Below, piece after piece: positions 1-64,000 of a DNA stretch of 64,000 nt. The translations under genes were made by a program, and so were the position numbers. Location: NCBI GenBank assembly GCA_030823955.1, contig JAVBYO010000004.1, positions 1-64,000 on the forward strand. Reading direction: 5' to 3'. The DNA comes from Gallionellaceae bacterium. GTDB taxonomy: Bacteria; Pseudomonadota; Gammaproteobacteria; Burkholderiales; Gallionellaceae. The notes beneath the pieces are model-generated. The model had not been told where the DNA came from and did not search any database. It worked only from the letters and a program-made list of their open reading frames with translations. Position 1 is the first letter of the stretch, and each line of letters opens with the position of its first letter.

Positions 1-29
1 GCGGCGGCGGAGCTTCGGGAGACTGGTAA
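1..29 (+). CDS. C-terminal end of a TPM-domain (YgcG-like) protein, partial
   Basis: The open frame from base 3 reads GGGASGDW followed by TAA at 27-29. A glycine-rich tail ending in a short GxW motif is typical of membrane-anchored TPM-domain proteins, and the next gene is also a TPM protein, so this is probably the end of the first member of a TPM pair. Its stop overlaps the next ATG by one base (TAATG), which suggests translational coupling. Only eight codons are visible, so the assignment is an inference from tail and context. Confidence 0.5.
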
Positions 30-526
30 TGGATATCAATCGCATCATCAAACATCTCTCCATCGGACAGGCGTCCGTGCATCGCAGCTTCTCGCGTGCG
101 GCTATGGCGAACATCGAGCGTACCATCGCTGAAGTGGAGAAGACACACGCCGGGCAGATCCGCTTTGCGGTGGAAGCTGCGCTGGACCTCGCGCCTTTGC
201 TGGCCGGACAGAGCGCGCGGCAGCGGGCCATCGAGGTGTTTTCGCGCTTGCATGTTTGGGACACCGAGCATAACAACGGTGTGCTGATCTATCTGTTGCT
301 GGCTGATCGCGATGTGGAGATCGTGGCCGACAGGGGCGTGCATGCCAAGCTCGGACAGGCGGTGTGGGAGGCTGTGTGCAAGGAGATGGAGGCTGCGTTC
401 CGTCAGGGCCGATTCGAAGAAGGTGTCATCGCCGGGATACGCAGCGTGGGAGCACATCTTGCGCAGCACTATCCTCAGGTCGGGGTGAAGACCAATGAAC
501 TATCCGACCAGCCGGTGATCCTCTGA
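29..526 (+). CDS. TPM domain protein
   Basis: This 165-residue soluble protein has no signal peptide or membrane segment. The TPM (TLP18.3/Psb32/MOLO-1) domain covers roughly residues 20-150, with the characteristic core GVLIYLLLADRDVEIVADRG followed by a W-x(6)-M-x(6)-F helix. Plant members have been described as acid phosphatases or photosystem repair factors, and the bacterial role is unsettled. It follows the glycine-rich end of another TPM-type gene and precedes a CYTH-CHAD gene with a one-base overlap (TGATG), so the three look like one operon. Family assignment is firm and function is unknown. Confidence 0.85.
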   Translation: MDINRIIKHLSIGQASVHRSFSRAAMANIERTIAEVEKTHAGQIRFAVEAALDLAPLLAGQSARQRAIEVFSRLHVWDTEHNNGVLIYLLLADRDVEIVADRGVHAKLGQAVWEAVCKEMEAAFRQGRFEEGVIAGIRSVGAHLAQHYPQVGVKTNELSDQPVIL

Positions 527-2016
527 TGGCGGTCGAGACCGAACTCAAGTTGCGCATCGCGCCGGAACATCTGGCGCGGCTCAAACGGCATCCGTTCCTG
601 CGCGCCTTGTCCGGCGAACGTGCGGTTACCCGCCAGCTCTATAGCGTCTATTTCGATACCCCCGACCTGCGTCTGCACCATGAGCGCATGGCTTTGCGCC
701 TGCGTCGGGTCGGTAAACAATGGCTGCAAACCTTGAAAGGCGGCGGCGGGGTGCGGGCGGGATTACACCAGCGCAACGAATGGGAGACTCCCGTCGATGG
801 GGAGCGGCTCGATTTCGCCGTGCTCGAAGCGGCCGGGGCGAGTGCCTTGTCGTCCAGTCTGCGCAAACAGGTACAGCCGCTGTTCGTCACCGATTTCACG
901 CGCAGTATCCGTATGTTGCAGTTCGAGGGCGCGACGATAGAGCTGAGTCTGGATAGCGGCGAGATACGCGCCGGGAAGCGCAGCCACATTATTTCGGAGT
1001 TGGAACTGGAGCTGAAATCGGGTGAGCCGTTGCAGCTCTACCGTTTGGCTCTGGCGCTGCTCGATATCGTGCCGCTGGAGATCGAGGCGACCAGCAAAGC
1101 GGAGTATGGCTACCGCCTGCACCACCCGGTATCCGCCCAGGTCAGCAAGGCGCAGTTGCCCAAGCTGGCGGCTGCCACGCCGCTGGGCGAGGCGCTGCAA
1201 AGCATGATCTGGTCGTGCCTGTTGCATCTGCAAGCCAATGTGTCCGGTGCGGTGAGCAAGAGCGATGACGAATATCTGCATCAGGTGCGTGTCGCATTGC
1301 GCCGCCTGCGCGTGGTGCTGGGCATGACGCGCAAATATCGCGGCGATGCCGAGTTGGAATCGTTGCGCGGCATGGTCGCGGAGTTGGGCACTACCCTGGG
1401 ACGTTCGCGCGAATGGGATGTGTTCGTCACGCAGGTTTTGCCCGGTCTGCGCCAGGATATGCGTCACGACAAGCTGCTGAGCACCATCGTCCGGCGCAGC
1501 GAAGTACAGCGCAAACAGGCGCATCAGCGTGTGCAAGCGGTATTACAGGCGGGGGATTTTCAGCGTCTGCTGCTGCGCTTCGGCGCCTGGATGTACGGGG
1601 CGTATTGGCACGATAACGTCGTGCGCGACGATCTTTCCAGTTTTGCCGCGACAGTCATGCATAAACGCAGCCGCAAGCTGGGGCGTTATGGCGAACACAT
1701 CGTGGGAGATACCGATGCACGGGAGTTGCACCGTTTGCGTATCGCCTGCAAGAACCTGCGCTACAGCAGCGATCTGTTCGCCCCGTTATACGCTGCGGAG
1801 CAGACCACACCTTATCTGAAAGCACTGGCGAAGCTGCAAGACACGCTCGGTGTCTTCAACGATCACGCGGTCGCGTTGCGTCTATTGGACGAGTTGGAAC
1901 TGGGCGCGGCCCACATCGCGCTGATACGCAAACGGATATTGCAGGGGGATGCGCAGCGACTGGCACTGTTGCGCAAAGCCTGGAAAAAACTCATGGCGCA
2001 AGCCGATTTCTGGTGA
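526..2016 (+). CDS. CYTH and CHAD domain protein
   Basis: A 496-residue fusion. The N-terminal CYTH domain (about residues 1-200) opens with the ExExK-type motif in AVETELKLRI, as in triphosphate tunnel metalloenzymes such as inorganic triphosphatase. The C-terminal CHAD domain (about 225-490) is helical with repeated His/Arg/Lys-rich segments such as HQVRVALRRLRVVL and LHRLRIACKNLRY, known to bind polyphosphate. A link to polyphosphate metabolism is likely. ATG at 526 overlaps the preceding stop, and the gene converges on rep with 9 bases between stops. The family is clear but the substrate is not shown by sequence. Confidence 0.9.
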   Translation: MAVETELKLRIAPEHLARLKRHPFLRALSGERAVTRQLYSVYFDTPDLRLHHERMALRLRRVGKQWLQTLKGGGGVRAGLHQRNEWETPVDGERLDFAVLEAAGASALSSSLRKQVQPLFVTDFTRSIRMLQFEGATIELSLDSGEIRAGKRSHIISELELELKSGEPLQLYRLALALLDIVPLEIEATSKAEYGYRLHHPVSAQVSKAQLPKLAAATPLGEALQSMIWSCLLHLQANVSGAVSKSDDEYLHQVRVALRRLRVVLGMTRKYRGDAELESLRGMVAELGTTLGRSREWDVFVTQVLPGLRQDMRHDKLLSTIVRRSEVQRKQAHQRVQAVLQAGDFQRLLLRFGAWMYGAYWHDNVVRDDLSSFAATVMHKRSRKLGRYGEHIVGDTDARELHRLRIACKNLRYSSDLFAPLYAAEQTTPYLKALAKLQDTLGVFNDHAVALRLLDELELGAAHIALIRKRILQGDAQRLALLRKAWKKLMAQADFW

Positions 2017-2025
2017 GCGCGCGGC

Positions 2026-4014
2026 TCAGCCCAGCATCGCTTTCAGCCGCGCCAGTTTGGCTTTGCCTTCTTCTTTGCTGACTTCCGGCGTGTTGCCCGC
2101 CGGTACTGCACCCGCGTAGATCACATCGCCCTCGGGCAGCTCTTTGATGAAACGGCTGGCTTCGCAGGTCGCCCATTCCTTGCCGCGCTTGCGTTTGATG
2201 CAATAACTGATGTGCAGCGAGCGTTGCGCGCGGGTGATGCCGACGTACATCAGGCGACGTTCTTCCTCGATCTGTTCCGGTGCTTCGCTGCGTTCGTGCG
2301 GCAACACACCTTCTTCCACGCCGACCAGATAGACATGGCCGAACTCCAGTCCCTTGGCGGCATGCAAGGTGGAGAGTGAGACAGCATCGACTTCTTCTTC
2401 GCGCGATTCGAGCAGGTTCATCAGTGCGATGGTCTGCGTCATCGCCAATAAGGTCTTGCCGTCGGCCTCGGATTTGCGGTTCATCCAAGCGACGAAGCTG
2501 CTGACATTCTCCCATTTGGTTTCGGCCTGACGCGGTTCGTGGCTGTCGAACAGCCATGCCTCATAGTCGATGGCATCCATCAGGTCGCCCATCACTTGCG
2601 CGCTTTCTTCTTTGGCGGCGCGGGCTTCCATGCGGTTGATGAAATTGCAGAAGGTGAGCAGCTCTTCGTGTTGGCGTGCCGGGAGCTGGTCTGCCATCTC
2701 GCCTTCGAATGCGGCTTCGAACAGGCTGATGTTGCGCGTACCGGCAAAGCTGGCCAGCCTTTCCAGTGTGGTGTTGCCGATGCCGCGTTTGGGCGTGGTC
2801 ACGGCGCGGATGAATGCCGGATCGTCGTCCGGATTGGCGATCAGGCGCAGGTAGGCGACCAAGTCCTTGATCTCGGCACGCTCGAAGAACGAGGTGCCGC
2901 CGCTCACGGTATAGGGCACGTTCTGCGCGCGCAGATGTTCCTCGAACACGCGCGACAGATGGTTGCTGCGGTACAGGATGGCGTAATCGGAAAACTTGGT
3001 GCGATGCTCGAACTTGTGCGCCAGCAGGCGCAACACCACGGATTCGGCCTCGTTGTCGTCATCCTTGGCGGCGAAGATGCGCACCTGGTCACCCAGACCG
3101 TGATCGCTCCACAGTTTCTTCTCGAACAGCTTGGTATTGTTCTTGATGACGTGGTTGGCGCTTTGCAGGATGCGCTGCGAGGAGCGGTAGTTCTGTTCCA
3201 GTTTGATGACTTTAAGGTGGCGGTAGTCTTTTTGCAGGTTTTGCAGATTGGCGATACTGGCCCCGCGCCAGGCGTAGATAGCCTGGTCATCGTCGCCCAC
3301 GGCGGTGAGTGCGGCACGATGTCCGGCCAGCAGGCGCATCATCTGGTACTGGCAGTCGTTGGTGTCCTGATATTCGTCCACCAGCAGGTAGCGCAGGCGG
3401 TGCTGCCAGCGCTGCAAAGCCTCGGGATGCGCGTGGAACAGATCGACCGGCAAACGGATCAGGTCGTCGAAATCCACCGCCTGATAGGCGCGCAGGGTCT
3501 CCTGATAACGCGGGTAGAGCAGGGCGATACGCTGCTGTTCGTCGGTCTCGACCAGACTCTGGGCCTGTTCCGGCGAGATGAAGTTGGCTTTCCAGTTCGA
3601 CATCATGCTCTGCGCCTGACGTATGTCCTGTTTGTCCGGCGAACCGAGCAGTTCGCTGACGATCTTGGCGGTGTCGGCGGAATCGAAGATGGAAAACTGT
3701 TTCTTGTAACCGATCAGCCCGGCCTCTTCGCGCAAGATCTGCATACCCAGCGCATGGAAGGTGCTGATGGTCATCCCTTTGGCATCACCGCCGCTCAGCA
3801 GCTTGCCCACACGCTCGCGCATCTCGTTCGCGGCTTTGTTGGTGAAAGTGATGGCGGCGATGTTGCGCGCCGAATAACCGCACTGCTCGACAAGGTAGGC
3901 CAGCTTGTGCACGATCACACGTGTCTTGCCGCTGCCCGCACCGGCCAGCACCAGCAGCGGGCCGTCCAGATAGGTGATCGCTTCGCGTTGGGCGGGATTG
4001 AGTTTGCTTAACAT
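2026..4014 (-). CDS. rep: ATP-dependent DNA helicase Rep
   Basis: A superfamily 1A 3'-5' DNA helicase of 662 residues, close to the usual Rep length. Visible motifs are Walker A GAGSGKT near residue 26, motif II LVDEYQDTN, motif III GDDDQAIYAWRGA, LEQNYRS (motif IV) and VSLSTLHAAKGLEF with the C-terminal YVGITRAQ motif. Rep helps forks pass bound proteins and restarts stalled forks. The only sensible start, ATG at 4014, lies six bases after the CCA end of tRNA-Leu on the same strand, so there is no room for a ribosome site outside the tRNA. Rep is preferred over UvrD because of the MLSKLNPAQREAI opening and the length. Confidence 0.93.
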   Translation of the reverse strand: MLSKLNPAQREAITYLDGPLLVLAGAGSGKTRVIVHKLAYLVEQCGYSARNIAAITFTNKAANEMRERVGKLLSGGDAKGMTISTFHALGMQILREEAGLIGYKKQFSIFDSADTAKIVSELLGSPDKQDIRQAQSMMSNWKANFISPEQAQSLVETDEQQRIALLYPRYQETLRAYQAVDFDDLIRLPVDLFHAHPEALQRWQHRLRYLLVDEYQDTNDCQYQMMRLLAGHRAALTAVGDDDQAIYAWRGASIANLQNLQKDYRHLKVIKLEQNYRSSQRILQSANHVIKNNTKLFEKKLWSDHGLGDQVRIFAAKDDDNEAESVVLRLLAHKFEHRTKFSDYAILYRSNHLSRVFEEHLRAQNVPYTVSGGTSFFERAEIKDLVAYLRLIANPDDDPAFIRAVTTPKRGIGNTTLERLASFAGTRNISLFEAAFEGEMADQLPARQHEELLTFCNFINRMEARAAKEESAQVMGDLMDAIDYEAWLFDSHEPRQAETKWENVSSFVAWMNRKSEADGKTLLAMTQTIALMNLLESREEEVDAVSLSTLHAAKGLEFGHVYLVGVEEGVLPHERSEAPEQIEEERRLMYVGITRAQRSLHISYCIKRKRGKEWATCEASRFIKELPEGDVIYAGAVPAGNTPEVSKEEGKAKLARLKAMLG

Positions 4015-4020
4015 ATTGAA

Positions 4021-4109
4021 TGGTGCCCGGAACCGGAATCGAACCGGTACGCCGATTGCTCAGCGACAGATTTTAAGTCTGTTGTGTCTACCAATTTCAC
4101 CACCCGGGC
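4021..4109 (-). tRNA. tRNA-Leu (TAA anticodon)
   Basis: An 89-base type II tRNA with encoded CCA. The acceptor arms are GCCCGGG at 4109-4103 and CCGGGC next to A73-CCA at the 3' end. The anticodon loop has TAA, there is a long variable arm, and the T-loop reads TTCGATT. It lies directly upstream of rep on the same strand. Confidence 0.95.
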
Positions 4110-4155
4110 TGAATAGTGCCGAACTGAGGATATGTCTCGAATCGAGCAGCGGCGC

Positions 4156-4161
4156 ATTATA
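4156..4161 (-). promoter_or_regulatory. Probable -10 element for tRNA-Leu (and rep)
   Basis: On the minus strand TATAAT at 4161-4156 is followed by a GC-rich discriminator (GCGCCG), as in stable-RNA promoters under stringent control. It lies about 47 bases before the tRNA 5' end. No good -35 is visible at 16-18 bases, so confidence is moderate. No other promoter is apparent for rep. Confidence 0.45.
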
Positions 4162-4231
4162 CAGAGATGGTCGGCGGGGAGGCGCGCGCGGGAATTATTT
4201 TTACCGCCAAGAAAAACAGTCGTCGATTTTC

Positions 4232-4269
4232 TTGACACGAAGTCCAATATCCATATAATGCGGACTTCG
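4232..4269 (+). promoter_or_regulatory. Consensus promoter of the tRNA-Gly/tRNA-Cys unit with flanking inverted repeat
   Basis: TTGACA at 4232-4237 and TATAAT at 4254-4259 are separated by 16 bases, a fully consensus sigma-70 promoter ending just before tRNA-Gly at 4276. The inverted repeat CGAAGTCC (4238-4245) and GGACTTCG (4262-4269) flanks the -10 box and could act as an operator or an RNA leader hairpin. Confidence 0.8.
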
Positions 4270-4275
4270 TTTTTT

Positions 4276-4351
<76 letters not shown>

Positions 4352-4403
4352 AATCTCTCGGGAAAGCATTTCAGCTTTCCCTTAATTTTTAGTTTGTCAT
4401 GAC

Positions 4404-4477
4404 GGTGCGATAGCAAAGCGGTTATGCCCCGGATTGCAAATCCGGTTAGCCCAGTTCGACTCTGGGTCGCACCTCCA
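4404..4477 (+). tRNA. tRNA-Cys (GCA anticodon)
   Basis: 74 bases with encoded CCA. Acceptor GGTGCGA pairs with TCGCACC, the anticodon loop is TTGCAAA, and the T-loop reads GTTCGACTC. It is 52 bases after tRNA-Gly and probably shares its promoter. Confidence 0.97.
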
Positions 4478-4504
4478 CCTTTCCCTTGTTACAACTCATC
4501 CCGT

Positions 4505-5377
4505 TCAGGGATATTCCACATCCAGTTCGTTCCCGGCGTAGAAATCCTGGATCTCGGTGATGACCGTTTTCGCTTTGCTCCTGGAAAGGATCTTCTTGAT
4601 GATGGTGTCGCGGTATTCGTCCATGCGTTCGCGCAACAGCGGTTGGAATTCGACCGGGATATGTTCGAGCAGCTTGCCCCATGCCGCCTCGATGTCCGGC
4701 GGGGTCTTGCGTGTGCGGCTGATGAGGCTCTCGATGTCTTTTTGCCCGGTGCGGGCGACGATGCGTCCGTCACCCGCAATGCCGAAGATCACCGCGATGG
4801 CGATGACCGCATTGGCATCGAGGTCACTGTCTTTGATCGGTCCGGCGTAATGCTGTTTGCGCAGCCAGCGGGCGCATTCGACGAAACGCTGGTTCTCGCG
4901 GCGGGAAGCGAGTTCCCTGCGATAGACATCGTCCGCCGCCCAAGTGGCACTCGGATCGGCCCGGCAGATCTCGTAAAACAGCGCTTTCAGATTGCGCTGC
5001 TGCACGAAGCTGTCGTTGTCGAACTCGGAAATGAAGGCCACATAGGGCAGGGCGGAGAGTTCTTTGATGTGGCGGAAGCCCATCTGGAACACATATTCAG
5101 CGCCGTGGTGCAACAGAAATGACAGTTTGGATTCGTCGGTGTCGGGTAGTTCCGCCTGGCTGATGCCGAGCGAGATGCAGCCGACCGTCAGATGATAAGC
5201 CTCCTGCAATCCCTCCGCCGTTTTGTCGTTGGTGTAGCGCTTGGCTACCAGCACGGTGATGCCGCTCAGCTCGTCCAGTAGCGTATCTGCCGCCGCGCGA
5301 TAGTCCGCGCGTTGTGCCAGTGCCTCCAGTGCTTGCACCAGATGGGGCGGGCGGGTGGTGATGTTGGCGAGTTGCAT
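4505..5377 (-). CDS. Uncharacterised protein, last gene of the J-domain operon
   Basis: A 290-residue soluble protein that I do not recognise. It has no signal peptide or membrane segment. It is mostly alpha-helical in character, with a central segment (HHGAEYVFQMGFRHIKELSALPYVAF) and a charged C-terminal half. It starts 14 bases after the stop of the preceding 266-codon gene, in a minus-strand series of four genes headed by a J-domain protein. Its role is unknown; context suggests a shared process with the three upstream proteins. Confidence 0.75.
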   Translation of the reverse strand: MQLANITTRPPHLVQALEALAQRADYRAAADTLLDELSGITVLVAKRYTNDKTAEGLQEAYHLTVGCISLGISQAELPDTDESKLSFLLHHGAEYVFQMGFRHIKELSALPYVAFISEFDNDSFVQQRNLKALFYEICRADPSATWAADDVYRRELASRRENQRFVECARWLRKQHYAGPIKDSDLDANAVIAIAVIFGIAGDGRIVARTGQKDIESLISRTRKTPPDIEAAWGKLLEHIPVEFQPLLRERMDEYRDTIIKKILSRSKAKTVITEIQDFYAGNELDVEYP

Positions 5378-5391
5378 GCGCGCTGTCTGGC

Positions 5392-6192
5392 TCAGGCGAA
5401 GATGTCTTCGCCCAAGCTGGGGCGGGCGCCTTTTTTGGGCGTGCTGACTGCTTTGCTTGGCACCTGTTTGCGCAGACGCAGCAGCAATTCTCTGGTGCTG
5501 CGCCCCGAGGCATATTCCTGATCACCATGTTCGTCGTCGTCGCCGTCATCATCCTCGGAATCGGCGCGCAGCTCGTTCGCACCCGGCTGCCAATCGGGAA
5601 ACAGCTCGAACAACACGCGGTTCCAGGCATCTTCATCGGTGCGCGCGATCTCCAGCGCAAGCGGGATGACATCGTGGTCTGAGGTAGTCTGGCCGCTGCG
5701 GTGTGCGCCGTGGTTGTGGATGTCGTTGGCGATCTCGATGATCTCTTCCATCGCGGTGGAGAACAACACGGCAAACGCCGTCGTACCCCAGTCGGTCGCC
5801 AGGGCTTCGTGGATGAGTGCGGCGCGGCGTTCGTGATCGTCGCTGGCGAAGACTACGCCGTGGATATGGGCGAACAACGCCTCGGCCAGCACTTCCGGCT
5901 CGTCTTCTATGGTGTCCTCGTCCCAGGTGGCGGCGAAGAAAGCCAGGCTTTCGGCCCAGGCTTTGGGAGGGATGAGCAGGGTGGCCAGCGACAGTTTGCC
6001 GCCGTCAAACGCCGACAGATGCAGCGAGGCGACCTGCGGCTCCAGCGAGTCCAGCACTTCGACCACAGCGAGGTCGCCGAACTGTTCTGCGGCCTCGTTG
6101 AAAGCTTCCTCGGCATGTTCGGTCGATCCGGCCAGTACCAGTTCTGTGACTTGGCGGCTGATCGCGGGGAGGTTGGTCTTGTTGTCAGGCAT
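5392..6192 (-). CDS. Uncharacterised acidic protein
   Basis: A 266-residue protein beginning MPDNKTNLPAISRQ. ATG at 6192 is chosen because it gives an eight-base overlap with the upstream gene, while the longer frame would extend an improbable Arg/Thr-rich leader across it. Several tryptophan-containing helices are followed by an Asp/Glu-rich linker (ADSEDDDGDDDEHGDQE, about residues 208-224) and a basic C-terminal tail. I do not recognise the family. The acidic linker parallels the acidic tail of the upstream 171-residue protein, which may mean they act together. Confidence 0.72.
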   Translation of the reverse strand: MPDNKTNLPAISRQVTELVLAGSTEHAEEAFNEAAEQFGDLAVVEVLDSLEPQVASLHLSAFDGGKLSLATLLIPPKAWAESLAFFAATWDEDTIEDEPEVLAEALFAHIHGVVFASDDHERRAALIHEALATDWGTTAFAVLFSTAMEEIIEIANDIHNHGAHRSGQTTSDHDVIPLALEIARTDEDAWNRVLFELFPDWQPGANELRADSEDDDGDDDEHGDQEYASGRSTRELLLRLRKQVPSKAVSTPKKGARPSLGEDIFA

Positions 6193-6700
6193 TCTCGTCT
6201 CCGCGTGTATCGAACAGATGTTCGATATCGTGTCCGGCGTCGAGTTGATCCTCGTCCTGATCGTCCTCGTTGTCCTCGTCTCTTTGCAAGGATTCAAGCG
6301 AGTTGTCCTCATCCGTCCAGCGATTATGGTTCTTGAACAGGAACGCGGTGATGACCGCTTTGCGCGCCAGCTCGGGATTGCTAGTGAACACGGAAGACAA
6401 GGCCTCTTTCGCCGCCGCGTCGTTGCACGACACCATCTTCATGATCTTGGCGGCGTCACCGCCGTCGTATTGCGCACATTGCGCCAGTATTCCCGCCGGG
6501 TCGGAGAAGTTCAGGTGATCGACCAGCGCGAAGCTGAGAAAGTTCACGTCGTCGATGCCACTACCGCTGGCGTATTCACCCAGCAATGATTTGACCACCT
6601 TCGCGTAGTTCTTCCGGTCGGGCGGGTCACCCAGAGTGTCTTCGATCTGGATGCCAAGCTCACGCGACTGGTAAGCGAATTCAGGATGGATGTTTTTCAT
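6185..6700 (-). CDS. Uncharacterised acidic protein
   Basis: A 171-residue protein starting MKNIHPEFAYQSRELGIQ. About 130 residues look globular and helical, then come about 30 strongly acidic residues (DEDNEDDQDEDQLD). There is no signal peptide. It sits 30 bases after the J-domain gene and overlaps the next gene by eight bases, so co-transcription and translational coupling are likely. The family is not recognised. Confidence 0.72.
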   Translation of the reverse strand: MKNIHPEFAYQSRELGIQIEDTLGDPPDRKNYAKVVKSLLGEYASGSGIDDVNFLSFALVDHLNFSDPAGILAQCAQYDGGDAAKIMKMVSCNDAAAKEALSSVFTSNPELARKAVITAFLFKNHNRWTDEDNSLESLQRDEDNEDDQDEDQLDAGHDIEHLFDTRGDENA

Positions 6701-6730
6701 GGAATTCCGATATCTAATAAGTGAGGATGG

Positions 6731-7009
6731 CTATAGCGTGATGCCGCAACGATTGAACAGTGCGTTCCACAACGAACGGGCCTCGTCTTCCGCGTCGAGG
6801 ATGATGCGGTTATTGATGCTCTGGTTGTATTCGGCCCGCCTTTTGGGATCGGACAGTAACTCGTACGCGCTCTGAACCGCATTGAAGCGGGTCTCGGCGC
6901 CGGGATTCCTGTCCGGATGGAAACGCATCGCCAGAGCGCGATAAGCCTTTTTGATCTCCTCGCCCGTGGCGGTCGGCGATACACCCAGAATGTGATATGG
7001 ATTTTCCAA
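6731..7009 (-). CDS. Small J-domain protein
   Basis: A 92-residue protein. Residues 3-65 form a complete J domain: [10 protein letters not shown], helix [13 protein letters not shown], the essential HPD motif in FHPDRNPG, and helix [24 protein letters not shown]. It lacks the Gly/Phe region, zinc fingers and C-terminal substrate domains of DnaJ, so it is a class III J protein that could stimulate DnaK ATPase for a specific client. It heads an operon with three unrecognised proteins, which are candidate clients. tRNA-Val ends 63 bases upstream on the same strand. Confidence 0.9.
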
Positions 7010-7072
7010 CAGATGCCTCCAGTGAGCCTAGATTCTACAGCCAAGGGCAGGGCGATCAGAATGATAATCGAT

Positions 7073-7147
7073 TGGTGGGCGATACTGGGTTCGAACCAGT
7101 GACCCCCGCCGTGTGAAGGCGATGCTCTACCGCTGAGCTAACCGCCC
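7073..7147 (-). tRNA. tRNA-Val (CAC anticodon)
   Basis: 75 bases with encoded CCA. Acceptor GGGCGGT pairs with ATCGCCC (one G-T pair). The anticodon loop TTCACAC gives CAC, and the T-arm carries GGTTCGAACCC. It lies between the J-domain operon and gltX. Confidence 0.95.
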
Positions 7148-7253
7148 AATCGAGGGCGCGCATTTAATCATAAGGCCGCTTATCGGGTCAATTTCTATCT
7201 AGTGATTTCCGTTGGGTGGCGTAAAATGCGCGCTTTCATTTTTGGCGGCCATC

Positions 7254-8645
7254 ATGACAGTACGCACCCGTTTCGCACCCAGTCCTACCGGTTATCTGCA
7301 TATCGGCGGCGCCCGCACCGCATTGTTCTCATGGGCCTATGCGCGCAAACACGGCGGCACCTTCATCCTGCGCATCGAGGATACCGATGTGGAGCGCTCC
7401 ACACCGGAAGCGGTACAAGCCATTCTGGACGGGATGAAATGGCTGGACTTGAACTACGACGAAGGCCCGTTCTATCAGATGCAGCGCATGCCGCGTTATA
7501 AAGAAGTCATCGCGCAGATGATCGCCGCCGGGCAGGCCTATTATTGTTATACCTCGCCAGCGGAGCTGGATGCCTTGCGTGAGGAGCAGCGCGCGCGCGG
7601 CGAGAAGCCCCGTTACGACGGGCGCTGGCGTCCGGAGGCGGGCAAAACCTTGCCGCCGCAACCGCAAGACATACAGCCGGTGGTGCGTTTCAAAAATCCG
7701 AGCGGGGGCGTGGTCGCTTGGGACGATATGGTCAAAGGCCGCATCGAGTTCCAGAACGACGAGTTGGATGACCTCATCATCGCCCGTTCGGACGGCACAC
7801 CGACTTATAATTTCTGCGTGGTAGTGGACGACTGGGACATGGGCATCACTCAGGTCATCCGTGGCGACGACCATGTCAACAACACCCCGCGCCAGATCAA
7901 CATCCTCAAGGCCTTGAACGCGACCGTGCCCAACTATGCACATCTGTCGATGATCCTGGGTGACGATGGTCAGAAACTGTCCAAGCGGCATGGCGCGGTC
8001 AGTGTGATGCAGTACGACGAGGACGGTTATCTGCCGGAGGCGGTCATCAATTATCTAGCTCGCTTGGGCTGGTCGCACGGCGATGACGAAGTGTTCTCGG
8101 TGGCGCAATTCTGCGAATGGTTCGATCTCGACCACATCACCCCCTCGGCGGCGCAATTCAATACCGAAAAGCTGAAATGGCTGAACAACCATTATCTGAA
8201 AGCGACCGACAACGCGCGCCTGGCCGAACTGGTGCTGCCGCGCCTACTTGCTCGCGGTGTGAAAGTCAGTGCAGCGCCTTCATTGGAAGCTATCGCAGGC
8301 TTATATAAGGAGCGCGTTTCCACCCTGAACGAACTGGCCGATGCCGCCGAAGTGTTCTATATCGACCTGCATGCCGAGCAAGCCTTGTTGGATGCACACC
8401 TCTCCGCCGAAGCCTTGCCCGCATTGCGCGAATTCGCAGACCGTATCAGCACCGTTACCTGGGATGCGGCATCGGTTGGCGCACTCATCAAAGAGTTGCT
8501 GGCCAAACACAGCCTGAAGATGCCCAAACTGGCGATGCCATTGCGCGTGATGCTGGTCGGGCAGACACAGGCACCGTCGGTCGATGCACTGGCCGTCTTG
8601 TTCACACGCGAACAGCTACTGGCGCGCGTGAACAAGTATTTGTAA
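7254..8645 (+). CDS. gltX: Glutamate-tRNA ligase
   Basis: A class I aminoacyl-tRNA synthetase of 463 residues that charges tRNA-Glu in the cytoplasm. The HIGH-type motif appears in [16 protein letters not shown] and the KMSKS-type loop as KLSKRHGA, with family signatures RIEDTD and RGDDH. ATG at 7254 gives the conserved [13 protein letters not shown] start; an upstream in-frame codon at 7212 would add an unlikely leader. The gene is followed 60 bases later by tRNA-Ala and its own substrate tRNA-Glu. Confidence 0.97.
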
Positions 8646-8663
8646 AAAATCTGGCAAAGCTGC

Positions 8664-8692
8664 TTTACAAGGTACAGGTCGGTCATTATAAT
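8664..8692 (+). promoter_or_regulatory. Promoter of the tRNA-Ala/tRNA-Glu unit
   Basis: TTTACA at 8664-8669 and TATAAT at 8687-8692 have a 17-base spacer and lie just ahead of tRNA-Ala at 8706, directly after the gltX stop. Confidence 0.75.
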
Positions 8693-8705
8693 GCGCCCTC
8701 TTTTT

Positions 8706-8781
<76 letters not shown>

Positions 8782-8811
8782 ATAAGAAGTAACGTAGCAC
8801 AAAGCCCTTTA

Positions 8812-8887
8812 GTCCCCATCGTCTAGAGGCCTAGGACACCGCCCTTTCACGGCGATAACACGAGTTCGAATCTCGTTGGGGACGCCA
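8812..8887 (+). tRNA. tRNA-Glu (TTC anticodon)
   Basis: 76 bases with encoded CCA. Acceptor GTCCCCA pairs with TGGGGAC. The anticodon loop has TTC and the T-arm carries GAGTTCGAATCTC. It is 30 bases after tRNA-Ala and borders the accessory patch that follows. Confidence 0.97.
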
Positions 8888-9097
8888 CCAAATTCCGACC
8901 TTGAGCGGAATTCCGTAGCGACACAATACTTGTACAACTAAAAGCGAATATCCTTCGCCAGCGTTTTGCTGCGTCCGTTTCCCGCCCTCCGCACCGCATT
9001 TCCCTATATATCTAGATATTCTTGCGACTTGCCGCCCCATAAATTTTCCCCAACAATCCCCGCCGGTATTTAAATCATCTGGCAAAGGAAATCTCCA

Positions 9098-9280
9098 ATG
9101 CAATACAGCGGACAAGACTTGTTGTGGCTGATTGGCAGCCTGTCGCGCATCTTTCGCATTCCGTTCAAATCAAATCAAATTTTGAGTTTAGAAGAAGGAG
9201 ATTGTGTAATGCAAAAACTTAATGCGAAGCTGCCCCCTTTAATAGGCGCTCGTTACGGAAGTGAAAGGTTGGTGGCGTGA
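9098..9280 (+). pseudogene. Remnant of a type I secretion ABC transporter N-terminus
   Basis: A 60-codon frame beginning MQYSGQDLLWLIGSLSRIFR. The first 30 residues resemble the N-terminal C39-like domain of RTX-type secretion ABC transporters (pattern: LLWLIGSLxRIxRIPF). The resemblance stops after residue 30 near a run of AAATC repeats at about 9165-9180, and no membrane or ATPase domains follow. Its TGA overlaps the ATG of the next gene (TGATG). A decayed secretion gene is the best reading, based on recognition of the N-terminus and the RTX-like remnant 570 bases downstream. A functional short peptide cannot be excluded. Confidence 0.5.
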
Positions 9281-9852
9281 TGGGCTTTGTTATTTTTATT
9301 GCGATGGGATTGTATTTGCTGATTTCGATTGGCGTAGTGGCATGGGCAATTAGCTATGCGAAGAAAAGAGGCAAGAGCACTAAGCGCTGGGGATGGGGGG
9401 CTGTGTTCGTTATGTACAACATCGTGTTCTGGGATTGGATACCGACGGTGGCGGTGCATCAGTTTTACTGCGCGAAGGATTCGGGGTTCTGGGTTTATAA
9501 AACGCTCGACCAGTGGAAGGTCGAGAATCCGGGGGGGCTGGAGGGGTTGACTACGCAGCGAGTGTGGCAACACGACTATTCCAATGGTGGTGATGTCGTT
9601 CATATCAATCAACGTTTTGATTTGGCGTATGACAAAAAAGGCGAACAATTTTTTCATTTGTGGCCTGACGACAGGAAGTTGATAGATGTTAAATCTGGCG
9701 AAGTAATAGCACGCTTAGTTGACTTTAATAGCTACGCATCGGAATGGGGTGGTTTGAAATTTTGGATAAGCATTAGGCATTGCAGTAGCGGTCAAGAGAA
9801 TGTAACTAAATTTGGAAATTTTTATCTTCAATTTAAAGGAGCAGAAAAATGA
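9280..9852 (+). CDS. Membrane-anchored hypothetical protein of RTX loci
   Basis: A 190-residue protein (ATG at 9280; GTG at 9277 is also in frame). One N-terminal transmembrane helix at about residues 2-27 is followed by a basic stretch (KKRGKSTKRWGWG), a second hydrophobic patch (AVFVMYNIVFWDWIP) and a tail rich in aromatic residues. No catalytic motif is recognised. It overlaps the secretion remnant upstream by one base, and its stop overlaps the ATG of the RTX-like fragment downstream, so it belongs to the same former operon. It appears intact; any function is unknown. Confidence 0.6.
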   Translation: MGFVIFIAMGLYLLISIGVVAWAISYAKKRGKSTKRWGWGAVFVMYNIVFWDWIPTVAVHQFYCAKDSGFWVYKTLDQWKVENPGGLEGLTTQRVWQHDYSNGGDVVHINQRFDLAYDKKGEQFFHLWPDDRKLIDVKSGEVIARLVDFNSYASEWGGLKFWISIRHCSSGQENVTKFGNFYLQFKGAEK

Positions 9853-10088
9853 ATACGATTACTTCTTTATTTCAGCAAGCTCAATTGGCCGAAGCTGCGT
9901 ATGCAGATTTTACAAACAACATGAATGATCCAGTTGGCGCTCTTACGAATGCGAGTCTTGGAGGGAAATTCTCCCAAGCCCAAGCCGCCGCCTTCACCGC
10001 CGACTGGAGCGTAGTAGACCAATACGACAACTCCGCGTTGGGAGGTTTGCTCGGTACTGGATTTTCCGCGACGTTGTTTCCAAACTAA
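9849..10088 (+). pseudogene. Truncated N-terminus of a large RTX-type exoprotein
   Basis: A 79-codon frame starting MNTITSLFQQAQLAEAAYAD and running to VVDQYDNSALGG and GFSATLF before a stop. This pattern matches, from memory, the start of large lipase-like calcium-binding RTX proteins in betaproteobacteria, which usually continue for many hundreds of residues. No downstream continuation, GGxGxDxxx repeats or type I signal is present. The break coincides with a short AAAGGGGTCAG-type sequence. It overlaps the upstream gene by four bases (ATGA). Confidence 0.55.
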
Positions 10089-10110
10089 AGGGGTCAGCTT
10101 CGCATTATTT
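10087..10110 (+). repeat. Possible mobile-repeat remnant at the RTX break point
   Basis: The sequence AAAGGGGTCAG followed by a CGCATTATTT stretch begins at the stop codon of the truncated RTX fragment. It resembles a dispersed intergenic sequence often seen beside REP-associated transposases in proteobacteria. Only one copy is seen in this window, so the identification rests on recall. Confidence 0.3.
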
Positions 10111-10179
10111 TCGGGGAGGGGGCGATTCCCTCAATTTGAAGAGCAGGCTTGATCTGGCCTGCCGCGCTTACTTGGACCA

Positions 10180-10521
10180 TCAGGCGGCGGCGATACTTTT
10201 TTCGATCACTTCGGCGGCCCAACTGTTCAGGCTCTTGCCTCGGGTTTCTGCAATCATCGCGGCACGGGCATGTACCTCTGGCGACAGCCGCAAACGGAAT
10301 TGCCCGGAGTAAGGTTTGTTGGGTTTCTTGCCCAATTTCTTGCAGGTTTCAAGGTAATCATCCACGGCTTCCTTGAATGCGGCACGCAACTCGGTCACGC
10401 TATCGCCATGAAAACCGATCACATCGCGAATGCCAGCGATATGCCCGATAAAGCAACCGTCATCCTCACTATATTCAACACGGGCGGCAAAGCCTTCGTA
10501 TTCCATTGTGTTCGCGCTCAT
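10180..10521 (-). CDS. HicB-family antitoxin
   Basis: A 113-residue antitoxin. The N-terminal partial RNase H-like HicB fold (residues 8-65: ARVEYSEDDGCFIGHIAGI, then AFKEAVDDYLETCKKLGK) is followed by an Arc/MetJ-type DNA-binding helix segment (FRLRLSPEVHARAAM, KSLNSWAAEVIE). It should neutralise HicA and repress the operon. Its ATG overlaps the hicA stop by four bases, giving the usual toxin-first order. Confidence 0.92.
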   Translation of the reverse strand: MSANTMEYEGFAARVEYSEDDGCFIGHIAGIRDVIGFHGDSVTELRAAFKEAVDDYLETCKKLGKKPNKPYSGQFRLRLSPEVHARAAMIAETRGKSLNSWAAEVIEKSIAAA

Positions 10522-10772
10522 GGTCGCACTCCTAAAGATTCAAGATAATGTCGCGCATCTCGTATCTGGTATGGTTTGGCCTCTTTGGCTGGGTGCGGCC
10601 TGTGAAACGCGGCAACAATACCGTCCTTCTCAAAGCGCACCCGCAAACCATTGCCCTCAATCACGCGACAACCAATAGCCACTAGCAACGTTTCAATGCG
10701 CCGCCATTCAAGTGTTGCCGAAACAGGTTCGGCAAATACGGCAGCGAGTGTTTTGCGATGCGTGGCATTCAT
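10518..10772 (-). CDS. HicA-family toxin
   Basis: An 84-residue protein of the longer HicA type: a short N-terminal extension (MNATHRKTLAAVFAEPVSAT), then a dsRBD-like core IETLLVAIGCRVIEGNGLRV with the catalytic-type histidine in AAFHRPHPAKE. Known HicA toxins cleave mRNA. The pair lies in the accessory patch after tRNA-Glu, consistent with gain by transfer. Confidence 0.88.
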   Translation of the reverse strand: MNATHRKTLAAVFAEPVSATLEWRRIETLLVAIGCRVIEGNGLRVRFEKDGIVAAFHRPHPAKEAKPYQIRDARHYLESLGVRP

Positions 10773-10875
10773 ATCTGAATGGTATCAATAATTGGCACCG
10801 CGTCAAGCTCTATCAACTAAAGGAGCCTTTTAGTCTATTCTAGCCTCTTGGCATCTTGATGAAGGTGGGGTAAAG

Positions 10876-11541
10876 ATGAATATCATCAAATGGGCGCGGC
10901 GTTGGGTGGGGTGGAGCTTATTGGCGATATCGTCTGTTCCTGTTGCACTTGCGGCCGGAATGGACGGAGCTGCCACCCCCTCTGTGGCGGGTACGGTGAT
11001 ACATCTGCAAGGTGCCGCATTTGCCAGCCATCGCCAGCCATCCACTAACCTGTCGCTAGGGGCGCAGATATTAATCGGTGACCACATCGTGACTGGCCCC
11101 AACGCCCGTGTAGGGGTGAGGATGCTCGACGGCACTGTACTGAGCCTGGGTGCAGATACCGAATTCGCCATTAACGATTACCGCTATCAAGAGCAGGAAA
11201 AGCAAGGTACGGCGCGTTTGGAGTTGCTCAAGGGTGTGTTCCGCGCGGTAACCGGGGCGATTGGAAAGCTGAAGGAGCGCGACTTTAAGGTGAAGACTGC
11301 TGTCGGCACGATCGGCATCAGGGGAACCGATTTCTGGGGCGGATATTATTTTTCGCAAGCTCTGGATGTTGCGCTGCTCGGCGGCAAAGGTATCTATATC
11401 GAAAATGCCGCTGGGGTTGTCGAAGTTAGCGAACCGGGGGAGGGGATTAGTGTTAACAGCGCCAACGAGTTGCCGCTGCCTCCGAAGCACTGGGGCGAGC
11501 AGAAATTAAATGCCGCGAAGCAGTCGATTGAGTGGGATTAA
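10876..11541 (+). CDS. FecR-domain periplasmic protein
   Basis: A 221-residue protein with a signal peptide (basic MNIIKWARRW, hydrophobic core, likely cleavage after VALAA near residue 27). The FecR domain spans about residues 55-170: GDHIVTGPNARVGVRMLDGTVLSLGADTEF, then KTAVGTIGIRGTDFWGGYY. No sigma factor or TonB receptor is adjacent, so this is the stand-alone exported type, not the classical anti-sigma regulator. Its role is unknown. It is monocistronic, bounded by hicAB and the rimP promoter. Confidence 0.85.
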   Translation: MNIIKWARRWVGWSLLAISSVPVALAAGMDGAATPSVAGTVIHLQGAAFASHRQPSTNLSLGAQILIGDHIVTGPNARVGVRMLDGTVLSLGADTEFAINDYRYQEQEKQGTARLELLKGVFRAVTGAIGKLKERDFKVKTAVGTIGIRGTDFWGGYYFSQALDVALLGGKGIYIENAAGVVEVSEPGEGISVNSANELPLPPKHWGEQKLNAAKQSIEWD

Positions 11542-11699
11542 ACGGGCGCGGGGCCGAAATCAGAATATCGTAACCAATGTGGCCGACATCGCCTTACTTT
11601 CCAAATCATCATAACCAAACAAGCTGGCCCGCCTAGCCCCTTGATGGAGCAAGGCGGGGTACTTGGCCGCAGTCGTTTGTGAGAATATTCATCGAGTTG

Positions 11700-11728
11700 T
11701 TTTCAATGCCATAGACTTTTGCTATACT
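11700..11728 (+). promoter_or_regulatory. Promoter of the rimP-nusA-infB operon
   Basis: TTTTCA at 11700-11705 and TATACT at 11723-11728 have a 17-base spacer, with an extended -10 (TGC before TATACT). This lies 60-90 bases upstream of rimP and just before a terminator-like hairpin. Confidence 0.7.
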
Positions 11729-11752
11729 GCGCGCCGTTGTTATAGATGAGAT

Positions 11753-11776
11753 GGGCTTCGAGCCCGTTTTTTATTT
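11753..11776 (+). terminator. Terminator-like hairpin in the rimP leader (possible attenuator)
   Basis: GGGCTTCGAGCCC at 11753-11765 can form a five-base stem with a TCG loop, followed by GTTTTTTATTT. It sits between the promoter and the rimP start, so it would control read-through into the operon that encodes the elongation factor NusA. An autoregulatory attenuator is an inference. Confidence 0.6.
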
Positions 11777-11789
11777 GTGGGTGCGGATT

Positions 11790-12215
11790 ATGGATGTGGC
11801 GAAGCTGGTGGAAACGACACTGGCCGGTTTGGGATACGAACTGGTCGATCTGGAGGTGTCCGGTCGCGGGCTGATGCGCGTGTTCATCGATCAGCCGGAT
11901 GGCATCTCTCTGGAAGACTGTGAGCGGGTGAGTCACCAGTTGACGCGGTTGTTCACGGTGGAAAATGTCGATTTCGAGCGCTTGGAGATTTCCTCGCCGG
12001 GCTTGGATCGTCCCATCAAGAAAGCGGCGGATTTCGTGCGTTTTCGCGGACAGAAGGTGCAGTTGAAGTTGCGTGTGCCGTTGAATGGGCGCAAGAATTT
12101 TGTCGGTACGTTGGGCGAGCTTCAGGATGGGGTGTTGCAGTTGGATGTGGATGGCAGTGCGGTTGCAATCGAGCTGGCCAATCTGGATAAGGCACGTTTG
12201 GTGCCGGTGTTTTAA
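11790..12215 (+). CDS. rimP: Ribosome maturation factor RimP
   Basis: A 141-residue protein needed for 30S subunit maturation. Signatures are [21 protein letters not shown] at the N-terminus, CERVSHQL, the conserved [12 protein letters not shown] and a C-terminal SH3-like part with [14 protein letters not shown] at 11790 gives the family start; the longer frame would run into the leader hairpin. It is first in the rimP-nusA-infB-rbfA-truB operon. Confidence 0.95.
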
Positions 12216-12272
12216 TTTTGAATAACCTGGGCTGCTGCATGGTGCACGTGGCTTGAACGGTTGGAGACGGTG

Positions 12273-13748
12273 ATGAGTCGTGAAGTCTTGTTGTTGGTAG
12301 ATGCCTTGGCGCGTGAGAAGAACGTGGACAAGGAAATCGTGTTTGGCGCGCTGGAATCGGCTTTGGCCTCGGCAACCAAGAAACGTTTCGTGGACGAAGA
12401 AGCGGATGTCCGCGTCAGCATCGATCGCCAGACGGGCGAATACGAGTCTTTCCGGCGCTGGCAGGTGACCGACGACGAGACCTTTGAGACCCCCGATCTG
12501 CATATCAAACTGAACGAGGCGCAGAAGCGCGACCCCGAGATCCAGATGGATGAGTTCATCGAGGAGCCGCTGGAGTCCATCGATTTCGGGCGTATCGGCG
12601 CGCAAGCGGCGAAGCAGGTCATCTTCCAGAAGATCCGCGATGCGGAACGCGAGCAGATCCTGGCCGACTTCATGGAGCGCAGCGAGCATCTGGTGTCGGG
12701 CACCATCAAGCGTATCGAGCGTGGTAACGCCATCGTCGAATTCGGCAAGATCGAAGCATTGCTGCCGCGCGACCAGATGATCCCGAAAGAGAATCTGCGT
12801 GTGGGCGACCGTGTACGCGCCTATCTGTTGCGTGTGGATCGCACTGTGCGCGGCCCGCAGATCATTCTGTCGCGTATCACGCCGGAATTCCTGACCAAGC
12901 TGTTCGAGCTGGAAGTGCCTGAGATCGAAGAGGGCTTGCTGGAGATCGTCAGCGCTTCGCGCGACCCCGGTTCGCGCGCCAAGATCGCGGTGCGCACCCA
13001 TGACCAGCGTCTTGATCCCATCGGCACGTGCGTGGGTATGCGCGGTTCGCGCGTGCAGGCGGTGACCAATGAGCTGGCCGGTGAGCGTGTGGATATCATC
13101 CTGTGGTCGGAAGATCCGGCCACCAGCGTCATCAATGCTTTGGCTCCGGCTGAAGTGACCAGCATCGTGGTGGATGAAGACCGTCACAGCATGGATGTGG
13201 TGGTGGAAGAAGAGAATCTGGCGCAAGCCATCGGACGCGGCGGTCAGAACGTGCGTCTGGCCAGCGAACTGACCGGCTGGGAGATCAACCTGATGACGGT
13301 GGAGCAGTCTGCCGAGAAGAACGAGCAGGAATTCTCCAAGATACGCGATCTGTTTGTCGCCAAGCTGGATGTGGACGAGGAAGTCGCCGACATTCTCGTG
13401 CAGGAAGGTTTCAATACTCTGGAAGAAGTGGCCTATGTGCCTCTGGACGAGATGCTGGCAATCGAATCGTTCGATGAAGCGACTGTGAACGAGTTGCGCA
13501 GCCGTGCACGTAACGCATTGCTGACGGAAGCTATCGCCAACGAAGAGCAGGTCGAGCACAACATCGAGGATCTGTTGAAGATCGAGGGTATGGATGAAGA
13601 GACTGCGCGAACGCTGGCTTCCAGCGGTGTCGGTACGCAGGAGCAATTGGCCGATCTGGACGGCGAAGAGCTGGTCGAGATCACCGGCATGGAGATGGAT
13701 CGCGCCAACCAGTTGATCATGACGGCGCGCGCACCATGGTTCGCATAA
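12273..13748 (+). CDS. nusA: Transcription termination/antitermination factor NusA
   Basis: A 491-residue RNA polymerase-binding factor. Domain order is the N-terminal polymerase-binding domain (1-130), S1 (135-200, [17 protein letters not shown]), KH1 and KH2 (about 200-345, including [12 protein letters not shown] and [15 protein letters not shown]) and two C-terminal acidic repeats (365-490). The C-terminal repeats are the proteobacterial form that contacts the alpha subunit. ATG at 12273 follows a GGAGACGG ribosome site. Confidence 0.96.
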
Positions 13749-13813
13749 TGGTTCGCGATATGTGAAGTTTATCGATAGACGATTTGTCTGTTTTTTGGGT
13801 TTAAGGGGTCGTA

Positions 13814-16396
13814 ATGGGAAAAATGAATGTAGCGCAATTCGCCGGGGAGCTGGGTTTGCCGGTCGAACTGTTGCTGGAACAACTGCAGGCGGCCGGGGTC
13901 GCCAAGAAGCAGGAGGCTGACCCCGTATCTGAACAAGACAAGTCGCAACTGCTGGAACATCTGCGCAATGCCCACGGCAGCGGCAAGAACAAGATCACGC
14001 TGGTGCGCCGCGAAACCACGGCGATCAAAAAAGCCGACAGTACCGGCAAGTCGCGCACCATTCAGGTCGAAGTGCGCAAGAAACGCACAGTTGCTCCCGC
14101 ATCTGCCGATGTTGCAAAAGAGGTTGCTCCCGCCGTTGCACCCACCGCCCCGGTCAAGGTGGTCGATGCCGAAGAATTGAATGCCCGCAACGAAGAAGCG
14201 CGCATCCAGGCCGAGTTGGCGGCACGCCAAGCGGCAGAAGTACAAGCCAAACAAGAACGCAGCAAACGCAAGGTCAAGGCCGCCGAACCTGTCGCCGCAC
14301 CGGTAGCGGAGCCGGTCGTTTCCCCGGCAGTGACGCCCGAAGTGGCGCCTGTCGCTGAAGCCGCTGCTGCTCCGGCACCGGATGGTACTTTGCACAAGCC
14401 GACTTTGAAGCCGGGTGACAAGGTGTCCAAGCCCAAAAAGGTCGAGAAGGTCGCAGACAAGGATAGTCCGTGGGATCAAGCCGGTCACAAGAAGCGTCCG
14501 CCTTCGCGCAATGTGGATGCCCGTGCCGGCGTGGGTATCCGTACCGGTGGTTCTTTGCGCACCGGGCGCCATGACAAACATTCCAAGCATGATGATGCAT
14601 CGCAAGGACAACACGCGTTCTCTTTGCCGACCGAACCTATCGTGCAGGAAGTGATGATTCCAGAAACCATCAGCGTTTCGGAATTGGCGCAGAAGATGTC
14701 GATCAAGGCGGTGGAGATCATCAAGGCCCTGATGAAGATGGGCAGTATGGTCACCATCAATCAGGTGCTGGATCAAGAGACCGCGATGATCGTGGTGGAA
14801 GAGCTCGGACACGTCGCCAAACCGGCCAAACCGGACGATCCCGATGCTTATTTGACCGAAACAACCGACCATAAAGACGTGGTGCTGGAGCCGCGCGCCC
14901 CTGTTGTGACGGTGATGGGCCACGTTGACCACGGTAAGACTTCTTTGCTGGATTACATCCGCCGTACCCGTGTGGCTTCGGGCGAAGCCGGTGGCATCAC
15001 ACAGCATATCGGTGCATACCATGTGGATACGCCGCGCGGCATGATCACTTTTCTCGATACACCGGGACACGAAGCGTTCACCGCGATGCGTGCACGCGGC
15101 GCGAAAGCGACCGACATCGTGATTCTGGTGGTGGCTGCCGACGACGGCGTGATGCCGCAAACCAAAGAAGCGATCCACCATGCCAAGGCGGCGGAAGTGC
15201 CTATCGTGGTGGCGATCACCAAGATCGACAAACCGGATGCCAACTCCGAGCGTGTGCGCCAGGAACTGGTGGCCGAAGGTGTGGTGCCGGAAGACTGGGG
15301 CGGCGATTGTATGTTCGTCGAAGTTTCTGCCAAGAGCGGGCAGGGTATTGATGCCCTGCTGGAAGGTATTCTGTTGCAAGCCGAAGTGCTGGAACTGAAA
15401 GCGGCAAAAGACACCAGCGCCAAAGGGGTGGTGGTCGAAGCCCGTCTGGACAAAGGCAAAGGCGCTGTGGCGACCTTGCTGGTGCAGTCCGGTACCTTGA
15501 AGCGCGGCGATGCCATTCTGGTCGGTTCCGTTTCCGGCCGCGTGCGCGCCATGCTGGATGAGAACGGCAAAGTCATCAACGAGGCCGGGCCTTCCATCCC
15601 GGTCGAGATTCAGGGTTTGTCCGAAGTGCCGGTCGCCGGTGCGGATTTCCTGGTGCTGGCCGACGAGAAGAAGGCGCGCGAGATCGCGCTGTTCCGCCAA
15701 GGCAAGTTCCGTGATGTGAAGCTGGCCAAGCAACAGGCTGCGAAGCTGGAGAACATGTTCGAGCAGATGGGCGAGGGCGAAGTGCGCAGCCTGTCGCTGA
15801 TCGTGAAGGCAGATGTGCAAGGCTCGCTGGAAGCGATTGCCGGTTCGTTGCAGAAACTGTCCACTTCCGAAGTCAAGGTCAGCCTGATCCACAGCGGTGT
15901 CGGTGCGATCTCCGAGTCGGACATCAATCTGGCACTTGCTTCCAAGGCGATCGTCATCGGCTTCAATTCGCGTGCGGATGCAGCAGCACGCCGTCTGGCC
16001 GAATCCGCCGGTGTGGACATCCGTTATTACAACATCATCTACGCCATGGTGGACGAGATCAAAGCCGCTTTGTCCGGCATGTTGACCCCGGACAAGAAGG
16101 AGAATGTCATCGGCATGGTGGAGATTCGCCAGGTGTTCACCATCTCCAAGGTCGGCACCATCGCCGGATGTTATGTCACCGAAGGTATGGTCAAACGTGG
16201 CTCGCAGGTGCGTGTGTTGCGCAACAATGTGGTCATCCATACCGGCGAACTGGATTCGCTCAAGCGCTTCAAGGACGATGTGAAGGAAGTGAAGTCCAAT
16301 TTCGAATGTGGTCTGTCGTTGCGCGGTTACAACGATCTGGAAGTGGGCGATCAGTTAGAGGTGTTCGAGATCGTTGAGGTCGCGCGCGCACTGTGA
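13814..16396 (+). CDS. infB: Translation initiation factor IF-2
   Basis: An 860-residue GTPase that places fMet-tRNA on the 30S subunit. The N-terminal IF2_N domain opens [21 protein letters not shown] long Ala/Lys/Glu-rich linker (about 80-270) precedes a second IF2_N module (about 280-330). The G domain carries GHVDHGKTS (G1), DTPGHEAF (G3) and TKID (G4, within the allowed N/T-KxD pattern). The beta-barrel and C2 domains follow. It is third in the operon, 65 bases after nusA. Confidence 0.97.
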
Positions 16397-16537
16397 AAAA
16401 CTGCTGCGAGGTGATGATGCTGCGTTGGAAAGCGTCTCAGAATGCTCATGTACAGCATGTACACTCCGCTTCTGAGCCGTTTTCCGCCTTGCCTGATCGC
16501 CTCTCGCGACGTTTTTCATTTTTCGGTAATTAACTAT

Positions 16538-16894
16538 ATGGCCAAGGACTACGCCAGAACGGATCGTATCGCCGAGCAGATCCAGCGCGAGCTGGCCGGT
16601 CTGGTGCGCCTCGAAGTTAAAGATCCGCGTGTGCAGCGGGTGACCATCACCGGTGTCGAGGTGACCAGCGATTATTCCCATGCCAAGGTGTTCTACACCA
16701 CGCTGGACGGCTCCAGCAAACAACTGCAAGAGGGGCTGGAACGCGCGGCAGGTTTCTTGCGCAGCCAATTGGCACACGCCATGAAGCTGCGCATCATCCC
16801 GCAATTGCACTTTGTCTATGATGTTTCCATCGAGCGTGGAGCCCATCTTTCCCAGCTCATCGACCAAGCCGTGGCCAGTGACAACAAGCATTGA
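16538..16894 (+). CDS. rbfA: 30S ribosome-binding factor RbfA
   Basis: A 118-residue KH-fold factor for 16S rRNA 5'-end maturation. Typical sequence: [26 protein letters not shown], then [15 protein letters not shown] and [21 protein letters not shown] at 16538 gives the conserved [10 protein letters not shown] start; the frame is open upstream from 16442, but that leader is not family-like. It lies 141 bases after infB and 7 bases before truB. Confidence 0.94.
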
Positions 16895-16901
16895 TCTAGG
16901 C

Positions 16902-17828
16902 ATGAAGGCGCGCACCTGGCGCCCACTCGACGGCGTCCTGTTGTTCGATAAGCCACTGGAACTGAGTTCCAATACCGCCCTGCAAAAAGTCCGCCGCTTG
17001 TATCAGGCAGAGAAAGCGGGACATACCGGAACACTCGATCCTCTTGCCAGCGGCTTGTTGCCGGTCTGTTTTGGTGAGGCGACCAAATTCTCCATGGGGC
17101 TGCTCGATGCGGACAAGACCTACCGTGCGACCGTTCGTCTGGGGCTGACCACCACGACCGGCGATGCGGAAGGCGAGGTCATCGCCAGCAAGCCTGTGAA
17201 TGTCACAGCGGAGGGGGTAGAAGGTGTTTTGTCCTCTTTTCACGGTGCGATCCAGCAATTGCCCCCCATGTACAGCGCCCTCAAACATCAGGGAAAACCG
17301 CTGTACGAATACATCCGCAAAGGTGAAACGGTAGAGCGCGCTTTGCGCGATGTGTTCATCCATGACTTGCGCATGACTCGCCTGGAAGGGACGGAGCTGG
17401 ACTTCGTCGTGCGCTGTAGCAAAGGAACCTATGTGCGCACGCTGGCCGAGGATATCGGCGCGGCCCTAGGCTGCGGCGGGCATTTGATCGCATTGCGCCG
17501 TACCGGCATCGCCGCTTTTGATCTGGCGGCCGCGTATACACTGGCTCAGCTTGAGGCAATGGACGACGGGGCGCGTGACGCCGCGCTGTTGCCGCTGGAT
17601 TGTATGTTGCAGGATTTGCCCAGTCTGGAACTGGATGCTGTCGAATTGCAGCGTATGGCACAGGGACAGCGTCTGGGCAAGCAATTGGGTATTCCAGACG
17701 GGAAGTTGCGGCTGTATTCGGCCGGACGCTTCATCGGGGTAGGGGAGTTGCTGGGGACCCGTTTGGCCCCCAGTCGGCTGTTATCCAGCATAGCAAAAAG
17801 CGCCGCAGCCTCGCATTCAGGCTGTTGA
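16902..17828 (+). CDS. truB: tRNA pseudouridine(55) synthase TruB
   Basis: A 308-residue enzyme that makes pseudouridine-55 in the T-loop of tRNAs. The catalytic aspartate lies in GHTGTLDPLASGLLP, with family motifs PPMYSALKHQGKPLYEYIRKG and CSKGTYVRTLAEDIG. The C-terminal PUA-like part is present. ATG at 16902 follows rbfA by 7 bases. Confidence 0.95.
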   Translation: MKARTWRPLDGVLLFDKPLELSSNTALQKVRRLYQAEKAGHTGTLDPLASGLLPVCFGEATKFSMGLLDADKTYRATVRLGLTTTTGDAEGEVIASKPVNVTAEGVEGVLSSFHGAIQQLPPMYSALKHQGKPLYEYIRKGETVERALRDVFIHDLRMTRLEGTELDFVVRCSKGTYVRTLAEDIGAALGCGGHLIALRRTGIAAFDLAAAYTLAQLEAMDDGARDAALLPLDCMLQDLPSLELDAVELQRMAQGQRLGKQLGIPDGKLRLYSAGRFIGVGELLGTRLAPSRLLSSIAKSAAASHSGC

Positions 17829-17893
17829 ATTAACTTGAGTAGGCAGCCCATTCAAGGGTAAAATGCCGCACTTTTTTATTGGAGAGGAAGTAA

Positions 17894-18163
17894 ATGTCTA
17901 TTACCACGGCACAAAAATCGCAGATCGTGACCGATTATCAACGCGCAAAGGGTGACACCGGCTCTCCCGAAGTTCAAGTGGCTTTGATGACAGCTCGTAT
18001 CAACTACCTGACTGACCATTTCAAGGAACACAACAAAGACCATCACTCCCGTCGCGGACTGCTGCGTCTGGTTAGCCGCCGCCGCAAACTGCTCGACTAC
18101 CTGAAGAGCAAGAACGAAGGTGGCTACAAAGAGCTGATCAAGCGCCTTGATTTGCGCAAGTAA
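17894..18163 (+). CDS. rpsO: 30S ribosomal protein S15
   Basis: 89 residues, the standard S15 length, with [20 protein letters not shown] and [21 protein letters not shown]. It binds 16S rRNA in the central domain. The start follows a GGAGAGGAAG ribosome site. It is followed by a hairpin and pnp, the common proteobacterial arrangement. Confidence 0.97.
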
Positions 18164-18172
18164 CACATGACA

Positions 18173-18205
18173 GCGGGTCGCAGATGCGGCCCGCGTCGTT
18201 TTGGT
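18173..18205 (+). terminator. rpsO-pnp intercistronic hairpin
   Basis: GCGGGTCGC (18173-18181) pairs with GCGGCCCGC (18186-18194), a nine-base stem with an AGAT loop, followed by GTCGTTTTGG. It is placed like the E. coli rpsO terminator and RNase III processing region ahead of pnp, so partial termination plus processing is likely. Confidence 0.6.
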
Positions 18206-18263
18206 TGTCGTTGTCATTCATCCCCGGCGTAGTTGCGCCATGTCATTCCGAGAGAGGTCTACC

Positions 18264-20369
18264 TTGAGTCACTATAAGAAAACGATTAGTTACGGCAAAC
18301 ATCAACTGACATTGGAAACCGGCGAGATCGCCCGTCAGGCGACAGGTGCAGTGATGGTCAGCTTGGACGATACGGTGGTGCTGGTCACTGTCGTTGGCGC
18401 AAAGAACGCGAAACCGGAACAAGACTTTTTCCCCCTGACTGTGGACTATCAGGAGCGCACCTACGCTGCGGGCAAGATCCCCGGCGGCTTCTTCAAACGC
18501 GAAGGCCGCCCCAGCGAAAAGGAGATCCTGACTTCGCGACTGATCGACCGCCCTTTGCGCCCGCTGTTTCCAGAGAGCTTCTACAATGAAGTGCAGATCG
18601 TGGCGACCGTTGTGTCGTCCGACGACCAGATCGATTCCGACATCCCTTCGATGATCGGTGCTTCCGCAGCATTGGCGATCTCCGGCATCCCTTTCGACGG
18701 CCCGATCGGCGCGGCGCGTGTGGGTTATCTGAACGGCCAGTATGTGCTGAATCCGACCAAAGACGAGTTGGTGCAGTCGCAGATGGACTTGGTGGTGGCC
18801 GGTACGGCCCAAGCCGTGCTGATGGTGGAATCCGAAGCCCAAGAGCTTTCCGAAGAGGTGATGCTGGGTGCGGTGGTGTTCGGCCATGAACAGATGCAGG
18901 CTGTCATCAATGCCATCAATGAGATGGCCGATGCAATCGGCAAAGACGCATGGGACTGGGAACCGGCGGCAAAGAACGAGTCGTTGATCGCGAAACTGGC
19001 AGAGCTGGCAGAGAAAGACCTGCAAGCCGCTTATGCGGTCCGTCAGAAACAAGCCCGTACCGCCGAAGTGGACGCGATCCGCGCTCGTGTGTTCGAGGCA
19101 TTGACCGCGCAGTTCCCGGATGTCTCCAAGAATCAACTGGGCGAATTGTTCGGCGCACTGGAAGCCAAGATCGTGCGCGGGCAGATCCTCGGTGGTGAGC
19201 CTCGCATCGACGGCCGCGACACCCGCACCGTGCGCCCGATCACCATCCGCACCGGTGTGTTGCCGCGTACCCACGGTTCGGCATTGTTCACCCGCGGTGA
19301 GACTCAGGCTCTGGTTGTGGCGACACTCGGCAGCATGCGCGATTCGCAAACCATCGATGCGCTGCAAGGTGAATACTCCGACCGCTTCATGCTGCATTAC
19401 AACTTCCCTCCGTACTCGACTGGCGAGACCGGACGCGTGGGCACCCCCAAGCGCCGCGAGATCGGCCACGGTCGTCTGGCTAAACGCGCACTGGTGGCGG
19501 TGTTGCCGAGCGAAGAGGATTTCGGCTACGCCATGCGCGTGGTTTCCGAGATCACCGAGTCGAACGGCTCCAGCTCGATGGCTTCGGTTTGCGGTGGTTG
19601 CCTGTCGCTGATGGATGCGGGTGTGCCGGTGAAGACCCATGTCGCGGGTATCGCGATGGGACTGATCAAGGACGGTAATCGTTTCGCCGTGTTGACCGAC
19701 ATTCTGGGTGATGAAGATCATCTGGGTGATATGGACTTCAAGGTGGCCGGTTCCGAGCACGGCATCACTGCCTTGCAGATGGACATCAAGATCAACGGCA
19801 TCACCAAAGAGATCATGAAGGTCGCACTGAGCCAGGCACGCGAGGGACGTATCCATATCCTCGGTATCATGAAGCAGTCGATGCCGACCGTGCGTCCGGA
19901 AGTCTCTTCACATGCACCGCGCATGATCAAGATGAAGATCAATCCTGAGAAGATCCGTGACGTGATCGGTAAAGGCGGTGCGGTGATCCGCGCGTTGACC
20001 GAAGAGACTGGTACAACCATCGACATCGATGATGAAGGTAACATCACCATCGCCTGTGTCAGCGGGGAAGCCGGCGAACTGGCCAAGAAACGTATCGAGG
20101 ATATCGTTGCCGAGGTCGAAGTGGGCAAGACCTACGAAGGCCCGGTGGTCAAACTGCTGGATTTCGGCGCTATCGTCAACATTCTGCCGGGTAAAGACGG
20201 TCTGTTGCATATCTCGCAGATATCCAACGAGCGTATCGCCGCTGTAGCGGATCATCTGAAAGAAGGCCAGATCGTTAAGGTGAAGGTTCTGGAAGCCGAT
20301 GAGAAAGGCCGTATGCGTTTGAGCATGAAAGCCTTGCTGCCACAGGCGGAAACACCCGCCGCCGAATAA
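18264..20369 (+). CDS. pnp: Polyribonucleotide nucleotidyltransferase (PNPase)
   Basis: A 701-residue 3'-5' phosphorolytic exoribonuclease of the degradosome. Two RNase PH-like domains, the second holding [18 protein letters not shown]-type core residues, are followed by KH (about 555-615, [22 protein letters not shown]) and S1 (about 620-690). TTG at 18264 is chosen because GAGAGAGG at 18250-18257 lies six bases upstream and the product starts at the conserved [15 protein letters not shown] at 18240 lacks a ribosome site. Confidence 0.95.
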
Positions 20370-20386
20370 AACCTTGGCGTGCAACA

Positions 20387-20414
20387 AAAAGCCCCGCAAC
20401 TGCGGGGCTTTTTT
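20387..20414 (+). terminator. Bidirectional terminator after pnp
   Basis: AAAA precedes GCCCCGC (20391-20397), loop AACT, GCGGGGC (20402-20408), then TTTTTTGTTTT. With A- and T-runs on both sides it can end pnp and the convergent small gene. Confidence 0.93.
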
Positions 20415-20433
20415 GTTTTCTGTGGGGAAGAAA

Positions 20434-20631
20434 TTATGCTTTGGTATTGATCATCGTTCCTACAGTCTGCCCGCTGGTGTTCATAGAGGGCATCGATTGT
20501 TCCACCGGAGGGGGCGGGGTTCTGACCTCGGCCCTGACTTCTCGCGGCTTTTCCGGGGTGCGCTGGGTCTGCGCCTGCGGTTGAACCGATGGTGAGTTAT
20601 AGCTACCCGGAGAGATCGAATTGATGGCCAT
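20434..20631 (-). CDS. Small Pro/Gln-rich hypothetical protein
   Basis: A 65-residue low-complexity protein (MAINSISPGSYNSPSVQPQA, then PREVRAEVRTPPPP). It has no signal peptide and no recognised domain. Its ATG follows AAAGGAG. The N-terminus (MAINSISPGSYNSPSVQ) resembles that of the 112-residue protein at 24178-24516, also on the minus strand. It converges on pnp across a shared terminator. Confidence 0.55.
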   Translation of the reverse strand: MAINSISPGSYNSPSVQPQAQTQRTPEKPREVRAEVRTPPPPVEQSMPSMNTSGQTVGTMINTKA

Positions 20632-20764
20632 GATGTACTCCTTTAAAGAGGGCGAATGTCACGTCAACGAAAACTTCGGAAAGCCGTGTCACTCGCATGC
20701 GTTACAATTCTGCTCTCTCTTTTAAATGATTTCAAATGGTTTTTTGTAACCATCCAGATATCTG

Positions 20765-21397
20765 ATGCCAAAACTATCGCTTGCCCGTAGCCTTGTCGAG
20801 ACCCTTCCTGCGGGTAGACAGGGACTTTTTAATCCGTGGCGGGACAGCTGTCCGCACGATGCCGCCGGGAATGGCCCGGTTGAGAAGCTGGCGCGTTTGG
20901 CGCTGCATCTGGACTGTGATCCGGAATTCATCCTGGCAGGAGAAGCTCCGGGTTATCAAGGCTGCCGCTATAGTGGCATCGCGTTTACCAGCGAACGCCT
21001 GTTAGGCGAGGGCGCTATCCCGCGCATTCCGGCTTTGACTGGCAGGCTATCGACCAGACGTTTGCCGTTCTCCGAGCCTTCCGCCACCATAGTCTGGAAG
21101 ACACTTTACCGCTTGGGTATCGCCGAGCGCACTGTGCTGTGGAATGCCATGCAATTACATCCGTATCGTCCGGATGAGGTGTGGTCGAACCGTACGCCGT
21201 CCCCGTCCGAGATCAGTCTCGGCGAACCGGCATTACGGCTGTTGATCGCAGCATTCCCTTCCGCCAAAATCATTGCGGTGGGGAAAAAATCGGAAGGCTT
21301 GTTGCGTGAGATGGAGATTCCCATCGCCGGTTGTGTGCGGCATCCCGCTAATGGCGGCGCGACCGAGTTCGCGTCGGGACTGAAGGACATGATGTGA
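20765..21397 (+). CDS. Uracil-DNA glycosylase superfamily protein
   Basis: A 210-residue protein. The motif GEAPGYQGCRYSGIAFTSE (about 59-77) fits motif A of the UDG superfamily, and RHPANGG near the end fits motif B (HPxx). A deaminated-base repair or damage-recognition role is likely, though the substrate is open. Residues 14-20 (LPAGRQG) look like a small inserted palindromic repeat. It lies just before uvrC, another repair gene. Confidence 0.75.
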   Translation: MPKLSLARSLVETLPAGRQGLFNPWRDSCPHDAAGNGPVEKLARLALHLDCDPEFILAGEAPGYQGCRYSGIAFTSERLLGEGAIPRIPALTGRLSTRRLPFSEPSATIVWKTLYRLGIAERTVLWNAMQLHPYRPDEVWSNRTPSPSEISLGEPALRLLIAAFPSAKIIAVGKKSEGLLREMEIPIAGCVRHPANGGATEFASGLKDMM

Positions 21398-21450
21398 GTG
21401 GACATGATTCTGCCTCATCAAAATAATCCCTGCCTACCTTGAACGAGTCT

Positions 21451-23247
21451 GTGTTTGACATCAAAGCTTTCGTCGCGTCGCTGCCTTTGCAGCCCGGCGT
21501 ATACCGCATGCTGGACGACGCAGGGCAGGTGTTGTACGTCGGCAAAGCGGGGCAGTTGAAAAAACGCGTCAGCTCCTACTTCCAGAATACCAACATCTCT
21601 CCGCGTATCCGTTTGATGGTCTCGCATATCGCCCGTATCGAGATCACCGTGACGCGTTCGGAAGCCGAAGCGCTGCTGCTCGAAAACAACCTCATCAAAT
21701 CATTAAAGCCGCGCTACAACATCCTGTTTCGAGATGATAAATCCTATCCGTATATCGTGCTTACCGGGAGTCCGTCGCCACGCCTGACTTATTATCGCGG
21801 TACGACCATCAAGCAGCATCAATATTTCGGTCCCTATCCCAATGCACAAGCGGCGAAGGAAAGTATCAGTCTGTTACAGCGGGTGTTCAAGTTGCGTACC
21901 TGCGAAGATGGGGTGTTCAACAATCGCACGCGCCCTTGCTTGTTACACCAGATCCAGCGCTGTAGTGCGCCCTGTGTCGGCCTGATCAGCCCTGCGGACT
22001 ACGCCACCGATGTACGCAATGCCGCTCTGCTGCTGCAGGGCAGGCATGATGAAGTGGAAAAACGCCTGCGCAGCGCGATGGAACATGCCGCTGAAGTTAT
22101 GCAATATGAACATGCGGCGGTGTTGCGCGACCAGTTGCAGGCATTACATACCGTGCAGCAGAAACAGTTCGTGGAAAGCGGGCGTGACACCGATGCCGAT
22201 ATCGTCGCCGTGGTCGAAGCGGAAGGTGCCTTATGCCTGAATCTGGCAGTGGTGCGTAGCGGACGGCATCTCGGTGACAAAGCGTTCTTTCCCCAGAATG
22301 TGCAGGGGCAGGACAGTGCCGAAGTTTTGGAAGCTTTTCTGACCCAGCATTATCTCGGAAGCGGTATACCTCCTCTGATCGTTAGCAATATCGAGCCGCA
22401 GGATCCGGCCCTTGAGCAATTGCTGAGCGAGCAGGCAGGGCATAAGGTGCAGATACGCCAAGTTGTCACCGGGGAGCGGCGGCGCTGGCTGGAGATGGCA
22501 GAATCCAACGCGCTGCTGGCGTTGCGTCAGCAAGCAGGGCTAAAAGCTGGGCAGGCTTTGCGTTTGGACGAGTTACGCAGGGTATTGTCGTTGCCCGAGG
22601 TGGAGCGTATCGAATGTTTCGATATCAGTCACACGATGGGCGAGGCGACTGTCGCCTCCTGCGTGGTCTACGATACCCTGAGCATCCGTCCGCAGGAGTA
22701 TCGGCGCTACAACATCAGCGGCATCACTCCGGGCGACGATTACGCCGCTATGCGCCAAGCCCTGTTGCGGCGTTACCAGAAACTGCAAGCGGGGGAGGGC
22801 AAACGCCCCGACTTGATCCTGATCGATGGCGGCGCCGGGCAGCTGGCTATGGCGGTGGAAGTGATGGGTGAACTCGGTCTGTCCGACATCGCGCTGGTCG
22901 GTGTGGCGAAAGGGGTGGAGCGCAAACCGGGGATGGAGCAATTGTTACGACCCGGCGCGGAAAAGCCGCTACAATTGCGCTCCGATAGTCCGGCGCTGCA
23001 TCTGATTCAGCAAGTGCGTGATGAAGCCCACCGTTTCGCCATCAGCGGGCACCGCGCCAAACGTGGCAAGGCGCGCACCACTTCATCACTGGAGGATATC
23101 GAAGGGGTAGGTGAAAAACGCCGCCGCAATCTGCTGACCCACTTCGGCGGATTGAAAGGCGTACAGCAAGCCAGCACGGAAGAATTGTCGCGAGTGGAAG
23201 GGATCAGCCCCGCGCTCGCCGAAAAAATTTATCAGCATTTACATTGA
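21451..23247 (+). CDS. uvrC: UvrABC system protein C
   Basis: A 598-residue excision nuclease subunit that makes both incisions in nucleotide excision repair. The GIY-YIG domain covers about 10-95 ([21 protein letters not shown]), UvrB-binding UVR motif about 195-235, an RNase H-like endonuclease domain with ECFDISH and ILIDGG, and a C-terminal HhH pair ([24 protein letters not shown]). GTG at 21451 gives the family-like MFDIKAF start; TTG at 21439 is an alternative. There is no ATG before residue 20. Confidence 0.95.
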
Positions 23248-23250
23248 AAG

Positions 23251-23832
23251 ATGCCACTTAACATACCCAATCTGCTGACCTGGTTCAGAATCCTGATGAT
23301 CCCTGTGTTCATCTCGGTGTTCTATCTGTCCGACGAGACGCTCAGCATGCACAACAAACATCTGGTCGCGACACTGATGTTCGCTGCGGCGGCCATCACC
23401 GATTGGCTCGACGGATATTTGGCGCGGGTGCTGAACCAGACTTCGGCCTTCGGTGCATTCCTTGATCCCGTGGCCGACAAGTTGATGGTCGCTGCCGCTC
23501 TGATCGTTCTGGTGAAACTCGATTACGTGGATGCCATCATCGCCTTCATCATCATCGGGCGGGAGATCGCCATCTCGGCGTTGCGCGAATGGATGGCCCA
23601 GCTGGGCAGCAGCAAAAGCATCGCTGTCTCCATGCTGGGAAAGGTAAAAACCACGTTTCAAATGGTCGCGATATTGCTGTTGCTGTATCACGAGTCTGTG
23701 CTGGGGCTGCGCGCGGACCAGGTAGGGACGCTACTCATCTATGTCGCTGCACTGCTCACCCTGTGGTCCATGGTGTATTACCTGATGCTGGCCATGCCGC
23801 AGATCACGAAAAAAACTCGCAAAGCAAATTGA
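23251..23832 (+). CDS. pgsA: CDP-diacylglycerol-glycerol-3-phosphate 3-phosphatidyltransferase
   Basis: A 193-residue inner-membrane enzyme committing CDP-diacylglycerol to phosphatidylglycerol. The CDP-alcohol phosphotransferase signature DG-x2-AR-x8-G-x3-D-x3-D is intact in DWLDGYLAR and GAFLDPVADK. There are about five hydrophobic helices. It begins three bases after uvrC, a linkage common in proteobacteria. Confidence 0.95.
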   Translation: MPLNIPNLLTWFRILMIPVFISVFYLSDETLSMHNKHLVATLMFAAAAITDWLDGYLARVLNQTSAFGAFLDPVADKLMVAAALIVLVKLDYVDAIIAFIIIGREIAISALREWMAQLGSSKSIAVSMLGKVKTTFQMVAILLLLYHESVLGLRADQVGTLLIYVAALLTLWSMVYYLMLAMPQITKKTRKAN

Positions 23833-23857
23833 TTTTTTGTCGCTTGGTCTGTATAGT
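23829..23857 (+). promoter_or_regulatory. Promoter of the Pro-Arg-His tRNA cluster
   Basis: TTGATT (23829-23834) and TATAGT (23852-23857) with a 17-base spacer lie 11 bases before tRNA-Pro. The -35 overlaps the pgsA stop codon. Confidence 0.6.
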
Positions 23858-23867
23858 GCCGCCTCTT

Positions 23868-23944
23868 CGGGGTGTAGCGTAGCCTGGTAGCGCGCCTGCT
23901 TTGGGAGCAGGATGTCGGGAGTTCGAATCTCTCCACCCCGACCA
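23868..23944 (+). tRNA. tRNA-Pro (TGG anticodon)
   Basis: 77 bases with encoded CCA. Acceptor CGGGGTG pairs with CACCCCG. The anticodon loop TTTGGGA gives TGG, and the T-arm carries GAGTTCGAATCTC. Confidence 0.97.
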
Positions 23945-23983
23945 GGTTTGTTGTAGAAGTCTTATTGGTCACCGAAAAGAATT

Positions 23984-24060
23984 GTGCCCGTAGCTCAACC
24001 GGATAGAGCACCAGCCTTCTAAGCTGGGGGTTACAGGTTCGATTCCTGTCGGGCACGCCA
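23984..24060 (+). tRNA. tRNA-Arg (TCT anticodon)
   Basis: 77 bases with encoded CCA. Acceptor GTGCCCG pairs with CGGGCAC, the anticodon loop is CTTCTAA, and the T-arm carries CAGGTTCGATTCCTG. Confidence 0.97.
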
Positions 24061-24073
24061 ATCTCAAGTCAAT

Positions 24074-24150
24074 GGTGGCTGTAGCTCAGTTGGTAGAGCC
24101 CTGGATTGTGATTCCAGTTGTCGACGGTTCGAGCCCGTTCAGCCACCCCA
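24074..24150 (+). tRNA. tRNA-His (GTG anticodon)
   Basis: 77 bases including G-1 (24074), which pairs with C73, and encoded CCA. Acceptor GTGGCTG pairs with CAGCCAC. The anticodon loop contains GTG. Confidence 0.96.
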
Positions 24151-24177
24151 GTTTCCCCTTTATTATTTCTCTAGCGG

Positions 24178-24516
24178 CTAGGCGTAAGTGTTGATTCGCT
24201 TATTTTCTTGCGCATTTTGCCGTTGCCGCATTTCAAGTGCTCTGGCTTCATCTCTTGCTTGAGTGTCTAATTTTTCAGTTGCCGCTTGATCAGTACGATT
24301 TAATTTCTGTATCCGTTCCGCGTGATCTTCAGAAGCAGTCTGTTTATTTTCCTCGGCCCGTTGCATATCGCGAGCCTGCGCAGACAATTCGACCATCACC
24401 GACTCATGCCGATCTTGTTGTGTCGGCCCCTTGTGCACCGGAGGAGGTGTGGTCGGTTTGGCGATTTGACCGGTTGAGACGCTTGGACGAGAGGTATTGA
24501 TGTTTGAAATGGCCAT
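24178..24516 (-). CDS. Small charged hypothetical protein
   Basis: A 112-residue protein: a Pro/Thr-rich N-terminus (MAISNINTSRPSVSTGQ, PTTPPPVHKG) followed by a long hydrophilic, probably helical and coiled region rich in Glu, Gln, Arg and Ala (DMQRAEENKQTASEDHAERI onward). It has no signal peptide. A MAI-opening, Ser/Pro-rich N-terminus is shared with the 65-residue protein at 20434-20631. The family is not recognised. Confidence 0.6.
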   Translation of the reverse strand: MAISNINTSRPSVSTGQIAKPTTPPPVHKGPTQQDRHESVMVELSAQARDMQRAEENKQTASEDHAERIQKLNRTDQAATEKLDTQARDEARALEMRQRQNAQENKRINTYA

Positions 24517-24683
24517 GACATGCTCCCATAACGTAACTTGCCGTGAGATAACTATCGTCCGCTCATTCTATCAAACAGCGCGATCATATTCATCTTCCAC
24601 GGTAGAAAGGCTGGCCGATTCGGTTTACTATCGAACAGGCAGCTCAGGAAATGATTCGATCAATCGCAACGCGGGGAAAGAAT

Positions 24684-25637
24684 ATGACAACACTACTTGA
24701 ACAATTGAAGTCCATGACTGCAATCGTCGCCGATACCGGTGATATCGAGGCTATTCGCCGTCACCGGCCGGAAGATGCAACCACCAATCCATCGCTGTTG
24801 CTTAAAGCGGTCACACTGCCGGAATACGCGCCTCTGATCGATGATTCCATTGCTTGGGCGAAGGCGCAAAGTAATGACCGAGACCAGCAGATCCATGATG
24901 CGAGCGATAAACTTGCGGTCGATGTCGGACTGGAGGTGTTAAAAATCGTCCCGGGACGCATTTCCACCGAAGTGGATGCCCGGTTGTCTTTTAATACTCA
25001 GGCCACATTGGCCAAAGCTCGTAAACTGATCCGCCTGTATAACGAAGCAGGCATGAGCAACGAAAAAGTGCTGATCAAGATTGCGTCTACTTGGGAAGGA
25101 ATCCGCGCGGCAGAGATATTGGAGCATGAGGGTGTCCATTGTAATTTGACCCTGATGTTCGGCTTTTCCCAGGCGCGTGCCAGCGCCGAGGCTGGTGTAA
25201 CCCTGATCTCGCCGTTTGTTGGGCGTATCATGGATTGGTACAAAGCTAAAGGCGACGGTTCGAGTATCCCGCCAGAACAGGATCCCGGAGTATTGTCAGT
25301 GCGCCGCATCTATCAGTATTACAAGGAGTATGGCTATCCAACCACCGTCATGGGCGCATCATTCCGCAGCAGCGGCGAGATCATTGCGCTCGCCGGATGT
25401 GATCGGCTTACGATCAGCCCCAATCTACTGGAGGAACTTCAAAAAGCTGAGGGGGTATTGGAACGTCGTCTGCAATACCAAGGTTCGGTGAAGCCGCGTC
25501 CGGCATCAATGACAGAAGCTGAGTTCAGATGGGAAATGAATGAGGATGCAATGGCTACAGAGAAATTGGCCGAGGGGATACGCGGATTCACCGTTGATCA
25601 AATCAAACTGGAAAAAGCACTGGCCGAGCGTTTGTGA
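24684..25637 (+). CDS. tal: Transaldolase
   Basis: A 317-residue enzyme of the non-oxidative pentose phosphate pathway, matching the TalB length. The Schiff-base lysine lies in [12 protein letters not shown], with family signatures [24 protein letters not shown] and [15 protein letters not shown] at 24684 follows GGGGAAAG. It is monocistronic, ended by a hairpin before dif. Confidence 0.95.
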
Positions 25638-25651
25638 TTGACGGCTGAAAT

Positions 25652-25679
25652 GAGGGGGCGATTTGCCCCCTCTAATTTT
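25652..25679. terminator. Terminator between tal and tatD
   Basis: GAGGGGGC (25652-25659) pairs with GCCCCCTC (25665-25672) around a GATTT loop, followed by TAATTTTG. It ends tal transcription. Its reverse side is less T-rich, so action on the tatD side is uncertain. Confidence 0.85.
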
Positions 25680-25687
25680 GAATCTTC

Positions 25688-25715
25688 ATTTGACATAATA
25701 TACATTATGCGCAAA
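25688..25715 (-). other. dif: dif site (XerC/XerD chromosome dimer resolution site)
   Basis: Read on the minus strand this 28-base site has the XerC arm TTTGCGCATAA, the central region TGTATA and the XerD arm TTATGTCAAAT. The E. coli dif site has GGTGCGCATAA, TGTATA and TTATGTTAAAT, so the match is 25 of 28. It lies in an intergenic gap where gene orientation switches from mainly rightward to mainly leftward. XerC/XerD act here under FtsK control to resolve chromosome dimers at the terminus. Confidence 0.92.
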
Positions 25716-25731
25716 TTGTGGAGGTATTTCT

Positions 25732-26505
25732 TCACGCCCCCAAAAACAACCGATTGAAATTATGGGTCGTTGCCGTGGCGACCTCTGCCAGCGATATGTT
25801 ACGCAGCCTGGCAATCTCCTCCGCAACATGTTTCACATAGGCAGGTTGATTGGTCTTACCCCGATATGGCGTCGGTGCAAGATATGGCGAATCGGTCTCG
25901 ATCAATATCTTTTCCAGCGGGATGTGCTGAGCCACTTCTTTGATCTGATGTGCATTCTTAAAGGTCAGGATGCCGGAGAACGAAATATGAAAGCCTTGCG
26001 CGATGGCGGCTTCTGCGGTTTGCAGATTTTCGGTGAAACAATGCATCACACCGCCAGCTTCCCCCGCATTTTCTTCAGCCATGATGTCCAAAGTATCTTG
26101 AGCCGCCGAGCGAGTATGGATGATGAGTGGCTTACCACATGCACGGGCGGTACGAATATGAGTACGGAAACGGTCACGCTGCCATTCAAGATCACCTTGC
26201 AGACGGTAATAATCCAGCCCAGTTTCCCCGATCGCCACGACTTTTGGGTGTTGAGACAAGCGAATCAGTTCAACTTGATCCGGCTCACTCTCCAATTCGT
26301 AATCGGGATGAATGCCAACAGAGGCATATAGATTAGGATGATCGTCAACGAGCTGTAGGAGTCGAGGCAATCTCTGCAAATCGACTGAGACACATAAGGC
26401 ATGAGTAACACCGTTAGCCGTCATATTGGCCAATATCTGGCCTATATTTTCGGCCAACTCTGGAAAATCCAAGTGACAATGGGAATCGATGAAGGTGTCA
26501 GCCAT
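25732..26505 (-). CDS. TatD-family metal-dependent hydrolase
   Basis: A 257-residue TIM-barrel hydrolase with the family metal ligands: DSHCHLDF at the N-terminus, GETGLDYY, HTRSA, MHCFTEN and ETDSPYL. Family members act as 3'-5' DNases or in RNA quality control. It is last in the fab-tmk-holB cluster, ending 17 bases from the dif site. YcfH is the E. coli paralogue found after holB, so this copy probably corresponds to it. Confidence 0.93.
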   Translation of the reverse strand: MADTFIDSHCHLDFPELAENIGQILANMTANGVTHALCVSVDLQRLPRLLQLVDDHPNLYASVGIHPDYELESEPDQVELIRLSQHPKVVAIGETGLDYYRLQGDLEWQRDRFRTHIRTARACGKPLIIHTRSAAQDTLDIMAEENAGEAGGVMHCFTENLQTAEAAIAQGFHISFSGILTFKNAHQIKEVAQHIPLEKILIETDSPYLAPTPYRGKTNQPAYVKHVAEEIARLRNISLAEVATATTHNFNRLFLGA

Positions 26506-26512
26506 AGTGACG

Positions 26513-27517
26513 TTAAACGAATAATTTCCTATAAGACAGCAAGATAGACTCGAATTGCAACTTCGAATTCAGTGGATGATAAGCTTCTCGCTTGGCCGTC
26601 AGCAGCTCTTTCTGGAAACGCAGCAAGCGTATGGCAGGCATATTAGAAGACAGCTTCTGCAACGTCTCCAGTTGTTGCGGAAAGTATCTGGCCCGACCGG
26701 CGAGTTTGCTACTAGCCAAGTCATAACACCATTGCTGCAAGCAATGGATGACCAATACAGCAGGGCTACGCTGTAATTTCTCCGCCAGCGCCAAAGCATC
26801 CAATTGCATCGGCCTTTGAATCTCCGCCAACAGGATATTGCGCTCTTCCGTCCCTTCCCCTTCCTCAGCCCAGTGTAAGGCTTGCAAGGGAGCGAAGCCG
26901 GACTGCGCCAGAGCATTCTCCGGGTGATCGACACCTTGCTGCTTAAGCCAGGCCAAGCCCAGCTCCCTGCTTGGCGTAGCGACGGAAAAACTCAGGCAAC
27001 GACTCAATATCGTGGGTAACAGCTGTTGTGGTTTATGAGTGACCATGAGGAACAACAGCTTTTCCGTAGGCTCTTCCAATGTTTTTAGTAGTGCATTGGC
27101 GGCATTGTTGTTCATGGACTCTGCCGGATGAAGCAAAACGATGCGGTATCCTCCCCGGTGGGCGGACAGATTGGCGAAACCCGCCAGTGCCCGGATTTGA
27201 TCCACACCGATCTCACGAGAGGGCTTTTTCCCGCTTTCCTTTTCACTCCCCTCGTCCGCGACATTCAAAGCATCTGGCTGAATGGAACGAAAATCGGGGT
27301 GTGTGCCTTGTTCGAACCAGCGGCAGGCGTCACATTCACAGCAAGGTAGACCTGATTGCAAAGGAGATTCACACAACAGGGATTGTGCAAAATTCTGGGC
27401 CAGTTCCAATTTGCCTATCCCTTGCGCCCCTTTGATCAAGAGTGCATTGGGCAAGCGGCTGCGTAGGCCCTGCAAACTTAGCCAAGTTTCATTTTGCCAA
27501 GAATATAGCTCTTTCAT
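26513..27517 (-). CDS. holB: DNA polymerase III subunit delta'
   Basis: A 334-residue clamp-loader subunit. It has an AAA+ domain with IKGAQGIGKLELA (degenerate P-loop, normal for delta') and a zinc module with cysteines in GLPCCECDACRWFEQGTHPD. Sensor-type sequence LLHPAESMNNNAANALLKTLEEP and TILSRC follow. ATG at 27517, just after the tmk stop, is chosen over a 51-residue extension that would overlap tmk. Confidence 0.93.
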   Translation of the reverse strand: MKELYSWQNETWLSLQGLRSRLPNALLIKGAQGIGKLELAQNFAQSLLCESPLQSGLPCCECDACRWFEQGTHPDFRSIQPDALNVADEGSEKESGKKPSREIGVDQIRALAGFANLSAHRGGYRIVLLHPAESMNNNAANALLKTLEEPTEKLLFLMVTHKPQQLLPTILSRCLSFSVATPSRELGLAWLKQQGVDHPENALAQSGFAPLQALHWAEEGEGTEERNILLAEIQRPMQLDALALAEKLQRSPAVLVIHCLQQWCYDLASSKLAGRARYFPQQLETLQKLSSNMPAIRLLRFQKELLTAKREAYHPLNSKLQFESILLSYRKLFV

Positions 27518-27518
27518 T

Positions 27519-28127
27519 TCATATTGATGCAATGATTTTTTGAAGATTTTGTTGAACTTCATCCCTGCTCTGTTCAGCATGGATGAGCGCGAATCTGGAA
27601 GGCATCTTCTGGCTGCGGGCAAGGTAAGCTTGGCGGACCTTTTCAAAGAATCCACCTTGTTCCTGCTCAAAACGATCCAGTGATGCGTTGTTCGCCAAAC
27701 GTTGACGCGCTACCTCGATGGGAATATCGAAGAGCAACGTCAGGTCGGGTTGCAGGTCGCCATGTACCCACTGTTCGAGTTGCTCCAGCTTGGAGATCGA
27801 TACCCCTCGTCCTCCACCTTGATAAGCGAAACTGGCATCGCTGAAGCGGTCGGATATGACCCAAGTACCGCGTTGCAAGGCCGGACGGATGACTTGTTCG
27901 ACATGTTCCCGTCGGGCGGCAAACATCAGCAAAGCTTCTGTTTCGGCATGCATCGGCTGATTCAGTAATATCTCGCGCAGACGCTCACCCAAAGGTGTTC
28001 CTCCTGGCTCACGGGTTACGAGCAAGTCTATCCCCTTCTGCCGTAAAGATTGGGCGAACCATTCCAGATGGGTGCTCTTGCCGGCGCCGTCGACGCCCTC
28101 GAAAGTAATAAATTTCGCTGTGCTCAT
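27519..28127 (-). CDS. tmk: Thymidylate kinase
   Basis: A 202-residue enzyme phosphorylating dTMP to dTDP. P-loop [27 protein letters not shown] (the DRX-partner region) and [17 protein letters not shown] are present. It overlaps mltG by four bases and leads directly into holB. Confidence 0.95.
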
Positions 28128-29110
28128 TTTTGGTACCGGTTCACCGCATTGATATGCTCGGTCAGACTACTTGAAAAATAGGAACTTCCATCCCCCTTGG
28201 CGACAAAATAGAGCGCACTGGTTTGTGCCGGATGCAATGTCGCCTGTATCGCAGCCAGGCCGGGCAATGCGATTGGGGTCGGGGGCAGCCCTCCCCGAGT
28301 GTAGGTATTGTAGGGCGTGTCCGTAAGCAGATCGTTCTTGCGCAGGTTGCCGTCGAACCGATCTCCCATGCCGTAGATCACCGTGGGATCGGTCTGTAGC
28401 AACATACCCTTGCGCAAGCGGTTGATGAATACCGCTGCGATCATGTTGCGATCACTGGCTTTGCCAGTCTCCTTCTCGACAATGGAAGCTAGGATCAAGG
28501 CCTGATAGGGGGTATCCAATGGCAGGCTTGCGGCACGGTTCTTCCAGCTTTCCTGCAAATTCCGCTGCATCAACTGGTAGGCGCGTTTAAGCACGGTCAG
28601 GTCACTGTTACCGCTGGAGAAATTATAGGTATCGGGAAAGAACATGCCTTCCGCCCTCCCCTCCGGAGCGCCGATACGCTGCATGATTTCAGCTTCGGAT
28701 AGCGACAAGGTATCGTGCCGTAATGTTGGCTCGGCGTTCAATGCTGCACGCAACTGCTTGAAGCTGTGTCCTTCGATGATACTGATCTGGCTCTGCGAAA
28801 CCTGTCCTTTGCTCACCATCTCCAACAGTTGCAAGGGGCTGACTGCGGTCTCTATCTGATAGTTGCCCGGTTTGATCTGCGCGGCTTTGCCCAGGCCCCG
28901 AGCCAAGAGCACAAACAGCCACTCGCCGGACAATACGCCGGCCTGAGTCATCTGGCGGGCGGCACTTTTCAGACTGCTCCCCTGTTTGAGCGAAAATTCG
29001 TACGGTAATTTTGAAAAGGGTAACGGGCGCACCGCATAGAAGGTCGCAAGTCCAGCCAGTAACAGGATGATGAAGACCATCCACAACAGGAATTCTTTAA
29101 TCGGGGTCAT
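28124..29110 (-). CDS. mltG: Endolytic transglycosylase MltG
   Basis: A 328-residue inner-membrane enzyme that cuts nascent peptidoglycan strands. There is an N-terminal transmembrane helix at about residues 8-27, a LysM-like region, then the YceG catalytic domain with [11 protein letters not shown] and the catalytic glutamate in [14 protein letters not shown]. The C-terminus holds [15 protein letters not shown] and [17 protein letters not shown]. It overlaps pabC by 14 bases. Confidence 0.95.
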
Positions 29111-29912
29111 GATTCAGCCAATCTCGTATCTCATGGGCAACAGGATGGTGGGTACAACGGTAACCGGGCAGTTCTTTTACCGGCCACAGGCCATGCACCG
29201 AATTCACTAAAAATATCTCGTCGGCCAGTAATAGTTCGGCGAGGGGAATGTCACGAATCCGGCAATCTACGCCCTGCTGTTTCGCCCAGGCAAACACACG
29301 TTCGCGTTGCACCCCTGCCACCCCGCAACGGGACAGATCGGGCGAGGATAATCTCCCCTCCTTCACCATGAAGATGTTGCTGCGCACCCCTTCGATGACA
29401 TAACCGGCCTCGTCCAGCAGCAACCCTTCAGCGATAGCCGGGGCATCCCATTCCATCGCCGCCAGCACATTCTCCAAACGGTTAAGGTGTTTTATCCCGG
29501 CCAAACGCGGCTGGTGGCCCAAACGTAAACGGCAAAGATGCAGTGTTACCCCTGTATCGGCGAAATGCTCTGGAAATCTTGGCGCTTCACTCAGACTGAG
29601 CAGACGCGTCCCGGTCGATGCTCGCGGCGGCATATAGCCACGCGGCCCCGTTCCGCGCGTCACTGTAATCTTCACCACGCCATCCGAGACATCCCCGGTC
29701 AGGCGTGACAAATCATCCTGCAACAAGGACTCAGAGGGGCAAGCCAGATAGAGTGCGGAACAGTCTGACGCCAGCTTGGCGTAGTGCCTAGGCCAATGTA
29801 GTACTTTCCCGCCGCTTAGACGCAGGGTGCGAAAGACGCCGTCGCCATAGAGGAAGCCCCGCTCGTTTACGCTAATCGTGTCACACGGCTCTCCGTTGAT
29901 CAGCGTAGTCAC
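29097..29912 (-). CDS. pabC: Aminodeoxychorismate lyase
   Basis: A 271-residue PLP enzyme (fold type IV) releasing 4-aminobenzoate from aminodeoxychorismate for folate. Family sequence: RGFLYGDGVFRTLRL, the PLP-lysine region GIKHLNRLENVLA, and EGVRSNIFMV. The start is GTG at 29912. It sits between fabF and mltG, as in E. coli. A D-alanine or branched-chain aminotransferase is less likely given this context. Confidence 0.92.
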   Translation of the reverse strand: MTTLINGEPCDTISVNERGFLYGDGVFRTLRLSGGKVLHWPRHYAKLASDCSALYLACPSESLLQDDLSRLTGDVSDGVVKITVTRGTGPRGYMPPRASTGTRLLSLSEAPRFPEHFADTGVTLHLCRLRLGHQPRLAGIKHLNRLENVLAAMEWDAPAIAEGLLLDEAGYVIEGVRSNIFMVKEGRLSSPDLSRCGVAGVQRERVFAWAKQQGVDCRIRDIPLAELLLADEIFLVNSVHGLWPVKELPGYRCTHHPVAHEIRDWLNHDPD

Positions 29913-29926
29913 GGCAAGGGTAGATT

Positions 29927-31159
29927 TCAGATCTTGCGGAATACCAGCGAGCCGTTGGTGCCACCGAAGCCGAAATTATTGTTCACGGCCACATCGATCT
30001 TCATCTCTCGTGCCGTATTGGCGCAGTAGTCCAGATCGCACTCAGGATCTTGCTCAAAGATATTGATGGTCGGAGGTGAGACTTGGTGATGTAATGCCAA
30101 GACACAGAACAACGATTCGATGCCGCCGGCCCCGCCCAGCAAGTGTCCGGTCATCGACTTGGTGGAGTTCACCACGAGTTTTTTGGCATGATCGCCGAAA
30201 GCTAGCTTGATTGCTTCCGTCTCGTTCTTGTCACCCAGCGGGGTCGAAGTGCCATGTGCATTGACGTATTGCACTTGATCCGCATTCAGACCCGCATTGC
30301 GCAACGCATTGACCATGCTGCGTTTTGGCCCGTCCGTGCTCGGTGCGGTCATGTGGTAGGCATCGGCACTCATGCCGTAGCCGGAAAGCTCGGCGTATAT
30401 CTTGGCGCCGCGCGCCTTGGCGTGTTCGTATTCTTCTAGCACCAGCACACCAGCGCCTTCGCCCATCACAAAACCGTCGCGGTCCTTGTCCCAAGGACGG
30501 CTGGCTGTTGCCGGATCGTCGTTGCGGGTGGACAGCGCTTTGGCAGACGAGAAACCGCCAATCGCCAAAGGTGATACGGTTGCCTCAGCACCACCGGCGA
30601 TCATCACATCGGCATCACCGTATTCGATGATACGGGCCGATTCGCCGATACTGTGCGTACCGGTGGTGCATGCCGTAACCACGGAGAAGTTTGGCCCCTT
30701 CAACCCATACATGATGGACAGGTTGCCGGAGATCATATTGATGATCGTGCCAGGAATGAAGAACGGCGAGATCTTGCGCGGCCCACCGGCCAGATAGTCG
30801 TTATGCGTATCTTCGATCATCGGCAGCCCACCGATACCCGAGCTGATACAAACTCCGATGCGTTCCGCATTCTGTTCAGTGACCGTCAGACCGGAGTCCT
30901 TGAATGCTTCCATACCGGCTACCAAGCCAAAATGGACGAAACGATCCATACGTCGCGCGTCTTTTGCAGGCAAATACTGAGTCACATCGAACCCCTGTAC
31001 TTCTCCCGCGACTTGGCAGGCAAACGCGCTGGCATCAAAGTGGCTGATGCGCGAGATACCCGATTTTCCTGCAAGGATGTTCTGCCAAGCGGGGGCGACA
31101 CCCACCCCTACTGGCGACACGACACCCAAGCCAGTAACGACGACTCTGCGTTTAGTCAA
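29927..31159 (-). CDS. fabF: 3-oxoacyl-[acyl-carrier-protein] synthase II
   Basis: A 410-residue elongating condensing enzyme. The active-site cysteine is in [13 protein letters not shown], and the two histidines lie in [12 protein letters not shown] and [13 protein letters not shown]. The product opens [12 protein letters not shown] from TTG at 31159 with GGAG upstream; no ATG is available before residue 80. It lies between acpP and pabC. Confidence 0.96.
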
Positions 31160-31204
31160 ACTGAACTCCGCTAATGAGGTAAAAAAACGGTCAACCGGAG
31201 ACGA

Positions 31205-31441
31205 TTATTGGGGATGTGCGTTGACGTAGTCGATTGCTTGTTGCACAGAGGTGATCTTTTCTGCATCTTCATCAGGGATCTCGCAACCGAATTCTTCTTC
31301 GAGCGCCATCACCAGTTCCACTGTATCCAGAGAGTCGGCGCCCAGATCGTTGACGAACGAAGACTCGTTCTTGACTTCCGACTCATTCACGCCGAGTTGC
31401 TCAGCTACGATTTTCTTGACGCGTTGTTCGATGTTAGACAT
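31205..31441 (-). CDS. acpP: Acyl carrier protein
   Basis: A 78-residue acidic carrier. The phosphopantetheine serine is in [19 protein letters not shown]. It sits between fabG and fabF, the standard place. The wider gaps on both sides (45 and 78 bases) fit separate, high-level expression. Confidence 0.97.
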
Positions 31442-31519
31442 TCCATTACTCCCGTTTTAATTAAAGTTCAAAAAGCGCCCGCATTCTACCAAACTTGTGC
31501 CGATTTCCAAAACACCGGC

Positions 31520-32266
31520 TTATTCCATGTACATTCCGCCGTTCACATGCAGTGTGACCCCAGTGATATAGGCCGCACCGGGGCCTGCCAAGAATGCCAC
31601 TGCTGCGGCGATATCGGCAGGTTGGCCCAAGCGTTTCAGGGGTACATGCTCGACCAGTTTAGCGCGTTGTTCCTCGCCCAATGCGTGTGTCATATCGGTA
31701 TCAATGAAGCCGGGAGCGACGCAATTCACGGTGATGTTGCGGCTACCGATCTCCTGCGCCAGCGATTTGGTGAAGCCGATCATGCCGGCTTTGGATGCGG
31801 CATAGTTAGATTGGCCCGGATTGCCGGAACTCCCGACCACCGAGGAGATACTGATGATGCGCCCGCCCCTGGCTTTCATCATGGCGCGCAATACCGCGCG
31901 GCTCAGACGGAACACCGATTTGAGGTTGGTGGTCAGCACATCGTCCCACTCTTCCTCGGACATGCGGGCCAGCAGGTTGTCCTTGGTGATACCGGCATTG
32001 TTCACCAGGATCGAGATCTCGCCGAATTCTGCACGCAGGGTCGTCAAAACCTGTTCGGTCTGTGCGGCATCATTGACGTTCAGGGCAAAGCCCTTGCCCT
32101 TGATGCCGGCAGCAGCCAGATAGTCGCTGATGGCTTGGGCGCCCTTCTCGCTGGTCGCGGTACCGACCACGGTTGCGCCCTGCTTGCCCAGTTCCAGCGC
32201 GATGGCTTGTCCGATCCCGCGCGAAGCGCCGGTCACCAGTGCGATCTGTCCTTGCAGTGTAGTCAT
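31520..32266 (-). CDS. fabG: 3-oxoacyl-[acyl-carrier-protein] reductase
   Basis: A 248-residue short-chain dehydrogenase using NADPH. Cofactor motif TGASRGIG, structural NNAG, and the catalytic serine and YAASKAG tyrosine/lysine set are present. It lies 11 bases after fabD. Confidence 0.96.
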   Translation of the reverse strand: MTTLQGQIALVTGASRGIGQAIALELGKQGATVVGTATSEKGAQAISDYLAAAGIKGKGFALNVNDAAQTEQVLTTLRAEFGEISILVNNAGITKDNLLARMSEEEWDDVLTTNLKSVFRLSRAVLRAMMKARGGRIISISSVVGSSGNPGQSNYAASKAGMIGFTKSLAQEIGSRNITVNCVAPGFIDTDMTHALGEEQRAKLVEHVPLKRLGQPADIAAAVAFLAGPGAAYITGVTLHVNGGMYME

Positions 32267-32277
32267 GCTTTCTCCTC

Positions 32278-33210
32278 TTAAGCGAGTGCAGCCAGGGCTG
32301 CTTTCAGGGCTTCGCCGTCATTGATGGCTATCGCCTGCTGGTTGGTGTCGATACGCTTGCTCAGTCCGGCCAGTACCTTGCCCGGCGCGCATTCCACATT
32401 ATGGGTGATGCCCTGCTTGCCGAAAGCCTGTACGGTCTCGACCCAGCGTACCGGCGAATACAACTGGCGCACCAGCGCATCCTTGATCTTCGCGCCATCA
32501 TTATAAGAGGCGACATCGGCATTGTGCAGCACCGGGATGGCCGGCGCCTGCACGTTGACGTTGTTCAGATAGGCACGCAGTTGTTCCGCCGCGCCTTTCA
32601 GCAGGCTGCAATGCGACGGAACGCTCATCGGCAGCATGATCGCGCGCTTTGCACCTTTGGCCTTGGCCAGCTCCATGCCGCGCTCGACTGCGGCGCGGTT
32701 GCCAGCGATGACCACTTGGCCTGCGGAATTGAAATTCACCGCTTCCAGCACCTCGCCCTGTGCACCTTCGGCACAGACGGCGCGCACGACGTCATCGTCC
32801 AGACCGAGAATGGCGGCGATACCGCCCACACCTTCCGGCACGGCTGTCTGCATGCACTGGGCGCGGTAGCGCACCAGCGGCAAAGCATCGGCAAAGCTCA
32901 ACGCGCCCGCCGCGACCAGCGCGGTGTATTCGCCCAGACTATGTCCGGCCATGATGGTCGGCTTGGCACCGTTCTGCGATTGCCAGGCACGGTACACCGC
33001 CACACCGGCGGCCAGCATGATGGGCTGGGTGTTCACGGTGGCGTTCAGGTCGGCATCGGCGCCTTCGGCGACCAGTTGCCACAGGTCCTGTTTCAGCACG
33101 TCGGATGCTTCAGTGAAGGTGTCGCGCACGGCGGCGAAGTCGGCATAGCCGTTCATCATGCCGCGCGACTGGGAACCCTGACCGGGGAATACGAAAGCGA
33201 ATTGAGTCAT
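32278..33210 (-). CDS. fabD: Malonyl CoA-acyl carrier protein transacylase
   Basis: A 310-residue enzyme loading malonate on ACP. The nucleophile is in GHSLGEYTAL, with the catalytic histidine in SVPSHCSLL and an N-terminal FPGQGSQ. It lies 11 bases after fabH. Confidence 0.96.
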   Translation of the reverse strand: MTQFAFVFPGQGSQSRGMMNGYADFAAVRDTFTEASDVLKQDLWQLVAEGADADLNATVNTQPIMLAAGVAVYRAWQSQNGAKPTIMAGHSLGEYTALVAAGALSFADALPLVRYRAQCMQTAVPEGVGGIAAILGLDDDVVRAVCAEGAQGEVLEAVNFNSAGQVVIAGNRAAVERGMELAKAKGAKRAIMLPMSVPSHCSLLKGAAEQLRAYLNNVNVQAPAIPVLHNADVASYNDGAKIKDALVRQLYSPVRWVETVQAFGKQGITHNVECAPGKVLAGLSKRIDTNQQAIAINDGEALKAALAALA

Positions 33211-33221
33211 TTATATATACC

Positions 33222-34151
33222 CTACCACTTGATGAGAACTGCGCCCCAGGTGAAACCACCACCGACGGCTTCCAGTAGAATGTTCTGTCCGGTCTTGATG
33301 CGACCATCACGTACGGCGGTGTCGAGTGCCAGCGGGATAGAGGCGGCCGAGGTATTGCCATGACTGGCAACAGTTACCACCACGTTCTCCATCGCCAGCC
33401 CCAGTTTCTTGCCTGTTGCTTCGATGATGCGGATATTGGCCTGATGCGGCACCAGCCAGTCGATGTCTGCACCAGTCAGTCCTTGAGCCTCCAGCACTTC
33501 CTCAACTACTTCACTCAATACCTTGACTGCAAACTTAAATACCGCCTTACCATCCATGGAAATAGTAGGATCAGCCTTCAACATATGACGGTGGATACCA
33601 TCCGCGTGTAGCTTGGCCGCCACGATTCCGGGTTGCTCCGAAGCACGCAGGATCACCGCTCCCGCGCCATCACCAAACAAGACGGAGGTAGTACGATCAT
33701 TCCAGTCGAGCATGCGGGATAATACTTCTGCTCCTACCACCAAAACCGTGCGAGCCTGCCCACCGCGAATATACATATCTGCTGTGTTCAATGCATAAAC
33801 GAATCCCCCGCACACGGCCTGCATGTCGAAGGCTGCTCCACCATTCCTGATACCCAGCTTGTCTTGCAAGATGCAGGCCGTGCTGGGGAAAGGCATATCA
33901 GGCGAAGTGGTCGCCACAATGATCAAATCGATCTCTTCGGCTTGTATACCGGCGGCCTCGATGGCTTTGCGGCTGGCATGCAGGGCAAGGTCGCTGGTCA
34001 ATTCGTCGTCTGCGGCGAAATGACGCTCGACGATACCGCTGCGAGTCACGATCCAGTCATGCGAAGTCTCCACGATCTTTTCCAGATCGTAGTTGGTCAA
34101 CGTCTTGGCGGGCAGGTAGCTGCCCGTGCCGATGATCTTGGAATATATCAA
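33222..34151 (-). CDS. fabH: 3-oxoacyl-[acyl-carrier-protein] synthase III
   Basis: A 309-residue initiating condensing enzyme. The Cys-His-Asn triad is visible in [21 protein letters not shown] and [11 protein letters not shown]. The start is TTG at 34151, overlapping the plsX stop by four bases (TTGA), so translation is probably coupled. The next ATG would truncate the fold. Confidence 0.95.
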
Positions 34152-35185
34152 CTTGCCTCCCCCGCTGTTTGCTGGCGTGCGTTATGCCACTTTTCGATGT
34201 GTTCGCTAATGTGGCTCAACATACCGCCGCGCGCTTCTTCAGCAGCGCGTTCGATGGCACAAAGGAATGCAAAAGAGTCTGCGGAACCGTGGCTTTTCAC
34301 CACGATACCCTTCAGCCCGAGGAAGCTGGCACCGTTATAACGACGATGATCCAATCTGTGCTTGAATGCTTTGAGCACCGGGAAAGACACGATCGCCCCC
34401 AGCTTGGTATACCAGTTTTGGCTGAAGCCCTCTTTCAGAAAGCCGCCCATCATTTTAGCGACCCCTTCGGCAGTCTTCAGGGCGACATTACCAACGAAAC
34501 CGTCGCACACCACCACATCGGTGACCCCCTTGAAAATATCGTCGCCTTCCACGTTGCCGTAGAAATTAAGGTCGCTGGCTTGCAACAGTTCGGCGGCCTG
34601 CTTGACCACTTCATTGCCTTTAATGTCTTCGCTACCGATATTCAGCAGGCCGACAGTAGGGCGTTCTTTATGTTCCAGTGCGGAGACCAGCGTGCTCCCC
34701 ATCAGCGCGAATTGCAGCAGATGTTCAGCGCTACAATCCACGTTCGCGCCCAGATCAAGCATACAGACCTGGCCTTTGTTGGTGGGCAGAAAGGAAGCGA
34801 TGGCGGGCCGATCAATACCCGGCAAAGTTTTCAGCACATAACGTGCGGTCGCCATCAGCGCACCGGTATTGCCAGCGCTGACACAAGCCGAGGCGTCACC
34901 GCTCTTCACCAGATTGATGGAGACACGCATGGAAGAATCTTTTTTGCTGCGCAACACGATCTGCGGCGATTCATCCATCCCCACCACCTCTGTGGCAGCA
35001 TGGATACGCAGCCGAGCCTGCTCCTTGAAGCCGAGTTTTAGCAACTCGGCTTGGATAGGATCGGGCTGACCGACCAGGGTGATGACATCGTCAGGATGAT
35101 TCTTCAGATAAGCGACTGCCGCGGGAACGGTCACCCGTATCCCGTGGTCGCCGCCCATGGCATCGATAGCTATCGTGATACCCAC
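34148..35185 (-). CDS. plsX: Phosphate acyltransferase PlsX
   Basis: A 345-residue enzyme making acyl-phosphate from acyl-ACP for phospholipid synthesis. Typical sequence: [36 protein letters not shown] and [10 protein letters not shown]. The start is GTG at 35185. It follows rpmF and leads into fabH. Confidence 0.95.
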
Positions 35186-35264
35186 TGGGCGATCCTCTCG
35201 CAGGAGAAATAAACGGACACTCGGTCCCCCACTGAGGGGAGCCTATTCAATACGCCCAATGAGC

Positions 35265-35444
35265 TTATTCGCCCTTGGTTTTGACAACCTTCTTGCCGCG
35301 GTAGTAACCGCTCGGGCTGATGTGATGACGCAGATGCGGCTCACCTGTGGATGGCTCCACTGCCAGTGCTGGATTGGTCAAAAAATCATGGGCACGGTGC
35401 ATACCGCGCTTGGATGGGGATTTCTTATTCTGCTGAACTGCCAT
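35265..35444 (-). CDS. rpmF: 50S ribosomal protein L32
   Basis: A 59-residue protein beginning [20 protein letters not shown] and ending [11 protein letters not shown]. The opening [17 protein letters not shown] is diagnostic for L32. The Cys-type zinc pair seen in some species is absent, as usual for proteobacteria. It lies between yceD and plsX in the standard order, and is too short for routine ORF listing. Confidence 0.97.
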
Positions 35445-35462
35445 GGTAACTCCTCACAAAAA

Positions 35463-35954
35463 CTAATCTTGTTTCTTCTTTAGACCGGCCAACGCCGCGA
35501 ACGGGTTGATCGATCTCTGCAAACCTTCAGATACTGCAACACACGATCCATCCGGATGTTTGGGGGCAAAAGGCAAACCCAGCAATACCTCATCTTCGAT
35601 CAATGTCAGCACATCCAACTGTTTCGAGGCCTCGATGCAATCGACCTCATCGTCGGCATCATCGATTTCTCCGAGCTGGCTAGCTTCCAACAAACGCAAG
35701 CGCGAGCGTATCGCCACAGGATAGGAAAACTCCTCCATGCAACGCTGACAACGCAGGCGACAGACCCCGTGGACTTCCAGCTCCAGCAGGCTGTCTCGCT
35801 CCTCTTGCGAACCCCGCACGACATAGACCAACATCCCGTCAGAATCAGCCAGTATGCCACTCAACCGGGACAGTGCTGCCATCGGCACCTCACCGCTTAT
35901 TGACCTGCCATTTCTGGCAAAATCCACGCTATCGATGAAAGGCCGTGCAAACAT
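35463..35954 (-). CDS. yceD: YceD family protein (DUF177)
   Basis: A 163-residue protein of the YceD family, linked to 23S rRNA accumulation. The conserved CRLRCQRCMEEF motif is at about residues 67-78, followed by an acidic stretch and LTLIEDEVLLGLPFAPKH. It is first in the rpmF-plsX-fab cluster and divergent from maf. Confidence 0.92.
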   Translation of the reverse strand: MFARPFIDSVDFARNGRSISGEVPMAALSRLSGILADSDGMLVYVVRGSQEERDSLLELEVHGVCRLRCQRCMEEFSYPVAIRSRLRLLEASQLGEIDDADDEVDCIEASKQLDVLTLIEDEVLLGLPFAPKHPDGSCVAVSEGLQRSINPFAALAGLKKKQD

Positions 35955-36020
35955 AAGGCGCGCATGATATATATTCTGGCCTACTCTGTCAAAAGATGCA
36001 TCGATGCACTAAGGAATATC

Positions 36021-36605
36021 TTGGATCCTCAACCGCTTGTTCTTGCCTCCACCTCTATATATCGAAGCGAACTGCTCGCCACCCTGAAAATACCCTTTCG
36101 GGTCGCGGCACCCAATGTCGATGAGACCCCGCTTCCGGGCGAAGATGCTCCACAGACTGCGCTACGCCTCTCGCAACTTAAGGCACAAGCCGTCACCAAA
36201 GAGCATCGGAATGCCCTGATCATCGGCTCCGATCAGGTTGCCCTGCTGGAGGGAGTGCAACTGGGTAAACCGCTGACGCACGACAACGCCGTATTGCAAT
36301 TAAAGGCCATGCGCGGTAAGACGGTCGCCTTCCACACTGCGCTGACATTGCTTAACGCAGTCGACGGTACGATGCAAAGCGATCTGGTGGAGACCCAAGT
36401 CAGTTTCCGCCCAATCAGCGATGATGAGATCGAACGCTACCTGAAGAAAGAGCAACCTTACCATTGTGCCGGAAGCGCAAAATCCGAGGGACTGGGGATC
36501 GCCCTGATCAGTCGCATACAAGGAGATGACCCCAATGCCCTGATCGGACTCCCCCTGATTAGCCTTGTAAGCATGCTTAGGAAACAAGGGATTGCAATTT
36601 TATAA
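36021..36605 (+). CDS. Maf-family nucleotide pyrophosphatase (YceF type)
   Basis: A 194-residue house-cleaning pyrophosphatase. ASTSIYRSELL, DETPLPGE, IIGSDQVA and the KSEGLG loop fit the YceF subgroup, which hydrolyses 7-methyl-GTP. TTG at 36021 is chosen because AAGGA lies five bases upstream and the length then matches YceF. An ATG at 35964 would add 19 unlike residues. It is divergent from yceD, a common neighbour. Confidence 0.88.
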   Translation: MDPQPLVLASTSIYRSELLATLKIPFRVAAPNVDETPLPGEDAPQTALRLSQLKAQAVTKEHRNALIIGSDQVALLEGVQLGKPLTHDNAVLQLKAMRGKTVAFHTALTLLNAVDGTMQSDLVETQVSFRPISDDEIERYLKKEQPYHCAGSAKSEGLGIALISRIQGDDPNALIGLPLISLVSMLRKQGIAIL

Positions 36606-36701
36606 CGCTATTTGAACCAAACTTTAAGTTGCTAGCACTGCGACTTTCTGTTATTAAAGCGCGCTTAAAAATTTTTGCCCGTACTCGGAGACTCAGAAGA
36701 A

Positions 36702-37124
36702 ATGCCAGCCCAAACCAGCAAACCCGTCATCCCTTATAAAGCAAAAAAGGGGGAGGCATACATGAATCCCAAGCAATTGGAGCATTTTCGTAACGTCTTG
36801 AATGAGATCAAGTTGGGCCTAGGCCAAGACATCGACCGCACTGTGCATACCATGCAGGACGAAGCGACCGTATTTGCAGACCCCAATGATCGCGCCAGTC
36901 AGGAATCCGATATGAGCCTGGAATTACGCAACCGGGACCGGGAGCGCAAACTCATCAAGAATATCGACAAGATGCTCGCAAGGATAGACTCCGGTGATTA
37001 CGGTTATTGCGACAAATGCGGTATCGAGATTGGCCTTAGCCGCCTGGAAGCGCGCCCCACCGCGACCCTGTGCATCGACTGCAAGACCCTGGACGAAATC
37101 CGCGAGAAACAGGTCGCGAAATAA
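36702..37124 (+). CDS. dksA: RNA polymerase-binding transcription factor DksA
   Basis: A 140-residue secondary-channel factor acting with ppGpp. A coiled-coil with the acidic tip ([12 protein letters not shown]) and a four-cysteine zinc finger (CDKCG with CIDC) are intact. ATG at 36702 follows GGAG. It is followed by a clear terminator. Confidence 0.95.
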
Positions 37125-37149
37125 ATCCCTCGCTGTATTGCTCGCCCAG

Positions 37150-37177
37150 AAGCCTCCTTTGATCAGGAGGCTTTTTC
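37150..37177 (+). terminator. Terminator after dksA
   Basis: AAGCCTCCT (37150-37158) pairs with AGGAGGCTT (37165-37173) around TTGATC, followed by a T-run. Confidence 0.93.
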
Positions 37178-37239
37178 ATGCCTATAATTTGCCGCGGAAT
37201 GCGTACTATCTCAAGCATAAGTGGTTATAATCTGGCCAT

Positions 37240-39420
37240 ATGAAAAAAACTCCCCGTACCAAGACCGATCCCCGTACCGATCTGCTGTTGCAAGGCAGGC
37301 TACATGATCCATTCTCTTTTCTCGGACTACACAAAGAGCAAGATGGGTTCGTATTACGGGTCTTTCAGCCATACGCCACGCAGATTCACTTGATCGGCAC
37401 GTCGTCGGATATGCCTTTGCAACGCGTACATCCGGACGGACTGTTCGAATGGCGCGGAAACGAGGCTCCGGCCTCGCCATATCAGCTACAAGTGATTTCC
37501 AACGGCACTGCTGCGCTGATACACGACCCGTACGCTTTCATGCCGCAGATCAACAGTTTCGACCTGCACCTGTTCAACGAAGGCCGTCTGCATCAAGGAT
37601 ACCGTGTTCTGGGCTCGCGACTTGCAAAAGTCAGCGGAATCGAGGGGGTGCGTTTTGCAGTGTGGGCTCCCAACGCCGAACGGGTCAGTGTGGTCGGCGA
37701 ATTCAATCGTTGGGATGGACGCATCCATCCGATGGCGGTTCACGGCTCCAGCGGCGTATGGGAATTGTTCATTCCCAGTCTGCCCGAGGGTGTACTCTAC
37801 AAATACGAGATCCGCAACCGCTCTGGAGCCCTGCTGGTCAAGACTGATCCCTATGCCAATGCATTTGAATTAAGGCCGGGAACGGCTGCCCGTACCGGCG
37901 AGAATGCGGCCCATACCTGGCAGGACGGCCAGTGGCTGAAACAGCGTAGTCAGTGGGATTGGCTACATGCCCCGCTCAATGTGTATGAGATCCACGCGGG
38001 TTCATGGAAACGTCATCCGGATGGACGCTTCTATACCTATCGCGAGCTGACCGAGGCCCTGATTCCCTATCTTAAAGAGATGAGTTACACCCACGTCGAG
38101 CTGATGCCGGTCTCGGAACACCCGCTGGATGAATCCTGGGGTTACCAAGCGACGGGCTATTTCGCGGCAAGCAGCCGCTTCGGCACGCCGGACGATTTGC
38201 GCTTCTTCATCGACAACTGCCATCAGATTGGTATCGGTGTCTTGCTCGACTGGGTTCCCGCCCATTTCCCGCAAGACTCCTTCGCCTTGGCTCATTTTGA
38301 CGGTACCGCCTTATACGAGCATGAAGATCCGCGTCTTGGCTTCCATCAGGACTGGGGCACCCATATCTTCAATTATGGCCGCAACGAGGTGAAGAGCTTT
38401 TTGCTTTCCAGCGCGCATTATTGGTTATCCGAATTTCATTTCGACGGACTGCGCGTCGATGCGGTCGCCTCCATGCTTTATCTGGATTATTCGCGCAAAG
38501 CCAACGAATGGCTACCCAACAAATACGGCGGGCGCGAGAACCTTGAAGCAATCGATTTTCTGCGCGAACTGAACATCATGGTGCATGATGACTTCCCGGG
38601 TGCCCTGACCTTGGCAGAAGAATCAACTTCATGGCCAGCCGTGTCGCGGCCTGTTTATCTGGGAGGCTTGGGCTTCTCGATGAAATGGAACATGGGTTGG
38701 ATGAATGACACTCTCAAATTCATGCAACAGGATCCGGTACACCGCCGCTACCACCTGAACCAACTGACTTTCAGCCAGCTCTACGCGTATACCGAAAACT
38801 TCGTGTTGCCTTTTTCCCACGATGAAGTCGTACACGGGAAGGGTTCATTGCTGAGCAAGATGCCGGGTGACGCATGGCAAAAATTCGCCAATCTGCGCTT
38901 GTTGCTGGCTTATCAGATGGCCAGCCCGGGCAAGAAGCTCAATTTCATGGGCAATGAATTCGGACAGGGGCCTGAATGGCGCTCTGCTTGGGAGACCGAA
39001 TGGTGGCAGCTCAGTATGGAGCCCCATCAAGGGATCAAGAATCTGGCACGGGATATCAATCGCTTGTATCGCGATCTTCCCGCCCTGTATGAACTGGACT
39101 TTGAACAGGGGGGCTTCTCCTGGATAGATTGCCAGGACTCGGAACAGACATTGCTTTCATTCATCCGGCGCGGACGCAATGGTGAGACAGTGATCGCGGT
39201 CTTCAACTTTACCCCTGTACCGCGCAGCGCTTACCGCATCGGGCTACCTTTCGGCTGCACTTATCGCGAGCTATTCAACAGTGACTCAAAATATTACGGC
39301 GGCAGCAATCAGGGCAACGGTTGCGATATCCCTGCCCAAGCGACACCATGGATGGGCCTGCCCTACTCTGCCGAAATCGAACTTCCGGCCTTGTCCTGCA
39401 TTCTCCTGCAACCCGTATGA
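37240..39420 (+). CDS. glgB: 1,4-alpha-glucan branching enzyme
   Basis: A 726-residue GH13 enzyme making alpha-1,6 branches in glycogen. An N1 and CBM48 module (about 1-220) precede the catalytic barrel with the nucleophile in FDGLRVDAVASMLY, acid/base in TLAEEST, and FSHDEVVHGKGS. The C-terminal beta domain is present. No other glycogen gene is beside it in this window. A 76-base gap follows before the DUF2934 gene. Confidence 0.96.
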   Translation: MKKTPRTKTDPRTDLLLQGRLHDPFSFLGLHKEQDGFVLRVFQPYATQIHLIGTSSDMPLQRVHPDGLFEWRGNEAPASPYQLQVISNGTAALIHDPYAFMPQINSFDLHLFNEGRLHQGYRVLGSRLAKVSGIEGVRFAVWAPNAERVSVVGEFNRWDGRIHPMAVHGSSGVWELFIPSLPEGVLYKYEIRNRSGALLVKTDPYANAFELRPGTAARTGENAAHTWQDGQWLKQRSQWDWLHAPLNVYEIHAGSWKRHPDGRFYTYRELTEALIPYLKEMSYTHVELMPVSEHPLDESWGYQATGYFAASSRFGTPDDLRFFIDNCHQIGIGVLLDWVPAHFPQDSFALAHFDGTALYEHEDPRLGFHQDWGTHIFNYGRNEVKSFLLSSAHYWLSEFHFDGLRVDAVASMLYLDYSRKANEWLPNKYGGRENLEAIDFLRELNIMVHDDFPGALTLAEESTSWPAVSRPVYLGGLGFSMKWNMGWMNDTLKFMQQDPVHRRYHLNQLTFSQLYAYTENFVLPFSHDEVVHGKGSLLSKMPGDAWQKFANLRLLLAYQMASPGKKLNFMGNEFGQGPEWRSAWETEWWQLSMEPHQGIKNLARDINRLYRDLPALYELDFEQGGFSWIDCQDSEQTLLSFIRRGRNGETVIAVFNFTPVPRSAYRIGLPFGCTYRELFNSDSKYYGGSNQGNGCDIPAQATPWMGLPYSAEIELPALSCILLQPV

Positions 39421-39496
39421 GGCGAACTCGCTGTAACATAATTGTCGACATCATCTGAAATAATCACGATCAGCATCCATAGAAGGAGTAAACAGC

Positions 39497-39856
39497 ATGG
39501 CCACCGCAACCCCCAAGACACCGACCGTAAAAAAAACCGCCTCAACGACGGCAACGTCGAAGCCAGCCACCAAAAAAGTGGCTCCTGAAAGCAAGGTAAG
39601 CACCAAAACAGCTGCGACCGCGACGACAAAAAAGAGCGCACCCGCAAAAAAGACACCCGCGACTGCGCTAGCCAAGCCAGCCAGCGCCAAGAAATCTCCG
39701 GCAAAGAAAGTGCCTGCAGTCTCTCCGGAGCATCGTTACCATATGATCGCTACTGCAGCCTATTTTCTGGCAGAACGTCGCGGTTTTGCAGGGGGATACC
39801 AAATGCAGGATTGGATCGCCGCTGAAGCCGAGATCGACGCACAACTCAAGGCCTAA
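39497..39856 (+). CDS. Lys/Ala/Thr-rich protein with C-terminal DUF2934 domain
   Basis: A 119-residue protein. Residues 1-75 are low-complexity Lys/Ala/Thr/Pro like histone H1-type tails ([19 protein letters not shown]). The C-terminal 43 residues ([19 protein letters not shown], then [13 protein letters not shown]) match DUF2934. Nucleic-acid binding through the basic tail is an inference. The gene lies between glgB and pgi, in a carbon-storage neighbourhood. Confidence 0.75.
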
Positions 39857-39918
39857 GAAATCTTAAAGCGAGTTTAGTGTCGCAATATCCAACTGCCGTT
39901 AATTCACCCGAGTCATCC

Positions 39919-41562
39919 ATGTCGAACCTCACTCGTTCTCCAGCCTGGCTGGCGTTGTCCAGCCACCAGAGCATTATTTGCCAAAAGACCATGCGTGAGA
40001 TGTTCCGCGCAGACGTGAGCCGCTTTGACAAGTTTTCGTTGCGCTTGGACGGATTGTTGTTCGATTACTCCAAGAACCTGATTAGTACTGAGACGTTATC
40101 GCTACTTCTTGATCTGGCACGCCAGTCCGGGATCAACGCTTGGATCGAACGCCAATTCACGGGGGAGAAGATCAACACCAGCGAACAGCGTGCGGTACTG
40201 CACACTGCTTTGCGTAATCCGCCCGGACACAGTGTGCAAGTTGATGGCAAGGACATCATGCCGGACGTGCATCGTGTACTCGAGCATATCCGGCGCTTTA
40301 CCGATGCGGTGCGCTCCGGGCAAGCCGTTGGCTATACCGGAAAAAAGATCCGCCATGTGGTCAACATCGGTATCGGCGGCTCTGCCTTGGGGCCACTGAT
40401 GGCATGTGAAGCACTCAAGCCTTATGCCGCTGCTGATCTGACCGCCCATTTTGTATCGAACGTAGATGCCAGTGACATCGCCGAGACCCTCAAGAGAATA
40501 GACCCCGAGACCACGCTGTTCATTGTCAGTTCAAAGACCTTCACCACGCAGGAGACTCTCGCCAATGCACGCACTGCGCGTGCATGGCTGATCGAACATC
40601 TGGGGGCTGAAGCTGCGGTAGCCCAACATTTCGCCGCCGTCTCCACCAATCTGGAGGCGACCTCCAAATTCGGCATCAATCCGGAAAACGTGTTTGAGTT
40701 CTGGGATTGGGTGGGGGGCCGTTATTCACTCTGGTCGGCCATCGGACTGCCTATCGCCCTGTATGTCGGTATGGACAATTTCCAGCGTCTACTGGCCGGA
40801 GCACATGCCATGGACGAACATTTCCGTAGTGCACCGCTGGAAAAAAATATGCCGGTGATTCTGGGGATGCTGGGCATCTGGTACGGCAACTTCTTCGGCG
40901 TCGGCTCGTATGCCATCTTGCCTTACGACCAATATCTGCAACACTTCCCTGCTTATCTGCAACAGCTTGAGATGGAGAGCAACGGGAAACGTGTCGACCG
41001 GAACGGCAACGTGGTCAATTACGATACCCATTTCACCGTGTGGGGAGAGCCCGGCACGAATGGCCAACACTCTTTCTACCAGTTGATACATCAAGGTACC
41101 CGTATGGTTCCGACGGACTTTCTGGCTCCGCTGAGCAGTCATAACCCTATCGGCGACCATCACACCATGCTGTTATCCAACTGCTTCGCACAGACCGAGG
41201 CATTGATGCTGGGCAAGACCGAAGACGAGGCGCGTGCCGAACTCAAGACACAAGGTCTGACGGATGAAGCCATAGCGGCTTTGCTGCCCTACAAGGTCTT
41301 TCCCGGCAATCGTCCGAGCAACACCCTGCTCTTTGAAAAACTCGATCCGTATACTCTGGGCATGCTGATCGCGCTCTACGAACAAAAGATCTTCGTGCAA
41401 AGCGTAGTCTGGAACATCAATGCGTTCGATCAATGGGGGGTGGAATTCGGCAAGCAACTGGCCAGCAAACTGTTGCCCGAGTTGCAAAGCAAAGAGTTGG
41501 TCACCTCACACGACTGCTCGACCAATAATCTGATCAACTTGTTCCGTAACCGTCAACGCTGA
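39919..41562 (+). CDS. pgi: Glucose-6-phosphate isomerase
   Basis: A 547-residue glycolytic isomerase, matching the E. coli length. Motifs [19 protein letters not shown] and [12 protein letters not shown] are present, along with the C-terminal [16 protein letters not shown] at 39919 gives the family start [13 protein letters not shown]; a GTG at 39877 would add 14 residues. Confidence 0.96.
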
Positions 41563-42351
41563 CTATCTGCGTTGCCGCGCAGCCTCGAACAGGCATATGG
41601 CCGCTGCCGCTGCAACGTTCAACGACTCGACTTTTCCCGGCATCGGAATGGTCACATGCTGGCGGCACAGTCCGGCCAGTGCGCTCGACAGCCCGGCACC
41701 CTCGTTACCCAGTGCAAAAGCGATATTGCCTGTGAGCTTGCAATCATAAAGGCTCATACCGGCCTGCAGTGATGTTGCCAGGATCGTTCCCTCGAATACG
41801 GCAGCCACATTGAACAGATCGGCATGCTCGTGGATACTCAGAGCGAAATGCCCTCCCATCGCCGCCCGCAACACTTTGGGCGACCAGACATCGGCACATC
41901 CGTCCGAAAGAAAAGCCGCATCGCACCCCGCAGCTGCGGCCGTGCGCAAGATCGAACCTAGATTGCCCGGATCCTGGATGTCTTCAAGTAAGAGAGCGAA
42001 ACGACTGTGCGAAGGCGAGATATGCGGCTGGGGCAATTCGATGAGTGCAAGCAGTCCGCTCGGAGTCTTCAGTTCGGTCAATTGCGTGAAGAGTGCATCC
42101 TCCAGACAGGTCAGAGGCACTGCGGGGAGTCGTGCGAGCAATTCGCTGATTTCGGCATCCTGTGCTGACGCGGCATTCACCAATAAGTGCAGAGGGAGAT
42201 TCCCCGCATCCAGATAGGCTTGAACAAGATGCGCCCCATCGAGCAGGGTCTGCCCAGTCTTGCGCCGCTGGCGGGAGGAGCCGACCAGCTTGCCCAACTC
42301 TTTGAAGAATGGATTTTCGCGCGAGGAGATGTGTTTCAACGTGGACTTCAA
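41563..42351 (-). CDS. SpoU/TrmH-family RNA 2'-O-methyltransferase
   Basis: A 262-residue protein. N-terminal substrate-binding part with RENPFFKELGKL, then the SPOUT knot: LLEDIQDPGNLGSILRTAAAAG, GNEGAGLS and PMPGKVESLNVAAAAAI, the three SpoU motifs. It probably methylates a ribose in rRNA or tRNA; the exact target is open. The start is TTG at 42351 overlapping the scpB stop (TTGA). Confidence 0.9.
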   Translation of the reverse strand: MKSTLKHISSRENPFFKELGKLVGSSRQRRKTGQTLLDGAHLVQAYLDAGNLPLHLLVNAASAQDAEISELLARLPAVPLTCLEDALFTQLTELKTPSGLLALIELPQPHISPSHSRFALLLEDIQDPGNLGSILRTAAAAGCDAAFLSDGCADVWSPKVLRAAMGGHFALSIHEHADLFNVAAVFEGTILATSLQAGMSLYDCKLTGNIAFALGNEGAGLSSALAGLCRQHVTIPMPGKVESLNVAAAAAICLFEAARQRR

Positions 42352-42965
42352 TTAGCGTCCTGTTGGACGGCCGGTTCCAGCAGGTTACCCATCTCCTCCA
42401 ATGCGGGAAGCTCGCTCAGAGAGCGCAGATTGAGGTCATCCAGTAACTGTTGGGTGGTGGCATAAAGTGCGGGTTTCCCCGGGGTGTCACGCGTACCGAT
42501 ACTTTCGACCCAGCCCCGCGATTCCAGAGTCTTCAACACTTGCGCCGAAACGACGACACCGCGTATCTCTTCGATATCACCCCGGGTCACCGGCTGCCGG
42601 TAGGCGATGATAGCCAGGGTCTCCATCACGGCCCGCGAATAACGCGGTGGCTTTTGCGGATCCAGACGCTCGATGTAAGCCTGCATCTCGGGACGTGCAC
42701 GAAAGCGCCAACCGCTGGCGACTCGGTTCAACTCGATACCACTATCGGCATACTCTGCCGCCAATTGTTGCAGCAGCTCCTCGATCCGGCTGCTCTCCAG
42801 CGGCACATCGCTGAGCTTCTTCAACTCGGACAGCGACAGCGGCTCGAGTGAGGTCATCAGAGCCGCCTCGAATATCCTTTTCAATTGCGCGACATCGACC
42901 AAGACACCTTCCGGCGCGGTCACGGCAGGCAGATCATTCGAGGGTGAGGCGACTTGTTCGGACAT
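42348..42965 (-). CDS. scpB: Segregation and condensation protein B
   Basis: A 205-residue winged-helix partner of SMC-ScpA. Sequence RYSRAVMETLAIIAYRQPVTRGDIEEIRG is diagnostic. It overlaps scpA by 32 bases, which points to coupled translation. No smc gene is within the window. Confidence 0.93.
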   Translation of the reverse strand: MSEQVASPSNDLPAVTAPEGVLVDVAQLKRIFEAALMTSLEPLSLSELKKLSDVPLESSRIEELLQQLAAEYADSGIELNRVASGWRFRARPEMQAYIERLDPQKPPRYSRAVMETLAIIAYRQPVTRGDIEEIRGVVVSAQVLKTLESRGWVESIGTRDTPGKPALYATTQQLLDDLNLRSLSELPALEEMGNLLEPAVQQDAN

Positions 42966-43737
42966 AGATATTCCCCAGCGTTTCAGTTTGCGTGATCTCG
43001 ATCAAAGTTTCTTTGGCCAATTCCAGAATGGCGATAAAGGTAACGACCAGTTGCGGAATCCCGCCGGCGTGGTCGAACAGATTCTCGAACGGCTCGAATT
43101 CACCGTGCCGCAACTGTCGCAACAGCCGAGTCATCTGCTCCCGCACCGATAGCTCCTCGCGCCGCACCTTATGATGCGCGTTCACTTTTGCCCGCGTCAG
43201 CAGCGTCATCCAGGCAATGCGCAGGTCTTCCACACTGACACTGGGCAGACGTTCGATCACCGTGCGCTCGATCAATACCTGCACCAGCTCGAAATCCCGC
43301 CCGGCCTGCGGCAGATCGTTCAATCGTTGTGCCGCCAGTTTCATCTGCTCATATTCCAGCAAGCGCCGCATCAACTCGGCTCGCGGATCGTCGATTTCAG
43401 TTTCGCCCAGCTTGGGAGGGCGCGGCAATAACATGCGCGATTTGATCTCGATCAGCACCGCCGCCATCAACAGGTATTCGGCGGCCAACTCCAGACGGTT
43501 ACGCTGCATGAGTTCAATGTAACTCATGTATTGCTGGGTGAGCTGCGCCATCGGGATATCAAGGACATCCAGATTATGTTTGCGGATCAGGTACAACAAC
43601 AGATCCAGCGGCCCCTGGAACGTTTCCAGCACCAACTCCAGCGCATCCGGGGGAATATACAGATCCGACGGCATCTCCAGCAGCGGTTCGCCGTGGATCA
43701 GTGCACGCGGAATGAGTTGTAATTCGGCTTGGCTCAT
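42934..43737 (-). CDS. scpA: Segregation and condensation protein A
   Basis: A 267-residue kleisin that bridges SMC heads. FQGPLDLLLYLIRKHNLDVLDIPMAQLT at about residues 39-66 and the C-terminal winged helix (FIAILELAKE) are typical. The gene lies four bases after trpS and overlaps scpB. Confidence 0.94.
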   Translation of the reverse strand: MSQAELQLIPRALIHGEPLLEMPSDLYIPPDALELVLETFQGPLDLLLYLIRKHNLDVLDIPMAQLTQQYMSYIELMQRNRLELAAEYLLMAAVLIEIKSRMLLPRPPKLGETEIDDPRAELMRRLLEYEQMKLAAQRLNDLPQAGRDFELVQVLIERTVIERLPSVSVEDLRIAWMTLLTRAKVNAHHKVRREELSVREQMTRLLRQLRHGEFEPFENLFDHAGGIPQLVVTFIAILELAKETLIEITQTETLGNIYVRTSRLTLE

Positions 43738-43741
43738 AAAA

Positions 43742-44944
43742 TCAGCTGTAGCTTAAACCCATCGCTTCACGCACATCACGCATAGTCTCGCTCGCCAGTT
43801 TGCCGGCCTTCTCACAACCGTCGGCGATGATGTTGCGCACCAGGGTAGGATCATCCAGATACTGCTGGGCGCGTTCGCGCATCGGCTTTTGCTCTTCCAG
43901 CACTGCGGCGATCACCGGCTGTTTGCATTCGATACAGCCGATACCCGCCGTTTTGCAACCGTGCTGCACCCACTGCTGGGTGTCCTCGCCGGAATACACC
44001 TCATGCAGCTGCCAGACCGGGCAACGCGCCGGATCCCCCGCATCGGTACGGCGGATACGCGCGGGGTCGGTCGGCATGGTGCGGATCTTCTTGCCGACGC
44101 TTTCCTCGTCTTCGCGCAGACTAATGGTGTTTCCGTAGGATTTTGACATCTTCTGCCCGTCCAGTCCCGGCATACGCGATGCCTTGGTGAGCATCGCCTG
44201 TGGTTCGGACAGGATCATCTTGCCGCCGCCCTCAAGATAGCCGAACAGTCGTTCGCGATCCCCTAGGCTCAGGCTCTGTTGTTCATCCAACAACGATTTG
44301 GCCGATTCCAGCGCCTCATCGTCTCCCTGCTCTTGATAACGGGTGCGCAATTCGGCATACAACTTGGCTTTTTTGCTGCCCAGTTTCTTGATCGCGGCCT
44401 CGGCTTTTTCTTCAAAACCGATCTCGCGTCCATAGATGTGGTTGAAACGGCGGGCGATCTCGCGGGTGAATTCGATGTGCGGCACCTGATCCTCGCCTAC
44501 CGGCACTTGTGTCGCCCGGTAGATGAGGATGTCCGCACTTTGCAGCAGCGGGTATCCCAGAAAACCGTAGGTACTGAGGTCTTTTCCGGAAAGTTTCTCC
44601 TGCTGGTCTTTGTAGGTCGGCATACGTTCCAACCAGCCCAGCGGCGTGATCATGGAGAGTAGCAGGTGTAACTCGGCATGTTCCGGCACTCTGGACTGTA
44701 TGAACAAAGTGGCGCGCGCCGGATCGACACCTGCGGCCAGCCAATCAATCACCATGTCCCACACGTTCTGTTCGATCACCTGCGGTGTATCGTAGTGCGT
44801 GGTCAGGGCATGCCAGTCGGCGACGAAGAACAGACATTCGAACTCCTGCTGCATCTCCACCCAGTTCTTCAACACACCGTGGTAATGCCCCAAGTGCAAA
44901 CTGCCTGTGGGACGCATCCCGGATAACACGCGATCAGCAAACAT
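43742..44944 (-). CDS. trpS: Tryptophan-tRNA ligase
   Basis: A 400-residue class I synthetase. HIGH-type GSLHLGHYHG and KMSKSYGN are intact. It is about 65 residues longer than the E. coli enzyme because of an inserted segment (KLGSKKAKLYAELRTRYQEQ onward) before KMSKS, a form known in other beta- and gammaproteobacteria. Confidence 0.95.
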   Translation of the reverse strand: MFADRVLSGMRPTGSLHLGHYHGVLKNWVEMQQEFECLFFVADWHALTTHYDTPQVIEQNVWDMVIDWLAAGVDPARATLFIQSRVPEHAELHLLLSMITPLGWLERMPTYKDQQEKLSGKDLSTYGFLGYPLLQSADILIYRATQVPVGEDQVPHIEFTREIARRFNHIYGREIGFEEKAEAAIKKLGSKKAKLYAELRTRYQEQGDDEALESAKSLLDEQQSLSLGDRERLFGYLEGGGKMILSEPQAMLTKASRMPGLDGQKMSKSYGNTISLREDEESVGKKIRTMPTDPARIRRTDAGDPARCPVWQLHEVYSGEDTQQWVQHGCKTAGIGCIECKQPVIAAVLEEQKPMRERAQQYLDDPTLVRNIIADGCEKAGKLASETMRDVREAMGLSYS

Positions 44945-44952
44945 AGTCAGAT

Positions 44953-45600
44953 TCAGAAACCAAAAATAAAATTAATCAAATCGATCAAACCGATGACCGG
45001 TGGAGCCAGTACCCAGCCCAGTACCGGCGTGATCGCCAAGCCGATCAGGATGAACATGCCATAAGGCTCGAGTTTTGCCAACTGGAACCCCCAACGAGGC
45101 GGCAACATACTGATTGAGATACGCCCACCGTCCAGTGGTGGCAGCGGCAACAGGTTCAATACGAACAGGATGGCGTTGATTTTAACCCCTAACTGGGCCA
45201 TTTCCATCAACGGTTCGGCGAAATAACTGTCCGGTGACATCCATGCGACCTTGGCCCACAGCCCCCAAAACAACGCCATGAACAAGTTGGCGGCCGGCCC
45301 CGCCAAGGCCACCCACAACATATCCTGCTTGGGACGGCGTAATGCGGCGAAGTTGACAGGAACCGGCTTCGCCCAGCCGAACAGTATTCCTCCCAGCCAA
45401 AGAGTCATCAACGGCAACAGAATGGTGCCGACGGGGTCGATATGGCGCAACGGATTTAGGCTGATGCGCCCCTGTTGATACGCTGTCATGTCCCCGAAAT
45501 GGCGGGCCACATAGCCGTGTGCCGCTTCGTGCAGCGTGATGGCGAACAACACCGGGATAGCGGCGATGGCAATGGTTTGGATCAAAGCGTCAAAATTCAT
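44953..45600 (-). CDS. Site-2 protease family (M50) membrane metalloprotease
   Basis: A 215-residue multipass membrane protein. The zinc motif HEAAHGYVARH is in the first helix and the third ligand in NLLPLPPLDGG. It is the compact type without PDZ or CBS domains. The substrate is unknown. It lies eight bases after a Sua5-family gene stop region and just before trpS, an arrangement seen widely in proteobacteria. Confidence 0.9.
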   Translation of the reverse strand: MNFDALIQTIAIAAIPVLFAITLHEAAHGYVARHFGDMTAYQQGRISLNPLRHIDPVGTILLPLMTLWLGGILFGWAKPVPVNFAALRRPKQDMLWVALAGPAANLFMALFWGLWAKVAWMSPDSYFAEPLMEMAQLGVKINAILFVLNLLPLPPLDGGRISISMLPPRWGFQLAKLEPYGMFILIGLAITPVLGWVLAPPVIGLIDLINFIFGF

Positions 45601-45601
45601 A

Positions 45602-46231
45602 TTAATCCTCGATCCCGAATACGGCGATATCCCCTTTTCCGCGCCGAATCAATGCCGGTGCAGCCTCGGTCAGATCGATCACCGTGGTCGGTTCGAGTCC
45701 GACCGAGCCGCCCTCGATGATCAATTCCACTCTGCTCTCCAGCAGTTCGCGGATCTCGTCGAGATCGGTGAGCGGATGATGGGCATCGGCCAAAATGAGC
45801 GTGGAACTGATCAATGGCTCGTGCAATTCCTCAAGCAGCGCCAGCGCCACCGTATGATCCGGGATGCGCAGCCCCACCGTACTCCGCTTGGGGTGTTGCA
45901 GGCGTCGCGGCACCTCTTTGGTGGCCTCCAGAATGAAGGTATAACTCCCCGGCGTGTTGTTCTTCAACAGACGGAAGCACGCATTGTCCACCCGCGCATA
46001 ATGGGACAATTCCGAGAGGTCGCGGCAGACCAGCGTCATATGATGTCTATCGTCCACCCCGCGAATCTGGCGGATCCGTGCGACCGCATCCTTGTCGCCC
46101 AGATGGCAACCCAAGGCATAACCCGAATCGGTCGGATAGACGATCACAGCCCCTTCGCGTACCAGTGCGGCCGCTTGTTTGATCAAGCGCGGCTGCGGAT
46201 TATCGGGATGGATGACGAAGAATTGCGCCAT
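45602..46231 (-). CDS. Sua5/YciO/YrdC-family protein
   Basis: A 209-residue protein with the YrdC fold: AALVREGAVIVYPTDSGYALGC, KKR-like LKNNTPGSYTFIL and RSTVGLRIPDH. It may make threonylcarbamoyl-AMP for t6A or belong to the YciO branch whose role is less certain. Start ATG 46231 is two bases after the upstream stop; the longer frame overlaps the PHP gene. Confidence 0.88.
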   Translation of the reverse strand: MAQFFVIHPDNPQPRLIKQAAALVREGAVIVYPTDSGYALGCHLGDKDAVARIRQIRGVDDRHHMTLVCRDLSELSHYARVDNACFRLLKNNTPGSYTFILEATKEVPRRLQHPKRSTVGLRIPDHTVALALLEELHEPLISSTLILADAHHPLTDLDEIRELLESRVELIIEGGSVGLEPTTVIDLTEAAPALIRRGKGDIAVFGIED

Positions 46232-46233
46232 GG

Positions 46234-47100
46234 CTAAGCCCGTGCGGGGGCAGTTCCCCACGCCTCCCAGATTGGTTTGCACTCCAGCGGCAGATCGGGC
46301 AGGTGTCCGAGATCGCGATAACTCTCTCCCGGCCCGTGATAGTCTGAACCGCAGGAACACAATAGACCGAACTCTGTCGCATAACGCCCGAATTCGGCAT
46401 ATTGCGGAGGGGTGTGGCTTCCCGTCACGACTTCTATCCCCTGCCCGCCCATGGCGGTGAACTCTTGCAATAACTCATGCAATGTAGATTTACCCATGGC
46501 TTTGCGCCCGGCGGTATAGCGCCCCGGATGCGCCAACACGGCGATACCGCCGGCACTGCGTATCCAGTTGATCGCATCCTGTAACTCCGCCCACTGGTGC
46601 GACACATAGCCGGGCTTGCCTTTGACCAGATAACGTTTGAACACGCTGGCCACATCCTTGCAATGGCCGGCTTCCACCAGATAACGCGCAAAATGGGTGC
46701 GCCCGACGATATCTGGGTTCGCGCTATAGCGATAAGCGCCCTCCAGTACGCCGCCGATGCCGGAGCGTGCCAGCGATTCGGCCATCAGTTCAGCACGATG
46801 TCGGCGACCGCTGCGTATACCGTGCAAGCCCGCGACCAGCGCCGGATGATACGGATCGATGTGCAACCCGACGATATGCAGCGTATGGCTGCGCCAAGTG
46901 ACCGAGATCTCCACCCCGTTGATGAATTCGATACCGCAACGCAATGCCGCCTGCGCCGCCTCGGCCAAACCATCGACATTGTCGTGATCGGTGAGCGCCA
47001 ATGATTTGACGCCGCGCTCGGCGGCTCGCATGACTAATTCCGTCGGAGAAAGCAAACCGTCCGATACCGTCGAGTGGCAGTGCAGATCATGATCCAGCAT
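46234..47100 (-). CDS. PHP-domain phosphoesterase (RNase AM/TrpH type)
   Basis: A 288-residue PHP enzyme. Metal ligands appear in DLHCHSTVSDG, LTDHDNVDG and LAHPGRY, with CGSDYHGPGE at the C-terminus. Relatives such as YciV hydrolyse 3',5'-bisphosphonucleotides and trim RNA 5' ends. It is next to the Sua5-family gene, as in E. coli (yciV-yciO). Confidence 0.9.
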   Translation of the reverse strand: MLDHDLHCHSTVSDGLLSPTELVMRAAERGVKSLALTDHDNVDGLAEAAQAALRCGIEFINGVEISVTWRSHTLHIVGLHIDPYHPALVAGLHGIRSGRRHRAELMAESLARSGIGGVLEGAYRYSANPDIVGRTHFARYLVEAGHCKDVASVFKRYLVKGKPGYVSHQWAELQDAINWIRSAGGIAVLAHPGRYTAGRKAMGKSTLHELLQEFTAMGGQGIEVVTGSHTPPQYAEFGRYATEFGLLCSCGSDYHGPGESYRDLGHLPDLPLECKPIWEAWGTAPARA

Positions 47101-47414
47101 CAGATATCGCCGCCGCCCTTTTTCATGACTTTCCCCTCTTCGGCGCGTTTGCGGCGCACCTCTTTGGGATCGGCCAGCAATGGACGGTATATTTCGATAC
47201 GGTCTTTTTCGCGCAATACCGTATCGGTCTTGCTGAGTTTGCCATACAAGCCGAACTTTCCCTTTTCCAGGTCGATTTCGGGATGTTTCTCCGCCAGACC
47301 GGATATTCTGAGCGCATCGGCTATCGTCGAATTGGCTGGCACCTCCAGCTTGAGCAACGTTTGCTCATGGGGCAAGGCATAGACCATCTCGATTTTGATC
47401 TTTTCATCACTCAT
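47100..47414 (-). CDS. RnfH family protein
   Basis: A 104-residue beta-grasp protein starting MSDEKIKIEMVYALPHEQ, with the conserved GKLSKTDTVLREKDRIEIYRPL region. ATG at 47414 overlaps the ratA gene by eight bases. RnfH is usually paired with RatA and smpB, as here. Its biochemical role is not settled. Confidence 0.92.
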   Translation of the reverse strand: MSDEKIKIEMVYALPHEQTLLKLEVPANSTIADALRISGLAEKHPEIDLEKGKFGLYGKLSKTDTVLREKDRIEIYRPLLADPKEVRRKRAEEGKVMKKGGGDI

Positions 47415-47847
47415 TTGTCGCATATACCTTTTCTGCACGGTGGGTAAAAGCATCCACGAAACTGTTCGCGACATAGTGGAATACCGGACCGACCATCTTC
47501 TCCAACAATCTGCTGGAGAATTCATAATGCAACCGGAACGCTATTTTACAGGCAGTCGGGGATAATGCGGTGAAATGCCAATCCCCGTCCAGTTGACGAA
47601 ATGGCCCGTCCTGCAATGTCATCGCGATGTGATAAGGAGCCTGACGCACGTTCCGGGTGGTGAAGCTTTGCTTGATCTGATGGTAATTGATCTGAATGGT
47701 CGCATGGACAACCCCCTCTGCCACCGATTCCACACTGGCTCCGCCACACCAGGGCAAGAACGATGGGTAGTCTGCCACATCATCGACCAGCGCAAACATC
47801 TGCTCCGCGCTATAGGGAAGCAACACTGATTTTTCAACTAACGCCAT
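47407..47847 (-). CDS. RatA-family START-domain protein
   Basis: A 146-residue protein of the COQ10/RatA type: VEKSVLLPYSAEQMFALVDDVADYPSFLPWC and the C-terminal LEKMVGPVFHYVANSFVDAF. E. coli RatA has been described as inhibiting 70S assembly, while relatives bind ubiquinone. It is divergent from smpB, the classic smpB/ratA/rnfH arrangement. Confidence 0.92.
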   Translation of the reverse strand: MALVEKSVLLPYSAEQMFALVDDVADYPSFLPWCGGASVESVAEGVVHATIQINYHQIKQSFTTRNVRQAPYHIAMTLQDGPFRQLDGDWHFTALSPTACKIAFRLHYEFSSRLLEKMVGPVFHYVANSFVDAFTHRAEKVYATNE

Positions 47848-47925
47848 CGCTTATCGAGCTGTCTATGCAAAGGCTGGTAGAATAGCCCAACGCAACGCAA
47901 AACACACCTGCATTCCAATCCGAAA

Positions 47926-48375
47926 ATGAGCATCGTACAGAACAAGAAGGCCTTCCACGAGTATTTCATCGAAGAACGCTATGAAGCGGGACTCATGCTG
48001 GAAGGCTGGGAGGTCAAAGCGATCAGGGCCGGGCGCGCCCAACTCAAGGAAGCTTATGTCACGGTCAAAGACGGAGCCTTGTACCTGTTCGGTTCACACA
48101 TCAGCCCACTGCTCAGCGCCTCTTCCCACATCCTGCCGGATGCCACCCGCACCCGCAAACTGCTGTTGCACCAGCGCGAGATCGAGAAGCTGATCGGTAA
48201 AACACAGCGGGCCGGATACACCATCATGCCCTTGGATATGCACTTCAAGGGAAGCCGGGTCAAACTTGAAATCGGTTTGGCCAAAGGCAAAAAAGAGCAT
48301 GACAAGCGCGCCACGGAAAAAGAGCGCGAATCCAAACGTGAAGCTGCCCAGGCCATGAAAAAGGAACGCCGTTAG
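47926..48375 (+). CDS. smpB: SsrA-binding protein SmpB
   Basis: A 149-residue partner of tmRNA in trans-translation. [29 protein letters not shown] and the basic C-terminal tail ([20 protein letters not shown]) are typical. The last 74 bases, including the stop, are repeated at 48450-48523 with only synonymous changes. The ssrA gene itself is not in this window. Confidence 0.95.
48302..48375 (+). repeat. Direct repeat copy 1 (functional smpB 3' end)
   Basis: 74 bases covering the last codons and stop (TAG) of smpB. It matches 48450-48523 with four visible substitutions (GAG/GAA, CGC/CGT, CGT/CGC, TAG/TAA). Confidence 0.95.
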
Positions 48376-48449
48376 GCAGATACGCGCTTGCGGCGCAGGC
48401 TCACATGAGCATAGCGAATGTTAAGCTCGCAACGCGAGCGGCCAAAGCC

Positions 48450-48523
48450 ACAAGCGCGCCACGGAAAAAGAACGTGAATCCAAACGTGAAGCTGCCCAGG
48501 CCATGAAAAAGGAACGCCGCTAA
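48450..48523 (+). repeat. Direct repeat copy 2 (displaced smpB 3' end)
   Basis: An untranslated second copy of the smpB end, offset by 148 bases. The 74 bases between copies contain GCTCGC-AAC-GCGAGC, a short hairpin. It has no start codon of its own, so it is a duplicate or recombination scar, not a gene. Confidence 0.93.
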
Positions 48524-48551
48524 CTTTCCGCCGCGCAGGTAGGTGAAAATG

Positions 48552-50903
48552 TCACGGCTTCTGGCTTAACAGGTACTGGATCAGGGAGCGCAATTTTGCC
48601 GGGCGTACCGGCTTGTGTAACAGCTGTATCCCCCGCTCATTGACCATCTGCAACACCTCAGGCGAGGTATCCCCGCTGATCAAGATGAACAAAGGCTGGT
48701 GTCTGAAATCATCTTTGACCCAGTCTGCGATCTGGATACCATCCCCATCGGGTAAGCGGTAATCACAAATCACCAGATCAAAATCTCCTCTGGCATGAAT
48801 CTCCTTAACTTCTTTCAATGAAGCGGCCATCGAGACTTGGCAGCCCCAAGACTCGATGATGCCCTGGGTACTCTTGCGCACCAACGGATTATCATCGATC
48901 ACCAGCACATTCAGATTATCGAATTCATTTTCCTGACGGGCATCCTCGGTGGATATGTCCGAACTCTCGGAAAGCTGCGTCTCTGCGATCTGGGCAACCT
49001 GCCGGGGGACTGAAACCGCAAATACGGAGCCCCGTTTCGGCAAGGAGCGCAATGCGATATCCAGGCGCAACAACCTTGCGATGCGATCGACGATGGCCAG
49101 TCCCAAGCCCAGTCCCTTACTGCGATCTCGTTCCTTATTGGCTAACTGGACGAATTCCTTGAATATGTTCTGTTGCTCACTTTCCGGGATACCGACACCG
49201 CTATCCCGCACCTCTATCCTTAATTGAGCTCCCCTGTTTCTACATGCCAGAAGCACTCTTCCTCCGATCGGGGTATAGCGCAGTGCATTGCTGATCAGAT
49301 TGACCAATACCCGCTCCAGTAAGATCGGATCGCTCTCGATGACCGTATCGTTCGGTATGACGTGCAGGGTCAGCCCCTTGTGTTCAGCCACCGGCGCATA
49401 ATCACGTGCAATACGGGTGAGCAATCCCCCGATCGGAAATGCAACGATATTGGGGCTTACCACCCCGGCATCAAGTTTGGATATATCCAACAAGGCATCC
49501 AGCAGATTGGACAACGCGCCCACGGATTCTTCCACTTTCCCGGCAATCTTCTGTTGTTCCGGTGTTGTCAATTTGGAATGCAGTTCGCCCACGAACAATC
49601 CCAGCGCATGCATCGGTTGGCGCAAATCGTGACTTGCTGCGGCAAGGAAGCGGGTCTTGTCGTAATTGGCACTCTCCGCATCCTCCTTCTTCAAGCGCAA
49701 CTCCCGCGTTGCCTCTTCGATGCGCGTCTCCAGCTCTTCGTTCAATTGTTTTAATCGTGTCTCGCTCAACTTGCGTTCTGAAATATCCACACTGATGCAG
49801 ATCATGTATAGCGGCAAGCCTCTGCCGTCATAGATCGGTTTCTTGAAGGTATGCAGAGTCCGATTCTCATGGATCTCCGAATTCCAGACCGATTCTTCAA
49901 AATCGACCAGTTTCCGTCCGGCAAAGACCTCTTTGTCTTTTTTCAGAAAATCGACCACCTGTTCAGGCGGGAAATACCGGCTCGCATCAGTGCCCTGTAC
50001 ATTGGCGAACAACACACCCCATTGGGCCTCGCAGGCACTGTTCATCAGCATGATGCGGCTTTGTGCATCCTTGATGAACAGTGCGACCGGCATCGTGTTG
50101 ATGACCTCGTTCAAACGCTCCTCGTTGGCTTTCAGCAGCTCAGTCTGCGCACTCAGTGCGATCCGGTCACTCTGCAATTGCTTTGCCATCTCGCTGATCC
50201 CCTGTGCGAGCTCCTTCAATTCATCAATGACAGGCACTGCTGAAAGTTTTATGTCCAGATCACCTTCCCCGATGCTCCGCACCACATGGTTCAGCGCTTT
50301 GATTGGATTGACAATGCGGCTGGACACGCGCAATACAAGGAACATCGTCAGACCGAACAATACAGCCGAGATCAGCAGGCTCACCCATAACACCTCCCAT
50401 TTGGACTGCTTCAGATTCAGCTTGTCCATCTTGATCAGTACATGCCCCAGAATCTTCGGGGCTGTATTGCCGGTGATCCCATCGAATTCGTTCATGTCGA
50501 TGGCCAATGCCGTGATCGGAGCCCGCACCCAGAAAGAATCAGCGCTATCCAGCACGACCCCGACGGAGGCACGTGCATTGACGGCCTGACGCTCGACATC
50601 ATCAACGGGCTCCCCGCCGTAGGCGATCATCTTCCCTGAAACATCCTGCACCGCGACGACAGCGATGTCTTTTTGTTTCAGTGCGGTAGTGACATCGTTC
50701 TGCACTTGCGCGGCATTGCCCGAAAACAAGGCGTATTCACTCGATGAACTGATCTGTCTAGTCAGCAGTTCGGCGCGTTCGACCAGATTGTTTTCCATCG
50801 CGGTGAAGCGCGAATACAGGAAATAACCGTCCAGTAACACGACGGCCAACAACATCGGCAGTAGCGCGATCAATAATATCTGCTGGCGGATGTTCCTGTT
50901 CAT
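48552..50903 (-). CDS. Hybrid sensor histidine kinase
   Basis: A 783-residue inner-membrane protein. TM1 at about 10-30, periplasmic part to about 170, TM2 about 172-195, HAMP to about 250, PAS about 265-385, coiled coil, HisKA with the phospho-histidine in ASHDLRQPMHALG (about residue 425), HATPase with NLISNALRY and GLGLGLAIV, then a C-terminal receiver with the aspartate in VICDYRLPDGDG (about 714). No output domain follows. ATG at 50903 follows GGGAGG and overlaps the stop of the binding-protein gene, so signal input from that protein is likely. Confidence 0.92.
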   Translation of the reverse strand: MNRNIRQQILLIALLPMLLAVVLLDGYFLYSRFTAMENNLVERAELLTRQISSSSEYALFSGNAAQVQNDVTTALKQKDIAVVAVQDVSGKMIAYGGEPVDDVERQAVNARASVGVVLDSADSFWVRAPITALAIDMNEFDGITGNTAPKILGHVLIKMDKLNLKQSKWEVLWVSLLISAVLFGLTMFLVLRVSSRIVNPIKALNHVVRSIGEGDLDIKLSAVPVIDELKELAQGISEMAKQLQSDRIALSAQTELLKANEERLNEVINTMPVALFIKDAQSRIMLMNSACEAQWGVLFANVQGTDASRYFPPEQVVDFLKKDKEVFAGRKLVDFEESVWNSEIHENRTLHTFKKPIYDGRGLPLYMICISVDISERKLSETRLKQLNEELETRIEEATRELRLKKEDAESANYDKTRFLAAASHDLRQPMHALGLFVGELHSKLTTPEQQKIAGKVEESVGALSNLLDALLDISKLDAGVVSPNIVAFPIGGLLTRIARDYAPVAEHKGLTLHVIPNDTVIESDPILLERVLVNLISNALRYTPIGGRVLLACRNRGAQLRIEVRDSGVGIPESEQQNIFKEFVQLANKERDRSKGLGLGLAIVDRIARLLRLDIALRSLPKRGSVFAVSVPRQVAQIAETQLSESSDISTEDARQENEFDNLNVLVIDDNPLVRKSTQGIIESWGCQVSMAASLKEVKEIHARGDFDLVICDYRLPDGDGIQIADWVKDDFRHQPLFILISGDTSPEVLQMVNERGIQLLHKPVRPAKLRSLIQYLLSQKP

Positions 50904-51817
50904 CACTTGCCTCCCCACGATGCCGAGTCAGCTTTCATTTGCTTGGCGATCACAGCCCCATCCATGATCTGCAGCCCCAGTGAACGCGCGACCTGCTGAT
51001 TGACTGCCACCTCGAACTCGGTCGGATATTGCGGGACGGGTAATTTGGCTGTCTCCGCGTATTGCCGAGTCATGTAGGCGGCTTGTACAGCAATCTGTTC
51101 CGGTGTGCTGAACACGGCACATAGGGCGCCGGCTCTGACATACGCAGGGGAAATCCCTATGAGCGGAACGTTGCCGCGATAGGCGGACAGCAAGATATTC
51201 CTCATCGTGGTCGGATTGTAGATTTGAATATCCGGGATCGCGAGCAAGACATCGCTGGCCTGCAACAAAGACTGAAGATCGTAGTGCAAAGAATCTGTCG
51301 AGTGGCTCCGCTGTTCGCGTAGAGCAAAACGGCTTTCGGCGATGACTTTGCGAAGATTGAGAATATCAGCGCTTTGCTCCGAAAACAGTATGCCGATGTT
51401 TCTGGTTGACGGCAGCGCCACATTGATCAGCGCGATCTGGCGCTTGAACGGTTGGTCGAGATAGATCGCAGAAACGCTACGTGTAGTACGCTGAACCGGA
51501 GATTCCTGCAATAACTTCTCGAAAACGGAGCGCGACACCAGCACACACAGCACAACGGGATAGGTTTTTAAAGCGGCAGCGGCAGCTTTTCCCCCGACTG
51601 CGATCACTATGTCCGTCTGCTGCACAGGGGAGACGGCTGGGACGATGCTCATCAGGAGATTCTGCCTCCTCGCCTCAACCGAAAATGCCTGTGCGAAATC
51701 ATGGTAAGCCGCACCGTCATCTGAAGTCAGTACCGTTACCCGTAACGGCTCACCCTGAGCCGTCGCCAACAGCCCCAACAGGAAAATAGCAAGGAGATAC
51801 CGAATGTTTCGGGTCAA
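50903..51817 (-). CDS. Periplasmic ABC-type substrate-binding-like protein
   Basis: A 304-residue exported protein with a signal peptide (MTRNIRYLLAIFLLGLLATAQG). The rest resembles the ABC_sub_bind fold: DIVIAVGGKAAAAAL, IGILFSEQSADI and VPLIGISPAYVRAGAL. No permease or ATPase gene is nearby. Its stop overlaps the kinase start (ATGA), so it is probably a ligand-sensing partner of the kinase and not a transporter part. The ligand is unknown. Confidence 0.82.
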   Translation of the reverse strand: MTRNIRYLLAIFLLGLLATAQGEPLRVTVLTSDDGAAYHDFAQAFSVEARRQNLLMSIVPAVSPVQQTDIVIAVGGKAAAAALKTYPVVLCVLVSRSVFEKLLQESPVQRTTRSVSAIYLDQPFKRQIALINVALPSTRNIGILFSEQSADILNLRKVIAESRFALREQRSHSTDSLHYDLQSLLQASDVLLAIPDIQIYNPTTMRNILLSAYRGNVPLIGISPAYVRAGALCAVFSTPEQIAVQAAYMTRQYAETAKLPVPQYPTEFEVAVNQQVARSLGLQIMDGAVIAKQMKADSASWGGK

Positions 51818-51834
51818 CAGAGGAATTGGAATCG

Positions 51835-54006
51835 CTAGAAGTTAAAGGTCGCAGTCAACCAGCCGCCCCGTGGAAATTTGACCTGGGAGACTTCGTTAAT
51901 CGTACCGTATTTCGTGTAGTCATCCTGCATCAGGTTCTGCACCACAATCGCCACTTCGGCGCTTTGCAGCTTTCCGTACTTGAAGGTCTTGGCCAAACGC
52001 ATATCGATCCTGCGCATGGTCAGTTCAGGCGTCACATCCGGACTGACATCTCCCACCCGCATCAATTCACGGTAATAGTAGCCTAGGCTGAATTGCCAGG
52101 AGGGCGCAAGGTGCTGAGATAGCAATAAACTCGCGCTATTCCTGGGGACGGTCTGGGAGAACATAGTGAGATATTCGTCGTTGTAGAACTGCCGAACCCG
52201 GTCGCCGACACTGGTGTATCGGGCAGGCTCCACTGGGTCGGTTGCGGTGCTGTAATATTGCGTGGGAATTGCGCTCAATCCGGCCGATGCCTGCTGATAG
52301 GCATAAGCGAGCGCCGCGAAACTGCGCCCCTCGTCCCAATGGTATTTGACCGTTGCATCTACCCCGCGGTATTCCGCAGAGAACAGGTTGCCGAAACTGT
52401 CCGGAAATGCCGAGGTCAGCTGCACGTATTTGTCCCACCAAACCAGATCGGTGACCTCCTCGACATATGCACGTATATCGACAGAAACTCCAATATTGCG
52501 AAATTCCCCCAGATAGCCGATCTCTCTGGAGAACACCTTTTCCGGCTTGAGGGGCGTGACCGGAAGGACATAAGCGCCCCCCAGAATGGTATTGTTCGCA
52601 TCGATGAAAGCTTCCGACATCACCGGGCTGCGCGTCGCCGTGGAGACTCCCATGCGCACAGTATGCTGGGGATGTACATGATAATTGAGCGAAGCTCGCG
52701 GCGAATTATCCTGATGTCCCATGCCGTCATTTTCCAGCATCGTGCCGATGTTCAAAACGACAGCTTGGTTTATTCGCCATTCGTCGTGTGCAAACACACT
52801 CCATGCACTGACGGCACGTGGAATCACCATCAACAACGGATAGTCCGCGTAGTCCCGGCGCATGCCACCGCCCCATACCAGACGGTTGTTCGGGCCAAGC
52901 TGAGTGGTATTTTGCAGCTCAACCTCGTTCCGTTCACTTTTGACTGCCCGCGGCTTGAATCCCTGAATCGCCGGGGTACCGGCGACATGTCCTTGGCAGA
53001 TATCTGAATCAATACACATGTTCGGATCGAGCGTGTCATGTGACGTATAGGAATAGGTCAATTTACTTTCATCGCTTGAGGCCCACACGTGTAACCATGT
53101 GAGTTGCACAAAATCACTGTTCGCCTTGCTGTCGCGAAATGGATCCTCCGGTCTTGAGCGTCCGTTCTTCAGTGGCACATCCAATATCCCCATGCCGTAA
53201 ACGCCATTACTGCTGCCCAACTGGATGTCAAGACTGTCTGTGTCTAGCGGGTGGTAGTTGCTGCGAAAGTTGATCACATTGGTCATGTTATGGTCATTCA
53301 GGACCGAATTGTCCAAGCCCTGATCCGAGCGATAACCTACCGATAAGCGGTAATCGTACAGCTCACCGACCTTGCCGAATCGAGCCGAAGCATCGGATGT
53401 CCGTGCCCCCCGAATCGCAGTCATACTGCCGCCGACCTGTCCCAGTGCGTCCTTAGTGATGATATTGATCACACCATAGAAAGAATTGGTGCCGTGTGAA
53501 GCCGAAGAAGGCCCCCGCACCACTTCTATACGTTCGATATCCTCTGTCAACAAGGGAATGTCAGCCCAACTCACGCCGCCGTGGGGCGGCAAATAGATGC
53601 TGCGACCATCAACCAATATCTGCATCCGGCGCGCCCACTCGTCCGACGAGCCATGCATCGAAACGACCGGACGATTGGCATCGGAGAAACCCACATACAT
53701 GCCGGGTACCAGACGCATCAACTCGGGTATGGAACGGAAGCCTGATGCCTTGATCATCTCTCTGTCGATGACGGTCATTGCACTGGGGGCATCTGCCAGT
53801 GGCTGCGAGAGCCGGGATGCGGTCAGGACAGCCGGAAACTCCTGAAAGAAACTTTCCTCATGCGAACCACTCTCCTCCGCCTGACAAGGAGACAGGGAGA
53901 ATGACAATAACAGAGCAAGTGATGATAAGGTTAGGGGGAACAAAAAGACGCCTCGCTGAATGGGACAACGAGGCGCACGATACCTTAATGTATAAGGGGT
54001 TAGCAA
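51835..54006 (-). CDS. TonB-dependent outer-membrane receptor
   Basis: A protein of up to 723 residues. After a hydrophobic signal segment ending near PCQA come the plug (LADAPSAMTVIDREMIKASG, IERIEVVRGPSSASHGTNSF) and the 22-strand barrel ending in phenylalanine (WLTATFNF). The start is uncertain. TTG at 54006 gives a basic signal n-region, but the chemoreceptor terminator then lies inside the first 22 codons; TTG at 53943 lies within its T-run. It is followed by the binding-protein and kinase genes. The substrate is unknown. Confidence 0.88.
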   Translation of the reverse strand: MLTPYTLRYRAPRCPIQRGVFLFPLTLSSLALLLSFSLSPCQAEESGSHEESFFQEFPAVLTASRLSQPLADAPSAMTVIDREMIKASGFRSIPELMRLVPGMYVGFSDANRPVVSMHGSSDEWARRMQILVDGRSIYLPPHGGVSWADIPLLTEDIERIEVVRGPSSASHGTNSFYGVINIITKDALGQVGGSMTAIRGARTSDASARFGKVGELYDYRLSVGYRSDQGLDNSVLNDHNMTNVINFRSNYHPLDTDSLDIQLGSSNGVYGMGILDVPLKNGRSRPEDPFRDSKANSDFVQLTWLHVWASSDESKLTYSYTSHDTLDPNMCIDSDICQGHVAGTPAIQGFKPRAVKSERNEVELQNTTQLGPNNRLVWGGGMRRDYADYPLLMVIPRAVSAWSVFAHDEWRINQAVVLNIGTMLENDGMGHQDNSPRASLNYHVHPQHTVRMGVSTATRSPVMSEAFIDANNTILGGAYVLPVTPLKPEKVFSREIGYLGEFRNIGVSVDIRAYVEEVTDLVWWDKYVQLTSAFPDSFGNLFSAEYRGVDATVKYHWDEGRSFAALAYAYQQASAGLSAIPTQYYSTATDPVEPARYTSVGDRVRQFYNDEYLTMFSQTVPRNSASLLLSQHLAPSWQFSLGYYYRELMRVGDVSPDVTPELTMRRIDMRLAKTFKYGKLQSAEVAIVVQNLMQDDYTKYGTINEVSQVKFPRGGWLTATFNF
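53942..53975 (-). terminator. Terminator after the chemoreceptor gene
   Basis: Read on the minus strand, CGCCTCGTTG pairs with CAGCGAGGCG (one T-G pair) around TCCCATT, then TCTTTTTGTT. It lies about 36 bases after the chemoreceptor stop and overlaps the presumed beginning of the TonB receptor frame. Confidence 0.85.
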
Positions 54007-54009
54007 GTC

Positions 54010-56058
54010 TTACACGCGGAAGTGTCCAACCGATTCGGCCAACGATTGCGAGAGGTGTTCCAGCTTTTCGACCGTACCGGAAACCTCCTTCACCGAAGCA
54101 CTATTCTCTTCCGACATCTGCGCGACTTTTTCGACATTGACAGCGATCTCGCGCCCGGCGAGACTTTGCTCATGGATGGAGTTGGAGATGTCTTCCACAC
54201 CACTCAGCACTCTAGAAGCCCCGTCATTGATCTCCACGATGGCTGCGCCGGCCTGTCCGGCTAACAATGCGCCCGATTTGACCATTTCGACCGCAGCCTC
54301 CATCTCGGCCACCGCCTCATTGGTACTACCCATGATGGTCTGCGTCATGGCAGATATCTCCTGCGTGGACTTGCTGGTCTTCTCTGCCAATTTTCTGACT
54401 TCATCAGCCACCACGGCGAATCCCCGGCCTTGTTCACCTGCCCGTGCGGCTTCGATGGCGGCATTCAGGGCCAGCAGATTGGTTTGATCGGCGATCTCCT
54501 GAATGGACTTGACGATATTCTGGATATGTTCAGATTTCTTACCAAGATCCTCGATCGTCACTGCGGCATTCACCACGGCCTGATTGATCTTTTCCATATC
54601 GGCCACCACTTGTTGCACCACCTTTCCACCGTCACTGGCCAAGGCTTTGGACGTGTCGGAAACCTGGCGCACCTCGCCCGCATTGCTCGATACCTGATCG
54701 ATGCTCACCGTCAATTCCTCCACTGCGGCCGCCATACTGCCTGCGGATTCAGATTGGGATTGTGAACTCCGCTCCACTCTGGACATGGTGGAAGACAAGT
54801 GTTTGGCACGCGCATCGATATTGCCCGACACCGACACGATCTGATCCACTACAGAACCGAGTAATACCTTGGAGGACTGGACCGCACACAATATCTCGCC
54901 CATCTCGTCCCTGCCGGAGATATCCACCTGTCCGGTCATATCGCCATTCACCAGATCGGCCAAATGATCCCTGACCTCGACCACGCGGCGGGTGACAAAA
55001 TTTTTCACCACCCAGCCAATGAAGAAGAACAGCAAGACCTGCAATATCACCTGTCCTATATTGATGACCATGACAAAGCGCTGGTGCTCTTTAAAATCTT
55101 TGCTCATATCGATCTCGATATCCGAGACCCCGGAGACAGTACCTTCCTCGCCGGCATGACAACTCAGGCAATCGGTCCCGTGAAAATTGTGCGTCAGCAG
55201 ATAAGGAGTCACGACACGGTATATCGTCTGCTCTCCCCGCTCCTCGATCTGATAATAAGGTTGTTTGCTGGCAAGTACCCGGCGCTGTACCTCGTCGCGC
55301 ACTTGCTGCTCGGGCAAACCTGCTCCGTATTGCTCTGCGACCGATTCGCTGCGCGCCAATTGCAGACTGACGATACTTCCCGAACTTGCCAACTTCTTGA
55401 CCAACAACTCCCGTGTCTCGGGCTGGCTGATCTGGCCGGTGACCATGAGCATGTTCGCACTATCGATGACTTGGTTGGCCACTGCGTCGGCCCGGGCTTG
55501 GACTGTATCGATCATGCGCTCCTTCATATGCCCGGAGACATACAGGGTCGCTGCGCCGACCGCGATCAGCAGCACCGGCTGCAACAACAGTTGCAGTTTC
55601 TTTTGCAGCGGAAGTTGACGGAACCAGCCGGCAATGGAAAAACGTTTGGCGGGCGGCTTGCCACTGGCATATAGTTGCTCTGCTGCCGCGACTTCGGCTC
55701 GGGTGGGTTTTTTCCGCAGCGAAAGATAACCGACCACATTTCCACCGTTCAAGATGGGCGAAACGTTTGCTCTGACCCAATAGTGATCGCCGTTCTTTGC
55801 CCGATTTTTGACATACCCCCGCCAAGGGTGCCCGCCTTTGACCGTAGTCCACAGATCCGCGAATGCCCATTCCGGCATATCGGGATGTCGCACCACATTG
55901 TGGTTCACACCGATCAGCTCTTCACGTGAAAAGCCGCTGATCTCCACAAAAGCATCACTTGCATAGGTGATGATCCCTTTGGTGTCCGTTTTGGTCACAA
56001 AGACTGCGGATTCCGGGTAATCGATCTCACGTTGTGTAACAGGCAGGTTCTTTTTCAT
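54010..56058 (-). CDS. Methyl-accepting chemotaxis protein with PAS domain and CxxCH periplasmic motif
   Basis: A 682-residue chemoreceptor. A cytoplasmic Aer-like PAS domain is at about 10-115 ([22 protein letters not shown]). TM1 is at about 155-175 and the periplasmic domain at about 176-327. The latter holds a c-type haem motif, Cys297-Leu-Ser-Cys300-His301. TM2 is at about 328-351, followed by HAMP and the signalling helix with the hairpin core [23 protein letters not shown] at 56058 follows AAGGGG. It probably senses redox or small ligands through haem and the PAS domain. Confidence 0.9.
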
Positions 56059-56140
56059 CACATTCCCCTTGGGCAAGTTTGTCGCACACAAACTTTTTTT
56101 CGTGATGACATACTGGCACAATTTTTCAATCCCCATAACG

Positions 56141-56170
56141 CGAACAGGCCCATATTCATGGGCCTGTTCG
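56141..56170. other. Perfect inverted repeat between ccmI and the chemoreceptor gene
   Basis: CGAACAGGCCCAT (56141-56153) and ATGGGCCTGTTCG (56158-56170) form 13-base arms around a four-base loop. The T-run expected of an intrinsic terminator is weak on the minus strand. It may be a ccm-operon terminator, an mRNA stabiliser or a dyad operator. Confidence 0.6.
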
Positions 56171-56192
56171 ATTGATAGAGAGGCGGTCTCCT

Positions 56193-57443
56193 CTACGGAA
56201 CGACGGTATCGATGCTGATCTTCAATCCATCGCGGCCGGGTTTGAGCGGTTTGCTCACCCCTTGCAGATCACCGGACTCCGGCATCGCGTTGCCCGATTT
56301 TGAGATGCGCGCAACAATCACCACCTCGTCGAAATTCGACAGTTTCATCTGTGGCATCATCGCCATGCCGTCATCCAGAGAAAACTCCAGCGGCAGATCG
56401 CGAACCTGTTTGCGCATTATCGCGAGTGGCATCTTGGGGCCCTGAGCCGCACGTGCCAACACGAACAGTGTGTCTGTCGGACTGGTTTTATCCTTCAAGG
56501 CGGCGCTTAATGTCACCGTGCCCGAGATACGTTCCTTGCCGCCAGAAGCGGCCTGATTCGATTCCTGTACCGGTGCGATCTGTTCCAGCATGGGTGCACG
56601 CATCCCTTTGGATTGTGCCAGGAATGAGCGTGCCTGCTGTAATCCGCCTTCGATCATCTTGGCATCTTCGCTGGCCGGTGGTAAACCCTTCAGCAGCTTC
56701 TCCCAGTGACGGATCGCTGCCGGGTAGTCGCCGCGCTCCATCGCAGCAGAACCCGCCAGAGCCAGGGATTTTGGATGATTGGGATCAAGCGCCAGCGCTT
56801 TATCGATCAACTTACTCGGCGGGCCGGCCAGTTTCTGGCCGTGCACCATCGCTAACATATCGGCATAGTCCGCCCAGATCCAAGCCTCGTCATTCACGAA
56901 CTCAGTGAGTTTCTCGTAGGCTTTGACCGCCTCTCCGTAACGTCCCATCTCGCCATAGGTACGCGCCAGTAATAACAAAGACTCCCCATCGGACGGATTC
57001 TGCTCGACCTTTGCTTCCAAACTTTCGAGTCCACCCATAGCCCCGCCGCCCGTCGCCGCCAGACTGCTTTCCGAGGAGAATACCTGCAAATTACCAACCT
57101 TGAGGTATACACCAATCGCCAGCAAAGGCAGGAAAGTGATCAAGCCGATCGCCAGATACTTCTGCGGACTCGATGCTACGACACGGCTAGCCGACTCGCC
57201 CCCGTCGACTTCATCCAGCAGGCGCGCCTGTAACTCGCGTTTACCCTGTTCGTAAAGCGCTTGTGTCAGCAGACCGTTTTTCAGATCGGCCTCCATCTCG
57301 GCCAGCTGGTCGCGAAATATCTCCAGATTCGCCCTGTCGCGTAACACGGCATTGTCTTTCAGCGTACTGCGCCATAAGGGCAGTACGGCGAACAGCAAAG
57401 CCAGCAGAATAAGCAATGCACAAATTATCCAGAATATCGTCAT
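56193..57443 (-). CDS. ccmI: Cytochrome c-type biogenesis protein CcmI
   Basis: A 416-residue apocytochrome c chaperone. Two N-terminal transmembrane helices (about 2-24 and 90-112) are separated by a cytoplasmic loop. A periplasmic TPR domain (about 140-270: [25 protein letters not shown]) and a C-terminal domain with [12 protein letters not shown] follow. It is last in the ccm operon and overlaps ccmH by four bases. Confidence 0.92.
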
Positions 57444-57907
57444 GCTTGAGGGTCTTTATCGTTGTTGAGTAACACAGCGGCACGCTGCTCTGCTTCAGCA
57501 GAGAGTACGGCTTCGGGAAGGGTTTGGCGGCGTTTGCGCAATTGCAGGAAAAGGATGCCGCCACCGAGGAATAACAGGATGAACGGGCCGAACCAGAGTA
57601 ACAGCGTATAGGATTTCACGGGCGGCTCATACAGCACAAAATCGCCGTAGCGGGATACCAGATAGTCAATGATCTCCTGATCGCTTAATCCCTTGGCCAT
57701 CTGTTCGCGTACTTCACGGCGCAGATCCTCCGCCAGTTCGGCATGAGAACTAGCCAGAGACTCGTTCTGGCAGACCAGGCAGCGCAATTTCTCCGCCAGT
57801 CCGATCATGCGTTTCTCCAGCACCGGATCGGCGGCCATATCCTTCGCCTCTCCCGCGTAAGAGAACGCGGGCATCAGGCATATCCACAGTAACAGCAGAT
57901 ATCTCAT
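57440..57907 (-). CDS. ccmH: Cytochrome c-type biogenesis protein CcmH
   Basis: A 155-residue periplasmic thiol-redox protein with a signal peptide, the LRCLVCQNES active-site motif (CxxC) and a C-terminal transmembrane helix. It handles the apocytochrome CxxCH thiols. It overlaps both ccmG and ccmI by four bases. Confidence 0.94.
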   Translation of the reverse strand: MRYLLLLWICLMPAFSYAGEAKDMAADPVLEKRMIGLAEKLRCLVCQNESLASSHAELAEDLRREVREQMAKGLSDQEIIDYLVSRYGDFVLYEPPVKSYTLLLWFGPFILLFLGGGILFLQLRKRRQTLPEAVLSAEAEQRAAVLLNNDKDPQA

Positions 57908-58434
57908 GGTCGTTTCTCCAGCTCTGCGACCAACGGCAAGATCTTTTCGCGCAGGTTCTGGCGTGTGATGACGCCAATCTGCTTGTATTGGATGATGCCC
58001 TGTTTGTCGATGACGTAGGTCTCGGGTACTCCGTATACGCCGTAATCAATACCGATACGTCCCTCGGTATCGGAAATACTCAACACATAAGGATCTCCCC
58101 CCTCGCGCAACGTCATCAAGGCATCGGCGCGTTTGTCCTTATAGTCCAGTCCGTAGATCGGCACGATGTTCTGGCGTGCCAGTTCCACCAATATCGGATG
58201 TTCTTCTTTGCAGGAAACGCACCATGAGGCCCACACGTTAAGTAGCCAGACCTTGCCTTTCATCTCCTGAGTGGAAAATTGCTTACTCGGGTCTTGCAAC
58301 TGGGGCAAAGTGAATGCGGGAGCCGGCTTGCCGACGAGCGGCGAAGGAACCTCGCGCGGATCAAGGTTCAAGCCGACATACAGGAAACCCGCCAACACTA
58401 CGAATACCACGAACGGCCAAATGAAACGTGTCAT
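57904..58434 (-). CDS. ccmG: Thiol:disulfide interchange protein CcmG (DsbE)
   Basis: A 176-residue membrane-anchored thioredoxin. An N-terminal helix (about 5-24) precedes the active site ASWCVSCKEEHPI and GVYGVPETYVIDKQG with the cis-proline. It reduces CcmH or apocytochrome. It overlaps ccmF by four bases. Confidence 0.94.
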   Translation of the reverse strand: MTRFIWPFVVFVVLAGFLYVGLNLDPREVPSPLVGKPAPAFTLPQLQDPSKQFSTQEMKGKVWLLNVWASWCVSCKEEHPILVELARQNIVPIYGLDYKDKRADALMTLREGGDPYVLSISDTEGRIGIDYGVYGVPETYVIDKQGIIQYKQIGVITRQNLREKILPLVAELEKRP

Positions 58435-60440
58435 GCGCTCTGCTCCTTCATTTGCGTGATCTCTTCACTGGCGGCCTGCACCTTGCGGGCATGGATGCGA
58501 TAACGGCGGTCGGCAATTGCAAATATGCCTCCCAGCGCCATCAGTAGACAGCCCGCCCATATCCAGTCCACAAAAGGTTTGACATAGACACGGACCGCCC
58601 ATGCGCCGTCACTGTCAGGGATCGGCTCCCCCAGTGACACATAAAGATCACCGAGAATCCCGGTATCGATGGCAGCCTCGGTCATGGGCATGCCTGAGGC
58701 ATTGTAGGTGCGTTTTTCAGGGAAGAGTTCACCGACGATATGATCATCCTTTTTTATGATCACTTGACCGCGGAAAGCTTGGTAGTTCGGCCCCTCCTGT
58801 TCGGTGACGCCGTCAAAGCGAAACACATATCCCCCCGCTTCGACCGTATCCCCCACTTCCATGCGCACATCACGCTCCGTCTCGTAGCCCTTCACCATCG
58901 TCACACCGATGACGAATACCGCGATACCCAGATGGGCCAATTGCATACCGTAATAACTAAGCGACTGGCTCTTCAGCCGCTGTAACAGACTCCCGCCCTT
59001 GCCGATACGCTTGAGCATATCCAGAAATCCGGTGGTGATAACCCAGAACGCCAGCAAGAATCCCAATGCGATGAGAGGAGTCCATTTGCCCAGCACCAGC
59101 GGCAACAATAGTGCGATCAGCACACTGGCCGCCAATGCCCAACGTATACGCAGCCAGATATCCGGCACTTGAGCCTGCTTCCAGCGCGCGATCGGCCCCA
59201 GCCCCATCATCATGATCAACGGCACCATCAACGGAACAAAGACCGTATTGAAATACGGCGGTCCAACGGACAGTTTGCCAAAACCCAACGCATCCATGAA
59301 CAAGGGATAGAGTGTGCCGAGGAACACCGAAGCCGAGGCCACCGACAGCAATACATTGTTGGTGAGCAACATGGACTCGCGCGAGATGAGATCGAACTTC
59401 CCGCCCAAGCCAATCTTGGGGGCACGCCAGGCGAACAGCAATAACGAAGCCCCGATCACGACCACCAGGAAAGAGAGAATGAAGATGCCGCGTTTCGGAT
59501 CGGTCGCAAAGGCATGTACGGAGGTCAATACACCTGAACGCACCAGGAATGTCCCCAATAGACTGAGCGAGAAGGCGGCGATCGCCAACAACACTGTCCA
59601 GCTCTTAAATGCACCGCGTTTTTCCGTGACGGCGAGTGAGTGAATCAATGCCGTTCCCACCAGCCAGGGCATGAATGAAGCGTTCTCGACCGGATCCCAG
59701 AACCACCAGCCGCCCCAACCCAGCTCGTAATACGCCCACCAGCTTCCCAGTGCGATACCCAGTGTCATGAATACCCAGGCAACCGTGGTCCAAGGGCGCG
59801 ACCAGCGTGCCCAGGTCGCATCAAGTTGCCCACCCAGCAATGCCGACAAGGCAAAAGCAAAGGCCACCGAGAATCCGACATAACCCATGTACAGCATCGG
59901 CGGATGGATGACCAGACCGGGATCCTGCAACAGCGGGTTCAAGTCACGACCATCCAGCGCGGCGGGCAACAAACGGTCAAACGGATTGGAAGTGAACAAC
60001 ATGAACAGCAGGAAACCCACCGAGATCAGCCCCATAATGCCGATGACGCGGGCGACCATCTCTTCCGGCAGGTGTTTGCTGAACATCGCCACCGCGATCG
60101 TCCAGAGTCCCAACAGGAACACCCATAACAGTAGCGAACCTTCATGCCCGCCCCACAGTGCCGCGATACGGTATTGGATGGGCAATTGTGAATTGGAGTG
60201 TTGTGCCACATACAACACGGAAAAATCGTTACTGATAAAGGATTGCAGCAGGCACGCAAAAGCGACCGAGACCAGCAGGAACTGGCCGAATGCCAGCGGT
60301 CGTGCGACATTCATCAACACGGCATTGGCGCGAAAAGCGCCGACGATGGGCAAGACACCCTGAATCAGAGCCAGAAACAACGCGACAACCAAAGCGAAAT
60401 TTCCGATCTCCGGAATGATGATTTGAGGAAGCATGGTCAT
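58431..60440 (-). CDS. ccmF: Cytochrome c-type biogenesis protein CcmF
   Basis: A 669-residue multipass haem lyase component. The tryptophan-rich WWD motif is in GWGGWWFWDPVENASFMPWL, with periplasmic histidines around it. ATG at 60440 or 60434 gives the PEIGNF start; the longer frame from 60497 overlaps ccmE. It follows ccmE by seven bases. Confidence 0.95.
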   Translation of the reverse strand: MTMLPQIIIPEIGNFALVVALFLALIQGVLPIVGAFRANAVLMNVARPLAFGQFLLVSVAFACLLQSFISNDFSVLYVAQHSNSQLPIQYRIAALWGGHEGSLLLWVFLLGLWTIAVAMFSKHLPEEMVARVIGIMGLISVGFLLFMLFTSNPFDRLLPAALDGRDLNPLLQDPGLVIHPPMLYMGYVGFSVAFAFALSALLGGQLDATWARWSRPWTTVAWVFMTLGIALGSWWAYYELGWGGWWFWDPVENASFMPWLVGTALIHSLAVTEKRGAFKSWTVLLAIAAFSLSLLGTFLVRSGVLTSVHAFATDPKRGIFILSFLVVVIGASLLLFAWRAPKIGLGGKFDLISRESMLLTNNVLLSVASASVFLGTLYPLFMDALGFGKLSVGPPYFNTVFVPLMVPLIMMMGLGPIARWKQAQVPDIWLRIRWALAASVLIALLLPLVLGKWTPLIALGFLLAFWVITTGFLDMLKRIGKGGSLLQRLKSQSLSYYGMQLAHLGIAVFVIGVTMVKGYETERDVRMEVGDTVEAGGYVFRFDGVTEQEGPNYQAFRGQVIIKKDDHIVGELFPEKRTYNASGMPMTEAAIDTGILGDLYVSLGEPIPDSDGAWAVRVYVKPFVDWIWAGCLLMALGGIFAIADRRYRIHARKVQAASEEITQMKEQSA

Positions 60441-60447
60441 TTCCGAT

Positions 60448-60936
60448 CTATTTGGCAGGAGTGAGCGTAGGAGCCGCAGCAGGAGAGGAGACCGCACTCA
60501 CCCCGGACTGCGACTTGGCCGCCTCTTCAAGCGCATGCATGGCTTCAGGCGGCATATAGTTCTCATCGTGTTTGGCTAGGACTTCCTCGGCATGGAACAC
60601 ATTGTCGTCCTGTAGCTTGCCTTGTGCCACCACACCTTTGCCTTCCTTGAACAGATCAGGAAGGATACCTTTGTAGACCACCGGCATACTCTTGGCGGTA
60701 TCAGTGATATTGAAATATACCGTCAATCCGTCTCCCTGGCGTTTGACACTCCCCTCCTCCACCAAACCTCCGATACGGAAACTGCGTCCTTGTGGTGCTT
60801 CTTTGTGATAGACCTGGGTCGGCGTGAAATACAGGCTGACATTGTCTTTGAGCGCGAACAGAACCAGTCCCACCGCTGCGGCCACCAGAGCCAGTCCGGC
60901 GATGATGAACATTAATCTCTTCTGACGTGGTTTCAT
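60448..60936 (-). CDS. ccmE: Cytochrome c maturation protein CcmE
   Basis: A 162-residue periplasmic haem chaperone. An N-terminal anchor helix (about 8-28) and OB-fold with [12 protein letters not shown] are followed by the covalent haem histidine in [12 protein letters not shown]. It overlaps ccmD by four bases. Confidence 0.95.
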
Positions 60937-61100
60937 TGTTCTTCTCCCGCATCACGCTCCATGCGCAATTGCCGTAATGTTATTGTTCTCTTGTGACGTA
61001 CCAGAGCGATTTCGATGCCGATGACGAGTAGCGCAACGCCATAGGAACCCCACACGTAAAAACCGTAGCCGTTCATGGCAAAGAATTCAGCCGGGCTCAT
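60933..61100 (-). CDS. ccmD: Haem exporter protein CcmD
   Basis: A 55-residue single-helix protein starting [20 protein letters not shown] and ending MERDAGEEQ. It stabilises CcmABC with holo-CcmE. GGAGGTG precedes ATG at 61100 by five bases. The start overlaps the end of a 33-codon ORF, and the stop overlaps ccmE. Confidence 0.93.
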
Positions 61101-61198
61101 GACTGCACCTCCAACGCGTTACCAGATAAGCCCACAGATTGCAGGTGGAGGTGCAAAACGCTCATTCCCGCACCCGTCGCATTCGCGCACCGTGTCAT
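61097..61198 (-). CDS. 33-codon ORF between ccmC and ccmD
   Basis: The frame starts MTRCANATGAGMSVLHLHLQ and ends LEVQS. Its ATG overlaps the ccmC stop (ATGA) and its stop overlaps the ccmD ATG (ATGA). GGAGGTG precedes both its start and the ccmD start at the same spacing. The first 29 bases are shared with the ccmB start. It may be an insertion scar that kept translational coupling, or a real small protein. Confidence 0.5.
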   Translation of the reverse strand: MTRCANATGAGMSVLHLHLQSVGLSGNALEVQS

Positions 61199-61200
61199 GA
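61170..61200 (-). repeat. 31-bp exact repeat, copy 1 (ccmC/small ORF junction)
   Basis: Identical over 31 bases to 62624-62654. On the minus strand it begins TCATGA at the ccmC stop and ends GGGTGC. It encodes MTRCANATGA at the start of the 33-codon ORF. Confidence 0.95.
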
Positions 61201-61932
61201 TCGCACCTCCTTCAGTTCATTCACCCATTGTGTGTTGCGTTCCCGTTCCAGGATGATGCTGCGCACCCGGGCCAAGGTCACCGCAATGACATATAACCAG
61301 CAAGCCAGCAACATGATGAACATCGCCTGCTGCATAGCGACATGCATACTGGTGCCGGTGAATTTGATCGTTGCCCCCTGATGCAGGGTGTTCCACCATT
61401 TCACCGAGAAATAGATGATGGGGACATTGACTGAACCGACAATCGCCAACAATGCTCCCGCACGGTCGGCACGACGCGGATCCTCGATGGAGGATTGCAG
61501 CGCGATGAAGCCGAGATAGAGGAACAACAGGATCAACTCCGAAGTCAGGCGTGCATCCCATACCCACCACGCTCCCCACATCGGTTTACCCCACAAGGCT
61601 CCCGTCCACAACGAGATGAAAGCAAACAAGGCGCCGGTCGGTGCCAGTGCCGTGGCCATCATCGACGACAAGCGGGTATTAAAGATCAACCCCAGAGCGG
61701 CATATCCCGCCATGATGAGGTAGATGAACATGGACAGGATCGAAGCCGGCACATGGATGAAGATGATGCGATAGGCTTCGCTCTGTATCGCATCGGTCGG
61801 GGCCACGAAGAAACCGATATACATCCCGACCATGAACAATACGGCGGCTGGCACCGCGAACCAGGGAATCATCTTGCCCGCCAGACCATAGAAGGCAGTG
61901 GGTGCTGAATATTTAAACCAGTTGATCGCCAA
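61195..61932 (-). CDS. ccmC: Haem exporter protein CcmC
   Basis: A 245-residue six-helix membrane protein that loads haem on CcmE. The WWD motif is MWGAWWVWDARLTSELIL. TTG at 61932 follows GGAG and gives the family start MAINWFKYSAP. It begins three bases after the ccmB stop. Confidence 0.94.
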   Translation of the reverse strand: MAINWFKYSAPTAFYGLAGKMIPWFAVPAAVLFMVGMYIGFFVAPTDAIQSEAYRIIFIHVPASILSMFIYLIMAGYAALGLIFNTRLSSMMATALAPTGALFAFISLWTGALWGKPMWGAWWVWDARLTSELILLFLYLGFIALQSSIEDPRRADRAGALLAIVGSVNVPIIYFSVKWWNTLHQGATIKFTGTSMHVAMQQAMFIMLLACWLYVIAVTLARVRSIILERERNTQWVNELKEVRS

Positions 61933-61935
61933 ATT

Positions 61936-62652
61936 TCACTCCATTGAAATACGTAAAGCCTGCGCCGTGACCCACGGGGTGAATACCAGCGCCAGCAACA
62001 ACAGTGCACCCAATAACGCGACATGCGGAACGATCGTCATTCCGGTATTGACCGCTTCCACTGCCCCCGTGCCAAAGATCAGCACCGGGATACACAAGGG
62101 CAGCACCAACAAAGACACCAGCACTCCGCCGCCGCGCAGACCCAGAGTAAGCGCCGCACCAATCGCGCCTATCATGCTTAGGATCGGCGTACCCAGTAAC
62201 AACACCAGGATCAACACCCACAGAGCTTGTGCCGGCATGTCAAACTGCAACCCCAACACCGGCGCGATGAGTACCAGAGGCAGCCCCGACAACATCCAAT
62301 GCGCCACAATCTTGCCCAATACCAGCATCGACAGTGACTGCGGTGCAAGCAGCATCTGCTCCAGCGTCCCGTCCAAATAATCAGCCGAGAACATTCGCCC
62401 GAGTGACAACATGGAGGCCAGCAGAGCGGCGACCCAAACCACTCCCGGCGCCATCTTGCGCAACATGTCCATCTCCGGCCCCACGCCTAGCGGAAACAAA
62501 CTTACCACCATCACGAAGAAGACCAATGTCGTCAACACATCGGCCCTTCGACGCATCGCCAGCAACAGATCGCGCCGAATCACCAAGCCGAACAGTCCGA
62601 ACAATGACAACTTGCTCGTGACAGCACCCGTCGCATTCGCGCACCGTGTCAT
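61936..62652 (-). CDS. ccmB: Haem exporter protein CcmB
   Basis: A 238-residue membrane subunit of the CcmAB ABC complex with six hydrophobic helices. Family sequence: IRRDLLLAMRRRADVLTTLVFFVMVVSLFPLGVGPE. The first ten residues (MTRCANATGA) come from the 31-bp repeat; residues 12 onward (T-SKL) look like an older ATG-AGC start changed to ACG-AGC. It overlaps ccmA by four bases. Confidence 0.93.
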   Translation of the reverse strand: MTRCANATGAVTSKLSLFGLFGLVIRRDLLLAMRRRADVLTTLVFFVMVVSLFPLGVGPEMDMLRKMAPGVVWVAALLASMLSLGRMFSADYLDGTLEQMLLAPQSLSMLVLGKIVAHWMLSGLPLVLIAPVLGLQFDMPAQALWVLILVLLLGTPILSMIGAIGAALTLGLRGGGVLVSLLVLPLCIPVLIFGTGAVEAVNTGMTIVPHVALLGALLLLALVFTPWVTAQALRISME

Positions 62653-62654
62653 GA
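62624..62654 (-). repeat. 31-bp exact repeat, copy 2 (ccmA/ccmB junction)
   Basis: Identical to 61170-61200. It begins at the ccmA stop/ccmB start overlap (TCATGA). Downstream, GTGCTGTCACGA echoes GTGCTGTCATGA at the junction, as if a unit of about 33 bases had been inserted. Confidence 0.95.
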
Positions 62655-63263
62655 CAGCACCAACTGTCTGGTTTGCACACCCGCCACTTGCAAAGGTTGG
62701 TGCGTGGTAAAAATCACCATCCCCCCCTTCGACAGATGTTCTCCAATAAGTTCCTGCATCAACCCTACTGCCCCTACATCGAGTGCGGTCAATGGCTCAT
62801 CCAGTATCCACAAATGCGCATTCCCCACCAGCAGTCTGCTCAATGCGACACGGCGACGCTGCCCTTGTGATAGCACCTTCACCGGCAGGTGTTCGCGGCG
62901 ACGCAATCCCATCCGGCGCAAAGCAGAAAGTGCCGCCTGCTCATCCACCGCACAGCCGGATAAGCCGGCACTGATATGCAGGTTTTCCAGCGCATTCAAC
63001 TCGTCTTTGATCGCATTCAGGTGACCGAGATAGACCATCTCGGCATAATAGCTTTCGTCCAATTCATGGATATTCTGGCCGCGCCAACGTATCTCTCCCG
63101 CAATCGGCTGCATGAATCCGCATAACGTACGCAACAGGCTGGTTTTTCCGCTGCCGTTCTCCCCTTGGACTTGCATCAATTCACCGGCCTCGAGTGAAAA
63201 ACTCAACCCGGAAAACAATTGGTGATCGCCGCGCGCACAGGCTAGGTTGCTTACTTCCAGCAT
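62649..63263 (-). CDS. ccmA: Haem exporter ATP-binding protein CcmA
   Basis: A 204-residue ABC ATPase. Walker A GENGSGKTS, signature LSQGQRRRVALSRLL and Walker B LWILDEPLTALD are intact. ATG at 63263 gives the short family start MLEVSNLACARGD. It is first in the ccm operon. The 233-base gap upstream should hold the promoter, but I see no clear box. Confidence 0.94.
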   Translation of the reverse strand: MLEVSNLACARGDHQLFSGLSFSLEAGELMQVQGENGSGKTSLLRTLCGFMQPIAGEIRWRGQNIHELDESYYAEMVYLGHLNAIKDELNALENLHISAGLSGCAVDEQAALSALRRMGLRRREHLPVKVLSQGQRRRVALSRLLVGNAHLWILDEPLTALDVGAVGLMQELIGEHLSKGGMVIFTTHQPLQVAGVQTRQLVLS

Positions 63264-63447
63264 GAGGTAAAGTATCCGACCCGAAACAGAATAGCCGCGA
63301 ATTATATACGATTGCACCGTGCAGTGCGGCACATCGAATACACGCTAAGCTCCTTGCGACAGCGCTGTCGGCAAGTAACTTGCGGCACAAATGAACGGGT
63401 AAAGTTCAGCTTTTCGATGCCAGACCCAGTACCGGGATTACAAAAGC

Positions 63448-63472
63448 AAACGCCGCTGAAACAGCGGCGTTT
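63448..63472 (-). terminator. Terminator after the ppiD-like gene
   Basis: AAACGCCGCTG and CAGCGGCGTTT form an 11-base stem around a three-base loop. On the minus strand it is followed by GCTTTTG, 26 bases after the ppiD-like stop. Confidence 0.88.
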
Positions 63473-63497
63473 ATCTTTCGGCAACACTAGATCAGGC

Positions 63498-64000
63498 TTA
63501 TTTTTTCTCTTCTGAAGCAAAAGGCTTCACGGAGATGTCTGCGCGTTTTTTGGCATCTGCCAGATAGGCCCGCAACAACTCCTCCCCGGAGATCTGTGCG
63601 ATCTGTTGCAGATAACGATTTCGCTTACCCTCATCAATGGCTTCGATCTCCTTCACACCATCAATCCGCGCCAAGGCGAAACCGTTTTGTGCGGTTCGCA
63701 CGCCCACATACGCCGGCAATTTGGACACGCCAGCCTGAAACACCTGCTTGATCAGTTCGATATCGAAACCGGCATGCTGAGAACGCGTGACCGGCTTGAC
63801 CGACTGCCAGGCAACATTGACCTTTTCCCCGCGCTGCAAGCGCGCAAGCATCTCGTTACCCTGCTTGATGGCCAGCTCGGATGCCTGCAATTGCTGCAAT
63901 TTTTTCTGAATGCTCCCCGCCACCTCGCTCAAAGGACGAACCGTCGCAGCCTGATATTCCGAGACGCGCGCAGCCAATAACATATTGCTACTGATCTCTA
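63498..64000 (-). CDS. ppiD: PpiD-like periplasmic folding chaperone, C-terminal part
   Basis: The frame is open to the window edge; only the last 167 or so codons are seen. The text EYQAATVRPLSEVAGSIQKK followed by a helical region and the end ISGEELLRAYLADAKKRADI matches the C-terminal region of PpiD (SurA-like N-domain, parvulin-type foldase). The parvulin core and membrane anchor lie outside the window. SurA-type proteins are an alternative, but the length pattern fits PpiD better. Confidence 0.75.
   Translation of the reverse strand, partial: EISSNMLLAARVSEYQAATVRPLSEVAGSIQKKLQQLQASELAIKQGNEMLARLQRGEKVNVAWQSVKPVTRSQHAGFDIELIKQVFQAGVSKLPAYVGVRTAQNGFALARIDGVKEIEAIDEGKRNRYLQQIAQISGEELLRAYLADAKKRADISVKPFASEEKK

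Follow-up and report, generated by a model that had tools for sequence, protein, structure and literature searches.

The window analyzed here is a 64-kb stretch of DNA, the first part of a 135.5-kb contig (C36) of a Gallionellaceae-like MAG, which is ~85% complete and comprises 36 contigs totalling 2.25 Mb. Two convergent genes, tal for transaldolase (24,651-25,637, plus strand; TIGR00874, E = 6e-150) and a gene of the tatD nuclease family (25,732-26,505, minus strand; TIGR00010, E = 1e-86), leave a gap of 94 bases between their stops at 25,637 and 25,732. A terminator-like hairpin of tal occupies the near side of this gap (25,652-25,672, plus strand), with a 9-bp stem containing 7 G-C pairs and a T-rich tail. 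The 28-bp sequence that we regard as the dif site (25,688-25,715, minus strand) starts 15 bases after the hairpin and is separated from the stop codon of tatD by 16 bases. On the tal side lies the block rimP-nusA-infB-rbfA-truB-pnp-(UDG-like)-uvrC-pgsA (11,751-23,832, plus strand; assigned with NCBIfam and Pfam), and on the other side a fab-type block composed of plsX, fabH, fabD, fabF, pabC, mltG, tmk, and holB precedes tatD (26,513-35,185, minus strand; NCBIfam). Both blocks are directed toward dif, as are tal and tatD. The closest named relatives of this TatD were found in Sideroxydans and other Gallionellaceae MAGs, with identities of 78% or lower, and this similarity, rather than a phylogenetic tree, is the basis on which we place the genome in the Gallionellaceae.

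Read directly in the window, the minus strand of 25,688-25,715 is TTTGCGCATAATGTATATTATGTCAAAT, in which an XerC-side arm of 11 bp (TTTGCGCATAA) and an XerD-side arm of 11 bp (TTATGTCAAAT) flank the 6-bp centre TGTATA. The first-pass annotation had proposed a minus-strand dif at this very place, and its sequence, strand, and coordinates turned out to be exact. The site shares with the dif of Escherichia coli, the target of XerCD-FtsK, the length of 28 bp, the 11-6-11 layout including the conserved XerD arm, an identical centre, and 25 of the 28 letters; it differs from the latter in three letters (positions 1, 2, and 24) and in the flanking genes. The same annotation had called for a comparison with the dif sites of related betaproteobacteria. 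Published sites of this group, such as ACTTCGCATAATGTATATTATGTAAAAT of Methylobacillus flagellatus, are mostly intergenic and near the skew maximum and have the core CGCATAATGTATATTATGT in common with ours (PMC2731167). Differences between the window and the published sites are confined to position 24 and to the outer part of the XerC arm, where variation is expected within this group.

A location between convergent genes and beside a terminator hairpin is also what could be anticipated if the sequence were a palindromic, A+T-rich intergenic stretch arisen by chance, for instance a part of a bidirectional terminator. Nevertheless, no match with three or fewer mismatches to dif appeared in 100 shuffles of the window sequence. 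Furthermore, the same site was detected in 87 of the 120 genomes of the family (15 genera sampled), nearly always as a single copy, and its 22-base core shows almost no variation, while the genes on either side are not the same from one genome to another. Such conservation refutes the chance or terminator origin in practice, and we assign it a negligible probability.

Within the 64-kb window, 25,688-25,715 is the sole dif match. The search was extended to all 36 contigs (2.25 Mb), as had been suggested earlier for a second copy of the 28-base site, and the dif pattern yielded a single match at three or fewer mismatches and no second dif-like site in this ~85% complete MAG, the missing ~15% of which may hold another copy. 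The copy number bears on the idea that the sequence is not the chromosomal dif but an attachment site of, or left by, a mobile element (an IMEX or phage att site, or a plasmid pdif module). Mobile elements do employ dif-like sites (PMC6449649 and PMC9765430). However, besides being single in the genome, the site is flanked by core genes on both sides (tal and tatD), coincides in position with the switch of the GC skew (see below), and recurs next to tatD across many families. A mobile origin is thus highly improbable, if slightly less so than the origin by chance.

With the genome split into 36 contigs, the GC skew of the whole chromosome was replaced by that of the full C36, a part of a second contig (C29), and two complete relatives. 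Over the entire 135.5 kb of C36, the cumulative GC skew reached its maximum at 26,035, approximately 330 bp from dif. This distance counts as close, because the median between dif and the skew maximum in published proteobacterial cases is 7,277 bp (PMC2731167); a strong correlation between the position of dif and the shift points of the skew has been known as well (PMC3025954). In blocks of 5 kb, the skew of C36 was positive up to 25 kb and negative or close to zero in all of the blocks thereafter. A two-level fit to 1-kb blocks of the window placed the change point at 26 kb, and none of 2,000 permutations was fitted equally well. The dnaA gene of the same MAG was found on C29, at the minimum of the cumulative skew in the part of that contig analyzed. 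The complete relatives gave a consistent picture. In one of them (G046), the skew was positive in all 11 of the 20-kb windows sampled before dif and negative in all 9 after it, and in another (G050) the cumulative maximum over a 200-kb stretch was 3.2 kb from dif. In the eight single-contig genomes of the family (G020, G046, G050, G056, G057, G066, G068, and G085), dif lies at about 44-54% of the chromosome from dnaA, i.e., opposite dnaA. The earlier proposal that the window spans the replication terminus is therefore borne out.

Single proteins exceeded the cut-offs for XerC (TIGR02224, E = 5e-110) and XerD (TIGR02225, E = 5e-118) in the genome, as in the E. coli system. Altogether, the reading of the site as dif and of its surroundings as the terminus is strongly supported, since the site occurs in a single copy, coincides with the skew switch in a genome carrying the genes for XerC and XerD, and is conserved opposite dnaA in the complete relatives. 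We conclude that 25,688-25,715 is an ordinary chromosomal dif site of the known XerCD type, with a probability of roughly 0.97, and that it provides a fixed point for the terminus in this fragmented, Gallionellaceae-like genome.

By analogy with E. coli, the TTTGCGCATAA arm would be bound by XerC and the TTATGTCAAAT arm by XerD. In a dimer formed from sister chromosomes by homologous recombination, septal FtsK would bring both copies of dif together and activate XerD and then XerC, and the strand exchange across TGTATA would free the monomers. Dif lies at the meeting point of the two replication forks, and the strand composition accordingly changes sign there. The gamma domain of FtsK was not found in the MAG (~85% complete). 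As all of the seven congeners searched carry this domain, its absence is likely an assembly gap, the corresponding sequence being among the missing portion. Regarding KOPS (GGGNAGGG), the octamers that orient FtsK, 18 copies point toward dif and 3 away from it. Twelve of 55 control patterns with rearranged letters did equally well, and the controls averaged 13.4 toward versus 3.3 away. As evidence for dif, the KOPS polarity adds nothing to the strand skew and does not count as independent support, although it had looked favourable before the comparison with the controls.

The genes around dif follow the direction expected at a terminus as a broad trend, and to this extent the switch in gene direction described in the first-pass annotation holds. 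All of the genes assigned to families between 7.2 and 25.6 kb run rightward. The switch is incomplete, as a Rep-like helicase gene (2,026-4,014, minus strand) and long frames on the minus strand at 4.5-6.7 kb run leftward on the left side, and maf, glgB, and pgi (35,964-41,562, i.e., 36.0-41.6 kb, plus strand) run rightward amid the mostly leftward genes on the right side.

The proximity of nusA-infB and the fab cluster to the terminus had been called unusual for highly expressed genes; the high expression of these genes in this organism is an assumption. In the window, infB is ~9.3 kb from dif. The distances between the two on the same contig across the family are 9 (the window), 31, 48, 49, 52, 59, 62, 62, 76, 80, 93, 96, 107, 117, 122, and 158 kb, albeit pairs on fragmented contigs are biased toward closeness. 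In five of the eight complete (single-contig) relatives, infB was found 53-124 kb from dif, i.e., within 125 kb, and the two are 649-790 kb apart in three complete genomes from two other genera of the family. The transcription of infB is toward dif in all of the family cases listed. In a sample of 24 genomes from the order, all complete or nearly so, the median distance of infB from dif is 19% of a replichore, and 79% of these genomes have infB in the half closer to the terminus; eight of the 24 come from the family, and the sample is thus not independent of it.

For the fab side, mltG served as the marker; its distance from dif in the window is 2.4 kb. This gene is located less than 10 kb from dif in 21 of the 64 same-contig cases, representing 9 of the 20 families tested in the order, and the requirement that both share a contig selects for close pairs. 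In these 21 cases, mltG is always directed toward dif, and dif has the same orientation (the same strand) in 20. Of the 20 single-contig genomes, four have mltG less than 10 kb from dif, where random placement of a gene would give 0.15, and three of the four come from one family. Neither placement is an anomaly: core genes for translation and lipid synthesis near the terminus are the norm of the lineage, infB being near dif in the majority of the complete relatives, and simply closer in the window, and the mltG/tatD end lying beside dif in nearly half of the families tested.

Of 80 named loci retrieved by TatD, 19 have dif downstream of tatD and on the strand of that gene, and none has it upstream; in the closest four, dif begins 49-82 bases past the matched TatD stretch. 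The neighbourhood of tatD and dif looks like an old, inherited arrangement of many betaproteobacteria, and the inertia of the inherited gene order explains the adjacency most simply. The constancy of direction and orientation in the mltG and TatD counts would also fit a true dif beside which selection, not inertia alone, maintains the tatD-fab end, for example by preventing essential operons that converge there from extending across the terminus, or by fixing the terminus region. Shared ancestry suffices to give the same pattern, however. Moreover, the block is hundreds of kb from dif in three genomes of the same order (G020, G260, and G358), and the few single-contig genomes with mltG near dif are mostly of a single family. 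We therefore consider selection on the neighbourhood unlikely. It is equally doubtful that dif has been fixed downstream of the mltG-tmk-holB-tatD end since before many betaproteobacterial families split, with selection at the terminus holding a region prone to rearrangement. Our literature search found no paper with both tatD and a dif site, and the arrangement could still have been reported already. The recurrent adjacency of tatD and dif provides a handy landmark of the terminus in betaproteobacterial assemblies.

On a finer scale, the gene next to dif is less constant. In 30 loci of the family outside the genus, tblastn placed none of Tal, TatD, HolB, PgsA, UvrC, and Tmk within 1.5 kb of dif, and therefore the closest neighbour of dif varies in the family. 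A genus mate (G004; locus L012 on contig C207) possesses holB-tatD, dif, and then pgsA-uvrC, with no tal in between, in contrast to 23,251-25,637 of the window. As dif lies between tatD and pgsA-uvrC in this genome, tal was gained, lost, or moved beside dif within the genus, and we regard this as a local difference. In a second congener (G002; locus L011, C92:1433-1458), the only dif-like site has no tatD neighbour within 1.5 kb. Its arms match otherwise, and its centre is TGCGCA instead of TGTATA, possibly representing a variant dif centre or a site borne by an element.
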